From the NCBI RefSeq assembly GCF_000769075.1, contig NZ_JRFC01000014.1:458296-522295 (forward strand): a stretch of DNA of 64,000 nt, in the 5' to 3' direction. Below the pieces are notes generated by a model that worked only from the letters and a program-made list of their open reading frames with translations, was not told the origin of the DNA and did no database searches. The position numbers and the translations under genes were made by a program. The stretch comes from Porphyromonas sp. COT-290 OH3588. GTDB lineage: Bacteria; Bacteroidota; Bacteroidia; Bacteroidales; Porphyromonadaceae. Shown one piece after another: positions 1 to 64,000 of this stretch (position 1 is the first letter of the stretch; each line of letters opens with the position of its first letter).

Positions 1-130
1 CAAAAGAACACGGCGAGGAATGCCTGCGCATACACAGCAAATAGCACCAAAAACAAAGACAAATCAGCAAAACAAGCAGAGAAAACAGAAAAAACAACCC
101 CTCTGCAAGAGGAAAGGCATTAGCACAACA

Positions 131-179
131 CAAATAAAAAGACTGGGACGACGAAAGCCCTGCTTCAGCCGTCCCAGTC
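131..179 (-). terminator. Rho-independent terminator of prs
   Basis: A perfect 10-bp stem (gactgggacg at 141-150 with its complement at 170-179) lies just past the prs stop codon. Read on the minus strand it is followed by a T-rich run (complement of 131-140), the normal intrinsic-terminator layout. Confidence 0.85.
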
Positions 180-209
180 TTGAGCTAATTTATATAGCAT
201 CTCTATACC

Positions 210-1154
210 CTAGATTGAATAGAGGATACTGATAGATTCGTGATTAATGACGCGTTTGATCGCCTCTGCAAAAACATTGGCTACGGAAAGCACCTTGATT
301 TTGCTGCAAGGCTTGCGCAAGGGAATTGAGTCGGTGAAGATCATTTCCGAAAGAGCCGATGCCTCAATACGCTCAATAGCAGGATCGCTAAGTACTGCAT
401 GTGTAGCCAATGCGCGAACACTACGAGCTCCGCTCTCCATCATCAAGTCGGCTGCCTTAGTAATTGTACCAGCTGTATCGACAATATCATCCACAAGTAG
501 CACATCCTTACCCTCCACATCTCCGATGATGCGCATCTCGGCTACTTCATTCGCCTTGGCGCGGTGCTTATGACAAATCACCATAGGAACACCGAGGAAT
601 TTGGCATACGAATTGGCACGCTTGGTACCGCCGACGTCTGGCGTAGCCATCACCGTATTCTCCAAGTCGCAAGTTGAGCGAAGATAATCTACAAATACGG
701 TAGAGCCATAGAGATGATCCACTGGCACATCAAAGAATCCCTGAATCTGGTCTGCGTGCAAATCCATCGTGATCAGACGAGAAATACCAGCAGTGCAGAG
801 CATATCTGCAATCAGCTTAGCACCGATAGAGACACGGGGCTTATCCTTGCGATCCTGACGAGCCCAACCAAAATAAGGAATAACGGCTGCAATGTAGTGA
901 GCTGATGCACGCTTGGCAGCATCAACCATAAGCAGCAACTCCATCAAGTTGTCCGTCGTAGGATAGGTAGACTGCACAAGGAAGACATCTTTACCTCGGA
1001 TGCTGTCCTTATAATAAACAGAGAACTCTCCATCGGCGAAGTGCTCTACCTCCATATCACCGAGCTTGCATCCAAGCCCTTCTGCGATTTGCTCTGCCAA
1101 GTGGAGCGAGGCCGACCCGGCAAAAATGGCGAAATTATTAGGATTTGTATTCAT
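210..1154 (-). CDS. prs: Ribose-phosphate pyrophosphokinase (PRPP synthetase)
   Basis: Makes phosphoribosyl pyrophosphate from ribose 5-phosphate and ATP, feeding purine, pyrimidine, NAD, His and Trp synthesis in the cytoplasm. The 314-residue product has the family length. It starts MNTNPNNFAIFAGSAS, has the N-terminal ATP-site stretch GWARQDRKDKPR and the PRPP-binding loop VLLVDDIVDTAGT in the C-terminal half. An ATG 21 nt upstream is in frame, but family members begin near the ATG chosen here. It is a single-gene unit: a TAnnTTTG promoter box lies about 40 nt upstream and a strong terminator follows. The last few residues after INHESIS are poorly conserved in the family. Identification is very secure. 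Confidence 0.97.
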   Translation of the reverse strand: MNTNPNNFAIFAGSASLHLAEQIAEGLGCKLGDMEVEHFADGEFSVYYKDSIRGKDVFLVQSTYPTTDNLMELLLMVDAAKRASAHYIAAVIPYFGWARQDRKDKPRVSIGAKLIADMLCTAGISRLITMDLHADQIQGFFDVPVDHLYGSTVFVDYLRSTCDLENTVMATPDVGGTKRANSYAKFLGVPMVICHKHRAKANEVAEMRIIGDVEGKDVLLVDDIVDTAGTITKAADLMMESGARSVRALATHAVLSDPAIERIEASALSEMIFTDSIPLRKPCSKIKVLSVANVFAEAIKRVINHESISILYSI

Positions 1155-1192
1155 TGATTTGTGAATGATTATCATCTACTCCTTACCTCCTA

Positions 1193-1200
1193 CAAAGGTA
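1193..1200 (-). promoter_or_regulatory. Bacteroidetes -7 box for prs
   Basis: On the minus strand this reads TACCTTTG, a perfect TAnnTTTG -7 element, about 39 nt upstream of the prs start. The -33 position is weak (TTTA near 1220-1223). Confidence 0.6.
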
Positions 1201-1454
1201 GTGCTTTATCCTACAAGAATAAAAAATTTCACAAGCATTTTTACCTTCCACTAGAGCTAACGTTAAAACGAGTTTATCCCACTCAATAGATCACCAAGAG
1301 GCAGAGGAGATGTAGGGAATAAACAGATTGATTTTACATAAAGGATTAAGCCTCAGTCTATCCCACTCATCTGCTCAAAATGCTTTTATGCCGCAGCGCC
1401 CCACTAACAAACGACGGAGCTATTACATCAAACAAACCTAAAGGCACAAATACA

Positions 1455-1486
1455 GAAAAAGTCTTCTCCAAAAAATAAGAGAAGAC
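1455..1486 (-). terminator. Terminator after the tRNA-Glu/rpsT unit
   Basis: An 8-bp stem, gtcttctc (1461-1468) with gagaagac (1479-1486), is followed on the minus strand by a T run (complement of 1456-1460). It sits 7 nt beyond the CCA end of the distal tRNA-Glu. Confidence 0.8.
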
Positions 1487-1492
1487 TTAGTT

Positions 1493-1567
1493 TGGTAGCC
1501 CATAGGGGAATCGAACCCCTCTTTCCAGAATGAAAATCTGGCGTCCTAACCGATAGACGAATGGGCC
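1493..1567 (-). tRNA. tRNA-Glu (UUC), distal copy
   Basis: The minus strand folds as a tRNA with acceptor GGCCCAT/ATGGGCT (terminal G-U pair), anticodon stem CCAGA/TCTGG around loop TTTTCAT (anticodon TTC), and T-loop GGTTCGATTCC. The 3' CCA is encoded here (complement of 1493-1495). The tRNA body is identical to the copy upstream of rpsT, which lacks an encoded CCA. Confidence 0.95.
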
Positions 1568-1599
1568 AGCCTTGAAGCACCCTCTAGGGATGCGGTAGA

Positions 1600-1854
1600 T
1601 TAAGCGAGCTTGAGAACCTGCTTTGCCAGTTTGGACTTCAGGTTAGCTGCTTTATTCTTGTGGATGATATTCTTACCAGCTAGACGGTCAAGCATAGACG
1701 CCAGCTTGGGTAGCATCTCTGTAGCTTGAGCATGATCGGTAAGAGCACGGAACTTACGCACAGCATTGCGTGCTGTCTTTGCGTAGTAACGATTGTGCAG
1801 ACGACGAGCGTTCGTCTGACGAATTCTTTTGATCGATGACTTATGATTTGCCAT
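1600..1854 (-). CDS. rpsT: 30S ribosomal protein S20
   Basis: An 84-residue basic protein that binds 16S rRNA early in assembly of the small subunit. It begins [27 protein letters not shown], the S20 signature start, and continues with the helical arm [17 protein letters not shown]. The gene sits between two identical tRNA-Glu genes, 34 nt after the first and 32 nt before the second. All three share one promoter upstream (2003-2034) and one terminator (1455-1486), so S20 mRNA is probably released by tRNA processing on both sides. Confidence 0.97.
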
Positions 1855-1888
1855 TTCTGCTTCTTTCTACTTTTATTTCTTATTCTTG

Positions 1889-1960
1889 TAGCCCATAGGG
1901 GAATCGAACCCCTCTTTCCAGAATGAAAATCTGGCGTCCTAACCGATAGACGAATGGGCC
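1889..1960 (-). tRNA. tRNA-Glu (UUC), proximal copy
   Basis: Same 72-nt tRNA body as the distal copy: acceptor GGCCCAT, anticodon TTC in a TTTTCAT loop, TTCGA T-loop. The three bases after the discriminator read CAA rather than CCA, so the CCA end would have to be made by CCA-adding enzyme. It is the first gene of the tRNA-rpsT-tRNA transcript. Confidence 0.95.
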
Positions 1961-2002
1961 AGCCACTCAGCAATCACAAGGCCATTCCCTGAATTGCGAA
2001 TG

Positions 2003-2034
2003 CAAAGGTAAAGCAAATATTTGGATTACGCAAA
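2003..2034 (-). promoter_or_regulatory. Promoter of the tRNA-Glu/rpsT/tRNA-Glu unit
   Basis: On the minus strand TTTG (complement of 2031-2034) is followed after 20 nt by TACCTTTG (complement of 2003-2010). This matches the Bacteroidetes -33/-7 promoter closely and lies about 43 nt from the first tRNA. Confidence 0.8.
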
Positions 2035-2054
2035 ACGCCAGCCAAAATATTTCA

Positions 2055-2807
2055 CTAACTAAGTGCCTCCAAGTCGAAATTTCGGCGTCTTAGCTCGAAG
2101 TCTTTACCTAGATATTTCTCTCTCACAATCTCATTCTCGGCCAACTCCTCTGCTGTACCTTGGAAAAGCACCTTGCCCTCAAAGAGCAAGTAAGCCCGAT
2201 CTGTAATACTTAGTGTTTCGTAGACGTTGTGATCCGTAATGAGAATACCGATATCCTTATGCTTGAGTTTGGCGACAATGGCTTGAATATCCTGCACCGC
2301 AATAGGGTCTACCCCTGCAAAAGGTTCGTCTAGCATGATGAACTTAGGGTCGATAGCCAAGCAACGAGCGATCTCAGCTCTACGACGCTCCCCACCAGAG
2401 AGCCTATTACCATGATTGGTACGCACCTTCTCTAGACGAAACTCACCGATAAGCTCCTCTAGACGCGCTTGCTGCTCAGCTTTGGTACGCCCCGTGAGCT
2501 CAAGGACGGACATAATGTTATCCTCCACACTCATCTTGCGGTAGATTGATGCCTCCTGAGCCAAATAACCAATCCCAGCACGCGCCCGCTTATAGACGGG
2601 ATACTTAGTAATATCCTGCTCATCGAGAAAGATGCGCCCGGCATTGGGCACAACGAGCCCTACAGTCATATAGAAAGTTGTCGTCTTACCAGCTCCATTG
2701 GGACCTAGCAAACCAACAATCTCCCCCTGCCCCACCTCAATGGAAACATGATTAACCACCGTACGGGCTCGATATTTCTTGACTAGCCCCTCAGTTCTGA
2801 GTATCAT
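2055..2807 (-). CDS. lptB: LPS export ABC transporter ATPase LptB
   Basis: Cytoplasmic ATPase that powers LptFG to extract lipopolysaccharide from the inner membrane and push it along the Lpt bridge. The 250-residue product has Walker A GPNGAGKT (35-42), the Q-loop glutamine in GYLAQEAS (Q84), signature LSGGE (136-140), Walker B FIMLDE (156-161) and switch histidine H193 in ITDHNV. The stretch [21 protein letters not shown] is typical of LptB rather than other ABC ATPases. It stands apart from lptF/lptG, with a -7 box upstream and topB behind it on the same strand. Very secure. Confidence 0.96.
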
Positions 2808-2890
2808 CTTTACTATATATAATAATGTATATCACCCTGCGATAGGACTCGTCGGATTACGACACCCCACCTCTAAGGCTCCATAAACAA

Positions 2891-2898
2891 CAAAGGTA
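2891..2898 (-). promoter_or_regulatory. -7 box upstream of lptB
   Basis: Minus strand reads TACCTTTG (TAnnTTTG), 84 nt before the lptB ATG and after the end of topB. No clear TTTG is seen at the -33 distance. Confidence 0.5.
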
Positions 2899-2936
2899 AT
2901 GCAAAATATCCACGCCCTCGGCCTTACTCAGCGAGG

Positions 2937-4928
2937 CTACGAAGCACCCAAAGCCTGCTCGTACTCCTCGAAGCTCATACGATAGTCACAACCCGAGGCA
3001 TACGCACTACAGCCGTAAGCCGTACGCCCACGAATAATCCGCCCCACTCCACATCGGGGACATAATGGAGCGATCGGCTCGTTTGGCACGGAGGTGACGG
3101 CTGGAGGTATGGACGAGCGCCCCGACATAACCTCAGTCACTAGAGCGACAACCATCTCCTTGAGCGAATGAATGAAGTCTGCCGCAGCAAGCTCTCTGCG
3201 CTCGATCTGGCGGAGCTTGTACTCCCACTGCCCCGTAAGTTCGGCACTCTTGAGTAGCTCATAGTTGATCGTCTGAATCAGCCCTATCCCCGTGGCGGTA
3301 GCCTTGAGCTGACTACGCTTCTCCTTGACAATATAACCACGCCTAAAGAGCGTCTCGATGATATTGGCACGTGTAGACGGACGACCAATACCATTCTCCT
3401 TCATTACCTCTCGCAGCTCCTCACTCTCGACCAGCTTACCCGCTGTTTCCATAGCTCTGAGGAGCGTTGCCTCGGTATAGGGCTTTGGGGGGGTTGTCTG
3501 CTTCTCTCTGAGATCCGGCTGATGCAGACCACTCTCGCCCTCAACGAAGGCCGGCAATACCTTATCACTATCTTGCTCCTCGGCTTCCTCATCCTTATCA
3601 CCCTCAATCTTCCCAGCCTGAGCCTTGTCTTGCTCGAATACGACACGCCAGCCGGGCTTGAGAACCTCTCGCCCACTGGTCTTGAAGCCGACCTCCTCCA
3701 CCCGAGCCTGCACCGTAGTCGTGCTGACTTCGCAGTCGGGATAAAAGGCGGCAATGAAATGGCGCGCGACAAGGTCAAAGACCTGCCCCTCTCTCGCAGA
3801 CAAGCCATGCACGGGCTGCCCCGTAGGGATAATCGCATGGTGGTCGGTTACCTTACTGTTATCGAAGACCTTCTTACTCTTACGAATGGTTTTCTCCGCC
3901 ACAATCGGGGTAGTCAGATGTCTATAGGTAACCAAGCCCAGAAGGATATCACGCACCTTGGGGTAAATATCATCGCTCAGATAAGTGGTATCTACACGAG
4001 GATAGGTGGTGATTTTCTTTTCATAGAGGCTTTGGATTGTGGTAAGTGTTTCCTCGGCCGTCATACCAAACTTCTTATTGCAAGCTACCTGAAGGCTCGT
4101 CAAGTCAAACAGCCTTGGCGGAAGTTCCTTGCCAGCCTTCTTCTTGACCGAGGTAATCGTCAGAGGTCGATCCCGGATAACCTCCAAGGCCTGCATCGCC
4201 TTGACTTGATCCTGATGCCGCCCTTTCTCAGCACTGAAGACTACCTCTCGGTAGAGCGTCTTAAGCTCCCAGTAAGCCTCGGGCTTGAAGTGTTCGATCT
4301 CCATTTGACGCTGCACAATGAGTGCCAATGTCGGGGTCTGTACACGACCAATAGAGAGGACTTGGCCACGAGGAGCATAGCGCACCGTATAGAGGCGTGT
4401 AGCATTCATTCCCAGCAACCAGTCACCTATGGCACGAGCCAACCCAGCCTCATAGAGCGACTGGAAGTCGGAGGCATCACGCAGATTCTGGAAACCCACT
4501 CGAATTGCCTCGTCCGTGAGCGATGAGATCCATAGACGCTTCACGGGTACAGAGCACCCCGCACGCTGGAGCACCCAGCGCTGTATTAACTCTCCTTCTT
4601 GCCCAGCATCGCCGCAGTTGACAACCATCGTGGCGGTCTGCATCAGACGTTCGATAACCTCGAGCTGCCTCTTGTAGTTATCTATATCAATGGGCTTGAT
4701 GCCAAACCTATCAGGGATCATAGGCAGAGCCGAGATGCTCCACTGCTTCCACTCGGGGTGGTAGTCGTGAGGCTCCTTAAGTGTACAGAGATGGCCAAAA
4801 GTCCAAGTTACCTGATAACCATTCCCCTCCATATACCCCACACCTCGCTCCACGACACGCCTATTCGCCCCAAGCAGGGCGGCTATATCTTTGGCGACAC
4901 TGGGCTTCTCTGCGATGCAAACGATCAT
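2937..4928 (-). CDS. topB: DNA topoisomerase III (chromosomal copy)
   Basis: Type IA topoisomerase, ATP-independent, which passes single strands and decatenates recombination or replication intermediates. The 663-residue product starts with the Toprim motif IAEKPSVAKDIA, has the acidic cluster GDAGQEGE (about 106-113) and the catalytic tyrosine in ITTYPRVD (Y309). It ends in a four-cysteine zinc ribbon, CPRCGVGRI...GCSAYASGC. A short acidic insert follows position 440. It differs from the second topoisomerase III at 31438-33567, which belongs to the mobile element and carries a different C-terminal tail. This copy lies among housekeeping genes, so I take it as the host enzyme. Confidence 0.95.
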   Translation of the reverse strand: MIVCIAEKPSVAKDIAALLGANRRVVERGVGYMEGNGYQVTWTFGHLCTLKEPHDYHPEWKQWSISALPMIPDRFGIKPIDIDNYKRQLEVIERLMQTATMVVNCGDAGQEGELIQRWVLQRAGCSVPVKRLWISSLTDEAIRVGFQNLRDASDFQSLYEAGLARAIGDWLLGMNATRLYTVRYAPRGQVLSIGRVQTPTLALIVQRQMEIEHFKPEAYWELKTLYREVVFSAEKGRHQDQVKAMQALEVIRDRPLTITSVKKKAGKELPPRLFDLTSLQVACNKKFGMTAEETLTTIQSLYEKKITTYPRVDTTYLSDDIYPKVRDILLGLVTYRHLTTPIVAEKTIRKSKKVFDNSKVTDHHAIIPTGQPVHGLSAREGQVFDLVARHFIAAFYPDCEVSTTTVQARVEEVGFKTSGREVLKPGWRVVFEQDKAQAGKIEGDKDEEAEEQDSDKVLPAFVEGESGLHQPDLREKQTTPPKPYTEATLLRAMETAGKLVESEELREVMKENGIGRPSTRANIIETLFRRGYIVKEKRSQLKATATGIGLIQTINYELLKSAELTGQWEYKLRQIERRELAAADFIHSLKEMVVALVTEVMSGRSSIPPAVTSVPNEPIAPLCPRCGVGRIIRGRTAYGCSAYASGCDYRMSFEEYEQALGAS

Positions 4929-4972
4929 CCGTATCTATGCTGATATTCTATCTCTCTTGATCTATGTTGTGA

Positions 4973-4980
4973 CAAAGGTA
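4973..4980 (-). promoter_or_regulatory. -7 box upstream of topB
   Basis: Minus strand reads TACCTTTG about 45 nt before the topB ATG. The -33 element is not clear. Confidence 0.5.
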
Positions 4981-5009
4981 CGCATCAATACCCAATCGCC
5001 CACGTAGAG

Positions 5010-5059
5010 GAAAAAGCAAACTACCGAGAGCGAAGATATGGTTATCGCCCTCGGTAGTT
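5010..5059 (-). terminator. Terminator after the fimbrillin-like lipoprotein gene
   Basis: A 10-bp stem, aactaccgag (5019-5028) with ctcggtagtt (5050-5059), is followed on the minus strand by TTTGCTTTTTCC. It lies 34 nt past the stop codon at 5093. Confidence 0.8.
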
Positions 5060-5092
5060 CAGATTTCGACCAATTATCCCCAAGAGGGCGGC

Positions 5093-6568
5093 TTAAATCC
5101 TGCCTTTCTCTACAATAGGGACGGTAATCAAGTAAGCCTTACCTTCCTCAAAATCAACCTCAGCCCCACCCGGCTTCTGCGACAAGACCACCACTTTGGA
5201 TACAAGCTGGCGGCCAGGCTGGTCTGCGTATTCATAAACCACTTGACAACGAGTCTGCTTAGGGCCTGTGTACGATTGATCCAAGTCAATAGCCCCCCAA
5301 AGATAGGCACGACCACGAGTCGTTGCATCACGAGCTACGTCCATCTCCTTAAGATTATTTCGAGCATCACGAAACTTGAATTCATACATCGCTTGGCGCA
5401 AAAGGTTGGACTGCTGTTCATTTTGGCCTCTCGCAAAGAATGGCACACCTACTTGATTGTCAAATGTGGAGTTTTTGACATTCTTATATCGACTACCTAG
5501 AATGCTTGGCCAAAGCTCGTAGTACCCCGAGTAAGCAAGCCGACTACTCTTGGTACGCAGGCTTTTGATTTTTATTGCCTTCCCTGTATCATTCTTGAAC
5601 TTAAGGGCTAGCAAGACTCCTGCCATCTTGAAGCGTGCCTCAATAGCACTACCATGAGTGAGGCGATTCTCCCGATTCTCTGTTGTAACCTTCTCTCCAA
5701 AGCGACTAAAAAATGGCAGCTCAAAGATTTTAGGATTAGACTTGTTTTTATAATAACCACTATGATCATTGGGTTCATAGCCACGATCCGTTTTTGTCGC
5801 TATCTCAGCCATACTCGTGGCAGACTCACCCACTACATAAGACTCCCCATCTTCGAGATACTTTAAGGGTGGCAAATTAGGGACAATGGCCTTATTCTTG
5901 TCTGTACTCTCTGCGTTGTGCGTTACAGGGAAATAGATGCGATGAATACTTACCGTAGTCCGAGAGGCCTGTTGAAGTGGTGGATTGAGTGCTATGAACG
6001 TATTATACTCTTGCCCTGAGCGGAACGCGTCAAGCATAGAATTATGTTTATTAGTCGAGGTCGCTCCTCCCTGTACGTCGAAACCAATCAAAACACGATA
6101 CCTGCCATTACGATTAATGATACGAGAAACCCCTTTCTGGTTACGACTGATAGAGGTATTGCTCATATTCTTACCCGCATGGCTATCCATCTTTGCTGGA
6201 TCCCCACTATCCTCCACGTAGATCCGCACCGCTTCACCATATTGATCTACTCCGGGTCCCTTTTGCCCTGCCTTTAACTTCTCTGTAAGACTCTGCGGGA
6301 AAAGCCACACCACCGACACAAAAGACTCGAAGCCTTTCTCCTTGACCACTGGCAGATCAATCTTGGGGTACTCTCGATCGTTGGGTTTGAGTGTAAAGGC
6401 CCTGAGGTTGTCGTCCCCTTCCATATCGACCCACTCAGGCTGGGCTACACTCCCCGAGATAGAGAAGGAGAACTTCTGCGGAGAAGCCACATCTTGTTCC
6501 TTGCTACAAGCAGCACCAAGCAAAAGAGATAGCGCCAAAACACTTGATGTATATATCCAATTCCTCAT
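5093..6568 (-). CDS. Fimbrillin-like surface lipoprotein
   Basis: A 491-residue secreted lipoprotein. The N-terminus has a signal peptide ending in lipobox LLLGAAC with the lipidated cysteine at position 21, followed by SKEQD. The rest is beta-rich with no further membrane segment. Phrases such as RNGRYRVLIGFDVQGG, SAIEARFKMAGVLLALKFKNDTGKAIKIKSL and EGKAYLITVPI resemble the fimbrillin (FimA/Mfa) fold family of Bacteroidales, where the middle phrase marks the start of the C-terminal domain. I infer a cell-surface adhesin or pilus-like role, not a proven one. No other fimbrial gene lies beside it except the small reading frame at 6597-6812, 28 nt upstream on the same strand. A terminator follows. 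The family assignment is moderate, the lipoprotein call strong. Confidence 0.7.
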   Translation of the reverse strand: MRNWIYTSSVLALSLLLGAACSKEQDVASPQKFSFSISGSVAQPEWVDMEGDDNLRAFTLKPNDREYPKIDLPVVKEKGFESFVSVVWLFPQSLTEKLKAGQKGPGVDQYGEAVRIYVEDSGDPAKMDSHAGKNMSNTSISRNQKGVSRIINRNGRYRVLIGFDVQGGATSTNKHNSMLDAFRSGQEYNTFIALNPPLQQASRTTVSIHRIYFPVTHNAESTDKNKAIVPNLPPLKYLEDGESYVVGESATSMAEIATKTDRGYEPNDHSGYYKNKSNPKIFELPFFSRFGEKVTTENRENRLTHGSAIEARFKMAGVLLALKFKNDTGKAIKIKSLRTKSSRLAYSGYYELWPSILGSRYKNVKNSTFDNQVGVPFFARGQNEQQSNLLRQAMYEFKFRDARNNLKEMDVARDATTRGRAYLWGAIDLDQSYTGPKQTRCQVVYEYADQPGRQLVSKVVVLSQKPGGAEVDFEEGKAYLITVPIVEKGRI

Positions 6569-6596
6569 AAAAATAACATCATTGACAAAAAGTTAA

Positions 6597-6812
6597 TTAC
6601 AAATCGCCATCTACAACCACTCCCTCATGCGAACCACCCTCTTCATAGTCGTAAGCATCTCCTTGGATTGACATAGAGGCGAGCAAACTCAAAGCGCCAA
6701 CAAGCCTACAACCGCTCACAACCTTGGGAGCGGCATACTTTTCTCTAAACAAAGACCTTGCATTGCTGTCATTCATAAATCTACAAAATAATTCTGAAAC
6801 TAAAGTACGCAT
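6597..6812 (-). CDS. Small hypothetical protein upstream of the lipoprotein gene
   Basis: A 71-residue reading frame that I do not recognise. It starts MRTLVSELFCRFMNDSNARS, with an alternative start at M13. It has a short hydrophobic stretch GCRLVGALSLLASMSI near residues 34-49 and an acidic, glycine-containing tail (YDYEEGGSHEGVVVDGDL). It ends 28 nt before the fimbrillin-like lipoprotein gene on the same strand, so the two could be co-transcribed. The hydrophobic patch is too short and too internal for a normal signal peptide. It may not be a gene; placement is the main support. Confidence 0.35.
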   Translation of the reverse strand: MRTLVSELFCRFMNDSNARSLFREKYAAPKVVSGCRLVGALSLLASMSIQGDAYDYEEGGSHEGVVVDGDL

Positions 6813-7739
6813 TAGTGCATCTAAATCTATCCCTCCAGCAAGCTACGAATGGGCACAATCTCCTACCCCCAATACAGGTTTACTGAAGCTGAGGTCATAC
6901 CCCAATGCGTTACCATACATTCTACACTCTCTGAAAGCAGATCCGAGGTGCGAAGATAAAGCAAACAACTCAATAAATAAAATAATTACCAGTAAACACC
7001 AAAGCATTAAAAATGCCTAAAATCAATCAAATAAGCTAAAACGCCTTCAGATAATTACCGTCTTATCATAAATAATTACACTTGAACCCACTCTCACAGC
7101 TAAACAGCAGCATCAAGCAGAAAACAAATACAGATTTTAACAGAAAACGACTACAAACAGCATCGACTGGCACATCGTAACTGAAAGGGCGGACAGCTGA
7201 CGTAAATTCGAGCAGACCTCATATTTACCCCCTAGAAGGCTCCACACGGCACGCACCCTCATTCTGGCACTTACTCCCAGACGAACCAATATAGCCACCT
7301 AAAGCAAGGAATACATAATAACCTAGCAAAGAAATAGATAAAACAAACACTCCGACGATTTCATCTAAGACAAAGGACAAATTTTAGAGTTTCTTCCCAT
7401 CAATCTTTTGGAATTAGTGGACACATCAACGAGGATTAGTCCACTCATCTCTGAGGATCTTCCCTACAACTTTCGCAAACCATGGCATCAAACTTTAGAA
7501 ACCCCGACTCCGTTTCCCGAAATTCCTCAGCAAGTCTTTTACACTCCTTAACCAAAAGATAGCAGAATCGCCTTGGGTTACGCCAACTCTCCCTGCTGCG
7601 CACAAAGCCATATCTAAACCAAACGACAACCAACAACGGTGATAGACATCAGCCTCAGCTTGGCGTATCCACAGATAGCCTAGCATATATTTTCGAGATG
7701 CTCCCTCCCCCCCCTCAATGACAAGCAGATAAACAGAAG
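6813..7739. other. Long intergenic stretch without a supported gene
   Basis: About 930 bp between the small reading frame and the rplM promoter. Two overlapping minus-strand frames of 63 codons (7445-7636 and 7495-7686) occur, but neither has a recognisable family, an obvious promoter or a neighbour. I see no tRNA, small-RNA fold or mobile-element end that I could defend. Confidence 0.5.
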
Positions 7740-7770
7740 ATTGTCATTCGGATTATTATTCGTACCTTTG
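7740..7770 (+). promoter_or_regulatory. Promoter of the rplM-rpsI-rpsB-tsf operon
   Basis: ATTG (TTG at 7741-7743), 19 nt, then TACCTTTG (7763-7770) match the Bacteroidetes -33/-7 promoter in sequence and spacing. The start codon of rplM is 192 nt further on, leaving a leader of about 185 nt. That length would suit translational control by a ribosomal protein, but I could not assign a known leader family. The ten bases 7762-7771 (GTACCTTTGC) also fit the CTnDOT attachment core GTANNTTTGC. Confidence 0.85.
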
Positions 7771-7962
7771 CACCGCTAAAATTATCAATATAGTGCTAGG
7801 AGTCTACCGCTAAGACTTGATTTCCTAATCCTACACATTAATATATGTATATAGCATACGAGTGGCTGGCTTGTGTCCGAATAAAGCCGCTGCAAGTATG
7901 AGGGAGTTAAGTAGCAAGCAGGAGGCTTCGTCTATTAAAAATTAACAATTAACAAAAAAGAA

Positions 7963-8418
7963 ATGGACACTTTAAGCTACAAGACCGTTTCTGCAAACAA
8001 GGCAACTGCAAACAAAGGTTGGGTAGTAGTCGATGCTGAAGGTCAGTCACTTGGACGTCTATGCTCCAAGGTGGCTAAGCTCCTTCGTGGCAAGTACAAG
8101 CCTAACTTTACGCCTCACGTTGATTGCGGTGACAACGTTATCGTGATCAATGCAGAAAAGGTAGTGCTCACTGGTAAGAAGTGGGACGACCGCGTTTATC
8201 TCAAGTACTCAGGCTATCCCGGCGGACAGCGTGCATTCAGCCCTCGTGCTCTTCAGGCCAAGGGTAGCGATCGCCTCTTCCGCAAGGTGGTTAAGGGTAT
8301 GCTCCCAAAGAATCGTCTTGGCGATAAGATCATCGGCAACCTCTACGTTTACGAAGGATCTGATCACAAGCACGAAGCTCAGCAACCACGCTTCGTAGAT
8401 GTTAACACCCTAAAGTAA
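7963..8418 (+). CDS. rplM: 50S ribosomal protein L13
   Basis: Early-assembly protein of the large subunit, 151 residues. Family hallmarks are KGWVVVDAEGQSLGRLCSKVAKLLRGKYKPNFTPHVDCGDNVIVINAEKV and the GMLPKNRLGDKIIGNLYVYEG segment. It is the first gene of the operon, preceded by a leader of roughly 185 nt, and is followed 10 nt later by rpsI, the usual L13-S9 pair. Confidence 0.98.
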   Translation: MDTLSYKTVSANKATANKGWVVVDAEGQSLGRLCSKVAKLLRGKYKPNFTPHVDCGDNVIVINAEKVVLTGKKWDDRVYLKYSGYPGGQRAFSPRALQAKGSDRLFRKVVKGMLPKNRLGDKIIGNLYVYEGSDHKHEAQQPRFVDVNTLK

Positions 8419-8428
8419 GACAAACGAC

Positions 8429-8815
8429 ATGGAACAAATCAATGCTATTGGCCGTCGCAAGGCCGCCGTTGCCCGTGTGTATGTATCTCTAGGCACTGGT
8501 AAGATCACGATCAACAAGCGTGACATCGCTACTTATTTCCCATCGTCTATCCTTCAGTATATCGTGCGTCAGCCACTCGCTACGCTCGACGCTGTGGAGA
8601 AGTACGACATCAAGATCAACCTCAAGGGTGGTGGTTTCAAGGGTCAGAGCGAAGCAGCTCGTCTAGCCATCTCTCGTGCACTGGTTAAGATCAATCCAGA
8701 GGACAAGGCAGCTCTACGCGCCGAAGGCTTCATGACTCGCGACGCTCGCACAGTAGAGCGTAAGAAGCCCGGTCGCCCCAAGGCACGCAAGCGCTTCCAG
8801 TTCAGCAAGCGTTAA
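8429..8815 (+). CDS. rpsI: 30S ribosomal protein S9
   Basis: A 128-residue small-subunit protein whose C-terminal tail reaches the P-site tRNA. It shows the start INAIGRRKAAVARVYVSLGTGKITINKRD, the GGGFKGQSEAARLAISRAL core and the basic end KKPGRPKARKRFQFSKR, all family-typical. It follows rplM by 10 nt in the same transcript. Confidence 0.98.
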   Translation: MEQINAIGRRKAAVARVYVSLGTGKITINKRDIATYFPSSILQYIVRQPLATLDAVEKYDIKINLKGGGFKGQSEAARLAISRALVKINPEDKAALRAEGFMTRDARTVERKKPGRPKARKRFQFSKR

Positions 8816-8957
8816 TACTCTGTCGCCTAGTGATAGGTGCAGACTATTGTCGCGTTTAGTATCTAAATCGTCAGGATTACGAGCATAATACTTAGCTCAG
8901 TACTACCTGTCGGTTGAAAGTATTCAATACATTAATAGAACGTAAACGAAAACAATC

Positions 8958-9779
8958 ATGTCAAAGGTTTCATTTGAACAACTCCTCAACGCTGGTGCTC
9001 ACTTCGGTCACCTCACTCGTAAGTGGAATCCAGCTATGGCTCCATACATTTTCATGGAGCGCAACGATATTCACATTATCGACCTTCACAAGACAGTTGC
9101 CAAAATAGACGAAGCAGCTGAGATCGCCAAGCAGATGGCCAAGAGTGGGAAGCGTATCCTATTCGTAGCTACCAAGAAGCAAATCAAGGGTTCTGTAGGC
9201 GAACTAGCTAAGAGCGTTGGTATGCCTTATGTGACGGAGCGCTGGCCCGGTGGTATGCTTACCAACTTCCCAACGATCCGTAAGGCCGTCAAGAAGATGA
9301 CCCTCATCGACAAGATGACCAGCGACGGTACTTTTGATAATCTCTCTAAGCGTGAGAAGCTCCAGATCACACGTCAGCGTGCTAAGCTGGAGACGACTCT
9401 AGGCTCTATCGCCGATATGAATCGTCTGCCATCTGCACTCTTCGTTGTAGACGTGATGAAGGAACACATCGCTGTAGCCGAGGCCAATCGCCTAGGTATC
9501 CCTGTGTTTGCTATTGTGGACACCAATAGCAACCCCAACAATGTAGACTACGTTATCCCTGCCAACGACGACTCTGCCAACGCAGTAGAGCTCATCGTAA
9601 GCGCCATGTGCTCTGCTATCGCAGAAGGCCTACAAGAGCGCAAGGCTGAGGGTAAGGGCGAAGCTGCAGAAGCTGGCGAAGAAGAACCACGTCGCATCCG
9701 TCGCGGACGCAGTGGTGCTCGCCGTGAGCGTGGCGCTGCTCAAGAAGAAGCCGTAGCAACAGAAGAGCAGGAAGACTAG
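8958..9779 (+). CDS. rpsB: 30S ribosomal protein S2
   Basis: A 273-residue small-subunit protein. It starts SKVSFEQLLNAGAHFGHLTRKWNPAMAPYIF and contains ERWPGGMLTNFPTIRKA and the VVDVMKEHIAVAEANRLGIPVFAIVDTNSNPNNVDYVIPANDD core. After residue 230 the C-terminus carries a charged extension rich in Arg and Glu (RRIRRGRSGARRERG then EEQED), as in other Bacteroidetes S2 proteins. The 142-nt gap after rpsI may hold an S2/EF-Ts leader. The ATG at 8958 gives the conserved start. Confidence 0.97.
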   Translation: MSKVSFEQLLNAGAHFGHLTRKWNPAMAPYIFMERNDIHIIDLHKTVAKIDEAAEIAKQMAKSGKRILFVATKKQIKGSVGELAKSVGMPYVTERWPGGMLTNFPTIRKAVKKMTLIDKMTSDGTFDNLSKREKLQITRQRAKLETTLGSIADMNRLPSALFVVDVMKEHIAVAEANRLGIPVFAIVDTNSNPNNVDYVIPANDDSANAVELIVSAMCSAIAEGLQERKAEGKGEAAEAGEEEPRRIRRGRSGARRERGAAQEEAVATEEQED

Positions 9780-9793
9780 GATTCTTAATAAAG

Positions 9794-9832
9794 CTCGGAG
9801 GCTACCCCATAGTGAGTAGCCTCCGAGTCTTC
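9794..9832 (+). terminator. Strong stem-loop between rpsB and tsf
   Basis: A perfect 12-bp stem (ctcggaggctac at 9794-9805, gtagcctccgag at 9816-9827) followed by tcttct. The U-tract is weak, so it may act as a partial terminator lowering tsf relative to rpsB, or as an mRNA-stabilising hairpin. Confidence 0.7.
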
Positions 9833-9877
9833 TAATAAGAAGTAAGTTAAACCAAACAAAAGATATTAGATAATACA

Positions 9878-10702
9878 ATGGCTGTATCAATTCAAGACAT
9901 CGCCAAGCTCCGTAAGATGACGGGTGCTGGTATGATGGACGTCAAGAAGGCCCTCGAAGAAGCAGCAGGCGACTTCGACAAGGCTATTGAGATCATACGC
10001 AAGCGTGGTCAGGCTATCGCAGCTAAGCGTAGCGACCGTGACGCCGAAGAAGGTTGCGTACTAGCTGCTCACGATGGCGACTTCGCTGTAGTGGTAGGCA
10101 TTAAGTGCGAAACTGACTTCGTAGCCAAGAATGAAGACTTCATCAACCTAGCCAAGGCTGTACTAGCTGTAGCTACTGAAAAGCGTGGTGCTAGCAAGGA
10201 AGAGATCCTCGCTGCCCCCATGGCCGATGGTCGCTCTGTACAGGAACACATCACCGAGCGTAGCGGTGTGACGGGTGAGAAGATGGAGCTCGGCATCTAC
10301 GAGTTCGTTAAGGGTGCTGCTGCCACTTCTTACATCCACCCCGGTAATATGCTGGCTACGATCGTTGCTTTCAACGAAGCTATCGACGCTCAGGTGGCTC
10401 GCGACGTAGCGATGCAGATCGCTGCTATGAACCCAGTTGGTATCACTGAGGCTGATGTACCTGCCGAGATCAAGGAGCGTGAGCTCGAGATCGCACGTGA
10501 GAAGGCTCGCGAGGCTGGCAAACCAGAGAACCTGATCGACCACATCGCTCAGGGTGCGCTCAAGAAGTACTACAAGGAAAATACGCTCCTAGAGCAGGAG
10601 TTTGTTAAGGACAACAAAAAGACTATTGGTCAGTACCTACACGAGCAGACCAAGACGCTTGCTCCAACGGCATTCTACCGTGCTTCTCTAGTAGCAGAGT
10701 AA
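9878..10702 (+). CDS. tsf: Elongation factor Ts
   Basis: Guanine-nucleotide exchange factor that recycles EF-Tu-GDP during translation. The 274-residue product begins AVSIQDIAKLRKMTGAGMMDVKKALEEAAGDFDKAIEIIRKRG (the UBA-like domain), then has the EF-Tu contact motif CETDFVAKNEDF and a C-terminal dimerisation-like half. It follows rpsB as in most bacteria and is closed by a strong terminator. Confidence 0.98.
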   Translation: MAVSIQDIAKLRKMTGAGMMDVKKALEEAAGDFDKAIEIIRKRGQAIAAKRSDRDAEEGCVLAAHDGDFAVVVGIKCETDFVAKNEDFINLAKAVLAVATEKRGASKEEILAAPMADGRSVQEHITERSGVTGEKMELGIYEFVKGAAATSYIHPGNMLATIVAFNEAIDAQVARDVAMQIAAMNPVGITEADVPAEIKERELEIAREKAREAGKPENLIDHIAQGALKKYYKENTLLEQEFVKDNKKTIGQYLHEQTKTLAPTAFYRASLVAE

Positions 10703-10727
10703 TGATCCTCTAGCTCAGTCAATCAAA

Positions 10728-10767
10728 AAGCCTCGGCTCCCACAAAGGAAACCGAGGCTTTGCTTTT
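10728..10767 (+). terminator. Terminator after tsf
   Basis: Stem aagcctcgg (10728-10736) with ccgaggctt (10752-10760), then tttgcttttt. The tsf operon ends here, and the minus-strand exopolysaccharide operon ends from the other side at 10780, so it may serve both directions. Confidence 0.85.
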
Positions 10768-10779
10768 TCGTTCCTCTTA

Positions 10780-11253
10780 TCAAGAAGAGATCGAGTTCAG
10801 CCGACGATAGATACGCAGCAAGGCACGCCGTAGCAGTGGGTGCCTAGGCCACAAATGCTCAAATATAGCCCAACGCTTAGAGCCACGCATCATCATCTTG
10901 CCATTGCGCTTTACGCCAACGAGCTCAGCCAACACCTGAGATTTGGTGCAGAGCTCTATCTGATATGGATTGCCGTCACCTCGCAAAGTTAGTTGCTCCC
11001 CCTCCATTTTGACTATTCGATGAATGACATATCTTTTGTCAGAGAGCTTGACCAGAACTATTCGCCCCAGCGATATACTATCTACCGATAGAGGCGCCAG
11101 AAGTAGGGTGTCCCGCTCCTGCCAGATCATCGGAAGCATACTCCAGCCCTTAGCAAATATCGTTACCCGCTTGCCCATTTCAAGCTCTTTGAGGATTTGG
11201 GCAAAGAACACCTCGTTATCGAGCACAAGCACACGGCTCAGGCGCGTATCCAT
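10780..11253 (-). CDS. S24/S26-family (SipW-like) peptidase
   Basis: A 157-residue protein resembling type I signal peptidases of the Ser-His-Asp kind. It has the box GWSMLPMI (candidate nucleophile Ser38), VIHRIV (His78) and RGDGNPYQ (Asp93), in the order found in SipW/Sec11 enzymes. No transmembrane anchor is visible, unlike true signal peptidases, so it may be a soluble or peripheral processing enzyme. It is the last gene of the polysaccharide operon, 7 nt after the HprK-like kinase. The same kinase-peptidase pairing recurs in Bacteroidetes peptide-modification loci. Substrate unknown. Confidence 0.75.
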   Translation of the reverse strand: MDTRLSRVLVLDNEVFFAQILKELEMGKRVTIFAKGWSMLPMIWQERDTLLLAPLSVDSISLGRIVLVKLSDKRYVIHRIVKMEGEQLTLRGDGNPYQIELCTKSQVLAELVGVKRNGKMMMRGSKRWAIFEHLWPRHPLLRRALLRIYRRLNSISS

Positions 11254-11260
11254 AATAATA

Positions 11261-12133
11261 CTAAAGCAAAGATCTAGTCAGAGAAACAGCCTCCTCATCT
11301 GGCCTACAGTCTAATCGGTATACGGGTACTCGCTCCAAAACATCAGCAACAGTATTGAACACTTGCTCTCGAACTCTAGTCTCGGAGAACATAAAAGCCG
11401 AGGAGGAAAAGAGAGAATCGAAGGCCTGAAGTGTCGAGAGCTTTGTGAGTTTATTCTCTGGGCTTTGGCGTAGATGTACAAATGCCACAGCTTCGGCCCA
11501 ACGATCCTTGTAGCAGGGCGTACTACCACTCCACGGACAACCGTAGACCCTAACCGAACCATCAGGCATAACCCGAACGATAGGCTCGTCATCATTGAGC
11601 AGAGTAGCCTCAGGCACAAACTGACGCCACAGACGGCTATGAGTACTTTTCCCCGTCCCGCTAACGCCCAAGAAGATCAAAGCTCTTCCATGAAGCTCCG
11701 TCACGGAGGCATGTACCTTGAGCATACGAAGTTCCGAAGTCACGATGCTGAAAGCAATCATGATAAGACGATCAATCAAATAGCGAGCTCTCTTGTTAGT
11801 CAGCGAAGATCGGCAATGGAGCTGACGCCAGTTGGGGCTAAAGCAGCCAACCTCCTCTACGCCCAAATGCATCATCTCTATGCGTATATCAGCGTTAGTT
11901 CGCCTATATACCCGGGAATGGTAATAGATATCCTCGACTTCCTCCAAGAGCTTGTCGTCTACAGATGAGGTACAAGAGCAGTCGCCCCATACCTCAACCA
12001 AAGGCTGCACTCCATCGGGAAGGCAGGCTTGGCGAAAAGCTTCATAATTCGGCAAGATAGCTGCCGTAGCAATAGGGTCGAGTGTATTGAGCACGAGATA
12101 CTGCTCTGCAATGCGATAGATCAACTGAGGCAT
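11261..12133 (-). CDS. HprK-like (serine kinase-type) P-loop protein
   Basis: A 290-residue protein with a central P-loop GVSGTGKST (156-164) in the context LHGRALIFLGVSGTGKSTHSRLW, followed by LLNDDEPIV and YGCPWSGSTPCY. These features fit the HPr-kinase/PEPCK-like fold used by HprK-related proteins. The N-terminal 120 residues are unassigned. It sits between the GT14 gene and the S26-like peptidase in a compact operon. True HprK controls carbon metabolism by phosphorylating HPr; the shorter relatives found beside peptidases and PqqD-like proteins have no settled role. I would not call it hprK. Confidence 0.75.
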   Translation of the reverse strand: MPQLIYRIAEQYLVLNTLDPIATAAILPNYEAFRQACLPDGVQPLVEVWGDCSCTSSVDDKLLEEVEDIYYHSRVYRRTNADIRIEMMHLGVEEVGCFSPNWRQLHCRSSLTNKRARYLIDRLIMIAFSIVTSELRMLKVHASVTELHGRALIFLGVSGTGKSTHSRLWRQFVPEATLLNDDEPIVRVMPDGSVRVYGCPWSGSTPCYKDRWAEAVAFVHLRQSPENKLTKLSTLQAFDSLFSSSAFMFSETRVREQVFNTVADVLERVPVYRLDCRPDEEAVSLTRSLL

Positions 12134-12179
12134 AGTCTAGGATTAAATAGTTGAGGGAATAGAGAAAGATCAATCAATA

Positions 12180-13076
12180 TTACTTCGCAAATTCTTTTTG
12201 TATGAAGTCAATAATCTCACGATCCACTTCGGAACTAAATTTACGAGCGAACAACATATCAGACGCTAGCAAGAAGTCCTTATCCTGCATCGTATAGGTA
12301 TCAGGAGAAACGGCTCCAGTCGACCATCGGATTTCCCTCATCGCAGCATGGTCGTCAGGTGAAGAAACATTAATCTTCTCTCGAAAAGGTGATTCCAATA
12401 GAATCGTCTGGAGAAAAATCTCTTCACCATTACGGGTCCATCTAAAACGCCTCAAGACCTTAGATTTCTCCTGCAAAAGGGTTCCAATGGCTCCATCTGT
12501 TATGCTAACCCAATTGGCTCCTTTTTTGTAGAGGCGCCATGGATATGATCTAGCACCTAGAAGAAGATAAAGAACATCCGAAATAATCCTCCTAGCTTTA
12601 GCAATCAAGATGCTAAGTAATCGACTTGGGATTTTCTCATACTCCATAAAGAAATGATATCGACTTACCTTATAGTAAGCATCTGCGTTATTATCCTCAG
12701 TTCCCCAGTAAGAAACAAACTCAGTTCCTTGATGCTCATAGAAGAAACGATGGATATAGTCTTGAGGCTTAATGGGCAAGTCTGCCCCAGAAAGCAAGTG
12801 ATAATAAAGGTACCCTCCTCTACGATAAGCCTCCTCAAACAGGTTATATTCTACTTCTATCAAGTTAGCATGTCCCCAGCGAGCATCGATACGTTTATCT
12901 AGAATATAGAGATTGGCATGCACTACAGACAAAAAAGAGGGAGAAAACTCTTTCCACTTCTTATCTACATGAAGATAGATATCGTTCCGCTCATCATCAA
13001 GCATACGGACAAGTACCTGTAACAGGTACTTGTCCGTATGTGCCATAATGAGATAACAGTGTTTAGCAGACCTCAT
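12180..13076 (-). CDS. GT14-family (core-2/I-branching type) glycosyltransferase
   Basis: A 298-residue protein of the beta-1,6-N-acetylglucosaminyltransferase-like family. Support comes from the N-terminal pattern AHTDKYLLQVLVRMLDDERNDIYLHVDKKW, then LYYHLLSGADLPIKPQDYIHRFF and, near residue 185, the GANWVSITDGAIGTLL segment, all in family order. It has no signal peptide and probably acts on lipid-linked sugars at the cytoplasmic face. It lies 6 nt after the BY-kinase gene in the exopolysaccharide operon. Its first 25 codons contain a 39-bp perfect palindrome (13002-13040). The sugar donor is not predictable. Confidence 0.85.
   Translation of the reverse strand: MRSAKHCYLIMAHTDKYLLQVLVRMLDDERNDIYLHVDKKWKEFSPSFLSVVHANLYILDKRIDARWGHANLIEVEYNLFEEAYRRGGYLYYHLLSGADLPIKPQDYIHRFFYEHQGTEFVSYWGTEDNNADAYYKVSRYHFFMEYEKIPSRLLSILIAKARRIISDVLYLLLGARSYPWRLYKKGANWVSITDGAIGTLLQEKSKVLRRFRWTRNGEEIFLQTILLESPFREKINVSSPDDHAAMREIRWSTGAVSPDTYTMQDKDFLLASDMLFARKFSSEVDREIIDFIQKEFAK
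13002..13040. repeat. 39-bp perfect palindrome inside the GT14 gene
   Basis: Bases 13002-13020 are the exact inverted complement of 13022-13040 (acaggtacttgtccgtatg) around a single central base. It lies within codons 13-25 of the GT14 reading frame, which stays open and family-like through it. The mRNA would form a near-maximal hairpin close to the translation start. Confidence 0.95.
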
Positions 13077-13082
13077 AGGTAA

Positions 13083-15479
13083 CTATGATTTTCTGAACCG
13101 AGAGAAAATACCACTCCGCTCTTTCTTATTGCCATAACCATAGCCATAACCATAGCCGTAACCATAGCCGTAACCATAACCGTAACCATAACCGTAGCCC
13201 TTATTCTGAGAGGAGATCCCGTTAAGTACTATGGCCATATTATTTAATATCTTCTCGTCATAGAGGAGCTGTAAATCTGGCAATACTCGTCGGTCTACAG
13301 TACCTGAGCGAAGAATGAACAATGTCAAATCAACAACCCTATTGACAATCGTAGCATCAGCAACAATACCAAACGGCACACCATCAATAAGAACATAGTC
13401 ATACCTCGCGCTCAGCTCATCCATAAGAGCATCTATTCGCTCACTCATTAATAGCTCTGCAGGGTTAGGAGCAGAACTACCAATTGGGATAACATGAAGG
13501 CTCGGGCAGTTCTTATCTTGACGCAGAACATCCTCTATTTTGATAGAATCGTCGGATAGATAGTTCGTCATTCCTCGTCCGGACATCTCTAGGCGTTTAC
13601 TCATCATCCCCTTGCGCAGGTCTAAGTCAACTATCACGACTTTCTTGTCTGCAAAGACAAGGCTTCTTGCCAAATTATAAGTCGTGAAGGTTTTCCCCGC
13701 ATTAGCACCAAAAGACACACACATGATGCGCTGCCCCGAAGTTCTTCCATACTTCTTCATAAAACCCATATTCGTACGAAGCACTCGGAACGCCTCCGTA
13801 ATGGCGTCAGACCCCTGAGGCTCTACAGCCACGAAGAGATTCGTATCCGACTGTGGGATATCGCCCAAATAAGGAATGCTGACACGCTCCAAGACGTCTT
13901 TGCGTGTACGGACCTTAGTATCTGTAAGGAGCTTTAGAAGGAAGAAGGCCGTCGGAATAAAAAGTCCGATTGCAAAGCTAATGAGCAACGTACGTGTTGT
14001 ATTTGGGCTAATAGGGCTATTCGACCCTGTATCAAAATCCATAACATAGGCATTGTTACTCTGAGCTGTCTGAGCCAAAGTATTCTCTTCCCTTTTGGAT
14101 AGGAGCTGGGTATAGAGAGCTTCCTTCATTCTCTGCTGACGCTCAATGTCAAGCCACTGACGCTGCTTATTAGGAACCGTCATCATCTCGACCAGCCCTT
14201 GTCTATTGCGAATCTCAATTTCTCTAAGCTGTAGATCAAGTGACTTGATATAGCCCTCTAAAGTATGCCTAATCGACATTCTCGTCTGCTCCATAGCCTT
14301 GGCGTATTTCTGAACCATGGGGTGGTCTTCCATGCCTCCAGTAGTAGCAAGCCAACGATCATACTCAGGTTTAACTTGGTTATATGCTGTGATAGCAGTT
14401 TCCAAGGCTGCATTATTCAAACCTATATTTTGCGGCAGATATTCATTCCTTTTACTTGGATTGTTGATAAAATCAAGGAAGTATCTAGCGAGGCGCTTCT
14501 GAGCATCTATTTCAAAAGAAGCCTCATGCCCTGTCTGCGCTCTACTGGTGTATGCTCCAGCCACCACTTCGGGAGCAATAAAGTTATTAGCCCTTTGGAA
14601 GCTATCAATATTACTCGCCAACGCATCTAGCTCCTCACTCAAGTTAGCAATGCGCTCATTGATGAATCGAGCAGTATTGACAGCAATTTGGTTACGAACG
14701 CTACTTGTTTCTGCATTGTAAGCATCAACGATTGCTTCAAGCAGGTCGGTTGCACGTTGCTTGGAGTTATCCGTAAGCGTTAGGCTGAGTACTGTAGCCC
14801 TATTCTCAGGTTGTCCAATAAACAAACGGCCTTGATAGGACGCAGCCAAATCCTTTACTGGCAAGCGAGTTATCTTAATAGCTTTATTAGGCCACGGCTC
14901 ATTATAATCCTTAGACGGAACTACAATAAGCCGACTCTTCTCGTATGTCACTTCCTCCCCCAACTGTACCTGCTTAGTTTCTCCTCCTTCTCGGCTCAAC
15001 ACAATCGAAGAAGCATCCTTGTATGTGACTTCAAACTGATGGTATTTATCCAACGAATCAGCAAAGGTAACCTGTATAGGAGCCGATTTGTACAATTCAA
15101 TAGGGCGCAAACCATCTATGATGCCGTAATGGACATGGCCATTAATAGCCTTTATAGCATTTGCGATTACGACACGAGAGCGTAGTTGAAGACGCTCGTT
15201 CTCTATATTGACACGGCTACGTCTACCGACCAAATCAAGGTCAATAGAAGTACGCTGAGCCGGATCTCGCACGATGACCGTCACAACGCTTTCATAAGTA
15301 TAAGCCTGCTTAGCAGACTTATAATACATATAGCCCGTACACAAGAGGATTGATAGTAGGAACCACTTCCAGTAGCCAAGGAGATAGAAGAACAGGTCAA
15401 TCAGATTGATATCCGCGACGACTGCTCCTGCGGATTTGGTTTGCTTCGAGGAAGACTGCGGTGTAATAGCTGGAGTCAT
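13083..15479 (-). CDS. Wzc-type tyrosine autokinase / chain-length regulator
   Basis: A 798-residue inner-membrane BY-kinase that drives and times exopolysaccharide polymerisation and export together with the Wza-type channel. A Wzz-like domain follows the first membrane segment (about 29-50); coiled-coil and GNVR-like regions follow, then a second membrane segment (about 495-515). The cytoplasmic kinase has Walker A GANAGKTFTT (about 588), Walker A' VVIVDLDLRKG and Walker B YVLIDGVPF. The C-terminal tyrosine cluster is an unusual run of 12 Gly alternating with 11 Tyr before NKKERSGIFSRFRKS. The Wza-like gene lies 14 nt upstream and the GT14 gene 6 nt downstream. Confidence 0.93.
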   Translation of the reverse strand: MTPAITPQSSSKQTKSAGAVVADINLIDLFFYLLGYWKWFLLSILLCTGYMYYKSAKQAYTYESVVTVIVRDPAQRTSIDLDLVGRRSRVNIENERLQLRSRVVIANAIKAINGHVHYGIIDGLRPIELYKSAPIQVTFADSLDKYHQFEVTYKDASSIVLSREGGETKQVQLGEEVTYEKSRLIVVPSKDYNEPWPNKAIKITRLPVKDLAASYQGRLFIGQPENRATVLSLTLTDNSKQRATDLLEAIVDAYNAETSSVRNQIAVNTARFINERIANLSEELDALASNIDSFQRANNFIAPEVVAGAYTSRAQTGHEASFEIDAQKRLARYFLDFINNPSKRNEYLPQNIGLNNAALETAITAYNQVKPEYDRWLATTGGMEDHPMVQKYAKAMEQTRMSIRHTLEGYIKSLDLQLREIEIRNRQGLVEMMTVPNKQRQWLDIERQQRMKEALYTQLLSKREENTLAQTAQSNNAYVMDFDTGSNSPISPNTTRTLLISFAIGLFIPTAFFLLKLLTDTKVRTRKDVLERVSIPYLGDIPQSDTNLFVAVEPQGSDAITEAFRVLRTNMGFMKKYGRTSGQRIMCVSFGANAGKTFTTYNLARSLVFADKKVVIVDLDLRKGMMSKRLEMSGRGMTNYLSDDSIKIEDVLRQDKNCPSLHVIPIGSSAPNPAELLMSERIDALMDELSARYDYVLIDGVPFGIVADATIVNRVVDLTLFILRSGTVDRRVLPDLQLLYDEKILNNMAIVLNGISSQNKGYGYGYGYGYGYGYGYGYGYGYGNKKERSGIFSRFRKS
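13131..13199 (-). repeat. Gly-Tyr dipeptide microsatellite in the BY-kinase tail
   Basis: Sixty-nine bases encode (Gly-Tyr)11-Gly. The Gly and Tyr codons alternate with only third-position changes (GGC/GGT, TAT/TAC), giving an imperfect 6- and 12-base periodic tract that could change length by slippage in whole dipeptide units without breaking the frame. Confidence 0.95.
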
Positions 15480-15493
15480 ACGACGTATTCCTT

Positions 15494-16411
15494 TTACTTA
15501 GCGAGTTTAACCAGCGCCACTAGCGCTGTGATAGATGATATGGTTGAGAATACATACCCACTAAGCTGCATAGCTCTGTCGATAGTTTCCACATTGCGGT
15601 AGCGAGGCTGAACATAGACAATGTCATTAGGCATGAGATAGAATGCTGGCGATTGATAAACATCGACAGACGTAAGGTCTAGAGCATAGGTTTTGTAGCC
15701 TAGTGCTTCTTTACGAATAACCTTAATTTTATCCACCCTTGAGTTCTGAGGCAAATCTCCCGTCATCGCAATAGCCTCTAGAATATTGACCCGATCTTGA
15801 GCCTCTACACGCAACACACCTCCTCGAACCTCCGAAAGAGGCGTGAACATGGAGAACTGGGCTGCCTGCCCTTGGCCTCCAGCTTGTCCTTTGCCTTGAT
15901 TGGCGATAGCACCAAGGAGATATATTTTATAGTTAGCTAGAAACACCTCAATCCTAGGATCCGTCAGGTATTTGCTCTCAATGATCAGTCCCTCAAGCAT
16001 GGTTCTAATCTCTGGGAGTGTTTTACCCGCAACTTGCACCTTACCTAACACAGGGAAATTTATACTGCCGTCCAAACCGACCAAATACCCCAGCCTACGC
16101 TGCCCTCGGCTATCCTCATCAGAAAGACCTTGAGTTGATGTCGGTCCTCCAGTAAGGGCTGTGAGTCCTCCACCTGCATCAAAAGCGCCACCATTGAAAG
16201 GGGCAGCAAGTTCGGGGAATGCACTCCCTACATATATACTAATACGATCGCCTGAAGAAATGACGACCTCGTTATTATGCAATACGGCATATTGCTTTGC
16301 GTAGTCTACGTCCTGCATGTATGCAAACTGCTTCGGTGCATCACAGCTCGTTCCCAAAAACAGGATGGAGAGTAGGCAAATAAGGGTTGATCGGGTTATC
16401 AGTTTTATCAT
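15494..16411 (-). CDS. Wza-type polysaccharide export lipoprotein
   Basis: A 305-residue outer-membrane export protein. A signal peptide ends in FLGTSC with the lipidated cysteine at 23. It is followed by the polysaccharide-export (PES) domain starting near ISSGDRISIYVGSAFPELAAPF and running through GYLVGLDGSINFPVLGKVQVAGKTLPEIR, then an SLBB-like segment and a C-terminal hydrophobic stretch VFSTISSITALVALVKL. It is expected to form the export channel with the BY-kinase encoded 14 nt downstream. A Gly/Gln-rich loop around residues 173-185 is locus-specific. Confidence 0.92.
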   Translation of the reverse strand: MIKLITRSTLICLLSILFLGTSCDAPKQFAYMQDVDYAKQYAVLHNNEVVISSGDRISIYVGSAFPELAAPFNGGAFDAGGGLTALTGGPTSTQGLSDEDSRGQRRLGYLVGLDGSINFPVLGKVQVAGKTLPEIRTMLEGLIIESKYLTDPRIEVFLANYKIYLLGAIANQGKGQAGGQGQAAQFSMFTPLSEVRGGVLRVEAQDRVNILEAIAMTGDLPQNSRVDKIKVIRKEALGYKTYALDLTSVDVYQSPAFYLMPNDIVYVQPRYRNVETIDRAMQLSGYVFSTISSITALVALVKLAK

Positions 16412-16449
16412 AATTGTTTACTTAACCTCTAGATACAATATTATCTGAA

Positions 16450-17037
16450 CTAAAATTTCTTCCCAAAGATAATAGAAAATGACGTAAGAAAGATAATTTT
16501 AACATCCGTCCACATCGAAACACTCTCCAAGTACTGTAAGTCATAGTCCAATCGGCGAATCATCTTTTCTATCGTATCTGTGTAGCCATTATACAAGGTG
16601 GCATACGAAAACAGGCCCGGTCTTAGGGCATACAAGCGGACGTAATCTGGGCGGCGCTCCATAATCTGCTTGATATAGAACTCCCTCTCGGGTCTCGGGC
16701 CAACGAAAGACATATCACCCTTCAGGACATTCCAGAGCTGAGGGAACTCATCTAAATGATGAGCTCTAATGAATGCCCCTACCCTCGTAAGACGATCATC
16801 TTTCTCTCCCTGACAGAGCCGAGCACCTTCGTCCTCTGCATTCATCTTCATAGAGCGGAATTTGTACAAGACAAATGGGCGCCCCTTATATCCAATCCGC
16901 TCCTGACTATATATAGCAGTACCCGCCCGATCCTCGAGTTTGATAGCTATCGCTATAATCAAGATCAGCGGCGAGAAAATAATCAAAGAGATCAGCGCTA
17001 GAAGAAAGTCAAATATACGCTTAAGTATCAACCCCAT
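16450..17037 (-). CDS. Initiating phosphoglycosyl transferase (bacterial sugar transferase)
   Basis: A 195-residue monotopic enzyme that transfers a sugar phosphate from a nucleotide sugar to undecaprenyl phosphate, the first step of repeat-unit synthesis. It has one hydrophobic N-terminal segment (about 7-31), then YSQERIGYKGRPFVLYKFRSMKMNAE and the conserved core HLDEFPQLWNVLKGDMSFVGPRPE containing the catalytic Asp-Glu pair. It is the short PglC/EpsL-like form without the N-terminal Wbap membrane domain. Its operon position, between the GT4 and Wza-like genes, fits an initiating role. The particular sugar cannot be told. Confidence 0.93.
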   Translation of the reverse strand: MGLILKRIFDFLLALISLIIFSPLILIIAIAIKLEDRAGTAIYSQERIGYKGRPFVLYKFRSMKMNAEDEGARLCQGEKDDRLTRVGAFIRAHHLDEFPQLWNVLKGDMSFVGPRPEREFYIKQIMERRPDYVRLYALRPGLFSYATLYNGYTDTIEKMIRRLDYDLQYLESVSMWTDVKIIFLTSFSIIFGKKF

Positions 17038-17142
17038 AAATAAATTTTAATAGTAACCTAGATCTATGTTTGAGGCCACAAAATTACACTTAATACGACA
17101 TTATATCAAGAGCATAGAGCAAATCTCCTACAGGCGAAGGTC

Positions 17143-18264
17143 CTACCACGCAAGGATTCTGCGATACTGCTCGAACAATCCAGCCTGCATCTTTTCTCTT
17201 GTGAATAGCTCCAAATATCTCTTTTTTGCGCCTCGGCTCAATTTATCGTAGAGTTCTTCGCTGGAGCAGATAGTCTGAATGGCATCTGCTATTGCCTGAG
17301 CATTTTTGGGGGCGACATTGAGTCCGGACTCTCCATGTGCATTAACCCAAGAGACCCCTGACCCCTCGATCTTTGTCGCTATAATAGGTTTCCCCGCAGA
17401 CATGGCCTCAACCTGAACGATCGCATAGGCCTCTGTCTTGATCGTTGAGCTCAAACAAAACACATCACAAGCAGCATAGTAGGCAGCTTCCAAGTCATTG
17501 GGGATAAAGCCAAGGATACGCACCTTCTCGGACAAGCCCAAGTCTGCCACACGGCGTTGCAGACTAGCCTTGAGGGGACCACTACCTCCAATCAAGACAA
17601 CATAGCTATCATCAAGCATCGTGGCCGCATCAACCAAGTATTCATATCCCTTATAGGGGACCAGACGTCCCATGGAGTAAACAATCTTTTTGCCAGCGTA
17701 CTCATTACGAATGGTTGCAATGACACCATCATCGGCGACTCGCTCACGCACGCCAATAGGCAGGTAGCTCACCTTCTCTTGCACTTGCTTGAGATAGGGC
17801 GACTCCTGTACGTAGGTAGGCGTAGTGCCAAGAATAAGGTCTGCCCTATTGACAAGCCACCTCTGGAGCGGCAGGTACAACCTAAGTAGAAACCGCTGTT
17901 TGAGGATATCGCTATGCCAATGCAACACGACCTTCCCTTTGTAGTCGGACAAGAGCAGGGCCAATGTAGCCATCGGATCTGGGTGATGAATGTGTATAAT
18001 ATGGTAGTCATGGCAGATCTCTCTCAATTTAGAAATCATATCTGGAGAAATCATGGTAGCCGACTTATTGGCGATGGTCTTTGTCTTAATAATCTTACTG
18101 TATGAATTTAGCCGAGTTTCACCCACTTCATCATCGGCCGAAGCACAGAGCATATCACAATAAACATTGCCAGCGGATAACCCTCTCACGAAAGCCATCA
18201 TCACCTTCTCTACCCCCCCCTTGATAGGATGAAACTTGCCAAGCTGAAGTACCTTTAGTTCCAT
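17143..18264 (-). CDS. GT4-family glycosyltransferase
   Basis: A 373-residue retaining glycosyltransferase with two Rossmann-like domains. The N-terminus MELKVLQLGKFHPIKGGVEKVM carries the glycine-rich loop, and the C-terminal half has the YSMGRLVPYKGYEYLVDA segment, then SAGKPIIATKIEGSGVSWVNAHGESGLNVAPKN, where the family EX7E acidic region is expected. An ATG two codons upstream (18270) is possible, but MELKV is the better match. It is the first gene of the seven-gene exopolysaccharide operon. A gap of 105 bp separates it from the next gene, the largest in the operon. Confidence 0.92.
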   Translation of the reverse strand: MELKVLQLGKFHPIKGGVEKVMMAFVRGLSAGNVYCDMLCASADDEVGETRLNSYSKIIKTKTIANKSATMISPDMISKLREICHDYHIIHIHHPDPMATLALLLSDYKGKVVLHWHSDILKQRFLLRLYLPLQRWLVNRADLILGTTPTYVQESPYLKQVQEKVSYLPIGVRERVADDGVIATIRNEYAGKKIVYSMGRLVPYKGYEYLVDAATMLDDSYVVLIGGSGPLKASLQRRVADLGLSEKVRILGFIPNDLEAAYYAACDVFCLSSTIKTEAYAIVQVEAMSAGKPIIATKIEGSGVSWVNAHGESGLNVAPKNAQAIADAIQTICSSEELYDKLSRGAKKRYLELFTREKMQAGLFEQYRRILAW

Positions 18265-18292
18265 AAACACACGTTATTTCGCTTCTGCTTGA

Positions 18293-18300
18293 CAAAGATA
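18293..18300 (-). promoter_or_regulatory. -7 box of the exopolysaccharide operon
   Basis: Minus strand reads TATCTTTG (TAnnTTTG), 29 nt before the GT4 start. A TTG lies 21 nt further upstream (complement of 18322-18324), a little wide of the usual spacing. Confidence 0.6.
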
Positions 18301-18600
18301 TGCATTTTGAGAGATCTATCACAAGGGATATCAAAAAGACTTAATTTTTTTTGACAAAGAAAAACAATTATTCATCCCTCCGTGAGCAATCTTGTGTTCT
18401 TTTGGGCTGACTTCATTGGATTGCTCTAGCAATCCGGGAAGATCCCCAGTCCATTTTACCAATATCTAATGGCGCTCTAGGCCTTACCCAAGGCATTTGC
18501 CCAAGCCCCTATATCAGGCGTCTAAGCACACCTGAAGATAGAAGACGAAGAACCCAACACTCACAAACATAGTTTGCCCTCGGCTACTTTACCGCTAGGC
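18301..18600. other. Intergenic stretch upstream of the exopolysaccharide operon
   Basis: Three hundred bases between the operon promoter and the end of the small membrane-protein gene. Apart from a short palindrome (ggattgc/gcaatcc, 18418-18435) I see no gene or RNA signature. Confidence 0.5.
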
Positions 18601-18768
18601 TTAGTCCTCTCGACGAGGGCGAAAGGTATGGAAGGTTGCAAGGGCTATCATGATGATAAGTGGGATCGTTACCTTGGGCTCTGCACGTAGCCGATCCAGT
18701 ATGAGTGCGACAACCAATAGGAGGATACCAGCTAGCCACAAGGCTGTACGCTTCTTTCTGTTGATCAT
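18601..18768 (-). CDS. 55-residue membrane protein
   Basis: A short reading frame, MINRKKRTALWLAG at the start and FRPRRED at the end, with two hydrophobic segments (about 9-24 and 36-46) separated by DRLRAEPKVT. Both ends are basic, giving a plausible two-helix inner-membrane protein with the termini inside. It starts 11 nt after the stop of the DUF5686 gene on the same strand, so it is likely the second gene of that transcript. I do not recognise the family. A longer overlapping frame in another phase (18584-18805) lacks protein-like composition and is probably its shadow. Confidence 0.6.
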   Translation of the reverse strand: MINRKKRTALWLAGILLLVVALILDRLRAEPKVTIPLIIMIALATFHTFRPRRED

Positions 18769-18779
18769 ACCTTGGTCTT

Positions 18780-21410
18780 CTAGAATGTAATTTTCGTTTG
18801 TACACGTATAGCCTGCCTATGAGATACAGGCAAATGAGGATCCGTTAGGCGGTAGAAATAGTCCACACGCAGGATATTGAAGATATTCTCCACTCCAGCA
18901 CTCAGCTCTAGATGTAGATGATTGTTCATCGGCCGAGCAAACTGTGGCAAGTACTCTGCCCCGACACGAGGCTTGCGAGCATCGGCCGACATATCTCCCC
19001 AAAAGCCATGCAAGCTAACAACTTCTCTTAGATTGAGGTATTTGACCAAGGGGAGCCTACTTAGAAGCAGCCCATTGAGGTGATATGTACCTTGGAAGCG
19101 CAGATAGCGATCGGCGATGTACTCCAGAGGTTGCAGAGTCTGGAAGGCTCCGCCTCGCAGAATCCAACCAGTATTGGCCGTGGGGTAGAAGAGCGAAGTT
19201 TGTGGAGCTGCACCGAGGGCAATACCTGCATTGACCTCTGCATCAAGACGCCCGAAGAGCGATAGATGGATCCGCTGGCTGTAGCTACCCGATAGGTGAG
19301 CATACGTTTGCATATTACCGGGGAGTCCCTTGGGGTATAGGCTGAGCGACACCCCAAAAGATGGACGATAGCGAGTGAGATCGAAAGACTTACCTTGTCG
19401 TACCTGCCTAAATCTCCCTCCTCCGATCGAGAGATTAGCACCAAGGTTGATTGAGGTCTGAGCAATATGATCGACACTCTGCGGGACGAGTTGCTCATCT
19501 AGGCGGTAGTAGGCCAAGTCCCCCGTAGGCACCTTACGTATATATTGAGCCGAGATCGAGGTACTGAGCTGGTCTGTCCAGTCTTTGACGTAGCTAAGAG
19601 CATACTTATCACCATAGAAACGAATCCGATTGTCAATGTTGCCAAGTAGACTGGCCAAACCGTCCTTAAACATAGAGCTGCCCTCATCTCCGGGGATAAA
19701 CAAATCTCGGTGGGCCGTCAGCGAAATATGATCACGAGGATGCTCAAAGGCGTGATAGTTGCGCCGCTTGGGAGTGAAGGTCGCTTGGGCATAGTACTTC
19801 CACCGCTGATCTCGCAGACCATAGCTAGCATAGCCCTCGAGGAAGAGGTGTTGCATCAGATTGGCAGTGGTCATTCCTCCAAGCCTTAGCCGTACACCCT
19901 CCAGCTGATTGTACCCAACCAATGTTTCGTATGGACCCAGATCGAACTTGATGCGCTCCTTATTGAGAGGTTCTAGGGGGATCGAAAAAAAGCCAGTGGC
20001 GAAGAGGCGACCAATTGAGCTAAGGATATTGAACCCTCTGTGAGTCTGCAAATAATTGACGAAGTCCACCGCCTTCTGTTCCTTGCGAGAGAGCGCCTGA
20101 GGGCGCTCTACAAGCCCATAGTTACCCGGCTTGATGAGCATAGCCGCTAGGCGCTCACTCTCGGGCAGAAGGCTCCTCGGATCTAGATACTCGGCCCGAA
20201 GCGCATCTTGCCCGAAGCGATAGCTATGGTAGTCACGCTCTACCTCAACCTCTAGTCCCTGCTTGATGAGCCCCGTAGGCTTGAGCACAAGCCCTAGCTT
20301 TTTGGTCTTGGGGAGCCAAACTTCTCCTCGTGGCGTCTGGACGGGAGCGAAGGAAGTGGAGATACTCATGCGCTCCACCCAATTGACGCTCGCCACGTTG
20401 GGGAGCGTCATCTCCACATGGCGCATGGAGAGCTGTACCGTATCGATCCAGATATGCCCATTCATACCCACACTCCGTGGGTTCATAGGCCTAAAATGCA
20501 TCAAGAAGCAAGGCGCCCCTTCGTAGCTAACAGTATCTTGTATATAGTACTTATAGAAGTGTGTTGCCCACTGCCTGTTGAGCGGGCTGGGGAACTCCGT
20601 CAGCAGGAGCTGGAGATTATTGTCATACACATCGAAGTCTGCTAGCAGCATATCAATGCTGTTGGTCGTTCCCCCCTCGTCCATAGCAGCCTCTACACCA
20701 TGCAGACGACGCCCCGTGATCACTGGCAGCAAGGAAGATCCGCCCCGTGCGGCAAAAACGGTCTGCTTCTCCCTCAAGGAGAGGGGCATAGTAACAGAGC
20801 TAATGAGGGTAGCCGAGTCCCTAAACCGATCCGCCACCTCGGCTTTGAGGCCAAAGTATCTCTTCCCCGGGCGAGAGCCTACTTGAGAGATCAAGATCTT
20901 CTCATACTCTTGATAGGAGTAGTCCTCAAATGCAGCGACTCGGTTGCGATCCTTAGCCTCGATAACACGCTCCATGAGCATAACGGCTGGATTATTTTTG
21001 CGCCTATACCGCTCCTTGCGTGGGCGCACAACCACTGCCTCGAGCTCGTCATACGCCTCCTGTAGAGCGATCCGCCCCAGAGCAGGTCGGCTATCTTCTC
21101 TCCAAGTGTACTCAAGGCTTTTGTAGCCCATAGAGCTGAAGAGGAGTTTGACTCGTCCTCGGCTCACAGACGCCGTGGGGAGCTCTAGTCGAAAGCGCCC
21201 ACTAGCATCACACGACGTGCCGATACCCTTCTCTCCTCCCTGAACCAGTACGTTGGCGTATGGGATCGCTTCTTTGGTTTTGGCATCAACAACCTGACCG
21301 CTCAGAGTCTGAGCCTCCACCATATCAATACGGCAGAGGCAGAGTAATGAGGTTATCCAGAAAATACACTTCCACCTTATAGAGTTTTCGATCCTAGAAG
21401 TCATTGACAA
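18780..21410 (-). CDS. DUF5686 outer-membrane protein with carboxypeptidase-regulatory-like domain
   Basis: An 876-residue outer-membrane protein of Bacteroidetes. After a signal peptide (about 1-33, ending VEAQ) comes a CarboxypepD_reg-like domain (TLSGQVVDAKTKEAIPYANVLVQGG...GTSCDASGRFRLEL), then a long DUF5686 region and a C-terminal beta-barrel ending in the aromatic terminus VQTKITF. The domain order is that of TonB-linked or TamA-like barrels without a plug. Role in the family is unsettled, probably envelope transport or assembly. A -7 box lies 30 nt upstream; the 55-residue membrane protein follows. Confidence 0.88.
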   Translation of the reverse strand: MSMTSRIENSIRWKCIFWITSLLCLCRIDMVEAQTLSGQVVDAKTKEAIPYANVLVQGGEKGIGTSCDASGRFRLELPTASVSRGRVKLLFSSMGYKSLEYTWREDSRPALGRIALQEAYDELEAVVVRPRKERYRRKNNPAVMLMERVIEAKDRNRVAAFEDYSYQEYEKILISQVGSRPGKRYFGLKAEVADRFRDSATLISSVTMPLSLREKQTVFAARGGSSLLPVITGRRLHGVEAAMDEGGTTNSIDMLLADFDVYDNNLQLLLTEFPSPLNRQWATHFYKYYIQDTVSYEGAPCFLMHFRPMNPRSVGMNGHIWIDTVQLSMRHVEMTLPNVASVNWVERMSISTSFAPVQTPRGEVWLPKTKKLGLVLKPTGLIKQGLEVEVERDYHSYRFGQDALRAEYLDPRSLLPESERLAAMLIKPGNYGLVERPQALSRKEQKAVDFVNYLQTHRGFNILSSIGRLFATGFFSIPLEPLNKERIKFDLGPYETLVGYNQLEGVRLRLGGMTTANLMQHLFLEGYASYGLRDQRWKYYAQATFTPKRRNYHAFEHPRDHISLTAHRDLFIPGDEGSSMFKDGLASLLGNIDNRIRFYGDKYALSYVKDWTDQLSTSISAQYIRKVPTGDLAYYRLDEQLVPQSVDHIAQTSINLGANLSIGGGRFRQVRQGKSFDLTRYRPSFGVSLSLYPKGLPGNMQTYAHLSGSYSQRIHLSLFGRLDAEVNAGIALGAAPQTSLFYPTANTGWILRGGAFQTLQPLEYIADRYLRFQGTYHLNGLLLSRLPLVKYLNLREVVSLHGFWGDMSADARKPRVGAEYLPQFARPMNNHLHLELSAGVENIFNILRVDYFYRLTDPHLPVSHRQAIRVQTKITF

Positions 21411-21439
21411 TCCAATCTATTCAAATACAAAATCAAATG

Positions 21440-21447
21440 CAAAGATA
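21440..21447 (-). promoter_or_regulatory. -7 box of the DUF5686 gene
   Basis: Minus strand reads TATCTTTG, 30 nt upstream of the start codon at 21410. No convincing -33 TTTG is seen. Confidence 0.55.
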
Positions 21448-21594
21448 TCTAAAAAGCAATCGCCCCTTAAAAACGCATCTTGATCCCCCCAAATTGTCCC
21501 GCCTCAAAATGCTTGAGCATACCATAGGGCGAGAAGCACAATCGACAATGGGCGTAAAATCTGTAGCGTTCCCTCCCAATCCATACCAAGGGAG

Positions 21595-21720
21595 CTACCA
21601 CTTGTCCTTGTAGGTACCCATGAAGTAGAGGAACGAGCTCTTGAAAGTGAAGCGACTCGGTACGGAACTCTGAAAGTAGTAGAAACCACTCTGCTCCTTG
21701 ACACGACGGCACGTTTTGGC
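21595..21720 (-). pseudogene. 3' remnant of a host gene at the element border
   Basis: A minus-strand frame without a start codon that encodes about 41 protein-like residues, including EQSGFYYFQSSVPSRF and FLYFMGTYKDKW before a TAG stop. Directly upstream of the remnant an in-frame TAA appears, so the 5' part is missing. I do not know the family. The simplest reading is that the conjugative element, or an earlier rearrangement, cut this gene; the missing part would then lie beyond the other end of the element. Confidence 0.45.
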
Positions 21721-21729
21721 TTAAAAACA

Positions 21730-21739
21730 CAAAAGTTAC
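21730..21739 (-). other. Possible attachment core (degenerate) at the truncated host gene
   Basis: Minus strand reads GTAACTTTTG, eight of ten matches to the CTnDOT core GTANNTTTGC. It lies about 10 bp from where the host remnant loses its frame, which favours it as the true left junction; the better match at 21995-22004 competes with it. Confidence 0.35.
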
Positions 21740-21994
21740 ACCTGTGCATTCGTCTACTTTTATGTAAAAATCTATCCTCAAGGTTCAAGAAAAGGCGAAA
21801 TGGCGCAAATAAATTGTGAGTCAGTCAGTTTTGGATTTTAAGCCATTTGGCGGAGAACTTCGAAAAGACGGATTTATGCCACCTCCGGACAGAGCAGCGT
21901 TACCAAAACATTACCACCTCCTTTGCAAGTGAGGGTTGGGAAAAGCGGTAACGAACAGCGCAATATCCGACCTGAACTTCGGGGATTACCTCCT

Positions 21995-22004
21995 GCAAAG
22001 GTAC
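21995..22004 (-). other. Candidate attL core site
   Basis: Minus strand reads GTACCTTTGC, a perfect match to the CTnDOT-family attachment core GTANNTTTGC, 123 bp upstream of the integrase start. Position and sequence suit attL, but the true junction could lie further left (see 21730-21739). Confidence 0.5.
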
Positions 22005-22097
22005 TTCGATGAAAGGAAACAGGCAAATAAATTGCGGACTGCTTCTTTACCATTGAACGACAATGTTTTGCGTAGCAACAAATAACCTGACAATAAA

Positions 22098-22105
22098 TAG
22101 TTTTG
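22098..22105 (+). promoter_or_regulatory. -7 box of the integrase gene
   Basis: TAGTTTTG fits TAnnTTTG, 22 nt before the integrase ATG. No -33 element is found at the usual distance. Confidence 0.45.
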
Positions 22106-22126
22106 TAAACCATAAAAGTCAGAGTT

Positions 22127-23362
22127 ATGCGTAGTACGTTTAAGGTTCTGTTCTACCTCAAAAAGAACGCTCCCAAGAAGAATGGTTCCGTTCCCGTGAT
22201 GTGTCGTATCACCATTGACGGCACCATTGCCCAGTTCAGTTGCAAATGCGACATCCATCCCGATTTGTGGGACATCAAGAGCAATCGCGCTTCTGGAAAA
22301 AGTACCGTTGCGTTGGAAACCAACCGTTTCTTGGACAAGATACGTGTCGGTATCAATGCCAAATACAAGGAGATAGCCGAGCGGGATAACTATGTCACTG
22401 CCGAGAAAGTAAAGAACGCTTTCTTGGGTTTGGAAATGCGGCATGAAACCTTGCTGAAAGTCTTCGCGCAGCACAATGAGGACTTCGCCAAACTGCTCAA
22501 TGCCGGTTTGCGAAGCAAATCTACCTACGAAAAATACTGTACGGTCTACAAGCATTTGGAGGAGTTCATCAAGATGCGTTACCATGTCAGCGATATTGCT
22601 TTGAAAGAACTCACTCCGCCTTTCATTACGGACTTTGACATCTTCCTGCGCACCGAAAAGCAATGCTGTAACAATACGGTATGGATTTACATGATGCCCC
22701 TGCGCCGTATGATTACCATTGCCCAGAACCACGGATGGATAGTCCGTGACCCTTTTGTCGATTACAGCATATCTGCCGAGAGTACCGATAGAGATTATCT
22801 GACGAAAGAAGAGATTCGCAGGCTGTTGGATTTGAGATTCCGCCGCAAGTCGATGGAGCTGGTTCGGGATTTATACATCTTTTGTTGCTTTACAGGTTTG
22901 TCCTTTACCGATATGAAGAACCTGACCAAGGATAATCTTCAAACCTCCTTTGACGGGAAACTCTGGATTATGACCAAGCGACAAAAGACAGGGGTGGAGT
23001 CCAACATCATGCTCTTAGATATTCCTAAGCAGATTATCGAGAAATACGATGGTATGGCGAATGATAATTTGCTTCTGCCCGTTCCGACGTATATAACCGC
23101 TTGCAAGAACATCAAGAAAATCATCGGACTCTGCGGTATCGAAAAAGAGATTACGTGGCATACCAGTCGCCATACCATGGCAACGGAAATCTGCCTGACC
23201 AACGGCGTTCCTATCGAAACCCTTTCCAAGATGCTCGGACACACGAATATCCGCACCACGCAGATTTACGCCAAAATCACTCACGAAAAGGAGAGTCGGG
23301 ACATGGCGGCACTCTCCGATAAACTGAGTAAGGTAGAGCAGTTCAATGAGATCACGATATAA
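22127..23362 (+). CDS. CTnDOT-type tyrosine recombinase (integrase)
   Basis: A 411-residue integrase that inserts and excises the element through a Holliday junction intermediate. An N-terminal arm-binding domain (MRSTFKVLFYLKKN...), a SAM-like core-binding domain (about 110-205) and the catalytic domain are in order. Catalytic residues are K287 (RQKTG), H345 and R348 (WHTSRHT), H372 (LGHTN) and the nucleophile Y381 (QIYAKI). The first family Arg is replaced by Ser259 in FTGLSFTDMKNL. Length, residue numbers and the Ser substitution are those of IntDOT. It is the gene nearest the left border, with a -7 box and candidate attL upstream. Confidence 0.95.
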   Translation: MRSTFKVLFYLKKNAPKKNGSVPVMCRITIDGTIAQFSCKCDIHPDLWDIKSNRASGKSTVALETNRFLDKIRVGINAKYKEIAERDNYVTAEKVKNAFLGLEMRHETLLKVFAQHNEDFAKLLNAGLRSKSTYEKYCTVYKHLEEFIKMRYHVSDIALKELTPPFITDFDIFLRTEKQCCNNTVWIYMMPLRRMITIAQNHGWIVRDPFVDYSISAESTDRDYLTKEEIRRLLDLRFRRKSMELVRDLYIFCCFTGLSFTDMKNLTKDNLQTSFDGKLWIMTKRQKTGVESNIMLLDIPKQIIEKYDGMANDNLLLPVPTYITACKNIKKIIGLCGIEKEITWHTSRHTMATEICLTNGVPIETLSKMLGHTNIRTTQIYAKITHEKESRDMAALSDKLSKVEQFNEITI

Positions 23363-23379
23363 TACAAGAAGGACAAACG

Positions 23380-23742
23380 ATGAAAAGAGAAATCATAACC
23401 ATTGGAGAGGGCGGAAAGGTACATATTCCGACAAGCCCTGTTTGGATGTCGGCTTGTGAAATAGCCGATTTGTTCGGCGTATTCTCCGGTAAGGTAAGCA
23501 ACCACATCAAGTCTATCTTCAAAGAGGGCTTACTCAGGGAAGATGAGGTGATGCGAAGGTTAATGTTTAAGGACGGTGCTGTAGATTTATACAATCTTGA
23601 AATGATAACGATACTATCGTTTCGATTTGCCTCTCCAGAAGCCAAGAGCTTCCGTAAATGGATAATCGGAAGAGTGACCGAAAAGAAGAGAACAAGTTCT
23701 CCGCTACTTGTGTGTTATGGCAAAGGTGGATGGTACAACTGA
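23380..23742 (+). CDS. Small RhuM-like hypothetical protein
   Basis: A 120-residue protein beginning KREIITIGEGGKVHIPTSPVWMSACEIADLFGVFSGKVSNHIKSIFKEG. The CEIADLFGVFSGKVSNHI stretch looks like a winged or plain helix-turn-helix, and DGAVDLYNLEMITILSFRFASPEA recalls RhuM/virulence-associated proteins, so I take it as a putative DNA-binding protein. It begins 17 nt after the integrase stop and is closed by a terminator at 23750-23790, so integrase and this gene are likely one transcript. Function unknown; relatives are common next to Bacteroidetes element genes. Confidence 0.6.
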   Translation: MKREIITIGEGGKVHIPTSPVWMSACEIADLFGVFSGKVSNHIKSIFKEGLLREDEVMRRLMFKDGAVDLYNLEMITILSFRFASPEAKSFRKWIIGRVTEKKRTSSPLLVCYGKGGWYN

Positions 23743-23749
23743 ATATGAG

Positions 23750-23792
23750 AACAGGCAGTAAGAAAAATGCTTCTTGCTGCCTGTTTTTCTGT
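23750..23792 (+). terminator. Terminator after the int transcript
   Basis: Stem formed by aacaggca (23750-23757) and tgcctgtt (23779-23786), extended with a bulge by taag/ctt, then tttct. It separates the plus-strand int unit from the end of the minus-strand HTH gene at 23792, so may stop both. Confidence 0.75.
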
Positions 23793-24094
23793 CAAGGCTT
23801 CTCAAACCGAGGGCGATAATTCTCTTGCAACAGCTTTTCCACATCCTCTTCTCGGTAGAGTACCTTTCCGCCTAACTTGATAAAGGAAATCCTTCCCATG
23901 TTGCGATAGTCTTGCAACGTGCGTCGATTGATATGCAATAGACGGGACAACTCATCATCCGTCAGGTAGCGATGCCCATCAAGCAAGGGTCTATTCTTTT
24001 TCCGCAGAGCATCTATGCCTTTTATCATGCGGTCGCCGGCGTTGAAAAAGTATGCAATCTCTTTGTCGTTCTTTGTCTTTACGTTATTGTTCAT
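23792..24094 (-). CDS. HTH_17-type DNA-binding protein (Xis-like)
   Basis: A 100-residue protein with a MerR/excisionase-like helix-turn-helix: YLTDDELSRLLHINRRTLQDYRNMGRISFIKLGGKVLYREEDVEKLL (about 43-89). In CTnDOT elements small proteins of this type (Xis2c, Xis2d) act with the integrase and topoisomerase-like Exc in excision and switch on transfer genes; by position I infer the same, unproven here. It follows a second such gene by 36 nt and carries the element leader motif 4-23 nt before its ATG. Confidence 0.8.
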   Translation of the reverse strand: MNNNVKTKNDKEIAYFFNAGDRMIKGIDALRKKNRPLLDGHRYLTDDELSRLLHINRRTLQDYRNMGRISFIKLGGKVLYREEDVEKLLQENYRPRFEKP

Positions 24095-24097
24095 ATT

Positions 24098-24117
24098 TAC
24101 GTTGGATTTAGTGGTGA
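24098..24117 (-). promoter_or_regulatory. Element leader motif before the HTH gene
   Basis: Minus strand reads caccactaaatccaacgtaa, ending 3 nt before the start codon. Same motif as before traI, mobA and the element topoisomerase gene. Confidence 0.6.
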
Positions 24118-24130
24118 TGTTATTTATTGG

Positions 24131-24409
24131 TTATAAAGCAGAGGATCGTTCGAGCAGTTTTCCGACATCCTCTGGTTTATAGAACATCTTATACCCTATT
24201 TGCGTATAGGGCAACATTCGGGTGCTACGATAGGTTTGCAGGGTACGCAAACTGATGTTCAGGATTTGGCAGACATCCTGATTGTCCAGCCACCTGCCCA
24301 TACGCTTCTCGTCACACTCCCGACACAGGGCATCGACTTTGGCTGTCAGAATGCGGAAATGCTCCATCATGGCTTCATACGTTTTCCTCTCTATTGCTAT
24401 TACTTCCAT
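24131..24409 (-). CDS. HTH_17-type DNA-binding protein (Xis-like)
   Basis: A 92-residue protein starting MEVIAIERKTYEAMMEHFRILTAKVDAL, a helical lead, followed by the helix-turn-helix WLDNQDVCQILNISLRTLQTYRSTRMLPYTQIGYKMFYKPEDVGKLL (about 40-86). First gene of a two-gene minus-strand unit and paralogous to its downstream neighbour and to the two plus-strand genes at 24631 and 24968. Likely a recombination-directionality or regulatory factor of the element (inference from CTnDOT organisation). Confidence 0.8.
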   Translation of the reverse strand: MEVIAIERKTYEAMMEHFRILTAKVDALCRECDEKRMGRWLDNQDVCQILNISLRTLQTYRSTRMLPYTQIGYKMFYKPEDVGKLLERSSAL

Positions 24410-24441
24410 AATTCTTGTCCGTTTTAATTTTCACTTCCACA

Positions 24442-24449
24442 CAAATGTA
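24442..24449 (-). promoter_or_regulatory. -7 box of the minus-strand HTH pair
   Basis: Minus strand reads TACATTTG (TAnnTTTG), 33 nt upstream of the start at 24409. The 221-bp divergent region also holds a degenerate copy of the element's dispersed 22-bp repeat (24486-24513). Confidence 0.5.
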
Positions 24450-24485
24450 GTTACGAAAAGAGACTCCTACCCCTGATTATCCATT

Positions 24486-24513
24486 ATAGCGTACTTCTGG
24501 CTTCGATATGGAT
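24486..24513. repeat. Degenerate copy of the dispersed 22-bp repeat
   Basis: From gcgtactt onward this matches the copy at 35082-35106 in 23 of 25 positions, including the flanking gatatggat. It lies between the two divergent HTH gene pairs. Confidence 0.7.
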
Positions 24514-24630
24514 GCCTTTGTCGAAGAATATTTGAAACTGAGGCGAAAAATCTTTATTCAGTACATATTTACCATACAATTCATCCTATTGTCCCTCCCG
24601 AACTTTGTGCCATAATCAAGTAAAATAGTT

Positions 24631-24984
24631 ATGGATGTCATTACACTAGAAAGCAGAGCCTTTCAGGAACTGATAGGTAAGATAGAAAAGATTCTTCGGT
24701 ATGTGGAGCAGGAGAAAAAGGCAAAGACGGAGTATGAAAACCGCCTTATCTCCAACGATGAGTTAGCCGAGATACTCGGTATCAGTAAACGTACCCTCCA
24801 GCGTATGCGCAGTGCAGACCGAATTGGCTACAAGATAATCTATGGGCGTTGCTACTACGACCTACATGACATCGAGGAGGCGATACGCAACAGAAGTCTC
24901 TACTGTAATCCGAAGAACATGGAAGAACTACGGCATAACTTCAAACTTAAAAGTAGGAAGATAAAGGATGGAACTATTGGATAG
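24631..24984 (+). CDS. HTH_17-type DNA-binding protein
   Basis: A 117-residue protein with an N-terminal helical segment MDVITLESRAFQELIGKIEKILRYVEQEKK, then the helix-turn-helix RLISNDELAEILGISKRTLQRMRSADRIGYKIIYGRCYYDLHDIEEAI (about 43-89). Divergent from the minus-strand HTH pair and overlapping the next gene by 17 nt, which points to translational coupling. By family and position it is a candidate excision or transfer regulator of the element. Confidence 0.8.
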   Translation: MDVITLESRAFQELIGKIEKILRYVEQEKKAKTEYENRLISNDELAEILGISKRTLQRMRSADRIGYKIIYGRCYYDLHDIEEAIRNRSLYCNPKNMEELRHNFKLKSRKIKDGTIG

Positions 24985-25285
24985 AGAGACCTTTCTTGAC
25001 TGGATGGAACGCATCATGAAGCGTTTCGATGAGTTGAAACAGACGACTCCCGACATTCCCCAACGTCCGATGATAGATGGAGAGCCGTTGTTGGATAACC
25101 AAGAGGTATGTATGATGCTTCAAATCAGCAAGCGTACTCTGCAACGTTACCGTGCTTCCGGGACACTTCCTTTCCACATTATCTACCATAAAACTTGGTA
25201 CTTGGAATCGGAAATTCTCTCTTTCATGAAAGCCCACTTTACCGAAAACCTAAAACGAAAAAGAACAAAGAAAAAACCTATGTGA
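24968..25285 (+). CDS. HTH_17-type DNA-binding protein
   Basis: A 105-residue protein with the helix-turn-helix PLLDNQEVCMMLQISKRTLQRYRASGTLPFHIIYHKTWYLESEILSFM (about 40-88) and a strongly basic C-terminal end KRKRTKKKPM. It overlaps the preceding HTH gene and is followed by a bidirectional terminator (25322-25356). Closest in layout to the protein at 24131-24409 (WLDNQDVCQ... against LLDNQEVCM...), suggesting the two pairs arose by duplication. Confidence 0.8.
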   Translation: MELLDRETFLDWMERIMKRFDELKQTTPDIPQRPMIDGEPLLDNQEVCMMLQISKRTLQRYRASGTLPFHIIYHKTWYLESEILSFMKAHFTENLKRKRTKKKPM

Positions 25286-25321
25286 CTTTAGAGTGAGTAA
25301 ATTGATTGTGCACAGTCGTTA

Positions 25322-25356
25322 AGCCCCCGTTTTGTCGTGATGACAAGGCGGGGGCT
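25322..25356. terminator. Bidirectional terminator
   Basis: Stem agcccccg/cgggggct (25322-25329, 25349-25356) with inner ttgtc/gacaa pairing. It lies between the convergent ends of the plus-strand HTH pair and the minus-strand methylase-helicase gene. Confidence 0.75.
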
Positions 25357-25389
25357 ACTGTTTGAGGTATTAATTAGAGAGAAATCATT

Positions 25390-28300
25390 TTATAGTTTAG
25401 GTCTGACAATAAACACTTTTCTTGCCAGAGACGGCGGTAGTCCGTCCATTGCGGACTGTGTAGCAGAGATACTCTGCCCGTTGCTTTCTAATGGTCTGTC
25501 GGATTGAGCCACAGAAGTATCGACAGAGGGAGCAATGACGGACGGCTCAATCGAACATGAGCGTTCCATTTCCTTCGTCTCTCCTGCTTCATCTTGCATC
25601 ATCTCCGTTCCCTCCTGTTGGCTTTCTCCCTCTTCAATCGGCTTTAGGGAAAGCTGTATTTTTCGGTCAAGTGCGGCAAGTTCCGTTTTGAGGTCTTTGA
25701 GCTGCTCTTCCTTCTTCCATGAACCGTTTACCACCTCCAGCAAAACAGGAATATCCTTGGCAATCTTCTCCGTGTCTGCCTGATATTTCTCAATCAAGCC
25801 GGGTATCTTCTCCAAGGCATTCAGGAAATTCATACAGGCTAGTTGTGGGTCTGTCGCAATCTTGCCGTTGTTGTAACTGTACTTCATTCCGCTTTCTCCC
25901 ATCACGAAGAATTTGTTCTGTGAAAGGTCAAACAGATCTTTGGAAGAGGATTCTGTCTTGACCACGAGATTAAATCCGTAGAGGCTTCCAATACTAAAGT
26001 ATTCCCCCTGAGTACGTGCTTTTTCATTGATTTCTGTCAGTTTAGCTGCAATGCATTTCGGGTCTTTACCCTCTACTCCTTTGAGTGTTATCGGGTTGAG
26101 TATGTTGCCCTCTTTATCTTTTTGCACTCGGCTTTGGTATAAATCCCAATCGCTTCTGAAACGACCAATCAGTTCCCTATTGCTATCCACTGCTCGCATA
26201 ACCTCCTCCAAACGACTTCGGGAGGATGATTTACTGCGGATGAAGGCCTGTCGCTCACTCTCCAAACCGGCTATTTTCTTTTCCAATTTCGCCTTTTCCA
26301 ACAAGTCGGTATTTCCTGAAAGAATGGCTACATACTCGGAAAAATTCATTCCCGACTTCTCGTCCATACTGCCCTCATCGATGGTACGACTACCCATACG
26401 ATTGTTTTTCAGCTGTTCGATGAAAAGCTGCTTATTGTGCAACAGGTTGAATTTATAGCTGTCAAGCGACTTTTCCACCGCATAGATGATAACATCCACC
26501 TTATTGTCTGCATAGAGTTTGGCTACCTCGTTTCCCTTACGCACGGCTCGTCCATCCCTCTGCTCTAAGTCAGAAGGACGCCATGGTGTATCCAAATGAT
26601 GGATAGCGACAGCACGCTTTTGGGCGTTTACACCCGTTCCGAGCATTGAAGTAGAGCCGAACAATACTCGGATTGAACCTTCATTCATGCCTGCGATGAG
26701 CGTCTTTCTTGCCTTGTCAGTCTTGGCTTCCTGAATGAAGCGTATCTCCTGAGCGGGTATGCCGTGATCTTCCACCAACTTGCGCTTGATTTCGGAATAG
26801 GGATTCCATTCGCCCGGCTTGTAGGTACCTAGATCACTGAATACAAATTGCGTTCCTTTCTGCTCCTCAAACTTGTGGTAATACTCCGCAATCTTGGCAG
26901 CACAGTGGGAGGCTTTGTTGTCCACATGATCTCCGTACTTGTTAGGATCAATAAGTCTCAAATCTAAGCTCATCTTTCGAGCCATATCCGTTGCGATAAG
27001 CATCTTGGCTTTCTCCTCTCTATCGGAGAGTTTCTCTCGTCCCAATAATTCCGCATTACCTGTCTTGGCAAACTCCACCAACTTGGCTATGAATTCCTCC
27101 TGTTCGGGTGTAGGCGGTATGTTGTGCATAATCTCATTCTTTTCGGGGCGGTCTATGCCGATCTCCTTTGCCGTTCGATAATCGGTGATTTGAGCGTAGA
27201 ACGCCGCCAACTCAGGCACTTTGATAAAATAGCGGAAACGCTCCTTCTGCACGATTTCATTGGTAACAGAGAACTCATAGTCCACAGACTTCTTGGCGAA
27301 GATGGCAGCCCATGCGTCAAAGGTCTTGATATTCTGTGCTTCGAGGGCTTGGGGACGCAGGTATTTGAAAAGCAGGTACAACTCCGTAAGTGAGTTCGAT
27401 ATGGTCGTACCCGAAAGGAAGGTGGCTCCCAAGTCTTTCCCCGTCCGTTCTTGTATCGTTCGTATGGCAAAGAGCATATTCAAGGCACGCTGACTTCCCT
27501 CACTGTTCCCAAGCCCTGCCACTCTGTCGTGGCGAGTATTGAACATCAGGTTCTTGAAAGTATGCGACTCGTCTACAAAAAGATGGTCTATACCCATGGT
27601 CTTGAAATCTACCACGTCGTCCTTTCGGTTCTCTATCTTGAACTTGATTTCATCCAACTTCGCCTGCAAATTCATCTGTCGCTTGACAAGCCCCTTTTCC
27701 ATGGCACGAGAGATACTGCGCCCCTGCTGACGCAGGACATCCAAGTTCTCCTCTACACTGTCCAACTCATCCTGAAGGATTTTCTGCTGTATCTCGTCCG
27801 ATTGCGGTATCATACCGAATTGGTCGTGTGTGAGGACAATGCAATCCCAGTTGTTATTCTTGATATCGTGGAAAATCCTTTGCCGTTTGTCAGGGGTGAA
27901 GTCGTTTTTGCCCGGATAGAGCAGCTTGGCATTCGGGTAAGCCGTTTGGAAGGTCTGTGCTATCTCCTGCACGTTGGCTTTGAGGGCGAGTATCATCGGC
28001 TTGTTCGCCAAGCCGAGCCGTTTCATCTCATAGGCTGCAGCACACATGATAAGCGTTTTCCCTGCCCCTACTTGATGGTCACAGATACCCCCTCCGTTAA
28101 GCTTCAACATCCACACGGCATCCTTCTGACTGTCGTACAGGCTTTCGATACCCAAGCCTTTCAGGTTGAGGTCGGGGAATGTCTGATGGGATCCATTGTA
28201 CTGAGGACGAACAAAACAATTGAAAGTATCATTATATAGTTTTTCCAATCGCTTCTTGAACTCATCGCTCTGCTCGTTCAACCAATCAGTAAAGCCGTTT

Positions 28301-30882
28301 CGTATCTCATCGATTTTAGCGTTTGCCATCTGTATGGCTTCGGTATCTCGTACCTTGACCTCTTTGTCTCCGACCATGATTTTCTTGGTGATGTCCGGCG
28401 TTGTATTCAGCAGGGCATGCTTCATCAAGGCAATACCATCGTAGCGACGATGCTGTCCCCGCACACAGAATCTGTCCCAGATGTTGGCATTGTGGCCCCG
28501 TGCATCCACGGAGTATTCGTCCGCACTTGAATTGTAGCGTATCGTCACCTCGGTATCGAAGAGGTGCGAGGCATAATCAGAGTAAAGGTTTACGGGAATC
28601 CATCGCTCCCCGAAGTTGAAATCCAAGTCCACGAAAGGAATAGGTTCGGGGATGGCATCTTTCAGGGCCTGCAAGGAGACTTGCGCCCTTGTGTCCTCCG
28701 GATGCTCCAAGAGATATTGTTCGATACGTTCCGATGCGGCAACCACATTGCCCGATATGAACTTTTCGGCGATTTCATACTCTCCCTCCAAGGGATTGTA
28801 ATAAATTTTGCCGTGCAAGTCGGAGAGCATCTCCTCTTCGGAACTTTCGGGAAGCAAAGAGAGCATATATCCGGTGTCCACCGCTCCGAATTTATTGAGT
28901 GAAGCCGAAAGTGCTTCTTGGGCATTGCTCACCTCTGTTACCTCGTGCAGGCTGAAAGAAACGGGTTGATGGAAAATGTCGGCTTTGAGCGTTTCTTTAT
29001 CCACCTTTCGTTCCAAGAAAAGGATCTCCCTGCCACCGGCATCCATCAGGATCTGCTCGTGGTTCTTGCGATCGTTCAGATACCCGTACTGCCGCACGAA
29101 ACGGTCGTACAGTTCATTGAGGTTCTGTCGCAGGGATTCATTCGCCACCTCGCGTTCCGCTTCATAATCATAGAGCGTATGGTAAGCATCTCGCAGGTCT
29201 ATGTAGAGTAACATTTTTTGTCGTTCTTGGGAAGAGAGGTCTATGGGCTGGAACATTTGATTGTCCTCCATATCACGGACAAGCATTCCGACTTGAAAGT
29301 CCGAGGCAAGCAAAGAACCCTCTCTGAGGTGTTCATGCCATAAGCCCTCATAGGGACGCTGCTGCATCCCTTTCTCCTTGTTCTGCTGCCACCACAACTC
29401 TCCTGTCTCCAACAGTCCCATAGCAGTCTCTTGTTGCTTTATTTCGACAGTGGGAGAAGGGGTGGAAGCCACAGCACGTTTCATCGAGGAGGTTTTTCGT
29501 TTGGGTTTCTCCTCTTGAATGATATTGCCAAAAAGGTCGAGTAGTTGTACCTGTGGTGCAACACTGCTTCGGGGTTGCTCTGTCGGCTGTTCCTTTTTCA
29601 GTTGCACCACCTCTTGGTGTGATTGCTCTTCTTCCGAAGTGGCAGACGTAAGCGTCACTTCTCGCTGTTTTATTTCGGGAGGAACGGCAATGCTAACTTG
29701 GGGTTGCTCCTGTATGAAGATATGCTTTTGGTACAACGCCATATCCAAGCGTTTGGCTAAATCAGCCCGTAGGATTTTACCCATATCGGTGGCGATGCCT
29801 TGCGCTCCACCCTCGTGATGGAACAGAATGGCAGGCTTGCCGTAAGGGTCGGTGTCCTGCTTCCACTCGGTATGTACGATCTGTGACATACTTCGCAGAT
29901 AAGTGTTGAACAGCACCCCGCTAGGGCGTTTCTCACTCTTGATGAAACGCAGTTCCTCTTCGGTCAAACTTGTCTTTCCTCTCTGCTTTTGCAGGACGAT
30001 AAGGTCACTGCCCACTTCTGTCCCCGCATTTTCCGAGAAGAGATTATTAGGAAGGCGAATCGCCGAAACAAGGCGGGTATGATTCATCAGCCACTCCCGT
30101 ACAGACTCGTTCGTTGGCGCATTCATAACGCCTTGCGAGGTGATGAATGCCAGCACGCCACCCTCACGGAGCATATCTACCCCCTTGACGAAAAAGTAAT
30201 TGTGCAGGGACATGCGGGAGACCTTTCGGGCTGGTTCGTCCGTCTTGCTGAAAACAGGGTCGAAGACAGCCATATCTCCGAAAGGAATGTTGCTGCTAAC
30301 CACGTCGAAATAACCTCCGAACTTGGATTCGATTTCCTCGAACCCTCGGATGCGTATCTTGTTTTCGGGGTACAGGGCGGAGAGCATCTGCCCCGTGAGA
30401 ATGTCTTTCTCAAAACCGAAAGTCGTATGTCCTTCGGCTGCAATGGCATCAAAAGAGCGGATGAACTCGCCCATTCCCGCCGAAGGGTCAAGGATTCGCT
30501 TGGGGACGATACCTGCCTCCTGTAAGGCAACGGCAATCTCCCGCACTATGGGCGCAGGAGTATAGAAAGCGGTCATCACGGAGTTTTTCAGGCTCTGCAT
30601 ATAACTCTTGTATTGCGATTCGGAAGCGGTGTTGTCTCTAATGATGCTGTGCAACTCCATCACCAAGGGGAAAAGCTCCAGCTCCGACTTGTTCCATCGG
30701 GCGATGTCCTCCATCGTGTTGGCAGGAGAGAGGATACACTTCAAAGCCCCGAAGCCCGTATAGGCTTCCAATATCGTACGCTCTTCGGGTGTCGCCGTGC
30801 GCTGTTCCCGATGCAGGGCAAAGACCGTCTTGATGGCTTCTATGTTTGCCCTTAGATGCTCCTTCTTGTTATAGCTTGCCAT
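25390..30882 (-). CDS. N6-adenine methylase-like / SNF2-like helicase fusion
   Basis: A 1830-residue protein. The N-terminal third has a methyltransferase fold with AdoMet motif [10 protein letters not shown] (about 134) and a motif IV variant SNIPFGD (about 197), where family enzymes have an Asn/Asp-Pro-Pro-aromatic. The middle carries a superfamily 2 helicase with Walker A HQVGAGKT (about 937) and DESH box (about 1102), and the helicase C-lobe ends in [22 protein letters not shown] coiled tail follows. The domain order recalls phage P1 DarB and similar large proteins of conjugative elements, some linked to anti-restriction. Role here is inference. It overlaps the DUF1896 gene by 14 nt. Confidence 0.85.
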
Positions 30883-31300
30883 CCTCTTCGAGTTTTAGTT
30901 GGACAAAACCCGTAATCTCCGTATAGAGGGAGTTGTATTCGGGCATATAGGCGAACTCGTCCGAAATCGGATACTTGGCGAAGATGCTTTCTAAGAGCGG
31001 GCACAGGCGGATAGCGGTCTCCCTGACCGCTTCAAGCGGTACTTCAGCAGAGAACTCGTTCCAAAGAACAGAGGAGATGGTATCGTGGCGGGAAAAGTGC
31101 AGACCCGCATAGAGCGTCTTATTGGCAATGCCGATACATTCGGCTATGGGAAGACCGGTATCGAAGGCTTCGGCATAGACTTCGGAAGCGGCTGCCGCAC
31201 GCTCTTTGACGAAGGGAATGTCATCGGCTTTTTCGGGATGGCTTTCCCGAAGAAAAGAGAGCAGGGAGAGCTCGTAGTATGAAAATCGAATGGCTGTCAT
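30869..31300 (-). CDS. DUF1896 family protein
   Basis: A 143-residue protein starting [27 protein letters not shown], the typical DUF1896 start; an upstream in-frame ATG would add 42 unrelated residues. The body is helical ([43 protein letters not shown]). The family occurs almost only in Bacteroidetes conjugative elements, next to the methylase-helicase as here, and has no known function. It overlaps the helicase gene by 14 nt, so translation is probably coupled. A stem-loop (31332-31357) precedes it. Confidence 0.85.
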
Positions 31301-31331
31301 ATCTGTGATTTTAATGGGTGTATAATGCAAA

Positions 31332-31357
31332 GGCACTCGACGTCCCCGCCGAGTGCC
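31332..31357 (-). promoter_or_regulatory. Stem-loop upstream of the DUF1896 gene
   Basis: Perfect 8-bp stem ggcactcg/cgagtgcc around a 10-nt GC-rich loop, 31 nt before the start codon. On the minus strand it is followed by TTTGC only, so it is more likely a leader structure than a terminator. Confidence 0.45.
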
Positions 31358-31377
31358 ACCACTAAAATCCGCAGTAA
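31356..31377 (+). promoter_or_regulatory. Orphan copy of the element leader motif
   Basis: Reads gccaccactaaaatccgcagt on the plus strand, followed by an ATG at 31385 that opens only 12 codons. All other copies sit before real genes, so this may be a relic of a deleted gene or a site with a non-coding role. Confidence 0.45.
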
Positions 31378-31437
31378 AAACAATATGATTGTTTATGACC
31401 GCATCATTCAGTGGCAAAATTAGCAATTTACGGGGAT

Positions 31438-33567
31438 TTACCTTCGGGATTTGCCCGTTTTCTTGCGTTCGGGAAAGACAAAGACCGTCTTGAACTCTCC
31501 GTCCAAGGAGAGCGAAGCCTCAAAGCTTTTGCCCGCTTTGGAGGTGAAGCCCTTGATGATGCCTGTCTCCCCGTTCACCGCCAACTGCGTCAGTTGCTCG
31601 TCCGTGAGGCTCTTGCCTGCCACGCTGCGGAAAAGCGTCAGCCCGCAATCGGCATCCGAGCATTTGACACATCGGGGATAGAAGACCAATAACCCTTTGC
31701 CGCATTTGGGGCAATGGATGTCGCTCTGTTTCTTGGGAAAGAGGATTTTGGAGGAGAGTAGTTCATCGGTAATCTGTGTGGCATAGCTTTCGATGCCCTT
31801 GCGGAAATCCCGCTCTTTCAATTCTCCCCGTTCGATTCTCGCCAAGTCCGCTTCCCACTGTCCGGTCATCTCGGCATTGCCGATTTTCATCTCCTTGACG
31901 ATGGAATAGACGGCAAGTCCTTTCTCCGTGGGGACGAGCGACTTCTTTTGGCGCACCATGTATTCACGGGCAAAGAGGGTTTCGATGATGGCGGCACGGG
32001 TAGCAGGCGTGCCGATACCACAATCTTTGAGCTGAGCACGCAATTCTTCGTCCTCCAACTCCTTGCCCGCCGTCTCCATAGCAGCCAACAGCGAGCTTTC
32101 CGTGTGCAGAGGCTTGGGCTTGGTCGTTCCCTGTGCTAAGGAACAGGCGTAGAGTGGAAGTTGCTTACCTTCCTCCCATTGAGGAATGATGATGCCTTCT
32201 CCGTTTTCCCTGCTTTCCCGTTTTTCGGCTTCCTGCTGCTCCTTGTCTTTCTTCCTGCTGTTTTTGAGGACGGCACGCCAACCCTCTTCTTTGATGATTT
32301 CACCTTTGAGGATAAACTTCACATCCTCGCAGACGGCAGTAACCGTACTGACATCTTTCACGCAACGGGTGGAAAAAGCTTCGAGCATACGTCCGGCTAT
32401 CATGTCGTAGATGACCGCTTCCTCTCCGAACATGTCTATCGGCTTCTTGCCCGTGATGAGCAGGGCGTGGTGGTCGGTTACTTTCTTGCCGTCCACCGAA
32501 TGCGCATTAAATTCGGTTAGTCGGCGGGCATGGAACCCCCAAACGGAATGGTCGTGCAAAAAGGCTATCAAGGCAGGTATTTCGGCAAACACATCTTCAG
32601 GGATATGACGGCTGCCCGTGCGTGGATAGGTGATGTACGCCTTCTCGTAGAGTTTCTGCGCCAAAGAAAGGGTTTGTTCCGCCGAATAGCCGAATTGACT
32701 GTTCGCTTCTTTCTGTAGGGTGGTCAAATCATACAGAAGCGGTGGCTCCTGCTTGATCTCCTTACGCACAATCGTTTCCACGGTAGCTACAGAAGCATTT
32801 CGGAGTTTCTCATACAGAGCAGTGGCTTCCGTCTTATCAAACCAGCGGTCGGCAGAAGAAAAACGGAAACTCTCATCACCTTCCTTTACAGTAAGGCTGA
32901 GTTGCCAGAATGGTTGCGGCTCGAACTTCTTGTTCTCCAAGAAACGGGAACAGACCATACAGAGAGTCGGAGTCTGTACCCTGCCCAAGGAGTAAGTGCC
33001 TCTTCCTGCCGCAATGGATATGGCTTGGGTGGCATTGATACCCACCAACCAGTCGGCTTCGCTGCGGGCACGGGCGGCATAATAGAGATTGTCATACGCC
33101 GCTCCGCTTTGCAGATGGGCAAGTCCCTCTTTGATGGCTTTGTCCGTCAAGGAACTGATCCATAGGCGGTCGAAGGGTTTGGCGATGTCGAGATACTCAT
33201 AGATGAACCTGAAGATCAACTCACCTTCCCTTCCGGCATCGGTGGCGACGATAATGCCTTCGCACGCTCGGAAGAGTTTTTCGATAACTTTCAATTGGGC
33301 GACTGCCGCAGCATCGGCTTTATAACCTTTGCCCTCCTTAATCTGACGGGGAATAAGGGTAAAGACGGGAGGAAGAATCGGCAGGTTCTCTTTGTGGAAA
33401 CCTTTGATGCCGTAGGCTTCGGGCATGGCTGCCGTTATCAGGTGTCCCAGTGCCCAAGTGACGGCATAGCCGCCTCCTTCAATATAACCCTCTTTCTTGT
33501 TGGTTGCCCGAATAACACGGGCAATTTCACGAGCTACGCTCGGTTTTTCTGCTATGATGACTTTCAT
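31438..33567 (-). CDS. topB: Element-borne DNA topoisomerase III (Exc-like)
   Basis: A 709-residue type IA topoisomerase. Toprim IAEKPSVAREIAR and VATDAGREGE (about 108-115), catalytic tyrosine in ITYPRTGS (Y314), and a C-terminal zinc ribbon CPKCGKGLLVFYPRCVKCSDADC. The last 50 residues (SLTDEQLTQLAVNGETGII..., KAGKSFEASLSLDG) form a repeat unit also found in the neighbouring DUF3945-type protein. In CTnDOT the corresponding protein, Exc, takes part in excision. It is distinct from the chromosomal topB at 2937. The element leader motif lies just upstream. Confidence 0.92.
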   Translation of the reverse strand: MKVIIAEKPSVAREIARVIRATNKKEGYIEGGGYAVTWALGHLITAAMPEAYGIKGFHKENLPILPPVFTLIPRQIKEGKGYKADAAAVAQLKVIEKLFRACEGIIVATDAGREGELIFRFIYEYLDIAKPFDRLWISSLTDKAIKEGLAHLQSGAAYDNLYYAARARSEADWLVGINATQAISIAAGRGTYSLGRVQTPTLCMVCSRFLENKKFEPQPFWQLSLTVKEGDESFRFSSADRWFDKTEATALYEKLRNASVATVETIVRKEIKQEPPLLYDLTTLQKEANSQFGYSAEQTLSLAQKLYEKAYITYPRTGSRHIPEDVFAEIPALIAFLHDHSVWGFHARRLTEFNAHSVDGKKVTDHHALLITGKKPIDMFGEEAVIYDMIAGRMLEAFSTRCVKDVSTVTAVCEDVKFILKGEIIKEEGWRAVLKNSRKKDKEQQEAEKRESRENGEGIIIPQWEEGKQLPLYACSLAQGTTKPKPLHTESSLLAAMETAGKELEDEELRAQLKDCGIGTPATRAAIIETLFAREYMVRQKKSLVPTEKGLAVYSIVKEMKIGNAEMTGQWEADLARIERGELKERDFRKGIESYATQITDELLSSKILFPKKQSDIHCPKCGKGLLVFYPRCVKCSDADCGLTLFRSVAGKSLTDEQLTQLAVNGETGIIKGFTSKAGKSFEASLSLDGEFKTVFVFPERKKTGKSRR

Positions 33568-33573
33568 TTGTTC

Positions 33574-33597
33574 TTACTTTTTGGATGTTAGTGGTGG
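33574..33597 (-). promoter_or_regulatory. Element leader motif before the topoisomerase gene
   Basis: Minus strand reads ccaccactaacatccaaaaa then gtaa, ending 6 nt before the ATG. Confidence 0.6.
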
Positions 33598-33601
33598 CGG
33601 A

Positions 33602-34996
33602 TTACATTTTCATTCCCTTGGAACGCTTCTTCTCTTCTTCCTTCTGTTCCTGCTGGGCGGTAGGTTCTGTCTGCCCCTGTTTGAGTGGCTCTTTCACATG
33701 CTTGGTAGCCTCGTTGGTCTTGCCTTCGGAATTGACGGCGACTTGCGTGCGGGAAGCATTGTCTGGAGTAACTTCTTTGGCTTGGGATTTGTCGGGATTC
33801 CATTTGAGGAAGTCGAACTTGTTCTTCTCGAAGTTCGGACGTACATAGGCATTGAAAGGCTCTCCCTTCTTGTCGATAAGCCCGGTCATATAGACCGTCT
33901 GACCTGCTTTGAGCTTCGCTTGCTCTTCGGGAGAGATGTCACGTCCCAACATCTTCTTGGGGACACGCAGTTCTTTCTGCTCCGTTTGTTCCTGTCCTTC
34001 GGGAGCTTGTCTTTGGCGTTGTCCTTGCTTGGGAGAGCCGAAACGAAATTCAATAGACCGCTTGTCGGCATTGAATTGAAGGTTGGCATTGAAATGCTTT
34101 CCCGTTTTGGAGGTCATGCCCTCCACATAGATGCTTCTGCCTTCCGACAACTCCTTTTTCTGCTCATCGCTCAGCTTCACGCCCTTGATTTCATCGGGGA
34201 TGCGTACCCGGTCGGCACTCAGGGCGATGATATCGTTCGTCAGGCGGTCGATGCTCACGAAACTGCGGGTTGGCTCATCTTTGCCGGGGAAGGTCAGCTC
34301 CACGGTACGACCGAGGTTGCCCGTTTCTCTGAGGGCTTTCTTGTCCTCGTCGGTGAAGGTATGCCCGAAGAACTCACGCTCCAATTGAGGTTCCTTACGG
34401 ATGGCGTGGACAACGGGGATAAACGTACCGTCTCCGGAGGCTTTCAGAGAAAGACGGGCATCGGTGTAAAGGGAGACTTCTCCGATTTTGATTGCGATGG
34501 GAATAAGCGGAGTTTTGCGGTATTGAAGTAGGTCATCAAGATGCTTGCCCTTTTCGAGACTCTCACGGCTTACACCCATCTGCTCGAACTGCTCCCACTT
34601 CACCTTGTCGGGGTCAATGCCTTGAAAGAACTGCTTCTGCTCTCCTGTATAGTCCGAAGGATTGACACGGGCAGAGTCCAGCATCTCTTTATTGGAGGGG
34701 ACTTCCGGAGCTTTGAGCATCTCCGAAAGTACGCGGGCACTGGCAACGGCACTCTCAAAGGGAACCTTGAAGAAAGTCAGCGGTGTGGGGTGCTTGAACT
34801 GCCGCATGAAGTTGGAAAGGAAGTTCTCCAGCGCATTGCTGTGCTTGTCGAACTTCAGGAAGCTCTGTTCATGCTCGGCGGTGGGCGGTACGGTTTTCAG
34901 TCCACCTTTTTCATCTGCTCCGGCTACGGCTCGGAGGTTCTCGTTCTTCTGATCCTTGACCAAAAGGATTTCTTGGTCCTTGATTTTTTCGTCCAT
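33602..34996 (-). CDS. DUF4099/DUF3945 domain protein
   Basis: A 464-residue cytoplasmic protein, acidic at the N-terminus and low-complexity with Gln, Glu and Lys at the C-terminus (TAQQEQKEEEKKRSKGMKM). It contains repeats of one module: GHTFTDEDKKALRETG, GVKLSDEQKKELSEGRSIYVEG...SKTGKHFNANLQF and RDISPEEQAKLKAGQTVYMTG...DKKGEPFNAYVRP. The same module forms the tail of the topoisomerase encoded 34 nt downstream, so the two proteins probably act together. Common in Bacteroidetes conjugative elements, function unknown. It heads the four-gene minus-strand block. Confidence 0.85.
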   Translation of the reverse strand: MDEKIKDQEILLVKDQKNENLRAVAGADEKGGLKTVPPTAEHEQSFLKFDKHSNALENFLSNFMRQFKHPTPLTFFKVPFESAVASARVLSEMLKAPEVPSNKEMLDSARVNPSDYTGEQKQFFQGIDPDKVKWEQFEQMGVSRESLEKGKHLDDLLQYRKTPLIPIAIKIGEVSLYTDARLSLKASGDGTFIPVVHAIRKEPQLEREFFGHTFTDEDKKALRETGNLGRTVELTFPGKDEPTRSFVSIDRLTNDIIALSADRVRIPDEIKGVKLSDEQKKELSEGRSIYVEGMTSKTGKHFNANLQFNADKRSIEFRFGSPKQGQRQRQAPEGQEQTEQKELRVPKKMLGRDISPEEQAKLKAGQTVYMTGLIDKKGEPFNAYVRPNFEKNKFDFLKWNPDKSQAKEVTPDNASRTQVAVNSEGKTNEATKHVKEPLKQGQTEPTAQQEQKEEEKKRSKGMKM

Positions 34997-35077
34997 ATTA
35001 CAATGTATTTAATGACACCAACAGCGGTGCATGGGCAAAAGTAAATCAAAGAAACAGTGTATGTTAGAGGGTTGAGA

Positions 35078-35107
35078 TAACTGCGTACTTGTGGCGTCGA
35101 TATGGAT
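35078..35107. repeat. Dispersed 22-bp repeat, inverted perfect copy
   Basis: Bases 35078-35099 (taactgcgtacttgtggc followed by gtcg) are the exact reverse complement of 54847-54868 and 58400-58421. It lies in the divergent region between the DUF3945-type gene and tetR; the flank gatatggat is shared with the copy at 24486. Confidence 0.9.
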
Positions 35108-35184
35108 AGAAGTGGCTCCTTACACTGTGTGTGGGCAAAACTATAGCATCACGAAGAACCGACAAAAATCACTATTTTTAGGTA

Positions 35185-35215
35185 TTGTCTATGCAAGGAA
35201 ATATTAAGAACTTTG
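35185..35215 (+). promoter_or_regulatory. Candidate promoter of the tetR gene
   Basis: TTG (35185-35187), 20 nt, then GAACTTTG (35208-35215), one mismatch from TAnnTTTG. The tetR ATG is 31 nt further on. Confidence 0.5.
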
Positions 35216-35245
35216 CAACTAAATTGAGACAGTGTATATCGATCT

Positions 35246-35935
35246 ATGCAAACGCCAAAGGATTATACACGCAAGTTATTGCTAAAAACAGCTCGGGAAG
35301 CCTTTCTCCAAAAAGGATACAAGGCTGTGTCTATGCGTGAAATTTCCAAACTATCGGGTGTTGGTCTGAGCAATATATACAATTACTATCCCTGTAAAGA
35401 TGATTTGCTGGCTGTTGTCCTACATCCGCTTTTTGAGGCGATGAACGGCATGCTGGACAATCATAACCGGAACGAAAGTCTTTCCCTTGAAATTTTCACC
35501 TCTGAGGAGTATCATCGTAAATCCATGCAGGAGGTGATGGGCATTATAACCCGTTATCGCAAAGAGTTTAAGTTGCTGTTTCTCGACACACAAGATTCCC
35601 GACTCAAAGACTATTGGGAGCGGTGGATTGGAAAAAGCACTGCAATCGGCATGGAATATCTGGAGAGAATGAAAGAACTCTATCCGGATTTACGCACCCA
35701 GATTTCTCCATTCTTTATGCATTTCACTTGTTCTTGGTGGATTAATATGATGAAAGAAGTGGTACTGCATGAAGAACTCTCCCAAGAGGAAATAGAATGT
35801 TTTATTGGTGAGTATATCCACTTTAGCACGGGAGGATGGAAAAAGCTCATGAATGTGGAATGTAACAGAGAAAAGAAAATGGTTGGAAGTAAGACTTCCT
35901 CCTATTCCAGTAGAATAAAAACAAACAGTATATGA
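35246..35935 (+). CDS. TetR/AcrR-family transcriptional regulator
   Basis: A 229-residue repressor. The N-terminal HTH spans about 8-55: KLLLKTAREAFLQKGYKAVSMREISKLSGVGLSNIYNYYPCKDDLLAVVL. The helical ligand-binding half holds EEYHRKSMQEVMGIITRYRKEFKLLFL and ends in a basic tail. It lies upstream of and co-directional with the RND-ABC-TonB operon that starts at 36332, separated by a stem-loop terminator, so it most likely controls that operon and itself. The ligand is unknown. TetR family membership does not imply tetracycline resistance. Confidence 0.93.
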   Translation: MQTPKDYTRKLLLKTAREAFLQKGYKAVSMREISKLSGVGLSNIYNYYPCKDDLLAVVLHPLFEAMNGMLDNHNRNESLSLEIFTSEEYHRKSMQEVMGIITRYRKEFKLLFLDTQDSRLKDYWERWIGKSTAIGMEYLERMKELYPDLRTQISPFFMHFTCSWWINMMKEVVLHEELSQEEIECFIGEYIHFSTGGWKKLMNVECNREKKMVGSKTSSYSSRIKTNSI

Positions 35936-36180
35936 GTGTCACTAATATTATTAACAATGAAGAATTAACTCTTGTACAGGGAGTAGGTGGACTTTTCCTT
36001 TGTGAGGAATCTTGGATTACGCAAAATCGGAGAAACACCTATTGTAAAGATATTTCGGATAAAGAGATGATTACAACGAAAGACGAAAATAACGGTACTG
36101 AATGTACTCAGACAGAATTATGGGACTTACCTTAACAATCAAAAGTATGAAACGGGATATTTCAATAACGTATTCCATAG

Positions 36181-36216
36181 AGCGAGTCGCCCACTTAGGG
36201 CGGCTCGCTTTGTTTT
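36181..36216 (+). terminator. Terminator between tetR and the cargo operon
   Basis: A 12-bp stem with one G-U pair (agcgagtcgccc at 36181-36192, gggcggctcgct at 36198-36209) followed by ttgttttt. It marks the end of the tetR transcript, so the operon at 36332 probably has its own promoter between here and its start. Confidence 0.8.
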
Positions 36217-36331
36217 TGAACAGAACAGACTTTTGTTCGTTTTTGAGCCAACAATATCGAAGCGATTATCAGAAGTTGAAACGCTTTTATCCGCCCTCAA
36301 TGAATGAAACAACTTACAAACAGCAAATGAT

Positions 36332-38701
36332 ATGAAAATAGAAAGAATCAATGATTGGTTTGCTCGTCGGGGCAAATGGATGGTACAAAGACGATGGCTG
36401 GTACTAAGCTTATCTATCCTCGTCTTTGCCATAGGATTTACAGGGTTAAGATACTTCAAGGTGAGTGCTTCGTGGGAAGACTACTTTCTCGAAGACGATC
36501 CGATGCTTGTTAAGACAGAAGAGTTCAAGGATATATTCGGAAATGACAATTTCGCAGCGGTACTGACCCGATGCGACAATTTGTTTACGAAAGAGAATTT
36601 GGAACTTATCCGTGAACTCACCAACGAGATGATGGACAGCCTTTCGTATGCCGACAAAATCACGTCGCTCACCGACATCGAGTTTATGATGGGTGGAGAA
36701 GAAGGCATTGACATCGAACAGATTGTACCGGACACTATCCCATCAGATCCGGCGAAACTGGAGGAGATACGCCACAAGGCTTACCTGAAACCTCACGTTG
36801 CAGAGCGGCTTGTTTCCAAAGACGGGACACTCTCGTGGATTATACTCAAACTGCGCACTTTCCCAGAAGACTCAGTGTGGAACAAGGGGAAGAATGCCGT
36901 TGCTCCTGAGGTGTTGACGGGTAACGAGCTGGAGCATATCATCACCAAGGACAAATACCAAAAGCTCCATCCCAAGGGAACGGGACTGCCCTATGTTACC
37001 GCCATGAAAATGAAATGGATAAATAAGGAAATGCCCCGTGTGCTGGGTATCGCCACCCTAATCTCCATACTTATCCTGCTATTGGTAACGCGCTCCTTTA
37101 GAGGAGTGGTCGTGCCGCTTGTCACTGCCGTAGGCTCCATTGTCATTGTTTACGGTATGTTAGGTTACGTGGGTATGACAATAGATAGCGGCATGGTGAT
37201 GATTCCCATGCTCTTGACATTTGCCGTTTCCATTGCATACAACATCCACGTGTATTCCTATTTCAAACGCCAATTTCTCATACACGGAAAGAGGAAACAA
37301 GCGGTAGAAGAAACAGTGAGAGAAATGGGATGGCCGGTGCTGTTCAGCGCACTCACCACCTTTGCCGCCTTGCTTTCCTTCCTTGCCATACCAATGCAAC
37401 CCATGCGTTTTATTGGTATAGCGACTTCTTCATGCGTGATGCTGGCGTTCTTTATAGCCATTACATTGATGCCTGTGCTCCTTAGTTTTGGTAAGGACGG
37501 AAAACCACACCCCAAAGTGCAGGAAACAGGCGGACGATGGTTAGACCGAAAATTAGAGAAGATGGGGGTAGGGGTACTTAAACACGGCACTTTGATACTA
37601 TGGCTTACCGGAATGATCACTGTCGCTCTTGTCTATCAATTCACCAAAATAGAGACCGCCTTTGACGTGGAGCGAACCATGGGGCGAAAGATAGCCTATG
37701 TAAACAACCTCTTGGAAGTGGGCGAGAGTGAACTTGGGTCTGTCTATACCTATGATGTGATGATAGAACTGCCTGATAATGGATTGGCAAAATCGCCCGA
37801 AATCCTAGTGCGATTAGATTCCTTAGCACAACACGTAGACAGGTATAAATTAACCAAGCGCACAACCACGGTATTGAATATCCTCAAAGACCTGAACCAA
37901 ACCCTGCACGATGGGGATGCCTCTTATTATACTATCCCTCACAATCCTGAAGAGGTGGCACAGTTGCTACTCCTTTATGAAAATGCAGGAGGTAGTGAGG
38001 CAGAGTACTGGATCGATTATGATTATCGGCGCCTTCGCCTGATGGTCGAGATGAATTCATACGATTCCGGAGAAACAGAACGGGAGTTGAACGATATAGT
38101 TGCTCATGCCAAAAAGCTTTTCCCGAAAGCCACAGTCACTACCGTAGGCAGCATTCCACAGTTTACGGCGATGATGCAGTATGTAGCTCGCGGACAGATG
38201 GTTTCTTTCGCTATTTCACTTCTGATTATCGGCATCCTGATGATGCTTGTCTTCGGCAGTGTACGTATCGGACTTATCGGTTTGATACCCAACCTTACCC
38301 CGGCTTTGGTGGTAGGCGGTCTGATGGGATGGTTTGGCTATCCGTTGGATATGATGACCGCCACCATCATGCCGATGATTCTCGGATTGGCAGTAGATGA
38401 TACCATTCACTTTATCAACCACGGGCATTTGGAGTTCGACCGCCGGGGCAATTACCGGGAGGCTATCCTCCGTTCGTTCCGCACTATTGGAACACCGATT
38501 GTGCTGACAAGCATAGTGATCTGTACCAACTTTGCCGTCTATACTACTTCTGAAAGCCTTTCCTTTATACACATGGGGGTACTCTCCGTGGCAGGTATTG
38601 TATCGGCACTGCTTGCCGATCTCTGTGTCACTCCCATATTGTTCCAAAAGTTCAACCTGTTCGGTAAGGAGACAAATACAAACGAAACTCGGGTTGAGTG
38701 A
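36332..38701 (+). CDS. RND/MMPL-family exporter
   Basis: A 789-residue inner-membrane protein with the RND layout: first membrane helix about 20-40 (WLVLSLSILVFAIGFTGLRYF), a large periplasmic domain, helices from about 235 (VLGIATLISILILLLVTRSFRG) to 390, a second periplasmic loop, and a final helix cluster (about 620-775). The motif GLAVDDTIHFINH in the second half is typical of MMPL-type lipid or hydrophobe exporters. The protein is shorter than AcrB-type pumps and no membrane-fusion protein is encoded beside it. The LolA-like and barrel genes downstream instead point to carrier-mediated transfer of a lipophilic molecule. Confidence 0.9.
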   Translation: MKIERINDWFARRGKWMVQRRWLVLSLSILVFAIGFTGLRYFKVSASWEDYFLEDDPMLVKTEEFKDIFGNDNFAAVLTRCDNLFTKENLELIRELTNEMMDSLSYADKITSLTDIEFMMGGEEGIDIEQIVPDTIPSDPAKLEEIRHKAYLKPHVAERLVSKDGTLSWIILKLRTFPEDSVWNKGKNAVAPEVLTGNELEHIITKDKYQKLHPKGTGLPYVTAMKMKWINKEMPRVLGIATLISILILLLVTRSFRGVVVPLVTAVGSIVIVYGMLGYVGMTIDSGMVMIPMLLTFAVSIAYNIHVYSYFKRQFLIHGKRKQAVEETVREMGWPVLFSALTTFAALLSFLAIPMQPMRFIGIATSSCVMLAFFIAITLMPVLLSFGKDGKPHPKVQETGGRWLDRKLEKMGVGVLKHGTLILWLTGMITVALVYQFTKIETAFDVERTMGRKIAYVNNLLEVGESELGSVYTYDVMIELPDNGLAKSPEILVRLDSLAQHVDRYKLTKRTTTVLNILKDLNQTLHDGDASYYTIPHNPEEVAQLLLLYENAGGSEAEYWIDYDYRRLRLMVEMNSYDSGETERELNDIVAHAKKLFPKATVTTVGSIPQFTAMMQYVARGQMVSFAISLLIIGILMMLVFGSVRIGLIGLIPNLTPALVVGGLMGWFGYPLDMMTATIMPMILGLAVDDTIHFINHGHLEFDRRGNYREAILRSFRTIGTPIVLTSIVICTNFAVYTTSESLSFIHMGVLSVAGIVSALLADLCVTPILFQKFNLFGKETNTNETRVE

Positions 38702-38721
38702 ACAAACATAATTGAATACAA

Positions 38722-40500
38722 ATGAATACTACAAAAAAACAGAAGAAAACGCCCGTTTTGAAGCGGTTGCTGCCATACGCAGGCAAGAAGGGCTATATGC
38801 TTCCGCTGGCGATGATTTTTTCATCCCTATCGGGTATTATGGTGCTGATGCCTATGGTTTATATCCATAAGATTGTCAGCGGGATTATTTTGAGCAATAG
38901 TGTCGATGGAGTTTCCATACGGTACTATGCAATTCTGGCGGCGAGTTTTGCCGCAGCAGGAATGCTGCTCTATTTCTTTGCGCTAATGGTATCCCACCTC
39001 TTCGCTTTTGAGGTAGAGGCGAACATCATCAAGCTCAGTGTGAAGAAGATGATGGCGAAACCGTTGGGCTTTTTCGCCAACCGCGAAAGCGGTAACCTAC
39101 GCAAAACCATTGTCGATGGAGCGGGCGAGACCCACACCATGCTGGCGCATCAGCTGCCGGACTTTGCCATGACCATCGTTTCGCCCATCGTGCTGTTGGT
39201 ATTCTTCTTCCTTTTCGACTGGCGATTAGGCTTGGTGAGCCTGATACCGATGGTCATAAGCATGTTGTTGATGGCAACCATGAGCACCAAAAAGGGTATG
39301 AAGATGCGGGAAGAATACTACGAAGGACTTGCCAACCTTTCCGCCGAGTCGGTGGAGTACGTGCGCGGCATACCGGTCGTGAAAACCTTTGCCCAGAGCG
39401 TGGAGAGTTTCGAACGTTTCTATTCGCTCATCGTAAAGATGAAAGATTTCGTGGTACGGTGGAGCATGGGATTCAAAAACAAAATGTCGCTGTACGAGGC
39501 AATTTCAAGTTCCACAGCATTCTTCTTGGTACCCGTTGCCATCATGCTGTTCACCACAGGCGGCGACATGCGGCAGGTGCTGGGCAATTCTGTTATCTAT
39601 CTGTTGATAGGTCCAGTATTCGGTGTTTTTATGATGCGTAGTGCATCTATTCAAAACTTCATCTACTTGGCCGAGTTGGCATTGGATAAAATTGACGTCG
39701 CTTTGGATTACGACGACTTCGCTTATGGCAGAAAAACTGCAATTGAAGATGGTCTGGAGTTCAGGAACGTCTCGTTTTCATACGGGAAAGAAAAAGTGCT
39801 GGACAATGTGTCTTTCAAAGTGAACAAAGGAGAAACTGTTGCCTTGGTCGGTGTTTCTGGAGGCGGAAAAACCACCGTGGCACGTCTGGCAGCCCGTTTC
39901 TATGATGCCGATGAAGGCGAAATTTTAGTCGGAGGCACCAACATCAAGGAATATGAGAAAACGGCGCTGATGCGAAAGATCGCTTTTGTATTCCAAATGT
40001 CCAAGCTCTTTAAGATGAGCCTGCGCGAGAATTTATTGTTGGGTAATCCCAACGCCAGCAATGAGGAGATAGAGCAAGCTCTTGTCAGGGCCGGAGCCAA
40101 AGAGATTGTCGATAATTTAGAAAAGGGCTTGGATACGGTTTACGGTACCAAGGGGACCTATTTCTCAGGCGGTGAAGCCCAACGACTTTCCATTGCGAGA
40201 GCTTTCCTGAAGAACGCCGATTTTGTCATCCTTGACGAGGCGACCGCTTTTGCCGACCCCGAAAATGAGCATATTATTCAGGCTTCGTTCAGGGAACTGT
40301 CAAAGGACAAAACCACATTAATGATTGCCCATAGGCTCTCTTCCGTGGTTAATGCCGATAGAATCCTTGTGATGGAGAACGGCAAAATAGTGGAAAGCGG
40401 TACACATAACGAATTATTAACCCAAGGTGGTGCCTACAAAAAGCTGTGGAACGAATATCAAAAAGCTGCCAACTGGAAAATAGGAGGTAAAAATGAATAA
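38722..40500 (+). CDS. ABC transporter half-molecule, first of a pair
   Basis: A 592-residue fusion of six membrane helices (about 30-320) and a nucleotide-binding domain. Walker A GVSGGGKTT (about 377), signature FSGGEAQ (about 481), Walker B FVILDEA (about 502). The D-loop reads FADPENE where the partner has SLDVENE, a sign of an asymmetric heterodimer. It begins 20 nt after the RND gene and overlaps its partner by 8 nt. Sequence style is that of IrtA/YbtP-like exporters-turned-importers for iron-siderophores and of general lipid exporters; I cannot tell which. Confidence 0.9.
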   Translation: MNTTKKQKKTPVLKRLLPYAGKKGYMLPLAMIFSSLSGIMVLMPMVYIHKIVSGIILSNSVDGVSIRYYAILAASFAAAGMLLYFFALMVSHLFAFEVEANIIKLSVKKMMAKPLGFFANRESGNLRKTIVDGAGETHTMLAHQLPDFAMTIVSPIVLLVFFFLFDWRLGLVSLIPMVISMLLMATMSTKKGMKMREEYYEGLANLSAESVEYVRGIPVVKTFAQSVESFERFYSLIVKMKDFVVRWSMGFKNKMSLYEAISSSTAFFLVPVAIMLFTTGGDMRQVLGNSVIYLLIGPVFGVFMMRSASIQNFIYLAELALDKIDVALDYDDFAYGRKTAIEDGLEFRNVSFSYGKEKVLDNVSFKVNKGETVALVGVSGGGKTTVARLAARFYDADEGEILVGGTNIKEYEKTALMRKIAFVFQMSKLFKMSLRENLLLGNPNASNEEIEQALVRAGAKEIVDNLEKGLDTVYGTKGTYFSGGEAQRLSIARAFLKNADFVILDEATAFADPENEHIIQASFRELSKDKTTLMIAHRLSSVVNADRILVMENGKIVESGTHNELLTQGGAYKKLWNEYQKAANWKIGGKNE

Positions 40501-42217
40501 TTTCTTAAAGCAAAAATATGCCATGTCGGATCAGGGAGCGAAGAACTTGAAAAAATCTATCTTCTCGCACACGATCCTGAATCTGACCAAGATGTTTCCA
40601 CCCATCGTCGGATTTATGTTTCTGTTTCAGTATCTGGGCGGTCTGGAAGGCATTCCCGCACCGGCAGAACTAACTCTTGCCGACTATATTGTCATCATCG
40701 TAGTGATGCTGTTGGTGATGTTTATCGTGGCAAGGTGGGACTATGTGCGCCTTTACGACAATGTTTATAACGAGAGTGCCAACTCGCGCATCGACATAGC
40801 CAACCGCCTGAAGAAACTGCCACTTTCTTATTTCGGCAAGCGCGATGTGTCCGACCTTTCGGCAACCATGATGAGCGACTTGCAACTTTATGAACAGATA
40901 TTTTCGCACTCCGTACCGCATATCTATGCCACTTCCATTTCCACGATTATCGTTTCCATTATGATACTCGCCTACAATTGGCAGCTCGGATTGGCGGCAT
41001 TGTGGGTTATTCCCGTCTCGTTGCTGCTCTTTTCCCTTTCTAAAAGGAAACAACGGAAAACCATGGACGCATGCGTGAAAACCGGTCGCGAAGTGTTCGA
41101 CGATTTGCAAGAGAAAATAGACCAAATACAAGAAATCAAATCCTATAACCTGGAAGATCGGTCACTAAACGAGTTCTGCCACAAGCTGGACAGCAATACC
41201 CGTACAAAGATGAAAGGGGAGTTCTACGCCGGTATTGCCACGTCATTGGCAGGCATGTTGATGAAGCTCGGCATCGTCACGGTGGCGATTGTCGGCGCCA
41301 ATATGCTGATTGCCGGACAAATCAACATCCTCGTCTATATCGCCTATCTCATCCTTACGGCAAGCATCTACCTGCCTATCGAGGGAATCCTCACCTTTAT
41401 GGCGATGATCGTGGCGCTCGACGGCGTGGTGACGCGTATCAAAGAGATTAAAACCATGCCCGTTCAGGAAGGCAAACAGGAAATGAGTCCCAAGGATTAC
41501 AGCATTGATTTCGAAGACGTCGTGTTCGGCTACGAGGACCATACCGTCATCAACGGCGTGAGCTTCACCGCCAAGCAAGGAGAAGTTACCGCCTTGATCG
41601 GTCCTTCCGGAAGCGGCAAAACCACCCTCACCAAATTAGCAGCTCGTTTCTGGGATATTCAGCAGGGTAAGATACTGTTGGGTGGCGAGGACATCAGCCG
41701 GATAGACCCCGAAACGCTGCTGAAAAACTACGCCATTGTCTTTCAGGATGTGGTGCTGTTCAACACCAGCATAAAAGAGAATATCCGCGTAGGAAGAAAG
41801 GGAGCTACGGACGAGGAGGTGGCTCGCGTTGCCAAAATAGCCCGCTGCGATGAGTTTATCGACCGCATGCCCGAAGGCATGGACACCATTATCGGCGAAA
41901 ACGGCGAGCGGCTTTCCGGCGGCGAGCGCCAGTGCATCTCCATAGCAAGGGCCATACTGAAAGATGCTCCCATCATCCTGATGGACGAGGCCACCGCCTC
42001 GCTCGACGTGGAAAACGAAAACCTGATACAGGAGGCTTTGTCGGAGCTGATTAAAAACAAGACGGTCATTGTCATCGCCCATCGGATGCGTACTATTCGC
42101 GGAGCCGATAAAATAGTGCTGCTTAATCAAGGCAAGATTGAGGCTATGGGCACTGACGCAGAGTTGCAGGCACAATCAGCGACCTATCGGAAGATGCTTG
42201 AAAAGTCAATGGTATAA
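40493..42217 (+). CDS. ABC transporter half-molecule, second of a pair
   Basis: A 574-residue membrane-ATPase fusion. The membrane domain includes [19 protein letters not shown] and [25 protein letters not shown]. Walker [10 protein letters not shown] (about 371), signature LSGGERQ (about 473), Walker [17 protein letters not shown] (about 494) are all intact. It starts inside the end of the preceding half-transporter gene, so equimolar synthesis and heterodimer formation are likely. The following LolA-like gene starts 22 nt later. Confidence 0.9.
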
Positions 42218-42239
42218 AATCAACAACAAAATATCAATC

Positions 42240-43025
42240 ATGATGAAAAGAATTATTTTAACAAGTTTGGTGGTATTGGCTTTTGCCGCCACGGCAATGG
42301 CTCAGACGGGCAGAGAGATTGCCCAAAAAGTAAAAGACCGTCCCGATGGCGATACCCGTCAATCGGAATTGGTGATGAAACTGATTAATAAGCGCGGAGC
42401 AGTGCGCGAGCGCAAACTGATTTCTTATTCCATCGACGTGGGCAAAGGAAAGAAAGACCGCAAGAGCATTATGTTCTTCCAATACCCCGGTGACGTAAAA
42501 GGTACGGGGTTTCTCACGTGGGATTATGACAACCCCGACAAGGACGATGATAAATGGCTCTACCTGCCCGCCATGAAGAAAACCCGACGTATCAGCGGCT
42601 CGTCTGCTAAGCAAGATTACTTTATGGGCAGTGACTTTACCTATGATGATATGGGCAGTCGCAACGTGGATGAGGACACGCACAAACTGCTGGGTAAAGA
42701 AGAAATAGATGGGCATAAGTGTTGGAAATTGGAATCTACGCCCAAAGACAAACGCGAGATTTATTCCAAGAAAATAGCCTTCATACGCCAAGACTGTCTG
42801 ATAGCCGTCAAGGTGGAGTATTATGACAAAATGGGGAAGCTGCACCGCCGTCTTGAATTATCGGACATTGCCAAAGTAGCAGGATTCTGGGTTGCACAGA
42901 AGCTACACATGACAAATGTGCAGACAGAGCATCAAACGATTCTTGAAATTAAGAATCCCAAGTATGACCTTCCCATGGAGGAGACAAAATTCAATGTTAC
43001 CACTTTGGAGAAAGGTAGGTTCTGA
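42240..43025 (+). CDS. LolA-like outer membrane lipoprotein-sorting protein
   Basis: A 261-residue periplasmic protein. A signal peptide [22 protein letters not shown] precedes a mature LolA-like fold: [69 protein letters not shown], and [23 protein letters not shown]. The start at 42240 is chosen because it directly yields the signal peptide; an upstream in-frame ATG lies within the ABC gene. Proteins of this type are found next to MMPL exporters and DUF1302-like barrels in other phyla and are thought to ferry lipophilic cargo. The next gene shares its last base with this stop. Confidence 0.88.
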
Positions 43026-44284
43026 TGACAAACACAAGTAATCGTTCTATAAAGTTTTTGCTGCTGTTTCTCTCACTCTTGTCCCTACACGCCGCATGGG
43101 GACAGGAAGAAGGGGTTTCATCGTGGCAACTCAAAGGCTTTGTTGATACCTATCATGCCGCCCGTTCCGAGAAGCCGAACGACTTTATGTCTTCACGCAC
43201 CCGGGTAAAGGGTGAAATAGGGAAAAGTTTTGGCAGTTCGACGCTCTTTGTCTCGTTCAATGCCACCCACAATGCCTTGCTGAAGGAACGCACGGGGTTT
43301 GAACTGCGGGAGGCATATCTCGACCACAGAGAGGAGCACTGGGGCTTTCGCCTCGGTCGGCAACTGGTCATTTGGGGTGTGGCAGACGGAGTGCGCATTA
43401 CCGACTTGGTTTCTCCGATGGATATGACGGAGTTCTTGGCACAGGACTACGATGACATCCGTATGCCGGTCAATGCCCTGCGCTTCTTTGTCTTTAATGA
43501 GAAGATGAAGTTAGAGCTGCTTGCCGTACCGACCTTCGAGGGGTATAAGTTGCCGACCGATGCCGGAAATCCATGGAGCGTGCTGCCTAAAAATACCGTT
43601 CAGCCCCTTGTCTGGCACGAGGACGGAAGCCACCCAAAGTTCCGTTTTTCCAACATGGAATATGGAGGAAAACTTTGCTTTACCTTGCCGGGAGTGGATT
43701 TTTCCATTGCTGCCTTGCATACGTGGAACAAGATGCCTGTGATTACCTACCGATCTTCAGGTACCCACATGGCCGTATCTCCACGATATTACCGCATGGG
43801 ATTCTTCGGAGGAGATATATCCAAGCCGTTGGGGCAGTTTGTCCTACGTGGCGAAGCAGCATTCAATGTGGACAAGCATTTCAGCTACAAACCCGAGGCG
43901 GGAGCTATGGAGCAGAAGGGCTTCAACACGGTGAATTATCTCGTGGGCGTGGATTGGTATGCGCCTCATGAATGGATGGTGATGGCGCAGTTTTCTTCGG
44001 AAAGTATTCTGCGATATGAAAATCAAATAGCACAACCTCGTCATCAGTCACTCCTCACGCTCAATGTGTCTAAAAAACTGTTGGACAGCACATTGCAATT
44101 ATCCAACTTCACCTATTTCGACCTCAACCACAAGGGATGGTTCAGCCGCTTTACCTCCTCCTATGCGCTGAATGACCACATTCAACTATCGGTAGGTTAT
44201 GATTGGTTTGGAGGCAATGAGGGGATATTCGGTAGGTACAAAAACAATTCAGAAATATGGGCAAAGGCAAAATATAATTTTTAG
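43025..44284 (+). CDS. DUF1302-like outer-membrane beta-barrel protein
   Basis: A 419-residue protein with signal peptide (about 1-26, ending HAAWGQ) and a beta-strand-rich body: WQLKGFVDTYHAARSEKPNDFMSSRTRVKGEIG, GFRLGRQLVIWGVADGVRITDLVSPMDMTEF, and an aromatic C-terminal Phe (KAKYNF) typical of BAM substrates. The RLGRQ...WG.ADG...D..SP phrase matches the DUF1302-like family, which pairs with LolA-like (DUF1329) and MMPL proteins in Proteobacteria. It overlaps the preceding gene by one base and the TonB-receptor gene follows after 10 nt. Confidence 0.75.
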   Translation: MTNTSNRSIKFLLLFLSLLSLHAAWGQEEGVSSWQLKGFVDTYHAARSEKPNDFMSSRTRVKGEIGKSFGSSTLFVSFNATHNALLKERTGFELREAYLDHREEHWGFRLGRQLVIWGVADGVRITDLVSPMDMTEFLAQDYDDIRMPVNALRFFVFNEKMKLELLAVPTFEGYKLPTDAGNPWSVLPKNTVQPLVWHEDGSHPKFRFSNMEYGGKLCFTLPGVDFSIAALHTWNKMPVITYRSSGTHMAVSPRYYRMGFFGGDISKPLGQFVLRGEAAFNVDKHFSYKPEAGAMEQKGFNTVNYLVGVDWYAPHEWMVMAQFSSESILRYENQIAQPRHQSLLTLNVSKKLLDSTLQLSNFTYFDLNHKGWFSRFTSSYALNDHIQLSVGYDWFGGNEGIFGRYKNNSEIWAKAKYNF

Positions 44285-44294
44285 CAATAAAACA

Positions 44295-46637
44295 ATGAAA
44301 CAGAAAGTACTCTATCTTTTCTTATCACTAATGCTCATGAGCCTTAGTGTCTCCGCTCAAACAGGGGGAGGACGGATTGCGGGCATAGTTATCGACGATT
44401 CAGGCGAAGAACCGCTACCCGGTGCAACCATCTTTATAGAGGAACTGAAAAAGGGCGTTGCAGCAAATGGGCATGGGGAGTTCTCTTTTTCTGACATCCC
44501 CCCAGCCACCTATACGCTTACCGTGAAATTTATGGGTTACCACGCGCAAACCAGTAAGATCACAGTAGGTAAGGAGAGAGGCAAGAAAATCATCATCCGC
44601 ATGAAAGCCCAATCCCAATCGCTTGAAGAGGTTATTGTGATGGGCAAGAGCGAAGCCCGTAAGATACGGGAGCAGGCAATGCCTATATCCGTAATCAGCA
44701 TGAGTCAGATACAAGGAACGGTCAACAATGTGCAGGATGTTCTGGCAAAGACTGCCGGTATCACCGTGCGGACGATGGGTGGTGTGGGCAGTGCTTCTCG
44801 TATTTCGGTACGTGGGTTGGAAGGAAAACGTATTGGACTTTTCATTGACGGGCATCCGATGAACGATAATTCCGATTTTATCGACATCAATGATATTCCG
44901 GTGGAAATGATTGATCGCATTGAGATATATAAAGGTGTTGTTCCCGCCAAGTTCGGAGGATCTGCCGTGGGAGGAGCCGTAAACATTGTCGTCAAAGAGT
45001 ATCCTCCCAAGTATTTGGACGTGAATTATTCTTATGGAAGTTTCAATACCCACAAAGCATCTGTGGTGAGCAAGATGAACATTGCTTCAAAAGGTATCGA
45101 GTTCGGGTTAGGAGGTTTTTATAACCATTCCGACAATAACTACAAGATGAAGTCTCCCTTCCAGGAGGGGCTTACGATAACCCGAGATCACGACAAGTTT
45201 AAGAAGACGGTTATCGGCGGCAGCTTTAAGGCTCGGAAGTGGTGGTTTGATTTGGTGGAATTTGAACCTGTCTTCATACATACCTATAAGGATATACAGG
45301 GGATAGAGTCAAATATTCAGTATGCCCACAGCCATTCCAACGCTTTTATTTTCGCCAATAAGATGGAGAAGGACAACTTTCTCTTGGAAGGGCTGGACTT
45401 GGATTGGCAACTGGGATATATTTACACCAACTATAATTTTGCCGATACCGCCTCTCATCGCACACATTGGGACGGAACGCATTATCCGGCGGCTTCCAAA
45501 TTTGGTGGCGAAATCGGCAAATGGGCTTCATTATTGACGAATGATAAGCACCAATTACAGCACAAATTGAATCTCAACTATCTTGTCAATGAAAACCATT
45601 CGGTCAACTTTAACTCTTTGCTGAAATATGCCCGTGCCAACCCCAAGGATGTAATAAAGGACAAGGTCATTGGCTACCGTACTGAATTTCCAAGCAATAT
45701 GCTCAACTGGGTGGCGGGATTGAACTACGACTATCGCTCTTCAGACGATAAGTTCCTCAATTCTGTCAATATCAAGTATTACCACTATTTGATGAAAACG
45801 CGGATGGCAAGTATTCTTACAAATTCAGCGGAAGATATAGATACTCGCAAGAATGATTTCGGCATCAGCAATGCGCTTCGTTACCGTATCACTCCCACCC
45901 TGATGGCAAAAGCGTCACTCGGGTATGATGTAAGGCTTCCATCGGAAGAAGAACTGCTGGGCGATGGATATGTAATAGCTCCTGCGGGCAATTTGATTCC
46001 TGAACGCAACACAAGTGTAAACGTGGGAATGATGTTTGACCTGACAGGAAAGTCTCCCAGCAACATGCAAGTAGAAGTAAATGGTTTTTACATGTATCTA
46101 CAGGACATGATTCGCTTTACGGGAGGCTTCTTGCAATCGCAGTATCAAAATTTTGGCGAGATGAGGACTCTTGGTGTGGAAGCAGAGGTGAAAGCCGATG
46201 TCACACGTTGGCTCTATGGTTACGTAAACGCGACCTATCAAGACCTGCGAGATATGCGTAGGTATGAACAAAACACCACCATTGCCAATCCGACGAAGGG
46301 CAGCCGTATGCCCAATATACCTTATCTGATGGCAAATGCAGGACTGGAGTTTCACAAGGAGAATCTATTCGGAGGCAGAGGAATGAACACGCGCATATTT
46401 ACCGATGCCTCATTCGTGGAAGAATACCTTTATGATTTCGAGCAAAGCCAGTTCCAGCAGCATCGCATACCGAGAACCTTCTCATGCAGTATGGGCTTTG
46501 AGCAGAGTTTCGGCAATGGACGCTACTTCATTATGGGGAAAATAAACAACCTGACCGATACGCAAATGATCAGCGAATTCAATCGCCCCTTGCCAGGACG
46601 TAGTTTCATCGTCAGATTCAGATATGTGTTCAAGTAA
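44295..46637 (+). CDS. TonB-dependent receptor (XusA-like)
   Basis: A 780-residue outer-membrane receptor. Signal peptide MKQKVLYLFLSLMLMSLSVSAQ, then a carboxypeptidase-regulatory-like domain (GRIAGIVIDDSGEEPLPGATIFIEELKKG), a TonB-box-like LEEVIVMG, the plug (VNNVQDVLAKTAGITVRTMGG...AVGGAVNIVVKEYPP) and a 22-strand-type barrel ending in the C-terminal Phe of RFRYVFK (penultimate). The ATG at 44295 gives a clean signal peptide. The DUF4374 lipoprotein gene follows by 35 nt, the same pairing as Bacteroides xusA-xusB for ferric-siderophore capture. Substrate is inferred, not shown. Confidence 0.9.
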   Translation: MKQKVLYLFLSLMLMSLSVSAQTGGGRIAGIVIDDSGEEPLPGATIFIEELKKGVAANGHGEFSFSDIPPATYTLTVKFMGYHAQTSKITVGKERGKKIIIRMKAQSQSLEEVIVMGKSEARKIREQAMPISVISMSQIQGTVNNVQDVLAKTAGITVRTMGGVGSASRISVRGLEGKRIGLFIDGHPMNDNSDFIDINDIPVEMIDRIEIYKGVVPAKFGGSAVGGAVNIVVKEYPPKYLDVNYSYGSFNTHKASVVSKMNIASKGIEFGLGGFYNHSDNNYKMKSPFQEGLTITRDHDKFKKTVIGGSFKARKWWFDLVEFEPVFIHTYKDIQGIESNIQYAHSHSNAFIFANKMEKDNFLLEGLDLDWQLGYIYTNYNFADTASHRTHWDGTHYPAASKFGGEIGKWASLLTNDKHQLQHKLNLNYLVNENHSVNFNSLLKYARANPKDVIKDKVIGYRTEFPSNMLNWVAGLNYDYRSSDDKFLNSVNIKYYHYLMKTRMASILTNSAEDIDTRKNDFGISNALRYRITPTLMAKASLGYDVRLPSEEELLGDGYVIAPAGNLIPERNTSVNVGMMFDLTGKSPSNMQVEVNGFYMYLQDMIRFTGGFLQSQYQNFGEMRTLGVEAEVKADVTRWLYGYVNATYQDLRDMRRYEQNTTIANPTKGSRMPNIPYLMANAGLEFHKENLFGGRGMNTRIFTDASFVEEYLYDFEQSQFQQHRIPRTFSCSMGFEQSFGNGRYFIMGKINNLTDTQMISEFNRPLPGRSFIVRFRYVFK

Positions 46638-46672
46638 TCAATCATCTAATAATCAATTAAACAAAAAAAGCA

Positions 46673-47911
46673 ATGAAAAAGAAAATGATTTTCGCAGCAG
46701 CCATGTTTGCTGCACTGTGTCTCAACTCATGTGACAAGAACGATCCGGACACTCCCATAGCAGGAGGTACGGGAAATGTACTGCTACTGACAGCCTTGCC
46801 CAATGCTACGGGCATGGATGGAACAGTCTATATGCAACTCATTGACGAGCCCAAGTTGGGCACGACGATGGCTGTTGACAATAAAAATGGCATAAATGTT
46901 CCCTTTGGCAGTTCTTACCCCATGGTAATAGGTGATGAGGTCTATGTCTTCCCAAGCTATCACATGACTATGGACAAGAATGAACTGATCAAGTATCGCC
47001 GCACAAACAGTGGTTTGCAGAAAGTGGGCAGTATGCCATTGCCTGCCAACAACAGTGCCAACAGCCTCGTCAAGCTGTCTCCGACAAAGGCGTATCTGTC
47101 GCTTGCCGGATTGGGGGTAATCTACATTTTCAATCCCGAGACAATGCAGAAGACGGGAGAGATAGACCTGACATCTTTGGGCATACAGGACAATAATCCC
47201 GACATAGGAATTATGATAGAACGTGACGGATACGTGTTTGCAGGTCTAAGTCAGATGGTGGGAGGCTGGACAAGCCCTAAAGATTACAAACAAGCAGATG
47301 TAGCCGTCATTGACTCGAAGACGGACAAGCTGGTCAAGATGATTTCGGAGAAAGCCAGTGGTTTCTCTCAAGCTACACGTCCCATTGACCCGAAGTCTTT
47401 GTTCATGGATGAAAAAGGGGATATATACATCTCTTGTCTCGGCAATTTCGGAATGGTAGCAGGACATAAGGCTGGCATACTGCGAATCAAAAAGGGCGAA
47501 ACGGATTTTGACCCCACATATCATTGGACGATAACCGGAGCAACTATTGAAAGAGAAGAGAAAACGGCCGGATTTGCGGCTTCTATCTGTTATATAGCCA
47601 GCGGCAAAGCCTACGGATACATTGATGTTCCGGGCTATTACAAGCCTGGCGAAACAGGGCATGCCGCTATCGCAAGCAGAGCCGTTGTATTTGACCTGTA
47701 CAATCAGAAGATGACGAAAATTGAAGGACTGGAATTGTCCAACGGCTATGGTGTATTGGTCTCTAAGTATAAAGACGGCTTGGCCATCTGCAATGCTTCA
47801 GCAACGACCAAAGGAATCTATTATCTCAATCCTCGGACATCTGAGGTCAATCCAACTCCTATGATAACCACTGTAGGAAACCCTATGGCAATAGAATGGA
47901 TTGGCAAGTAA
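46673..47911 (+). CDS. DUF4374 lipoprotein (XusB-like)
   Basis: A 412-residue lipoprotein with lipobox ALCLNSC (lipidated cysteine at 20) and a repetitive beta-propeller-like body: FPSYHMTMDKNELIKYRRTNSGLQKVGSM, KAYLSLAGLGVIYIFNPETMQKTGEIDL, VAVIDSKTDKLVKMI. I assign it to DUF4374. Bacteroides XusB, as I recall it, is a surface lipoprotein of this kind that binds ferric enterobactin next to its TonB receptor. It is the last gene of the cargo operon, before a strong terminator. The PepSY-type third Xus gene is absent here. Confidence 0.8.
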   Translation: MKKKMIFAAAMFAALCLNSCDKNDPDTPIAGGTGNVLLLTALPNATGMDGTVYMQLIDEPKLGTTMAVDNKNGINVPFGSSYPMVIGDEVYVFPSYHMTMDKNELIKYRRTNSGLQKVGSMPLPANNSANSLVKLSPTKAYLSLAGLGVIYIFNPETMQKTGEIDLTSLGIQDNNPDIGIMIERDGYVFAGLSQMVGGWTSPKDYKQADVAVIDSKTDKLVKMISEKASGFSQATRPIDPKSLFMDEKGDIYISCLGNFGMVAGHKAGILRIKKGETDFDPTYHWTITGATIEREEKTAGFAASICYIASGKAYGYIDVPGYYKPGETGHAAIASRAVVFDLYNQKMTKIEGLELSNGYGVLVSKYKDGLAICNASATTKGIYYLNPRTSEVNPTPMITTVGNPMAIEWIGK

Positions 47912-47927
47912 ATCATAGCCTATAACC

Positions 47928-47981
47928 AAGAGGGCGAAGACGGGAGCAGAACCCTCTGCTTTCTTCTTTGCCCTCTTTTTT
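47928..47981 (+). terminator. Terminator of the cargo operon
   Basis: Stem aagagggc (47928-47935) with gccctctt (47970-47977), followed by tttt. An inner gcaga/tctgc pairing extends the structure. It closes the operon 17 nt after the DUF4374 stop. Confidence 0.85.
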
Positions 47982-48125
47982 ATCCTCTAGTTCAAGTTAG
48001 AACCGATACGGATACTACAAATCTCCATCATTTGCCTCTGTATGTGGAGAACCTGCAATCGAACAAAAAGATGAACAATTGAAATACAAAGAGGAAAACG
48101 AGATTATAATGAATAAATTATCAAT

Positions 48126-48732
48126 ATGAAACGACTTATACAAACAACTGCATTTGAACAACTAATTTCAAATGATTTGACAGCAATCCAAATGAGGGCT
48201 GTTTGTGATAGTTTTATCAAGGATGTAATAAAACTAAGCGAAACGGAAAGAAATCCACAATCTTTATTTCGGGCTCTTTGTTACACTCGATTCCATTTAC
48301 AAACAATCTACGAAAAGAGCGGATTAACAACGGAGATGGGGAAAAAATGTATCAGAGCTGCTATACGTCATTGACAAAGAGTTAGAATTATGGTATATGC
48401 GAATGCAAGGAGTTTTATCTTTATCACCTCCGAGTTTGCAATCCAATTCCTTCTGTATCCATTGGACAGGTAAAGCAACCGACTTGGTCGAACTACTCTA
48501 TGCACTCGATACCTGTGACTGTATTAACGATGGTGAAATCGGTATAGAAGAATTGGCAGATACCTTTTCTGAAATCTTTGGTGTAGAAATCAAGAACTGC
48601 TACAACGTCTATATGAACATGAAACGCCGCAAGGATGACAGCCGAACCTACTTTCTTGATGAACTCCGAGAGAAGCTGAACAAGCGTATGGTGGAGAGCG
48701 ACCTGAAAGGCGGCAAGTTCAAGAAACGGTGA
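48126..48732 (+). pseudogene. rteC-like regulator, broken by a single-base frameshift
   Basis: Two adjacent frames together encode an RteC-like protein of about 203 residues. The first (48126-48374) ends ...YEKSGLTTEMGKKCIRAAIRH. The second frame is open upstream of its first ATG and reads GKNVSELLYVIDKELELWYMRMQG into FCIHWTGKATDLVELLYALDTC, the RteC signature domain. Removing one base from the run ggggaaaaaa (48338-48347) joins them into one uninterrupted frame. RteC activates the excision genes of CTnDOT, so loss or slippage here would affect mobility. Sequencing error cannot be excluded. No rteA or rteB is present in the window. Confidence 0.75.
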
Positions 48733-48810
48733 ATCAAAAGGAGGAACTCTCTCCCTCTCATTTGCCGATTACCTTAAGTTTACGGCAATTTTATTTGGAG
48801 AAACAGAGAG

Positions 48811-48885
48811 AATTGAGTATTTTTACATGCAGAATTGAGTAAAATACTCATCACAATTGAGTAAATCCATCATTAGATTTGAGCA
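48811..48885 (+). repeat. Four direct repeats at an exact 22-bp period before the ATPase gene
   Basis: aattgagta occurs at 48811, 48833 and 48855, and a 7-of-9 variant (atttgagca) at 48877, reaching the ATG at 48885. The 22-bp step equals about two helical turns, as expected for operator or iteron-type binding sites on one DNA face. Confidence 0.85.
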
Positions 48886-50096
48886 TGAACTATATTCGCA
48901 AACAATATCACACGCTGAAAGCACGCATTCAGGAGCCAAGGCGTTTTATGCAAGTATTGGCAGGTCCGAGACAAGTAGGCAAATCTACTCTCGTAGGGCA
49001 GGTGCTGCAGGACGTACCTATTCCATATTCGGTAGAAGTAGCAGATGCCGTCGATCCGAAAGACAGCGACTGGATACGCCGAGTGTGGGAAGGAGCACGA
49101 ACCACCATGACACTCCGTGGAGAGGCTGAACGCCTGCTTGTGATTGATGAAATCCAGAAGATTGACAATTGGAGCGAGGTGGTCAAGAGAGAATGGGACG
49201 AGGACACGCGCAAGCATGTCAATCTGAAGGTGGTACTGCTGGGCAGCAGCCGTCTGTTGCTCAAGAGAGGACTTACGGAGTCGTTGGCAGGGCGTTTTGA
49301 ACTTATTCGCCTCGGGCATTGGAGCTATCAGGAGATGCACGACGCTTTCGGAGTGACACTCGACGAGTACATCTACTTTGGCGGCTATCCCGGTGCAGCC
49401 CACATGATTGGTGACGAAAAGCGTTGGCGTAAGTATATCAAGGATTCGTTGGTGGCTCCCGCCATCGAAAAGGATGTACTGATGACCTCCAACATCTACA
49501 AGCCTGCCCTTATGAAACAATTGTTTGAGTTAGGGTGCGGTTATTCTGCCGAAATACTTTCTCTGACAAAACTGATGGGACAACTGCAGGATGCCGGCAA
49601 CGTGACTACGTTGGCTTCGTATTTGGAGATACTCGACCAGTGTGCATTGCTGACGGGATTGCAAAAGTATGCCAATGATGAGGCCCGAAAGCGTGGCTCC
49701 ATTCCCAAATACCAAGTGTACAACAACGCCTTGCTGACGGCATATAAAGGCAGGTCGTTCCTTATGGACAGAACGGACACGACGCTTTGGGGGCGATGGG
49801 TGGAGAGTGCGGTAGGTGCTCATTTGCTGGGCATGGCAGAGGAGGCAGACTATCAAGTGTATTACTGGCGAGAGCCTGCAAGGAACAAGGCAGATAAGGA
49901 CAAAGAGGTGGATTTCATCATCGTAAACGATGGTGAGGTGACAGCTATTGAGGTGAAAAGCGGTCGTCGCGGGATGAACTCAGGTCTTCCTGTCTTTGTG
50001 GAGGCATTCCATCCCAAGAAATCTTTTGTCGTGGGCTCGGGAGGCGTTTCGTTGGAAGACTTTCTGAGGTGTGACATAGAGGTATTGTTGGGATGA
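48885..50096 (+). CDS. AAA ATPase with DUF4143 domain
   Basis: A 403-residue cytoplasmic ATPase: Walker A LAGPRQVGKSTLV (about 26-38), Walker B LLVIDEIQKI, sensor LLGSSRLLL, then DUF4143 with GGYPGAAHMIGDEKRWRKYIKDS and a C-terminal nuclease-like fold region KDKEVDFIIVNDGEVTAIEVKSG. Family proteins are widespread in Bacteroidetes and archaea, with poorly known roles; the IEVK motif resembles restriction-endonuclease-like domains. The ATG at 48885 is preferred over the TTG two codons earlier. It stands alone between rteC and the mob region, with a repeat array upstream and a hairpin terminator after it. Confidence 0.88.
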   Translation: MNYIRKQYHTLKARIQEPRRFMQVLAGPRQVGKSTLVGQVLQDVPIPYSVEVADAVDPKDSDWIRRVWEGARTTMTLRGEAERLLVIDEIQKIDNWSEVVKREWDEDTRKHVNLKVVLLGSSRLLLKRGLTESLAGRFELIRLGHWSYQEMHDAFGVTLDEYIYFGGYPGAAHMIGDEKRWRKYIKDSLVAPAIEKDVLMTSNIYKPALMKQLFELGCGYSAEILSLTKLMGQLQDAGNVTTLASYLEILDQCALLTGLQKYANDEARKRGSIPKYQVYNNALLTAYKGRSFLMDRTDTTLWGRWVESAVGAHLLGMAEEADYQVYYWREPARNKADKDKEVDFIIVNDGEVTAIEVKSGRRGMNSGLPVFVEAFHPKKSFVVGSGGVSLEDFLRCDIEVLLG

Positions 50097-50222
50097 TGTT
50101 ATACTTCTCTGCAGGATATAACTAAAAGACAATAAGCCTCTCAGGCGCGTCGAAAGACAGCATACTTGAGGGGCGTTCTTCATTTATAAGGGAGCCGAAA
50201 TGAAGAGAACACAAGATGCAGT

Positions 50223-50268
50223 AAATCAAAAGGGAGGTATTCCGGTTTCGGAGTACCTCCCTTGATTT
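50223..50268. terminator. Hairpin between the ATPase gene and the zinc-finger gene
   Basis: aaatcaaaagggaggta (50223-50239) pairs with tacctcccttgattt (50254-50268) apart from a 2-nt bulge. The AT-rich flanks make it usable in both directions between convergent genes. Confidence 0.7.
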
Positions 50269-50359
50269 AGTTTCTGCAACTATTGGTCGCAGAAACTCTT
50301 CGTGTCTCGCAAAAGAAGATTAGAAAAATCCAACCCTTAGTTGGAGAATTTGCATCCTC

Positions 50360-50803
50360 TTACCGAAAAGCCCTGATAACTCTGTAGACAGCCCACAGGC
50401 AGGTGAAAGGTGCGGTGAAAACTCCTATGACGACAAAGAGGAGCAGTTTGATAATATAGTAAACAATCCACTGTCCATTTGTCCCCGCAACCATCTTATA
50501 GGGAATAAACTTCTCCACGAAGAGATAGCCCGACCATATCGCCATCAGCACATATCCGGACATCCATCTCATATCCTCAAAGCCTTTGGTCGCCAAGAAG
50601 TTCCACTTGAAACCTATGACAAACAAGGCGATGAGAAACAACATACAGAAGATACTTCGCCAAATCTCGCTGCGTTTTCTATTCTGAAAACAAGGTGTAC
50701 AGAGTATCGGCTGATACTTTCCCGCACATTCGGAGCACAGCCCTTTCCCGCAATCGGAACACTGGGCTACCGCCGGTTCTTGGGTATGATTAAAACAATT
50801 CAT
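50360..50803 (-). CDS. B-box-like zinc-finger membrane protein
   Basis: A 147-residue protein with an N-terminal cysteine/histidine cluster, CFNHTQEPAVAQCSDCGKGLC then SECAGKYQPILCTPC (Cys 3, 15, 18, 23, 26, 35, 38; His 6), of B-box type, followed by three hydrophobic segments (about 47-65, 76-95, 111-135). An ATG 8 codons upstream (50827) is possible, but MNCFNHTQ is the family start. Last gene of the minus-strand mob unit, 64 nt after mobC. Found in many Bacteroidetes; function unknown, perhaps a membrane sensor. Confidence 0.7.
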   Translation of the reverse strand: MNCFNHTQEPAVAQCSDCGKGLCSECAGKYQPILCTPCFQNRKRSEIWRSIFCMLFLIALFVIGFKWNFLATKGFEDMRWMSGYVLMAIWSGYLFVEKFIPYKMVAGTNGQWIVYYIIKLLLFVVIGVFTAPFTCLWAVYRVIRAFR

Positions 50804-50867
50804 AGTGTCATCATTTTGTGTGTTCAAAAGTACGAAAATCCAGCCTTAGAGCCAAGAAAAACAGCCA

Positions 50868-52880
50868 TTATTTCTTGGTATTGAGTAGTTTGGAGAGTTC
50901 CGGGTCGTCGGAAATCCGTTGCAACTCCCGTTCCACGATTTCCCGCACCTCCGTCTTTACCCGTTCATAATTCGCCTTGATTTCCTGCTCCATCATATCC
51001 TCTCCGTTTTCATCCGTGAAATCCGTCAGAATAGGTATCGGTCGGTAAGCAGCTGTTTCCTTTGCCACCTTTGCATTGTCCACCACAATCTCACAGTGGA
51101 ATATCTTCTGTTCGATACGTTCGGAGAAGTTGTCAGCGACCGCTCCCACGAACATTCCCTGCGTGAGCGTGGAAATCTTGCTCTGTGGAATCAGGCTGTC
51201 CATCTGCGTGGAGATGGAGGTCGTTTTGTCGCTTCGGGTGATGCTCATGCTCTGCCGCTTTTGAAGCACCTTCCCGAAACGCTCTGATAATGTCTTTGCC
51301 GTTTCGCCAACCACCTGACCGGAGAAAATGTTTCCGACGGTATTCATCACCACAGCCGCTTCCTTGTCCCCATAATCCCGCTTCAATTGCGAGAAGTCCT
51401 GAAAGCCCAAGCATACCGCCACCTTGTTGCTTCGCGCGGTGGCAATCAGATTGTCAAGCCCTTTGAAGTATATGGTAGGCAGCTCGTCAATGAGCACAGA
51501 ACTTTTCAGCATTCCTTTCTTATTGATGAGCTTGACGATACGCGAATTATACAATCCCAATGCTGCTCCGTAGATATTCTGCCTGTCGGGGTTATTCCCT
51601 ACACACAGGATTTTAGGCTCTTGGGGATTATTGATGTCCAGCGTGAAATCATCGCCCGTCATAATCCAATAGAGCTGCGGACTGATCATCCTCGATAAGG
51701 GAATCTTGGCGGAAGCTATCTGCCCCTGCAACTGGTCAGCCGCCCCTCCGAGCCAAGCATCCATAAAGGGAGAAAGGTAATTCTCCAATTCGGGGTAAGA
51801 GGTCAGGATGGGAAATATATCCTCGTATTTACGGCAGAGAAACTCAATGGCGTGGGGAAAGGTACAGTATTTCCCTCCTTCGAAAATGCGGAGATACCAA
51901 ATGATGGCGGCAAAAAGGACGATGGGCGATTCCACGAAGAAATCACCCTGCTTCTGTACCCATGTTTTGTTGAGGTTGAGCATAATCGTATAAGCCGATT
52001 CGTAGGCATCCGATATATCGCTCATGAAATCGGGGTGTATCGGATTGCAGCGGTGCGATCGACGAGGGTCGTCGAAGTTGATCACGTAAAACTTCGGCTT
52101 GACTTTATACCCTTCCGAATGATGCAGCAGATGGTTGTAAACAATCGTGGAGAGGTCGGGATACTTGAAGTCATAGCAGTAGATGGCAAAACCTTTTTCG
52201 ATTTGCTGCTTGATGAAATTATTGATGATGGCATAGGACTTACCGCTGCCCGGCGTTCCCAAGACGGAGACCGCACGGAAAGGATTGACCACGTTTATCC
52301 AGCCCTTGTTCCATTTCTTGCGATAATAGAAACGGGTCGGAAGATTGACCGAATACTCGTTTTCCAAGAGCCTTGTCTCTTGCATAAAGGATTCGTTCTC
52401 CTGATTGAAGACATCCTCCATCAGGTTGTTTTTCAAGAGGCGGCTCATGTAGAGTCCCGCCATCAGCAGACATACATACCCTATGGTTATCGTAAAGGTG
52501 TAGAGAGCCGCATTGGCTTCAATGGGAAAAGGCAAGGCGAGTATCCACCAATTGAGGAAGAAAAAGACAAAACCGATGCCCATGAACACTCCTATTTTAG
52601 ACCAAGTGATGTGTTCCTCTTTAACGCCCTCTGTTCCTAAACAGGAAAGCCCCATCAGTACCAGCACAAAGAGCTTGGTATAAAGCATATTTCCGAACAA
52701 CCCCGCCGTCCGGTGGAAGTTCATCAGTATCCTGTCCACCACACCGATATTCAGACCCCATAATTTGATGGCTTCGTAACAATACCAATAGAGGTGGGCA
52801 ACCACCAATATAATACTCACGGCACGCAGAAAATCCATAATTTTCGCCAATGCCCTCAAATCGTCTTCTTGTTGTGACAT
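50868..52880 (-). CDS. mobC: Type IV coupling protein MobC (TraG/VirD4-like)
   Basis: A 670-residue inner-membrane ATPase that brings the relaxase-DNA complex to the mating channel. Four N-terminal hydrophobic segments (about 15-140), then Walker A GTPGSGKSYAI (about 208), KFYVINFDDPRRSHRCNPI, and Walker B SSVLIDELPTIYF (about 458), with the VAVCLGFQDFSQLKRDYG segment after it. The start MSQQEDDLRALAKIMDFL is chosen because the in-frame extension upstream overlaps mobB in another frame and reads as non-protein. It lies 16 nt after mobB. Confidence 0.93.
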   Translation of the reverse strand: MSQQEDDLRALAKIMDFLRAVSIILVVAHLYWYCYEAIKLWGLNIGVVDRILMNFHRTAGLFGNMLYTKLFVLVLMGLSCLGTEGVKEEHITWSKIGVFMGIGFVFFFLNWWILALPFPIEANAALYTFTITIGYVCLLMAGLYMSRLLKNNLMEDVFNQENESFMQETRLLENEYSVNLPTRFYYRKKWNKGWINVVNPFRAVSVLGTPGSGKSYAIINNFIKQQIEKGFAIYCYDFKYPDLSTIVYNHLLHHSEGYKVKPKFYVINFDDPRRSHRCNPIHPDFMSDISDAYESAYTIMLNLNKTWVQKQGDFFVESPIVLFAAIIWYLRIFEGGKYCTFPHAIEFLCRKYEDIFPILTSYPELENYLSPFMDAWLGGAADQLQGQIASAKIPLSRMISPQLYWIMTGDDFTLDINNPQEPKILCVGNNPDRQNIYGAALGLYNSRIVKLINKKGMLKSSVLIDELPTIYFKGLDNLIATARSNKVAVCLGFQDFSQLKRDYGDKEAAVVMNTVGNIFSGQVVGETAKTLSERFGKVLQKRQSMSITRSDKTTSISTQMDSLIPQSKISTLTQGMFVGAVADNFSERIEQKIFHCEIVVDNAKVAKETAAYRPIPILTDFTDENGEDMMEQEIKANYERVKTEVREIVERELQRISDDPELSKLLNTKK

Positions 52881-52896
52881 AATCTTTCTGTTTTTT

Positions 52897-54126
52897 TTAG
52901 AGTTTACGTTGTTTTCTTTTCTTACGCTGCATCCGTCTGCGGAACAGCTCTTCCTCCCAATCCGTACCATGGGTTTCCAAGGGCAAATCGAGCAAACCGC
53001 CCAAGACGGAATCTCCGTCCGAAGTCTGAGTTTGGGAAATACTGCCTTTCTCACTCTGCTGTATTGGAGCAGACAGTTCGGGATGCGGGCGGTCGAACCA
53101 CTCGGCAACGGCGTTTGCCGAAAGTTCCTTGCCCAATCGTGAGCCATTGACCACACAGCCGTTGTTATGGTCTATGAAGGTGATGCCATAGAGCCGCCCT
53201 TCGTCGTTCTCACGAAAGAGGACATCAATCCCCTTGTGATAGAGATTATCCCTGAAATCCACTCTTGTGGCAGAATGCCTCAATGCTCCGGCTACGACCG
53301 CTTTGGTCTTGGGAGCAAGATGTTTTTCTTTCACTTTCTCCTTTGAAGCCTTGAACCTGTTTTGTAGGGCTTCATATCCGACAGCTTTCCCGAAAAGAGA
53401 AGCCTTGAAAGGATTCCCCACCTTTTTACCTTTATCATCGGTAGCAAAATAGACCAATCCATTATAGGGCTTTCCATATATTTCTCCCTTCACCTCTTCC
53501 ACGCATATATTATAGGTGGAGAGCAAGGCTCTGTATTCTTTGAAGCTCGGACAATGATAGAACTTCGCTGCAGGTTTGATAACCGAAGCCAGTTGTTTTT
53601 TGAGATTTCCCTCTTCAGGACGGACTCTTTGCAGTCGAAAAGTCTCTTTTGCCCGTTGCCTTTCGGCAGGCAGCAAGCCATATTTCTGCTCTATCTCTCG
53701 GGTGATATGCTTACTCTTGTAGAAGTTGTTGCCATCGTTAATCTTCTTCCCTTGTTCATCAACGGCTAAGGTGACAATATGCAAATGATGTCTGTCTATG
53801 TCCTCGTGTTTATACACGACAAAGGGCTGGTTGCCGTAGCCCATCTTTTCGATATACTCCTGTGCGATGGCAGAGAACTGCTCATCAGAGAGTTTATCAT
53901 CAGGATGCGGGTTCAGGGAAATATGAATAATGGGCTTCTTCGTGCGAACTTGGCTCGGCATATATGCCAGAAAGTCCTGAAAACAAGCAGCAATATCGTG
54001 TGTGCCATCGGCAGAACAAAACACTTTGTTGGTCTCCAAAATCTTCGCGACACTCTCGTTTACCTTTTCTCCATTGTATGCTAACGCCCCGAAAAGGGAA
54101 CTCCCGTAGCTTATTTTTGCGACCAT
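52897..54126 (-). CDS. mobB: Relaxase MobB
   Basis: A 409-residue MOBP-type relaxase that nicks oriT and leads the transferred strand. It has the N-terminal MVAKISYGSSLFGALAYNGEKV, PIIHISLNPHPDD (about 65-77) and the histidine triad region HEDIDRHHLHIVTLAVD (H107, H113, H114, H116), which binds the metal. The nucleophile is probably the tyrosine near residue 17, not certain from sequence alone. The C-terminal 150 residues carry a less conserved tail ending in RRMQRKKRKQRKL. It overlaps mobA by 16 nt and precedes mobC. Confidence 0.93.
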   Translation of the reverse strand: MVAKISYGSSLFGALAYNGEKVNESVAKILETNKVFCSADGTHDIAACFQDFLAYMPSQVRTKKPIIHISLNPHPDDKLSDEQFSAIAQEYIEKMGYGNQPFVVYKHEDIDRHHLHIVTLAVDEQGKKINDGNNFYKSKHITREIEQKYGLLPAERQRAKETFRLQRVRPEEGNLKKQLASVIKPAAKFYHCPSFKEYRALLSTYNICVEEVKGEIYGKPYNGLVYFATDDKGKKVGNPFKASLFGKAVGYEALQNRFKASKEKVKEKHLAPKTKAVVAGALRHSATRVDFRDNLYHKGIDVLFRENDEGRLYGITFIDHNNGCVVNGSRLGKELSANAVAEWFDRPHPELSAPIQQSEKGSISQTQTSDGDSVLGGLLDLPLETHGTDWEEELFRRRMQRKKRKQRKL

Positions 54127-54524
54127 TTCTCCTGAAATTCACGGGTGAGTTGTACGATTTCGCCTCCGATAGTTGCCAATTCAAGTGTCAGTTTTTCCAG
54201 TTGGGCAAGCATGGCGTAGGCTTTTTTCTCGGTGAAATTGCTTTTTAAGGCGACCACTACTTGGTTGTAATTGACCCCTACGCTGCGAAACTGCCCGTAC
54301 AAAGTCGTCAATTTTTGATAGTAGTCGAGCAGCGAACGGTCTACTTTTATGACACGGAAAGTCTTGTCAAAGACCCTCGCCTTGATGAAAGCCGACTGAC
54401 TTTGTACGCCCGCCGTTTCTTTCATGAAGAGAAACTCGGCAAATTCCATCGCGGTAAAGTTTACCGAGACTCGTTTCTCGGTCTTCTCTTTGGAGCTTAT
54501 GCCCCGCATTTTCTTTTGTTTCAT
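54111..54524 (-). CDS. mobA: Mobilisation accessory protein MobA
   Basis: A 137-residue basic protein, MKQKKMRGISSKEKTEKRVSVNFTAMEFAEFLFMKETAGVQSQSAFIKARVF, of ribbon-helix-helix-like relaxosome accessory type, followed by a helical segment YGQFRSVGVNYNQVVVALKSN shared with MobA/BmgA-like proteins. It should bind near oriT and help MobB load. First gene of the mob unit, with the element leader motif just upstream. Confidence 0.88.
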   Translation of the reverse strand: MKQKKMRGISSKEKTEKRVSVNFTAMEFAEFLFMKETAGVQSQSAFIKARVFDKTFRVIKVDRSLLDYYQKLTTLYGQFRSVGVNYNQVVVALKSNFTEKKAYAMLAQLEKLTLELATIGGEIVQLTREFQEKWSQK

Positions 54525-54527
54525 TTT

Positions 54528-54545
54528 CTACTTTGGATTTTAGTG
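54528..54545 (-). promoter_or_regulatory. Element leader motif before mobA
   Basis: Minus strand reads cactaaaatccaaagtag, ending 3 nt before the mobA ATG. Confidence 0.6.
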
Positions 54546-54785
54546 TTTCACGGCATCACCGGCATTCGAGACAAGGCATTCTCCCTTCCAAGAAAAAACG
54601 ACTTCGGAGTTTTTTCAGCCCTCTGCAAGAGCAAGGGTTTTATGCTGCAAAAACGGAGTCGTGCTGCATAAAACATACCTTGCTATTTGCTCCGACGCAA
54701 ATAAATCCGTCCGCGAAGGACGGAAGTCGAGTATCTCAAAAAAGAACGCTTTATGTCTCGAAGACTTCGGCTTACCACTTGGGTG

Positions 54786-54793
54786 CAAAGTTA
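54786..54793 (-). promoter_or_regulatory. -7 box upstream of mobABC
   Basis: Minus strand reads TAACTTTG (TAnnTTTG) 262 nt before mobA, with no clear -33 element. A long leader would follow. Confidence 0.4.
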
Positions 54794-54829
54794 CTAAGCG
54801 TTGTGTCTAAACCACTTACCTCTCACGGA

Positions 54830-54868
54830 GCCACAAATACGCAAATCGACGCCACAAGTACGCAGTTA
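54830..54868. repeat. Dispersed 22-bp repeat, tandem pair
   Basis: A perfect copy at 54847-54868 (ending gccacaagtacgcagtta) is preceded 21 bp earlier by a degenerate unit gccacaaatacgcaaa (54830-54845). Located between mobA and traA. Confidence 0.9.
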
Positions 54869-55318
54869 GCAAAAAGGGTAGAAAAGAGGCTTTGAGGGCA
54901 TCTATATTTGCTCCGTCGAACAGGGGCAGGTTGGTGGACATACCTGCCTATCCAAGTCTAAAAACCTGTCCGCATCCATTTGAACAGACAATCAAGGAAA
55001 TGGGAACTGGAATGAGAATATCTACAAGTTATTGCACCCATGTACCCTTATACCCTTGTGCAAGGGTACAAGCGTGGAAGTATGGATGGGTGGACGTGTG
55101 CAAGTATGCCTCCCGTCATATAGCTCCACCCTTATACAAGGAGGGACATATCCCCCAAAGTGGGTCTATGTTCTCTTATCGGAATACCTTATCGTATGCC
55201 TGTCCGGAGATTTATTCCCTCACGGACTCATTTCCATATCTGCCTTTTCAAGGAAACAAGCCAAGGTGTGCATACGCCTTTCCTCACATATATGTAGAAC
55301 CATTAAACAGAAAATGAA

Positions 55319-56101
55319 ATGAAAAAGAAACCTGTTTTCATAGCCTTCTCCACCCAGAAGGGCGGTGTCGGCAAAACGACCTTTACGGTCTTGACGGCGA
55401 GTTACCTGCACTATGCCTGCGGGTATAACCTTATTGTGGTGGATTGCGACTATCCGCAATTCAGCATCAATGCGATGCGTCAGCGTGACGCACAGGGGGT
55501 GGATCGCAACCCCGCGCTGCAGGAATTGGCAGCCACCCAGTTCTCCGAGTTGCAAAAGCCCACGTACACCATCCTTTGTGCCACGGCAGAGGCAGCCGTG
55601 GATACGGTCAGGGAATATCTGGAAACACATGAGTCGGATACGGATTTCGTCTTTTTTGACCTGCCCGGAACCATCAACAATGACGGTGTGCTGACCACTC
55701 TCTCCAATATGGATTACATTTTCACACCCATCTCCGCCGACCGTATATCCTTGGAAAGCACGTTGAGCTTTTCAGCCATCATCAAGGAGGTGATAACCGA
55801 CAATACAGACACTGCCAACAAAGGGATCTACCTCTTTTGGAACATGGTAGACGGCAGAGAGAAAACACCCCTCTATACGATGTATGAAAAGGTCATTGCC
55901 GAGTTGGGACTTCCGGTCTTGAAGACGGCAGTCCCCAATACGACCCGCTACAAAAAGGAAGTGATGGATGAGGGTACAACCCTCTTCCGTTCGACCATCT
56001 TTCCCGCCTCCCGCACGCTGCTCAAAGGCAGTCGTCTGAAAGAGCTTGTGGAGGAAATCCTATCCATCGTAAAACCTGAAGCGTATGGCAGAGAAGAATA
56101 A
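55319..56101 (+). CDS. traA: TraA, ParA-family ATPase
   Basis: A 260-residue ParA/MinD-like ATPase with deviant Walker A FSTQKGGVGKTTFTVL (about 11-26), Walker A' IVVDCDYPQFS and FVFFDLPGTINNDG. In Bacteroidetes conjugative elements this gene heads the tra operon, where it is called TraA; its role in transfer is unsettled, perhaps positioning of the relaxosome or apparatus. It overlaps traB by 17 nt. A second ParA-like gene lies further down (57509). Confidence 0.88.
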   Translation: MKKKPVFIAFSTQKGGVGKTTFTVLTASYLHYACGYNLIVVDCDYPQFSINAMRQRDAQGVDRNPALQELAATQFSELQKPTYTILCATAEAAVDTVREYLETHESDTDFVFFDLPGTINNDGVLTTLSNMDYIFTPISADRISLESTLSFSAIIKEVITDNTDTANKGIYLFWNMVDGREKTPLYTMYEKVIAELGLPVLKTAVPNTTRYKKEVMDEGTTLFRSTIFPASRTLLKGSRLKELVEEILSIVKPEAYGREE

Positions 56102-56513
56102 AGGGGCGATAGACCCCGTCGCCATCCGGGAACTGATTTCGCAGGGTATCCCGATGAAAAAGAAAGAGAGCGAGATGATACCGCCTGCCTCCGTCGAAGA
56201 GGTGGATGTGTCTGTTCCGGAAACAGGGAAAGAGGTCTCGGAAGAACCGCAACTACCCATCCGAACACGTCGCAAGAATCCCGCCAAAGGAGGTTACATC
56301 TCACTCTTCATGCACCGCAATGACCTGTATGACCGCAAGGCAATCTACATCTCCAAAGAGTTGCAGGACAAACTGTCGGAAATCGTCCTCTTCATCCGAA
56401 AGAGGGAGATGACATTGGGCATGTACGTGGAAAATATCCTGCTCAAACATTTAGAGGACTACAAGGAAGAAATCAACCGATTAAGTGAAAAGAACTTCAA
56501 GAAATTATTGTGA
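56085..56513 (+). CDS. traB: TraB, DUF3408 protein
   Basis: A 142-residue protein with an unstructured acidic N-terminus and a C-terminal DUF3408 region: GGYISLFMHRNDLYDRKAIYISKELQDKLSEIVLFIRKREMTLGMYVENILLKHLEDYKEEI (about 65-130), a ribbon-helix-helix-like arrangement that suggests DNA binding. It overlaps traA, and traC starts 1 nt after its stop. DUF3408 paralogy with traC is clear (YISKELQDKLSEIV... against FISKKTQEEIAEIV...). Confidence 0.85.
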   Translation: MAEKNKGAIDPVAIRELISQGIPMKKKESEMIPPASVEEVDVSVPETGKEVSEEPQLPIRTRRKNPAKGGYISLFMHRNDLYDRKAIYISKELQDKLSEIVLFIRKREMTLGMYVENILLKHLEDYKEEINRLSEKNFKKLL

Positions 56514-56514
56514 T

Positions 56515-56892
56515 ATGAAACAGAAAAAAGATCAACCAATGGCAAGCAATAAGACCTGCAGAGAACGAAAAAGCGTCTCTTCAAAAGTAACCATCCGTAA
56601 CTCCACCACGCTCATCGAACATTCCGAGGGACACTCTATAGGTCTCTTTCAGGAAGAGAGAAGCGATTATGAAACCGCCTTTCTGCAACCCCTGAGCATC
56701 GGAGACCGAAAGGGCGTGTTCATTTCCAAAAAGACACAGGAAGAGATTGCCGAAATCGTCTACGTGGCAGCCGCAGGCAAATTGACGATTGGGGCATTCG
56801 TAGAACATATCCTCCGGCATCACTTAGAGAGTCACCGTGGTGAGATAGACGCCTTGTTTGAGCAACAGTTCCGTAAACGTTTCGAGCGATGA
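56515..56892 (+). CDS. traC: TraC, DUF3408 protein
   Basis: A 125-residue DUF3408 protein. The conserved part is DYETAFLQPLSIGDRKGVFISKKTQEEIAEIVYVAAAGKLTIGAFVEHILRHHLESHRGEIDALF (about 52-116). The ATG at 56515 is preferred because the in-frame extension upstream overlaps traB. Its stop overlaps the start of traD (ATGA), indicating coupled translation. Confidence 0.83.
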   Translation: MKQKKDQPMASNKTCRERKSVSSKVTIRNSTTLIEHSEGHSIGLFQEERSDYETAFLQPLSIGDRKGVFISKKTQEEIAEIVYVAAAGKLTIGAFVEHILRHHLESHRGEIDALFEQQFRKRFER

Positions 56893-57479
56893 AGCAGGTC
56901 GTCTTTATTCTGCTCTTGGTCGGCTTAGCCTATCTCGGCAGCGTGCAGGTCGCCCGCTTCCTGTACGGACGCTATCGGAGTGCCATAAAACTCTACCGTG
57001 ACTTGCAACTCTTTTTCAAGGAACGGGGCAAGGGGAAAGTCGTCGTCACCATCCGTATCCCCCAAAAGGAATCCTCCCAAGAGGAGAATGTCCTTTTAGC
57101 CGAGTTGCCCATTGACGAAGAGTTACAGGAACAGACGCCTGAAACGGGAATGTCGGAAGAGACCTCTCCGGACATTCCCGAAGAGGAAGAGGATTATGTA
57201 TTGGTGGAAGTCCAAGGTGAAAGCCACTCCCTTTCGGAAAGCATCACCGCGGAAGAGTTGCAACAAATGGGCAGTGTCCTCTCCTGTAAGAATGCCCCGA
57301 TAGAGGAAGCTGCGAAAGCCGCCGAAACCATCTATAAGATACACGACTCCCCGATGTTCCAAGCGATTAAGAAAGCGGCCGGAGAACGTGTCCGCGAACT
57401 GCTGGAGCGCGTTGCCGAAGAAGCTCCGAAAGAGGTTCAGTCAGGCAACTTCGATTACAAACGATTTATCAAGACATAG
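56889..57479 (+). CDS. traD: TraD-like conjugal transfer protein
   Basis: A 196-residue protein with one N-terminal membrane helix (MKQVVFILLLVGLAYLGSVQVARFLY) and a cytoplasmic, acidic central part (EEETSPDIPEEEEDYVLVEV) followed by ELQQMGSVLSCKNAPIEEAAKAAETIYKIHDSPMFQAIKKAAGERVRELLERV. This layout and position, between the DUF3408 gene and the second ParA-like gene, match the protein called TraD in this element family, not the VirD4-type TraD of F. Function unknown. Confidence 0.7.
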   Translation: MKQVVFILLLVGLAYLGSVQVARFLYGRYRSAIKLYRDLQLFFKERGKGKVVVTIRIPQKESSQEENVLLAELPIDEELQEQTPETGMSEETSPDIPEEEEDYVLVEVQGESHSLSESITAEELQQMGSVLSCKNAPIEEAAKAAETIYKIHDSPMFQAIKKAAGERVRELLERVAEEAPKEVQSGNFDYKRFIKT

Positions 57480-57508
57480 TATTCACCCATTCAAAGAAAA
57501 GAGAAAAT

Positions 57509-58249
57509 ATGAGTAAACCCATTTATCTCGCCATCGCTTCCCCCAAGGGCGGTGTCGGCAAAACCTCGCTTACGGCACTTGCCGCAAGCATTCTGCATTA
57601 CTACAGAGGATACGATGTCGCCGTCGTGGACTGCAACCATCCCGTCTATACCATCGCCCGTCTGCGGCAACAAGAGTCGAAGGAACTAAATCATCAAAGC
57701 CTGATGCACCTGAAGCATCGGATACCCTGCACCCCTTATCCGATTATCTGCGCTCCGGTGCAGGAAGCCCTGAACAGGGTGGAGCGACACTGTGCGGACA
57801 ATCCCCCTCGCTGTATCCTCTTCGATCTCCCTACATTGATGCGTACCGAAGGGACAGTGGAACTGCTTTCGACAATGGACGCCGTTCTCTTTCCCGTTAC
57901 GGGCAGTCCGATGGATATGGAAGCTGTCCGCCGTTTCATCGACATCTTGGGAGAGCAGATACTGACGATGGGCAAGGGCAATATCCGTGAGCTTTACCTG
58001 CTTCGCAATATGATACAGGCTTGGGAACGCGAGGATGCCGACGAACGCTGTCGCACCCTTGCCGATGAAACGGGAGCATTGCTGATGCAGACCTCATTGA
58101 GCCACTCCCGTTTGTATCGTCCGCTGCTTTCCGAACGCAGAAGAGGGGTATGCACCCTCTTCCCTCCTCACGGCGGAAAGTTGGGTCAGCTATGCAAGCA
58201 TTTAGGCGATGAACTTCACGAAATCCTGCAACGCCTATGTACCGAATAG
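57509..58249 (+). CDS. Second ParA-family ATPase of the tra operon
   Basis: A 246-residue MinD/ParA-like protein: deviant Walker A ASPKGGVGKTSLTALAA (about 10-26), VAVVDCNHPVYTIARL and CILFDLPTLMRTEGTVELLSTMDAVLFPVTGSPMD. It is paralogous to traA but differs after the Walker motifs (PTLMRTEG in place of PGTINNDG). It overlaps the DUF4122 gene by 13 nt. Two ParA-type proteins in one transfer operon may act as a pair. Confidence 0.85.
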   Translation: MSKPIYLAIASPKGGVGKTSLTALAASILHYYRGYDVAVVDCNHPVYTIARLRQQESKELNHQSLMHLKHRIPCTPYPIICAPVQEALNRVERHCADNPPRCILFDLPTLMRTEGTVELLSTMDAVLFPVTGSPMDMEAVRRFIDILGEQILTMGKGNIRELYLLRNMIQAWEREDADERCRTLADETGALLMQTSLSHSRLYRPLLSERRRGVCTLFPPHGGKLGQLCKHLGDELHEILQRLCTE

Positions 58250-58824
58250 CCCTTGCCGCTCTCTTGCTCTATCTCCTGTGGCTATTTCTTTTTCTCTTGT
58301 ATGAGCGGAAAAGAAGAAAGAAGGGAGCACCCAAAAAGCCTTGCCAAATAGTCTCTGAAGCAGAAATCATCGGTAAAAGTCGCTTCAAACTCTGCCACTC
58401 GACGCCACAAGTACGCAGTTATGCCAAAGGCGAGGCGGAAGCAAAAAAGGCTTCTACATTTGCCCTCGAAAACGGACAAGAACTATCGGAAGAGCCGGAT
58501 AATCTGCCCGACATGGATGAGATTCCTTTAACGTATGAGTCTTCGGATGCACCATCGTTTGAAGAGGAGGACGAAGAACTTCCCATACAGGGGGAAAGAG
58601 AATACGCCATGGGAATTGATTTTGAACGGGTGCTGGAAGCCTTGTCGGTCATTCACCGCCACGCCCACACCGAAGCAGAGCGACAGAGTACCAGCGATAC
58701 GCTGAGAGCGTTGGAAGGAACCCGGCTGATGGAAACGCTCCGAAGCGATGCGAAACGTTCGGCCACGATCGATGAAATCGTCCGTGCCCGTTTCGAGGAG
58801 CTTTACAGCGGCAAAAAAGCGTAA
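58237..58824 (+). CDS. DUF4122-like membrane-anchored protein
   Basis: A 195-residue protein with a single N-terminal membrane helix (IALAALLLYLLWLFLFLLYERKRRKKG) and a cytoplasmic tail: VSEAEIIGKSRFKLCHSTPQVRS, an acidic stretch (SSDAPSFEEEDEELPIQGE) and IDFERVLEALSVIHRHAHTEAERQSTSDTLRALEGTRLMETL. The assignment to DUF4122 rests on layout and position. A perfect copy of the element's 22-bp repeat lies inside the frame (58400-58421), where it encodes part of the HSTPQVRSY stretch. Confidence 0.7.
   Translation: MYRIALAALLLYLLWLFLFLLYERKRRKKGAPKKPCQIVSEAEIIGKSRFKLCHSTPQVRSYAKGEAEAKKASTFALENGQELSEEPDNLPDMDEIPLTYESSDAPSFEEEDEELPIQGEREYAMGIDFERVLEALSVIHRHAHTEAERQSTSDTLRALEGTRLMETLRSDAKRSATIDEIVRARFEELYSGKKA
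58400..58421. repeat. Dispersed 22-bp repeat, copy inside the DUF4122-like gene
   Basis: Identical over 22 bp to 54847-54868 and, inverted, to 35078-35099. Here it lies in coding sequence, so either the sequence has been recruited or inserted into the gene. Confidence 0.9.
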
Positions 58825-58917
58825 CACCTTTTCCGATCGGTTTTACCCCCAATAGTATGGACCCTTTAATATAACAGGAACAATGAAAGAAAAAGAGTAC
58901 GGCTGACTCTAAGAGAG

Positions 58918-58942
58918 CCACCACTAACATCCAAAAGTAACA
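58918..58942 (+). promoter_or_regulatory. Element leader motif upstream of traE
   Basis: Reads gccaccactaacatccaaaa then gtaac. The traE ATG is 57 nt further on, a larger distance than at the other genes. Confidence 0.5.
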
Positions 58943-58999
58943 ACAGTATTCATCCGTCGGGAGGACATATCCAATCCTTCTGGCACAAAACAAAGATTT

Positions 59000-59299
59000 A
59001 TGACCAAGAAACATTTTCTTATCGCAGCCGTCCTGCTGCTTTCCATTTCCTCTGCCTTTGCCCAAGGGAACGGCTTGTCGGGCATCAACCAAGCCACCAA
59101 CATGGTGACGAGTTATTTCGACCCAGCCACGAAACTCATCTACGCCATCGGCGCGGTCGTGGGACTTATCGGTGGGGTAAAGGTCTATTCAAAGTTCTCG
59201 TCCGGAGATCCGGACACTTCGAAGACCGCCGCGAGCTGGTTCGGGGCCTGTATCTTCCTCATTGTCGCAGCCACCATTCTGAGAAGTTTCTTCCTCTAA
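59000..59299 (+). CDS. traE: TraE, DUF4134 protein
   Basis: A 99-residue small membrane protein, with signal-like N-terminus (MTKKHFLIAAVLLLSISSAFAQ) and two hydrophobic segments (LIYAIGAVVGLIGGVKVY and FGACIFLIVAATILRSFFL). Size, topology and the GNGLSGINQATNMVTSYFDPATK stretch match DUF4134, the presumed pilin-like or channel subunit (VirB2-like position) of Bacteroidetes type IV transfer systems. TraF starts 4 nt after its stop. Confidence 0.88.
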   Translation: MTKKHFLIAAVLLLSISSAFAQGNGLSGINQATNMVTSYFDPATKLIYAIGAVVGLIGGVKVYSKFSSGDPDTSKTAASWFGACIFLIVAATILRSFFL

Positions 59300-59303
59300 G
59301 CCT

Positions 59304-59681
59304 ATGGAGACCTATCCCATCAACAAGGGAATCGGTCGCTCGGTAGAGTTTCAGGGACTCAAAAGCCAATATCTGTTCATCTTCGCCGGAGGGCTACTCG
59401 CCCTTTTCGTGCTGTTTGTCATCCTCTACATGGCGGGTGTCAATCAATGGATCTGTATCGGCTTCGGAGGGACTGCCGCATCCGTTCTGGTGTGGCAGAC
59501 CTTCTCCCTGAACAGGAAGTATGGGGAATATGGGCTGATGAAGCGTTCCGCCTTGCACAGCCATCCCCGTTACCTTATCAACCGACGACGCATTCCCCGT
59601 CTGTTCCGACATAAGGAACAGAGAAGAGTAAAGAGAGAACAGGAAGAAAGGAAAAACAAAGAAAAGGAGAAAAGGCAATGA
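59304..59681 (+). CDS. traF: TraF, DUF4133 protein
   Basis: A 125-residue membrane protein with two hydrophobic segments (YLFIFAGGLLALFVLFVILYMAG and WICIGFGGTAASVLVWQTFSLN) and a very basic C-terminus RRVKREQEERKNKEKEKRQ. It matches the VirB3-like DUF4133 family, which directs the VirB4-type ATPase to the membrane. Its last four bases (ATGA) start the TraG gene. Confidence 0.87.
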   Translation: METYPINKGIGRSVEFQGLKSQYLFIFAGGLLALFVLFVILYMAGVNQWICIGFGGTAASVLVWQTFSLNRKYGEYGLMKRSALHSHPRYLINRRRIPRLFRHKEQRRVKREQEERKNKEKEKRQ

Positions 59682-62164
59682 GAAATATACTGAAAGCCAC
59701 CACGCTGGAGAATCGCTTTCCGCTGCTTGCCGTCGAAGAGGGGTGCATCCTCTCGAAGGACGCCGACATCACGGTCGCTTTTCGGGTCGAACTTCCCGAA
59801 CTCTATACGGTGACAAGTGCGGAGTATGTCGCCATTCATTCGGCTTGGGTGAAGGCAATCAAGGTGTTGCCGACCTACAGCATCGTACACAAACAGGATT
59901 GGTTCGTCAAGGAGGGCTACCGCCCGGAATTGCAAAAGGAGGATATGAGCTTCCTTTCCCGAAGTTTCGAGCGGCACTTCAACGAGCGACCATTCCTTCA
60001 TCACGACTGTTATCTGTTCCTGACTAAGACAACCAAGAACCGCAGCCGACAGCAGAGCAACTTTTCCTCCCTCTGCCGGGGGCATGTCATCCCCAAGGAG
60101 GTACGGGACAAGGATACCGCCCGAAAATTTCTTGAAGCTACCGAGCAATTCGAGAGAATTATCAATGAGAGCGGCTTTGTCTGTCTTACTCGATTGAGCA
60201 ATGAGGAAATTATCGGGACAGAGGATAAGCCGGGACTTATAGAAAAATACTTCTCTCTGTCCCTCTCTGACACGACGGTCTTGGAAGACATTGACCTCCG
60301 TGCCGACAGCATGCGTATCGGCGACAAACGGCTCTGCCTGCATACGCTCTCCGATACGGAAGATCTGCCCGGACAGGTTGCTACGGATATGCGGTATGAG
60401 CGTTTATCCACCGACCGAAGTGACTGCCGCCTTTCATTTGCCGCTCCCGTGGGGCTGTTGTTGCCGTGCAACCATATCTATAACCAGTATGTGCTGATTG
60501 ACGACAGTGCGGAGAACCTGCAACGCTTCGAGAAGAATGCTCGGAACATGCACTCGCTCTCCCGTTACAGCCGAAGCAACCAGATCAACAAGCAGTGGAT
60601 TGACGAGTATCTGAACGAGGCGCACAGCTTCGGGCTTACCTCCGTCCGCTGTCATTGCAATGTCTTGGCGTGGAGCGAGGATGAGGAGGAACTCCGCCTT
60701 ATCCGCAATGATGTGGGTAGTCAGCTGGCACTGATGGAGTGCAAGCCACGACACAACACAGTGGATGTGCCGACGCTCTTCTGGGCGGGCATTCCCGGCA
60801 ATGAAGCCGACTTCCCTGCCGAAGAGAGTTTCTACACCTTCATCGAACAGGCGGTCTGCTTCTTCAATGAGGAGACCAACTACCGTGATTCACTCTCACC
60901 GTTCGGTATCAAGATGGCTGACCGCAGCGGCAAGCCCATCCATCTCGACATCTCCGATCTGCCGATGAAGCAAGGCATCATCACGAACCGCAACAAGTTC
61001 ATCTTGGGACCGTCGGGTTCGGGCAAGTCGTTCTTCACCAACCACCTACTAAGGCAGTACTGGGAACAGAACACCCATATCGTCTTGGTAGACACGGGAA
61101 ACAGCTATCAGGGCTTGTGCGAGATGATACGCCACAAAACGCAGGGCGAGGATGGGGTCTATTTCACCTACTCAGACGAGAGTCCCATCAGCTTCAATCC
61201 CTTCTACACGACGGACAAGATTTTTGATGTGGAGAAGCGAGAGAGCATCAAGACCCTACTGCTGACCCTATGGAAAAAAGACAACGAGCCTGCCACCCGT
61301 TCGGAGGAGGTTGCCCTCTCCAATGCCGTTTCGCTCTTTATCGAGCGGATCAAGACGGATGATGGTATCGTCCCTTCGTTCAACAGCTTTTACGAGTATC
61401 TCACCACCGATTACTCGGCTCTGCTTCGTGAGAAAAAGGTCAGGGAAAAGGATTTTGACTTGGCCAATTTTCTCAACGTGCTGGAGCCGTACTACAAGGG
61501 TGGCGAATACGACTATCTGCTGAACTCGGACAAGCAACTCGACCTCTTAAATGCACGCTTCATCGTTTTCGAAATCGACGCGATAAAGGATCATCCCATC
61601 CTCTTTCCCATCACGACCATCATCATTATGGAGTTGTTCATCAATAAGATGCGACGACTGAAAGGGGTTCGGAAAGTCATCCTCATCGAGGAGGCTTGGA
61701 AAGCGATAGCCTCCGCAAACATGGCGGGATACATACGCTACCTCTACAAAACCGTGCGTAAGTTCTTTGGCGAGGCGGTCGTGGTGACACAGGAAGTGGA
61801 CGACATCATCTCATCGCCCGTGGTCAAGGAGTCCATCATCAATAATAGTGATTGCAAGATACTGCTTGACCAGCGCAAGTACATGAACAAGTTCGACCAG
61901 ATTCAGGCACTCTTGGGACTGACGGACAAGGAACGGGGGCAAATCCTCTCCATCAACCAGAGCAACGATGCCACGAGGTCATACAAGGAGGTATGGATCG
62001 GACTGGGTGGTGTACAATCCGCTGTCTATGCCACCGAAGTATCAAAAGCCGAATACCTCACCTACACAACGGAGGAGACAGAGAAGATGCGCGTACTGGC
62101 CCGTGCCGAGCAACTCGGCGGCAACATGGAGCTTGCCATCAGGCAGCTCACTGAAGAAGAATAG
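59678..62164 (+). CDS. traG: TraG, VirB4-like conjugation ATPase
   Basis: An 828-residue ATPase that powers assembly of, and DNA transport through, the mating channel. The N-terminal half (about 1-400) is the VirB4/CagE-type domain (LPTYSIVHKQDWFVKEGYRPELQK, FWAGIPGNEADFPAEES). Walker A GPSGSGKSFF (about 444-453), Walker B KVILIEEAWKAI (about 666) and the downstream VTQEVDDIISSPVVKESIINNSDCKILLDQRK segment are intact. Name follows the Bacteroides tra nomenclature, not the F-plasmid one. It overlaps traF and precedes traI by 33 nt. Confidence 0.95.
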   Translation: MRNILKATTLENRFPLLAVEEGCILSKDADITVAFRVELPELYTVTSAEYVAIHSAWVKAIKVLPTYSIVHKQDWFVKEGYRPELQKEDMSFLSRSFERHFNERPFLHHDCYLFLTKTTKNRSRQQSNFSSLCRGHVIPKEVRDKDTARKFLEATEQFERIINESGFVCLTRLSNEEIIGTEDKPGLIEKYFSLSLSDTTVLEDIDLRADSMRIGDKRLCLHTLSDTEDLPGQVATDMRYERLSTDRSDCRLSFAAPVGLLLPCNHIYNQYVLIDDSAENLQRFEKNARNMHSLSRYSRSNQINKQWIDEYLNEAHSFGLTSVRCHCNVLAWSEDEEELRLIRNDVGSQLALMECKPRHNTVDVPTLFWAGIPGNEADFPAEESFYTFIEQAVCFFNEETNYRDSLSPFGIKMADRSGKPIHLDISDLPMKQGIITNRNKFILGPSGSGKSFFTNHLLRQYWEQNTHIVLVDTGNSYQGLCEMIRHKTQGEDGVYFTYSDESPISFNPFYTTDKIFDVEKRESIKTLLLTLWKKDNEPATRSEEVALSNAVSLFIERIKTDDGIVPSFNSFYEYLTTDYSALLREKKVREKDFDLANFLNVLEPYYKGGEYDYLLNSDKQLDLLNARFIVFEIDAIKDHPILFPITTIIIMELFINKMRRLKGVRKVILIEEAWKAIASANMAGYIRYLYKTVRKFFGEAVVVTQEVDDIISSPVVKESIINNSDCKILLDQRKYMNKFDQIQALLGLTDKERGQILSINQSNDATRSYKEVWIGLGGVQSAVYATEVSKAEYLTYTTEETEKMRVLARAEQLGGNMELAIRQLTEEE

Positions 62165-62177
62165 TCAAGAATAATCA

Positions 62178-62197
62178 TCACTAAAATCCAACGTAAA
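62178..62197 (+). promoter_or_regulatory. Element leader motif before traI
   Basis: Reads tcactaaaatccaacgtaaa ending at the traI ATG (62198). It is the best match to the consensus CACTAAAATCCAACGTAA. Confidence 0.6.
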
Positions 62198-62827
62198 ATG
62201 AGAAAGAGAATTTTAATGCTTATCACGTGCGGTTGCCTCCTGGCCGGCAGCGCACACGCCCAGTGGGTAGTCACAGACCCCACCAACCTTGCACAGAGCA
62301 TCATCAACACGACCAAGGAAATCGTACAAACCTCCAAAACGGTCAAGAACACGCTCAACAACTTCAAAGAGGTGGAGAAACTCTACAATGAGAGCAAGAA
62401 GTACTACGACGCTCTGAAAAAAGTGAATGACCTCGTGCGGGATACCCAACGAGTCAAAGAGACCATCCTGATGGTCGGGGAAATCTCCGACATCTATGTG
62501 AACAACTACAAGAAGATGCTTTCCGACCCGAACTTCCGTCCAGAGGAGTTGGTTGCCATCGCCAACGGTTATACCAAACTACTCGGAGAGAGTAACAACC
62601 TGCTCAAGGAGCTGAAGCAGGTGGTGAACATCACCACGCTGAAGATGACCGACAAGGAGCGTATGGATGTGGTGGATCGCTGCTACAAGGAAATCAGGGA
62701 TTATCGTAACCTCGTGCGTTACTACACGAACAAGAACATCTCCGTAAGCTACCTCAGAGCCAAGAAGCAGCAGGATACCGACCGGGTGCTTTCGCTCTAT
62801 GGAACGGACAACGAAAGGTATTGGTAG
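62198..62827 (+). CDS. traI: TraI, DUF4141 protein
   Basis: A 209-residue periplasmic protein with signal peptide MRKRILMLITCGCLLAGSAHAQ and a long helical body (NLAQSIINTTKEIVQTSKTVKNTLNNFKEVEKLYNESKKYYDALKKVNDLV). It matches the DUF4141 family, which resembles VirB5-type minor pilus or P-type proteins. The stop lies 2 nt before the traJ ATG. Confidence 0.88.
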   Translation: MRKRILMLITCGCLLAGSAHAQWVVTDPTNLAQSIINTTKEIVQTSKTVKNTLNNFKEVEKLYNESKKYYDALKKVNDLVRDTQRVKETILMVGEISDIYVNNYKKMLSDPNFRPEELVAIANGYTKLLGESNNLLKELKQVVNITTLKMTDKERMDVVDRCYKEIRDYRNLVRYYTNKNISVSYLRAKKQQDTDRVLSLYGTDNERYW

Positions 62828-62829
62828 GT

Positions 62830-63921
62830 ATGGGAGCGGAATTTGATAACCTGCACCAAGTCCTCCGTACCCTTTACACGGAGATGATGCCGATGTGCGG
62901 CGACATGATAGGCGTCGCCAAAGGCATTGCGGGCTTGGGCGCGCTCTTCTATGTGGCACTCAGAGTATGGCAAACGCTTGCCCGTGCCGAACCCATCGAC
63001 GTCTATCCGCTACTTCGTCCCTTTGCACTCGGTCTTTGCATCCTCTTCTTTCCGATGGTGCTGGAGACCATCAATGGGGTACTCAGTCCCGTTGTGCAGG
63101 GTACACACAAGATGCTCGAAAAGCAGACCTTCAGCATGGACGAATACCGCAAGTTACGGGACAAACTGGAATACGAGGCGATGGTGAAGAATCCCGAAAC
63201 AGCCTATCTGGTAAGTAATGAAGAGTTCGACAAAAAATTGGATGAACTCGGTATCGCCCCCTCGGATATGGCAACGATGGCAGGAATGTATGTGGAGCGC
63301 AGTATGTACAACCTCAAGAAATGGTTCCGTAATATGGTGCGGGAGTTCTTGGAACTGCTTTTCGCCGCTTCCTCCCTGCTCATCGACACGCTCAGGACTT
63401 TCTTCCTGATAGTCCTCTCCATCTTGGGACCGATAGCCTTCGCCATCTCGGTGTGGGACGGTTTTCAGAGTACCCTCACGCAATGGTTTACGAGGTATAT
63501 CTCCATCTATCTGTGGCTACCTGTGGCGGACTTGTTCAGCTCGATGCTGGCGAAGATTCAGGAGCTGATGCTCAAGCATGACATCACACAGCTACAAAAT
63601 GACCCTACCTATACGATAGATGCCTCGAATGGGGTCTACCTTGTATTTATGATTATCGGCATCATCGGCTACTTTACCATTCCAACGGTTGCGGGCTGGG
63701 TGATACAGGCAGGTGGAGCAGGTAATTTCGGAAAAAACGTGAACTATGCAGCAGGAAAGGGTGCCGGTATTGCAGGTGCCGTGGGTGGAGCCGCAGGCGG
63801 CTTTGCCGTGGGACACGGACGAAGCATGATGAACCATGCGGGCAGCAAAGCCAAAGAGATTGCCGGAAAATTATTTCATCGGGGAGAAAACAAATCCTCC
63901 GAACCATCGGAACAAAATTAA
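62830..63921 (+). CDS. traJ: TraJ conjugative transfer membrane protein
   Basis: A 363-residue inner-membrane protein of the VirB6/TrbL kind: hydrophobic segments at about 25-45, 60-85, 165-200, 215-235 and 255-290, and a glycine- and alanine-rich C-terminus (GKGAGIAGAVGGAAGGFAVGHGRSM). The start at 62830 is preferred because a TTG-initiated extension would overlap traI. It should form part of the inner-membrane channel with TraK and TraM. TraK follows 6 nt later. Confidence 0.9.
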   Translation: MGAEFDNLHQVLRTLYTEMMPMCGDMIGVAKGIAGLGALFYVALRVWQTLARAEPIDVYPLLRPFALGLCILFFPMVLETINGVLSPVVQGTHKMLEKQTFSMDEYRKLRDKLEYEAMVKNPETAYLVSNEEFDKKLDELGIAPSDMATMAGMYVERSMYNLKKWFRNMVREFLELLFAASSLLIDTLRTFFLIVLSILGPIAFAISVWDGFQSTLTQWFTRYISIYLWLPVADLFSSMLAKIQELMLKHDITQLQNDPTYTIDASNGVYLVFMIIGIIGYFTIPTVAGWVIQAGGAGNFGKNVNYAAGKGAGIAGAVGGAAGGFAVGHGRSMMNHAGSKAKEIAGKLFHRGENKSSEPSEQN

Positions 63922-63927
63922 AACGCT

Positions 63928-64000
63928 ATGGAATTTAAGTCATTAAAGAATATCGAAACAAGTTTCAGGCAGATACGCCTTTTTACTTTGGTTGTCGTCT
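63928..64000 (+). CDS. traK: TraK, N-terminal part (cut by window end)
   Basis: Only 24 codons are visible: MEFKSLKNIETSFRQIRLFT followed by LVVV, the typical start of the VirB8-like TraK of Bacteroidetes elements (cytoplasmic helix, then the first membrane segment). It begins 6 nt after the traJ stop; the rest lies beyond the window. Confidence 0.8.
   Translation, partial: MEFKSLKNIETSFRQIRLFTLVVV

Follow-up and report, generated by a model that had tools for sequence, protein, structure and literature searches.

In the window, by which we mean the whole stretch of 64,000 nucleotides that was analysed, seven genes follow a tetR gene on its 3' side and on one strand (36332-47911). Gene calls and Pfam searches gave the order MMPL/RND exporter, ABC1, ABC2, LolA-like carrier, DUF1302 barrel, TonB receptor and surface lipoprotein. 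The MMPL, LolA-like and DUF1302 genes are called here the trio, and the receptor and lipoprotein genes the receptor pair. The features are as follows.

35117..48280, no strand: conjugative-element cargo segment (backbone comparison with locus L309)
35246..35935, plus strand: TetR/AcrR-type regulator, 229 aa (Pfam TetR_N, 42.3 bits)
35932..36135, plus strand: 67-aa ORF overlapping the tetR stop (ATGA), with homologs at the equivalent position in related operons
36177..36213, plus strand: terminator-like hairpin with U-run in the tetR/MMPL interval (fold of 36176-36222, -29 kcal/mol, z -7.75)
36218..36238, plus strand: 21-bp palindrome GAACA-N11-TGTTC, proposed TetR operator (pattern match)
36332..38701, plus strand: MMPL / HAE3-type RND exporter, 789 aa (Pfam MMPL, 144.8 bits)
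38722..40500, plus strand: ABC half-transporter 1, 592 aa (Pfam ABC_membrane and ABC_tran)
40493..42217, plus strand: ABC half-transporter 2, 574 aa (Pfam membrane and ATPase domains)
about 42243..43025, plus strand: LolA-like periplasmic carrier of the LolA3 type, 260 aa (Pfam LolA_like, 221.6 bits)
43025..44284, plus strand: DUF1302 outer-membrane barrel, 419 aa (Pfam DUF1302, 33.2 bits against a cut-off of 23.2)
about 44289..46637, plus strand: XusA-like TonB-dependent receptor, 782 aa (Pfam plug, barrel and CarboxypepD_reg-like domains)
46673..47911, plus strand: surface lipoprotein of the XusB-like beta-propeller family, 412 aa (Pfam DUF5074)
47928..47977, plus strand: rho-independent terminator at the operon end (fold of 47925-47985, -34.8 kcal/mol, z -7.36)

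The MMPL and ABC1 genes are 20 nt apart, the two ABC genes overlap, 25 nt separate ABC2 from the LolA-like gene, which shares 1 nt with the DUF1302 gene, and spacings of 4 and 35 nt precede the receptor and lipoprotein genes, respectively. The preliminary description had claimed seven clustered same-strand genes that end in a strong terminator. Coordinates, overlaps and spacings of at most 35 nt were all confirmed, and none of 200 shuffled sequences folded as well as the end terminator. It had also placed a single transcript behind tetR; the terminator-like hairpin, which again none of 200 shuffles equalled, sets tetR apart from the seven. Considering this strong hairpin and its U-run, the seven genes probably use a promoter of their own, which would lie at about 36218-36332. 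Hairpins occur at the equivalent place in many relatives, though not in all. A sigma-70 promoter scan gave 25 sites, as compared to 22.6 (sd 4.9) by chance, and was set aside. A division of the seven genes into two transcripts was rejected, since a 28-nt operator pattern (with at most 1 mismatch) matches the window only before MMPL. The 67-aa ORF, for which a Pfam search gave no family, is possibly a small protein or a leader peptide; homologs are found at the equivalent position in L079, L088 and L144/L080 (and in L219, judged by eye), and one precedes the receptor in L131.

The operon is carried by a conjugative element, as had been claimed from the start. Pfam families around the cargo include a relaxase, a TraG-type coupling protein, RteC, a topoisomerase, an integrase and a TraJ homologue, and of these the relaxase, coupling protein, RteC and TraJ are the ones looked for around the cargo of a CTnDOT-like element. 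The backbone at 32807-35116 and 48281-55006 matches L309, with a different cargo in between, and the left edge of the cargo, at 35116, recurs in L033, L085, L309 and L312. The equivalent slot of a related element holds another XusAB-like cassette. Megablast found no close copies on plasmids, and viral contigs gave no match to the cluster pattern; a protein search of plasmids detected a P. nigrescens TetR-ABC-ABC-MMPL-LolA-DUF1302 operon near mobB.

The closest solved relative of the receptor is XusA of B. theta (9gbc_A, E 4.9e-74, residues 8-781). The profile of the lipoprotein family (A2) matches BfXusB (9hqe, 3.4e-15) and BtXusB (1e-9), while the lipoprotein as a single sequence reaches XusB with an E of 0.037. 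Its Cys20 is invariant in all 17 family sequences. A Xus-like receptor pair, as proposed earlier, is therefore what the closest solved relatives indicate. The accompanying assignment to DUF4374 holds in part: the protein scores above the Pfam threshold of DUF5074 (34.4 bits against 27.2) and, in a difference from Xus, below that of DUF4374 (20.1 against 25), yet its family profile does match the solved XusB proteins. Uptake of B12 was rejected as a function, because 8p97, a BtuG-type protein, is the sixth match of the lipoprotein profile (5e-4). XusABC of B. theta (BT2063-65) likewise joins a XusA-like receptor to a XusB-like surface lipoprotein and is iron-repressed, as are related operons of the window's type elsewhere (PMC10434189). 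It differs in having the PepSY protein XusC: Pfam found no PepSY gene among the eight proteins of the window operon, which has a TetR instead and in which the receptor pair is joined by an ABC pair and by an exporter of the RND-LolA-DUF1302 kind.

Each ABC protein is a half-transporter with one membrane and one ATPase domain (Pfam). A comparison with IrtAB/YbtPQ had been proposed earlier; among the half-size solved proteins in the matches listed, the top ones are 6p6i chain A and IrtA for ABC1 and YbtQ for ABC2. Longer eukaryotic full transporters score higher among the same matches, and the lead of YbtPQ/IrtA over Sav1866 is a modest 23-33 bits (best 60 of 283 and best 60 of 300 matches). YbtPQ and IrtAB are importers made of two different halves, as the window pair, a putative importer, would be; IrtA has an FAD-binding domain, and Pfam gave no extra N-terminal domain in the window halves. 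For the MMPL protein the best NCBIfam model is HAE3 (190.9 bits, below the cut-off of 351.9). The LolA-like protein is closest to the solved P. gingivalis LolA3 (9tp6, E 1.7e-132), and the profile search found no solved relative of the DUF1302 barrel. A housekeeping LolA of the Lol pathway was considered and rejected: P. gingivalis LolA3 binds LolB weakly (PMC13103446), and deletion of lolA3 in F. johnsoniae spared gliding and amylase secretion (PMC11885536). A DUF1302 barrel, a LolA/DUF1329 protein and an HAE3 RND protein stand together in one operon here, as in the monoterpene exporter AmeABCD (PMC6394551). The window operon differs in having no AmeC-type protein among its Pfam matches and in its additional TetR, ABC pair and receptor pair.

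Of 80 named loci, 9 have the receptor pair directly beside the trio genes and in the same orientation; the other 71 barrel loci show no such adjacent pair. The preliminary description had named, as the outcome against a single unit, that the two parts would never be linked elsewhere, and this did not occur. All eight families are found in a different order in two other genomes (L301 and L303), and the families recur in varied orders in L281, L283, L301 and L303, loci with no match to the window's conjugation genes in their surroundings. Many gene joints in the recurring loci are shorter than 50 nt. A second set of receptor pair and trio, 24-39% identical to that of the window, is present in L138 and L145, which we counted as one event because their trios are 96-97% alike. 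The receptor tree requires six label changes, every one forced by well-supported branches. On the other hand, trios without the pair by far outnumber those with it, and most receptor-pair loci have no trio: around lipoprotein matches in the family of P. communis (G329), B. pyogenes included, a window-type trio was present in 2 of 20 loci, and in G301 the receptor is 98% identical and the lipoprotein present, with no trio alongside. The first gene of the B. faecis version of the cluster encodes a ZupT metal transporter. TetR homologs head trio operons as well as receptor-pair operons. Recurrence together in several orders, with a common regulator type and operator, supports the view that these genes belong together as a unit.

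We propose that the palindrome is the operator of TetR. In the window it lies before the trio; in G059 and G106, where trio and pair are separated, it lies before a receptor pair with no adjoining trio. The 28-nt pattern has a single match in its own whole genome, the site at 36218..36238, and one match each in 11 genomes out of the 18 searched, where a control pattern had none. Ten of these eleven strict matches lie before the cluster, G059 and G106 accounting for two of the ten; the other (G298, contig C98) is away from it, apparently in a coding region as judged by reading. In 33 of 80 loci a relaxed form precedes a cluster gene, as compared to 0 of 80 for two controls and 5 of 490 unrelated ORFs; in the remaining 47 loci no such site was found. 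The 260-nt leaders of tetR and MMPL in P. gingivalis and P. gulae gave no operator match either, and for 18 of 28 solo receptor genes none was found in front. A receptor near the trio has its own operator in 1 of 12 cases. Since the loosest form gave 51 matches against 29 for its control, the operator signal rests on position rather than on count.

Related operons are already in print. According to PMC10434189, P. gingivalis PG1175-81 (the PGN0947 region) and several TetR-ABC-ABC-MMPL-LolA operons of P. intermedia, which contain the window's families, belong to the iron stimulon, and such operons are induced 13- to 223-fold without iron. They differ in that the receptor pair is missing and in that the ABC pair of the window lies between MMPL and LolA. 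L094, in the order TetR-MMPL-LolA3-DUF1302-ABC-ABC, encodes the solved LolA3 exactly. The statement that no description was known thus applies to the seven-gene combination, on which no paper was found in the literature searched, and not to its parts, reported as strongly iron-repressed loci in that source.

Taken together, gene content, recurrent linkage, the shared operator and the homology of the parts point, by comparison, to a mobile iron-starvation module that would import a ferric chelate and re-export a lipophilic carrier. We give this reading a probability of roughly 0.45. An iron-carrier receptor, an importer and a lipophile exporter under one switch suggest uptake followed by return of the empty carrier. 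TetR would repress one promoter through GAACA-N11-TGTTC. Once repression is lifted, the XusB-like lipoprotein and the XusA-like receptor would bind the putative ferric chelate and pass it to the periplasm, from where the YbtPQ/IrtAB-like pair may carry the chelate, or its iron, through the inner membrane. The MMPL protein, the LolA3-type carrier and the DUF1302 barrel would return a lipophilic molecule outward, most likely the iron-free carrier. The precedent for such recycling is mycobacterial IrtAB with MmpL4/5, likewise an ABC importer and an MMPL exporter acting on one lipophilic carrier (PMC9042941); the outer-membrane parts and the gene linkage differ, so that the analogy is functional only. 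Iron regulation itself is taken from print, for relatives (PMC10434189, PMC10470040). The loci in which no operator was found, the numerous matches of the loosest operator form in its control, the prevalence of receptor pairs without the trio, the modest margins of the ABC ranking and the missing PepSY gene count against the module, as does P. gingivalis, which has TetR, trio and ABC genes and yet reportedly does not use siderophores (PMC13227078). A bolder version, which we regard as rather doubtful, is a self-transmissible element with all that is needed to import and recycle a metallophore of lipophilic, perhaps lipopeptide, nature, and with swappable receptor cassettes in one slot; B. pyogenes and G314 would produce such a lipopeptide, the FAAL-type NRPS cluster responsible having a XusAB-like pair of its own.

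The main rival, unlikely in our view, is traffic of heme or porphyrin: when iron is limiting, it would be stripped from heme, the trio would export the iron-free porphyrin and the pair would import a heme-like or other ligand. When the P. gingivalis genes with lowered expression in excess hemin are ranked by P value, those for TetR, LolA-like, hypothetical and MMPL proteins come first (PMC10470040); PG1178-80 are up in an hmuS mutant, and this heme auxotroph is the same species reported not to use siderophores (PMC13227078). However, the closest solved relatives of receptor and lipoprotein are XusA and XusB and no heme proteins, and a diverged pair of the same families lies within the NRPS cluster of B. 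pyogenes and G314.

Efflux is commonly under the control of TetR proteins, and trio and ABC pair might expel harmful hydrophobic compounds and be merely iron-regulated, the receptor pair being a co-regulated neighbour with a separate job. The correspondence of the trio with AmeABCD (PMC6394551) and its frequent occurrence without the pair favour this explanation; the common operator and the recurrent joining to Xus-like pairs speak for one pathway instead, and we hold pure efflux to be improbable. Less probable still is that separate iron-related passengers gathered in the insertion slot with no joint function. The slot does carry differing iron-type cargo in related elements, and the pair is also found solo, as in G301, but the eight families recur in varied orders, also away from such conjugation genes, with many joints below 50 nt and a receptor operator that is rare beside the trio.

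For the preferred reading, import of a ferric chelate with return of its carrier, the significance lies in the MMPL-LolA3-DUF1302 operons, which rank with the genes most strongly repressed by iron in P. gingivalis and P. intermedia and whose role is left open in the published account (PMC10434189). Their fusion, more than once, to a Xus-like pair and the shared palindromic operator tie these operons to iron-chelate uptake. If this is true, iron piracy, including an exporter, would travel between Bacteroidota via conjugative elements.

The gene families named in the preliminary description were all recovered in the window by Pfam (host genome of 2.29 Mb in 48 contigs), except that the last gene scored above the cut-off as DUF5074 and below it as DUF4374. 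The features are, in window positions:

35246 to 35935, tetR
35932 to 36135, ORF of 67 aa overlapping the stop codon of tetR, with conservation in several relatives
36218 to 36238, 21-bp palindrome GAACA-N11-TGTTC, the proposed TetR operator
36332 to 47911, plus strand, genes for MMPL, ABC1, ABC2, LolA-like protein, DUF1302 barrel, TonB receptor and surface lipoprotein

The seven genes are closely packed, as had been described, and the operon ends in a strong terminator. The idea of a single unit behind TetR holds for this tight run; tetR itself is probably transcribed apart from the seven, since the tetR-MMPL interval contains the 67-aa ORF, a strong terminator-like hairpin and the palindrome. 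The ORF, which lies upstream of the hairpin, could encode a leader peptide or a small protein. Among the named loci (DNA stretches round matches in other genomes, numbered L), the barrels most similar to that of the window belong to MAGs that bear the label Prevotella (94%), to an uncultured Porphyromonas (93%), to P. loveana (89%) and to P. levii (87%). In L080, L208 and L176, a small extra ORF resembling a histone-like (HU) protein by eye precedes the receptor gene; these loci cover P. levii and, it seems, related genomes, and the ORF is absent from the window.

The proposed likeness of the receptor and lipoprotein to a Xus pair was supported. The best solved relative of the receptor is 9gbc_A (E 4.9e-74), from the B. 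theta XusAB complex (PMC13142918). The lipoprotein, as a single sequence, matched BfXusB with an E of 0.037 at best; a 17-member profile of its family matched BfXusB at 3.4e-15 and BtXusB at 1e-9, and also a BtuG-type protein at 5e-4. The window lipoprotein has 412 aa as compared to 414 in BfXusB, which is without the hook of BtXusB, and hook-less forms are tied to hydroxamate siderophores (PMC13142918). This length is a weak hint of a hydroxamate-type ligand. Among the best 60 matches listed for each ABC half, ABC1 scored 287 bits with chain A of 6p6i, which we take to be YbtP, 284 with IrtA and 254 with Sav1866, and ABC2 scored 277 with YbtQ and 255 with Sav1866; eukaryotic full-length transporters outscored half-size ones because both halves match. 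The solved relatives of MMPL, all weak, include HpnN and MmpL4, and for the barrel the profile search found no solved relative. The LolA-like protein matched P. gingivalis LolA3 (9tp6; E 1.7e-132); proteins of the LolA3 type are treated in PMC13103446 and PMC11885536. The 9tp6 protein is encoded identically in L094, in the order TetR-MMPL-LolA3-DUF1302-ABC-ABC, and the identical LolA3 is the ground for taking genome G317 as P. gingivalis.

MMPL, LolA-like protein and DUF1302 occurred together as a trio in most loci read. Counting distant matches, the barrel occurs in 89 of 295 genomes within the order and in 46 of 100 relatives; the lipoprotein is less frequent (10/295). At least two ABC halves were found in 33 of the 80 named loci, before, within or after the trio, and tetR in 44. 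In 9 of the 80, the receptor-lipoprotein pair adjoins same-strand genes of the trio; the other 71 barrel loci do not show an adjacent pair. The linked loci are:

L207
L210, P. levii
L217
L219, B. faecis
L220, with layout and identities equal to those of L219
L224, T. forsythia, with a split trio and an MMPL gene truncated at the edge of the locus
L246
L281 and L283, opening with the pair: TetR, receptor, lipoprotein, MMPL, LolA, DUF1302

The suggested search for co-occurrence elsewhere did find all eight families together, in L301 and L303 (32-59% identity to the window), in an order other than that of the window: receptor, lipoprotein, TetR, MMPL, LolA, DUF1302, ABC and ABC, the last gene being truncated at the locus edge. 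L138 and L145, near-copies of one another across the trio, carry a separate set at 24-39% identity (receptor, lipoprotein, AraC, DUF1302, MMPL, LolA) within elements of MobA/RteC type. Starting from 38 lipoprotein places, a window-type trio was present in 2 of 20 loci read; among five more places, L281 has the trio, L138 the diverged trio, and L131, L137 and L139 are without it. In a tree of 38 receptors with adjacent lipoprotein, 10 of them trio-linked and two near-duplicate rows dropped, there were six changes of trio label, every one forced by well-supported branches. The association of pair and trio has therefore been gained or lost several times; the 71 barrel loci that show no adjacent pair, and the low count of 2 in 20 round the lipoprotein places, weigh on the other side.

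Visual inspection picked out the palindrome in leaders of MMPL and of unlinked receptor genes. A strict 28-nt pattern, GAACA-N11-TGTTC-NN-TTTTG, gave one match per genome in 11 of 18 genomes picked as holders, or close kin of holders, of such loci, and a backwards-read control gave 0/18. Ten of the 11 matches precede the cluster, part of these loci having been used in defining the pattern: seven lie before MMPL, one before the methyltransferase gene at the head of the P. levii operon, and two ahead of a receptor pair: that of B. pyogenes (G059), where the trio is elsewhere in the genome and a looser match lies 69 nt upstream of MMPL, and that of G106, a genome without a barrel match. A relaxed form stands upstream of a cluster gene in 33 of the 80 named loci, which include close kin and repeated genomes, as compared to none for two control patterns, 5/490 unrelated ORFs and 3/244 other reference-family ORFs. 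It precedes 10 of 28 receptor genes standing without the trio (control 1), none of 13 such genes in one subset of loci read, and 1 of 12 receptors that have the trio close by, most of these pairs lying farther down the same run of genes. A still looser form occurred at 51 places in 1.67 Mb vs. 29 for the control. No such palindrome was found in the 260-nt leaders of tetR and MMPL of P. gingivalis and P. gulae. In a tree of 49 TetR proteins, heads of trio operons and of receptor operons are intermixed, with at least four forced changes and some long branches.

The conjugative setting was upheld by Pfam, since a relaxase, a TraG-type coupling protein, RteC and a CTnDOT TraJ homologue flank the operon, together with a TraG P-loop ATPase, a topoisomerase, DUF3945 and an integrase. 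On the nucleotide level, the backbone (window 32807-35116 and 48281-55006) matches at 81-86% the locus L309 of G452, a genome belonging to the same family as P. communis. An AAA_14/DUF4143 ATPase gene directly 3' of RteC (48879-50096) is 95% conserved there. The cargo of L309, which occupies the same place between edges 35116 and 48281, differs: an AraC regulator, XusB-like and XusA-like genes and a divergent ABC pair. The AraC and ABC domains were assigned with Pfam on homologs from L138 and L145, and this receptor branch is called XusA-like on the strength of its 36% identity with the receptor of the window. The left edge was found again in L033, L085, L309 and L312. In L085 (G309), AraC-type cargo adjoins the end of lolA and a complete DUF1302 gene of window type, which look like a remnant of earlier cargo and are a likely trace of exchange; a truncated DUF3945 gene leads into them, the whole stretch lying at 8199-10655 of that locus. 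The shared backbone with different cargo, the recurring edge and the remnant thus make the site look like a slot for swapping iron-type modules.

A diverged receptor pair lies within an NRPS cluster in B. pyogenes (L137, L286 and L287, contig 1 of G059), which also holds an ABC pair, and in contig 1 of G314 (L186, L288, L289). The B. pyogenes NRPS (2056 aa) has two AMP-binding, two carrier, one condensation and one thioesterase domain by Pfam, and the top match of the first of its AMP-binding parts, still under the cut-off, is to fatty acyl-AMP ligases. Both clusters also encode a phosphopantetheinyl transferase, two saccharopine-dehydrogenase-like enzymes and methyltransferase-like genes. These are candidate lipopeptide metallophore clusters in Bacteroidales, and their content suggests a lipopeptide ligand for this receptor branch.

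Related operons respond to iron in published data. According to PMC10434189, lack of iron raises PG1175-81 by 13- to 136-fold, operons in P. intermedia made up of TetR, two ABC, MMPL, LolA-like and hypothetical genes by about 40- to 223-fold, and a receptor-hypothetical-TetR operon of that species by 129- to 289-fold; its authors call for further study of the role of these systems. The last of these gene orders, with window-type homologs, is also found in L302, a locus that need not be from P. intermedia. Under excess hemin, tetR, LolA-like, hypothetical and MMPL genes top the list of under-expressed genes (PMC10470040). The chief rival reading is traffic of heme or porphyrin, because P. gingivalis retains both the trio and the ABC pair but is not known to use siderophores, and is reported as a non-user (PMC13227078); PG1178-80 are up in an hmuS mutant (PMC13227078). 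Siderophores of M. tuberculosis are imported by IrtAB and re-exported by MmpL4/5 (PMC9042941), and AmeABCD, a DUF1302-DUF1329-HAE3 set, contributes to tolerance of monoterpenes (PMC6394551).

The B. faecis MAJ27 operon, otherwise similar, carries a ZupT-type metal transporter (363 bits, cut-off 252) between operator and MMPL (L219, 2243-3058), and a related methyltransferase occurs both in P. levii and in several loci where the receptor stands without the trio. These genes and the NRPS-linked receptor pair are hints that agree with an iron-starvation module having an inward chelate route and an outward lipophile route, which is the best-supported account. A ferric chelate would be taken in by the Xus-like pair, the chelate or its iron would be passed inward by the IrtAB/YbtPQ-like ABC pair, and a lipophilic molecule, perhaps the emptied carrier, would be sent out by MMPL-LolA3-DUF1302.
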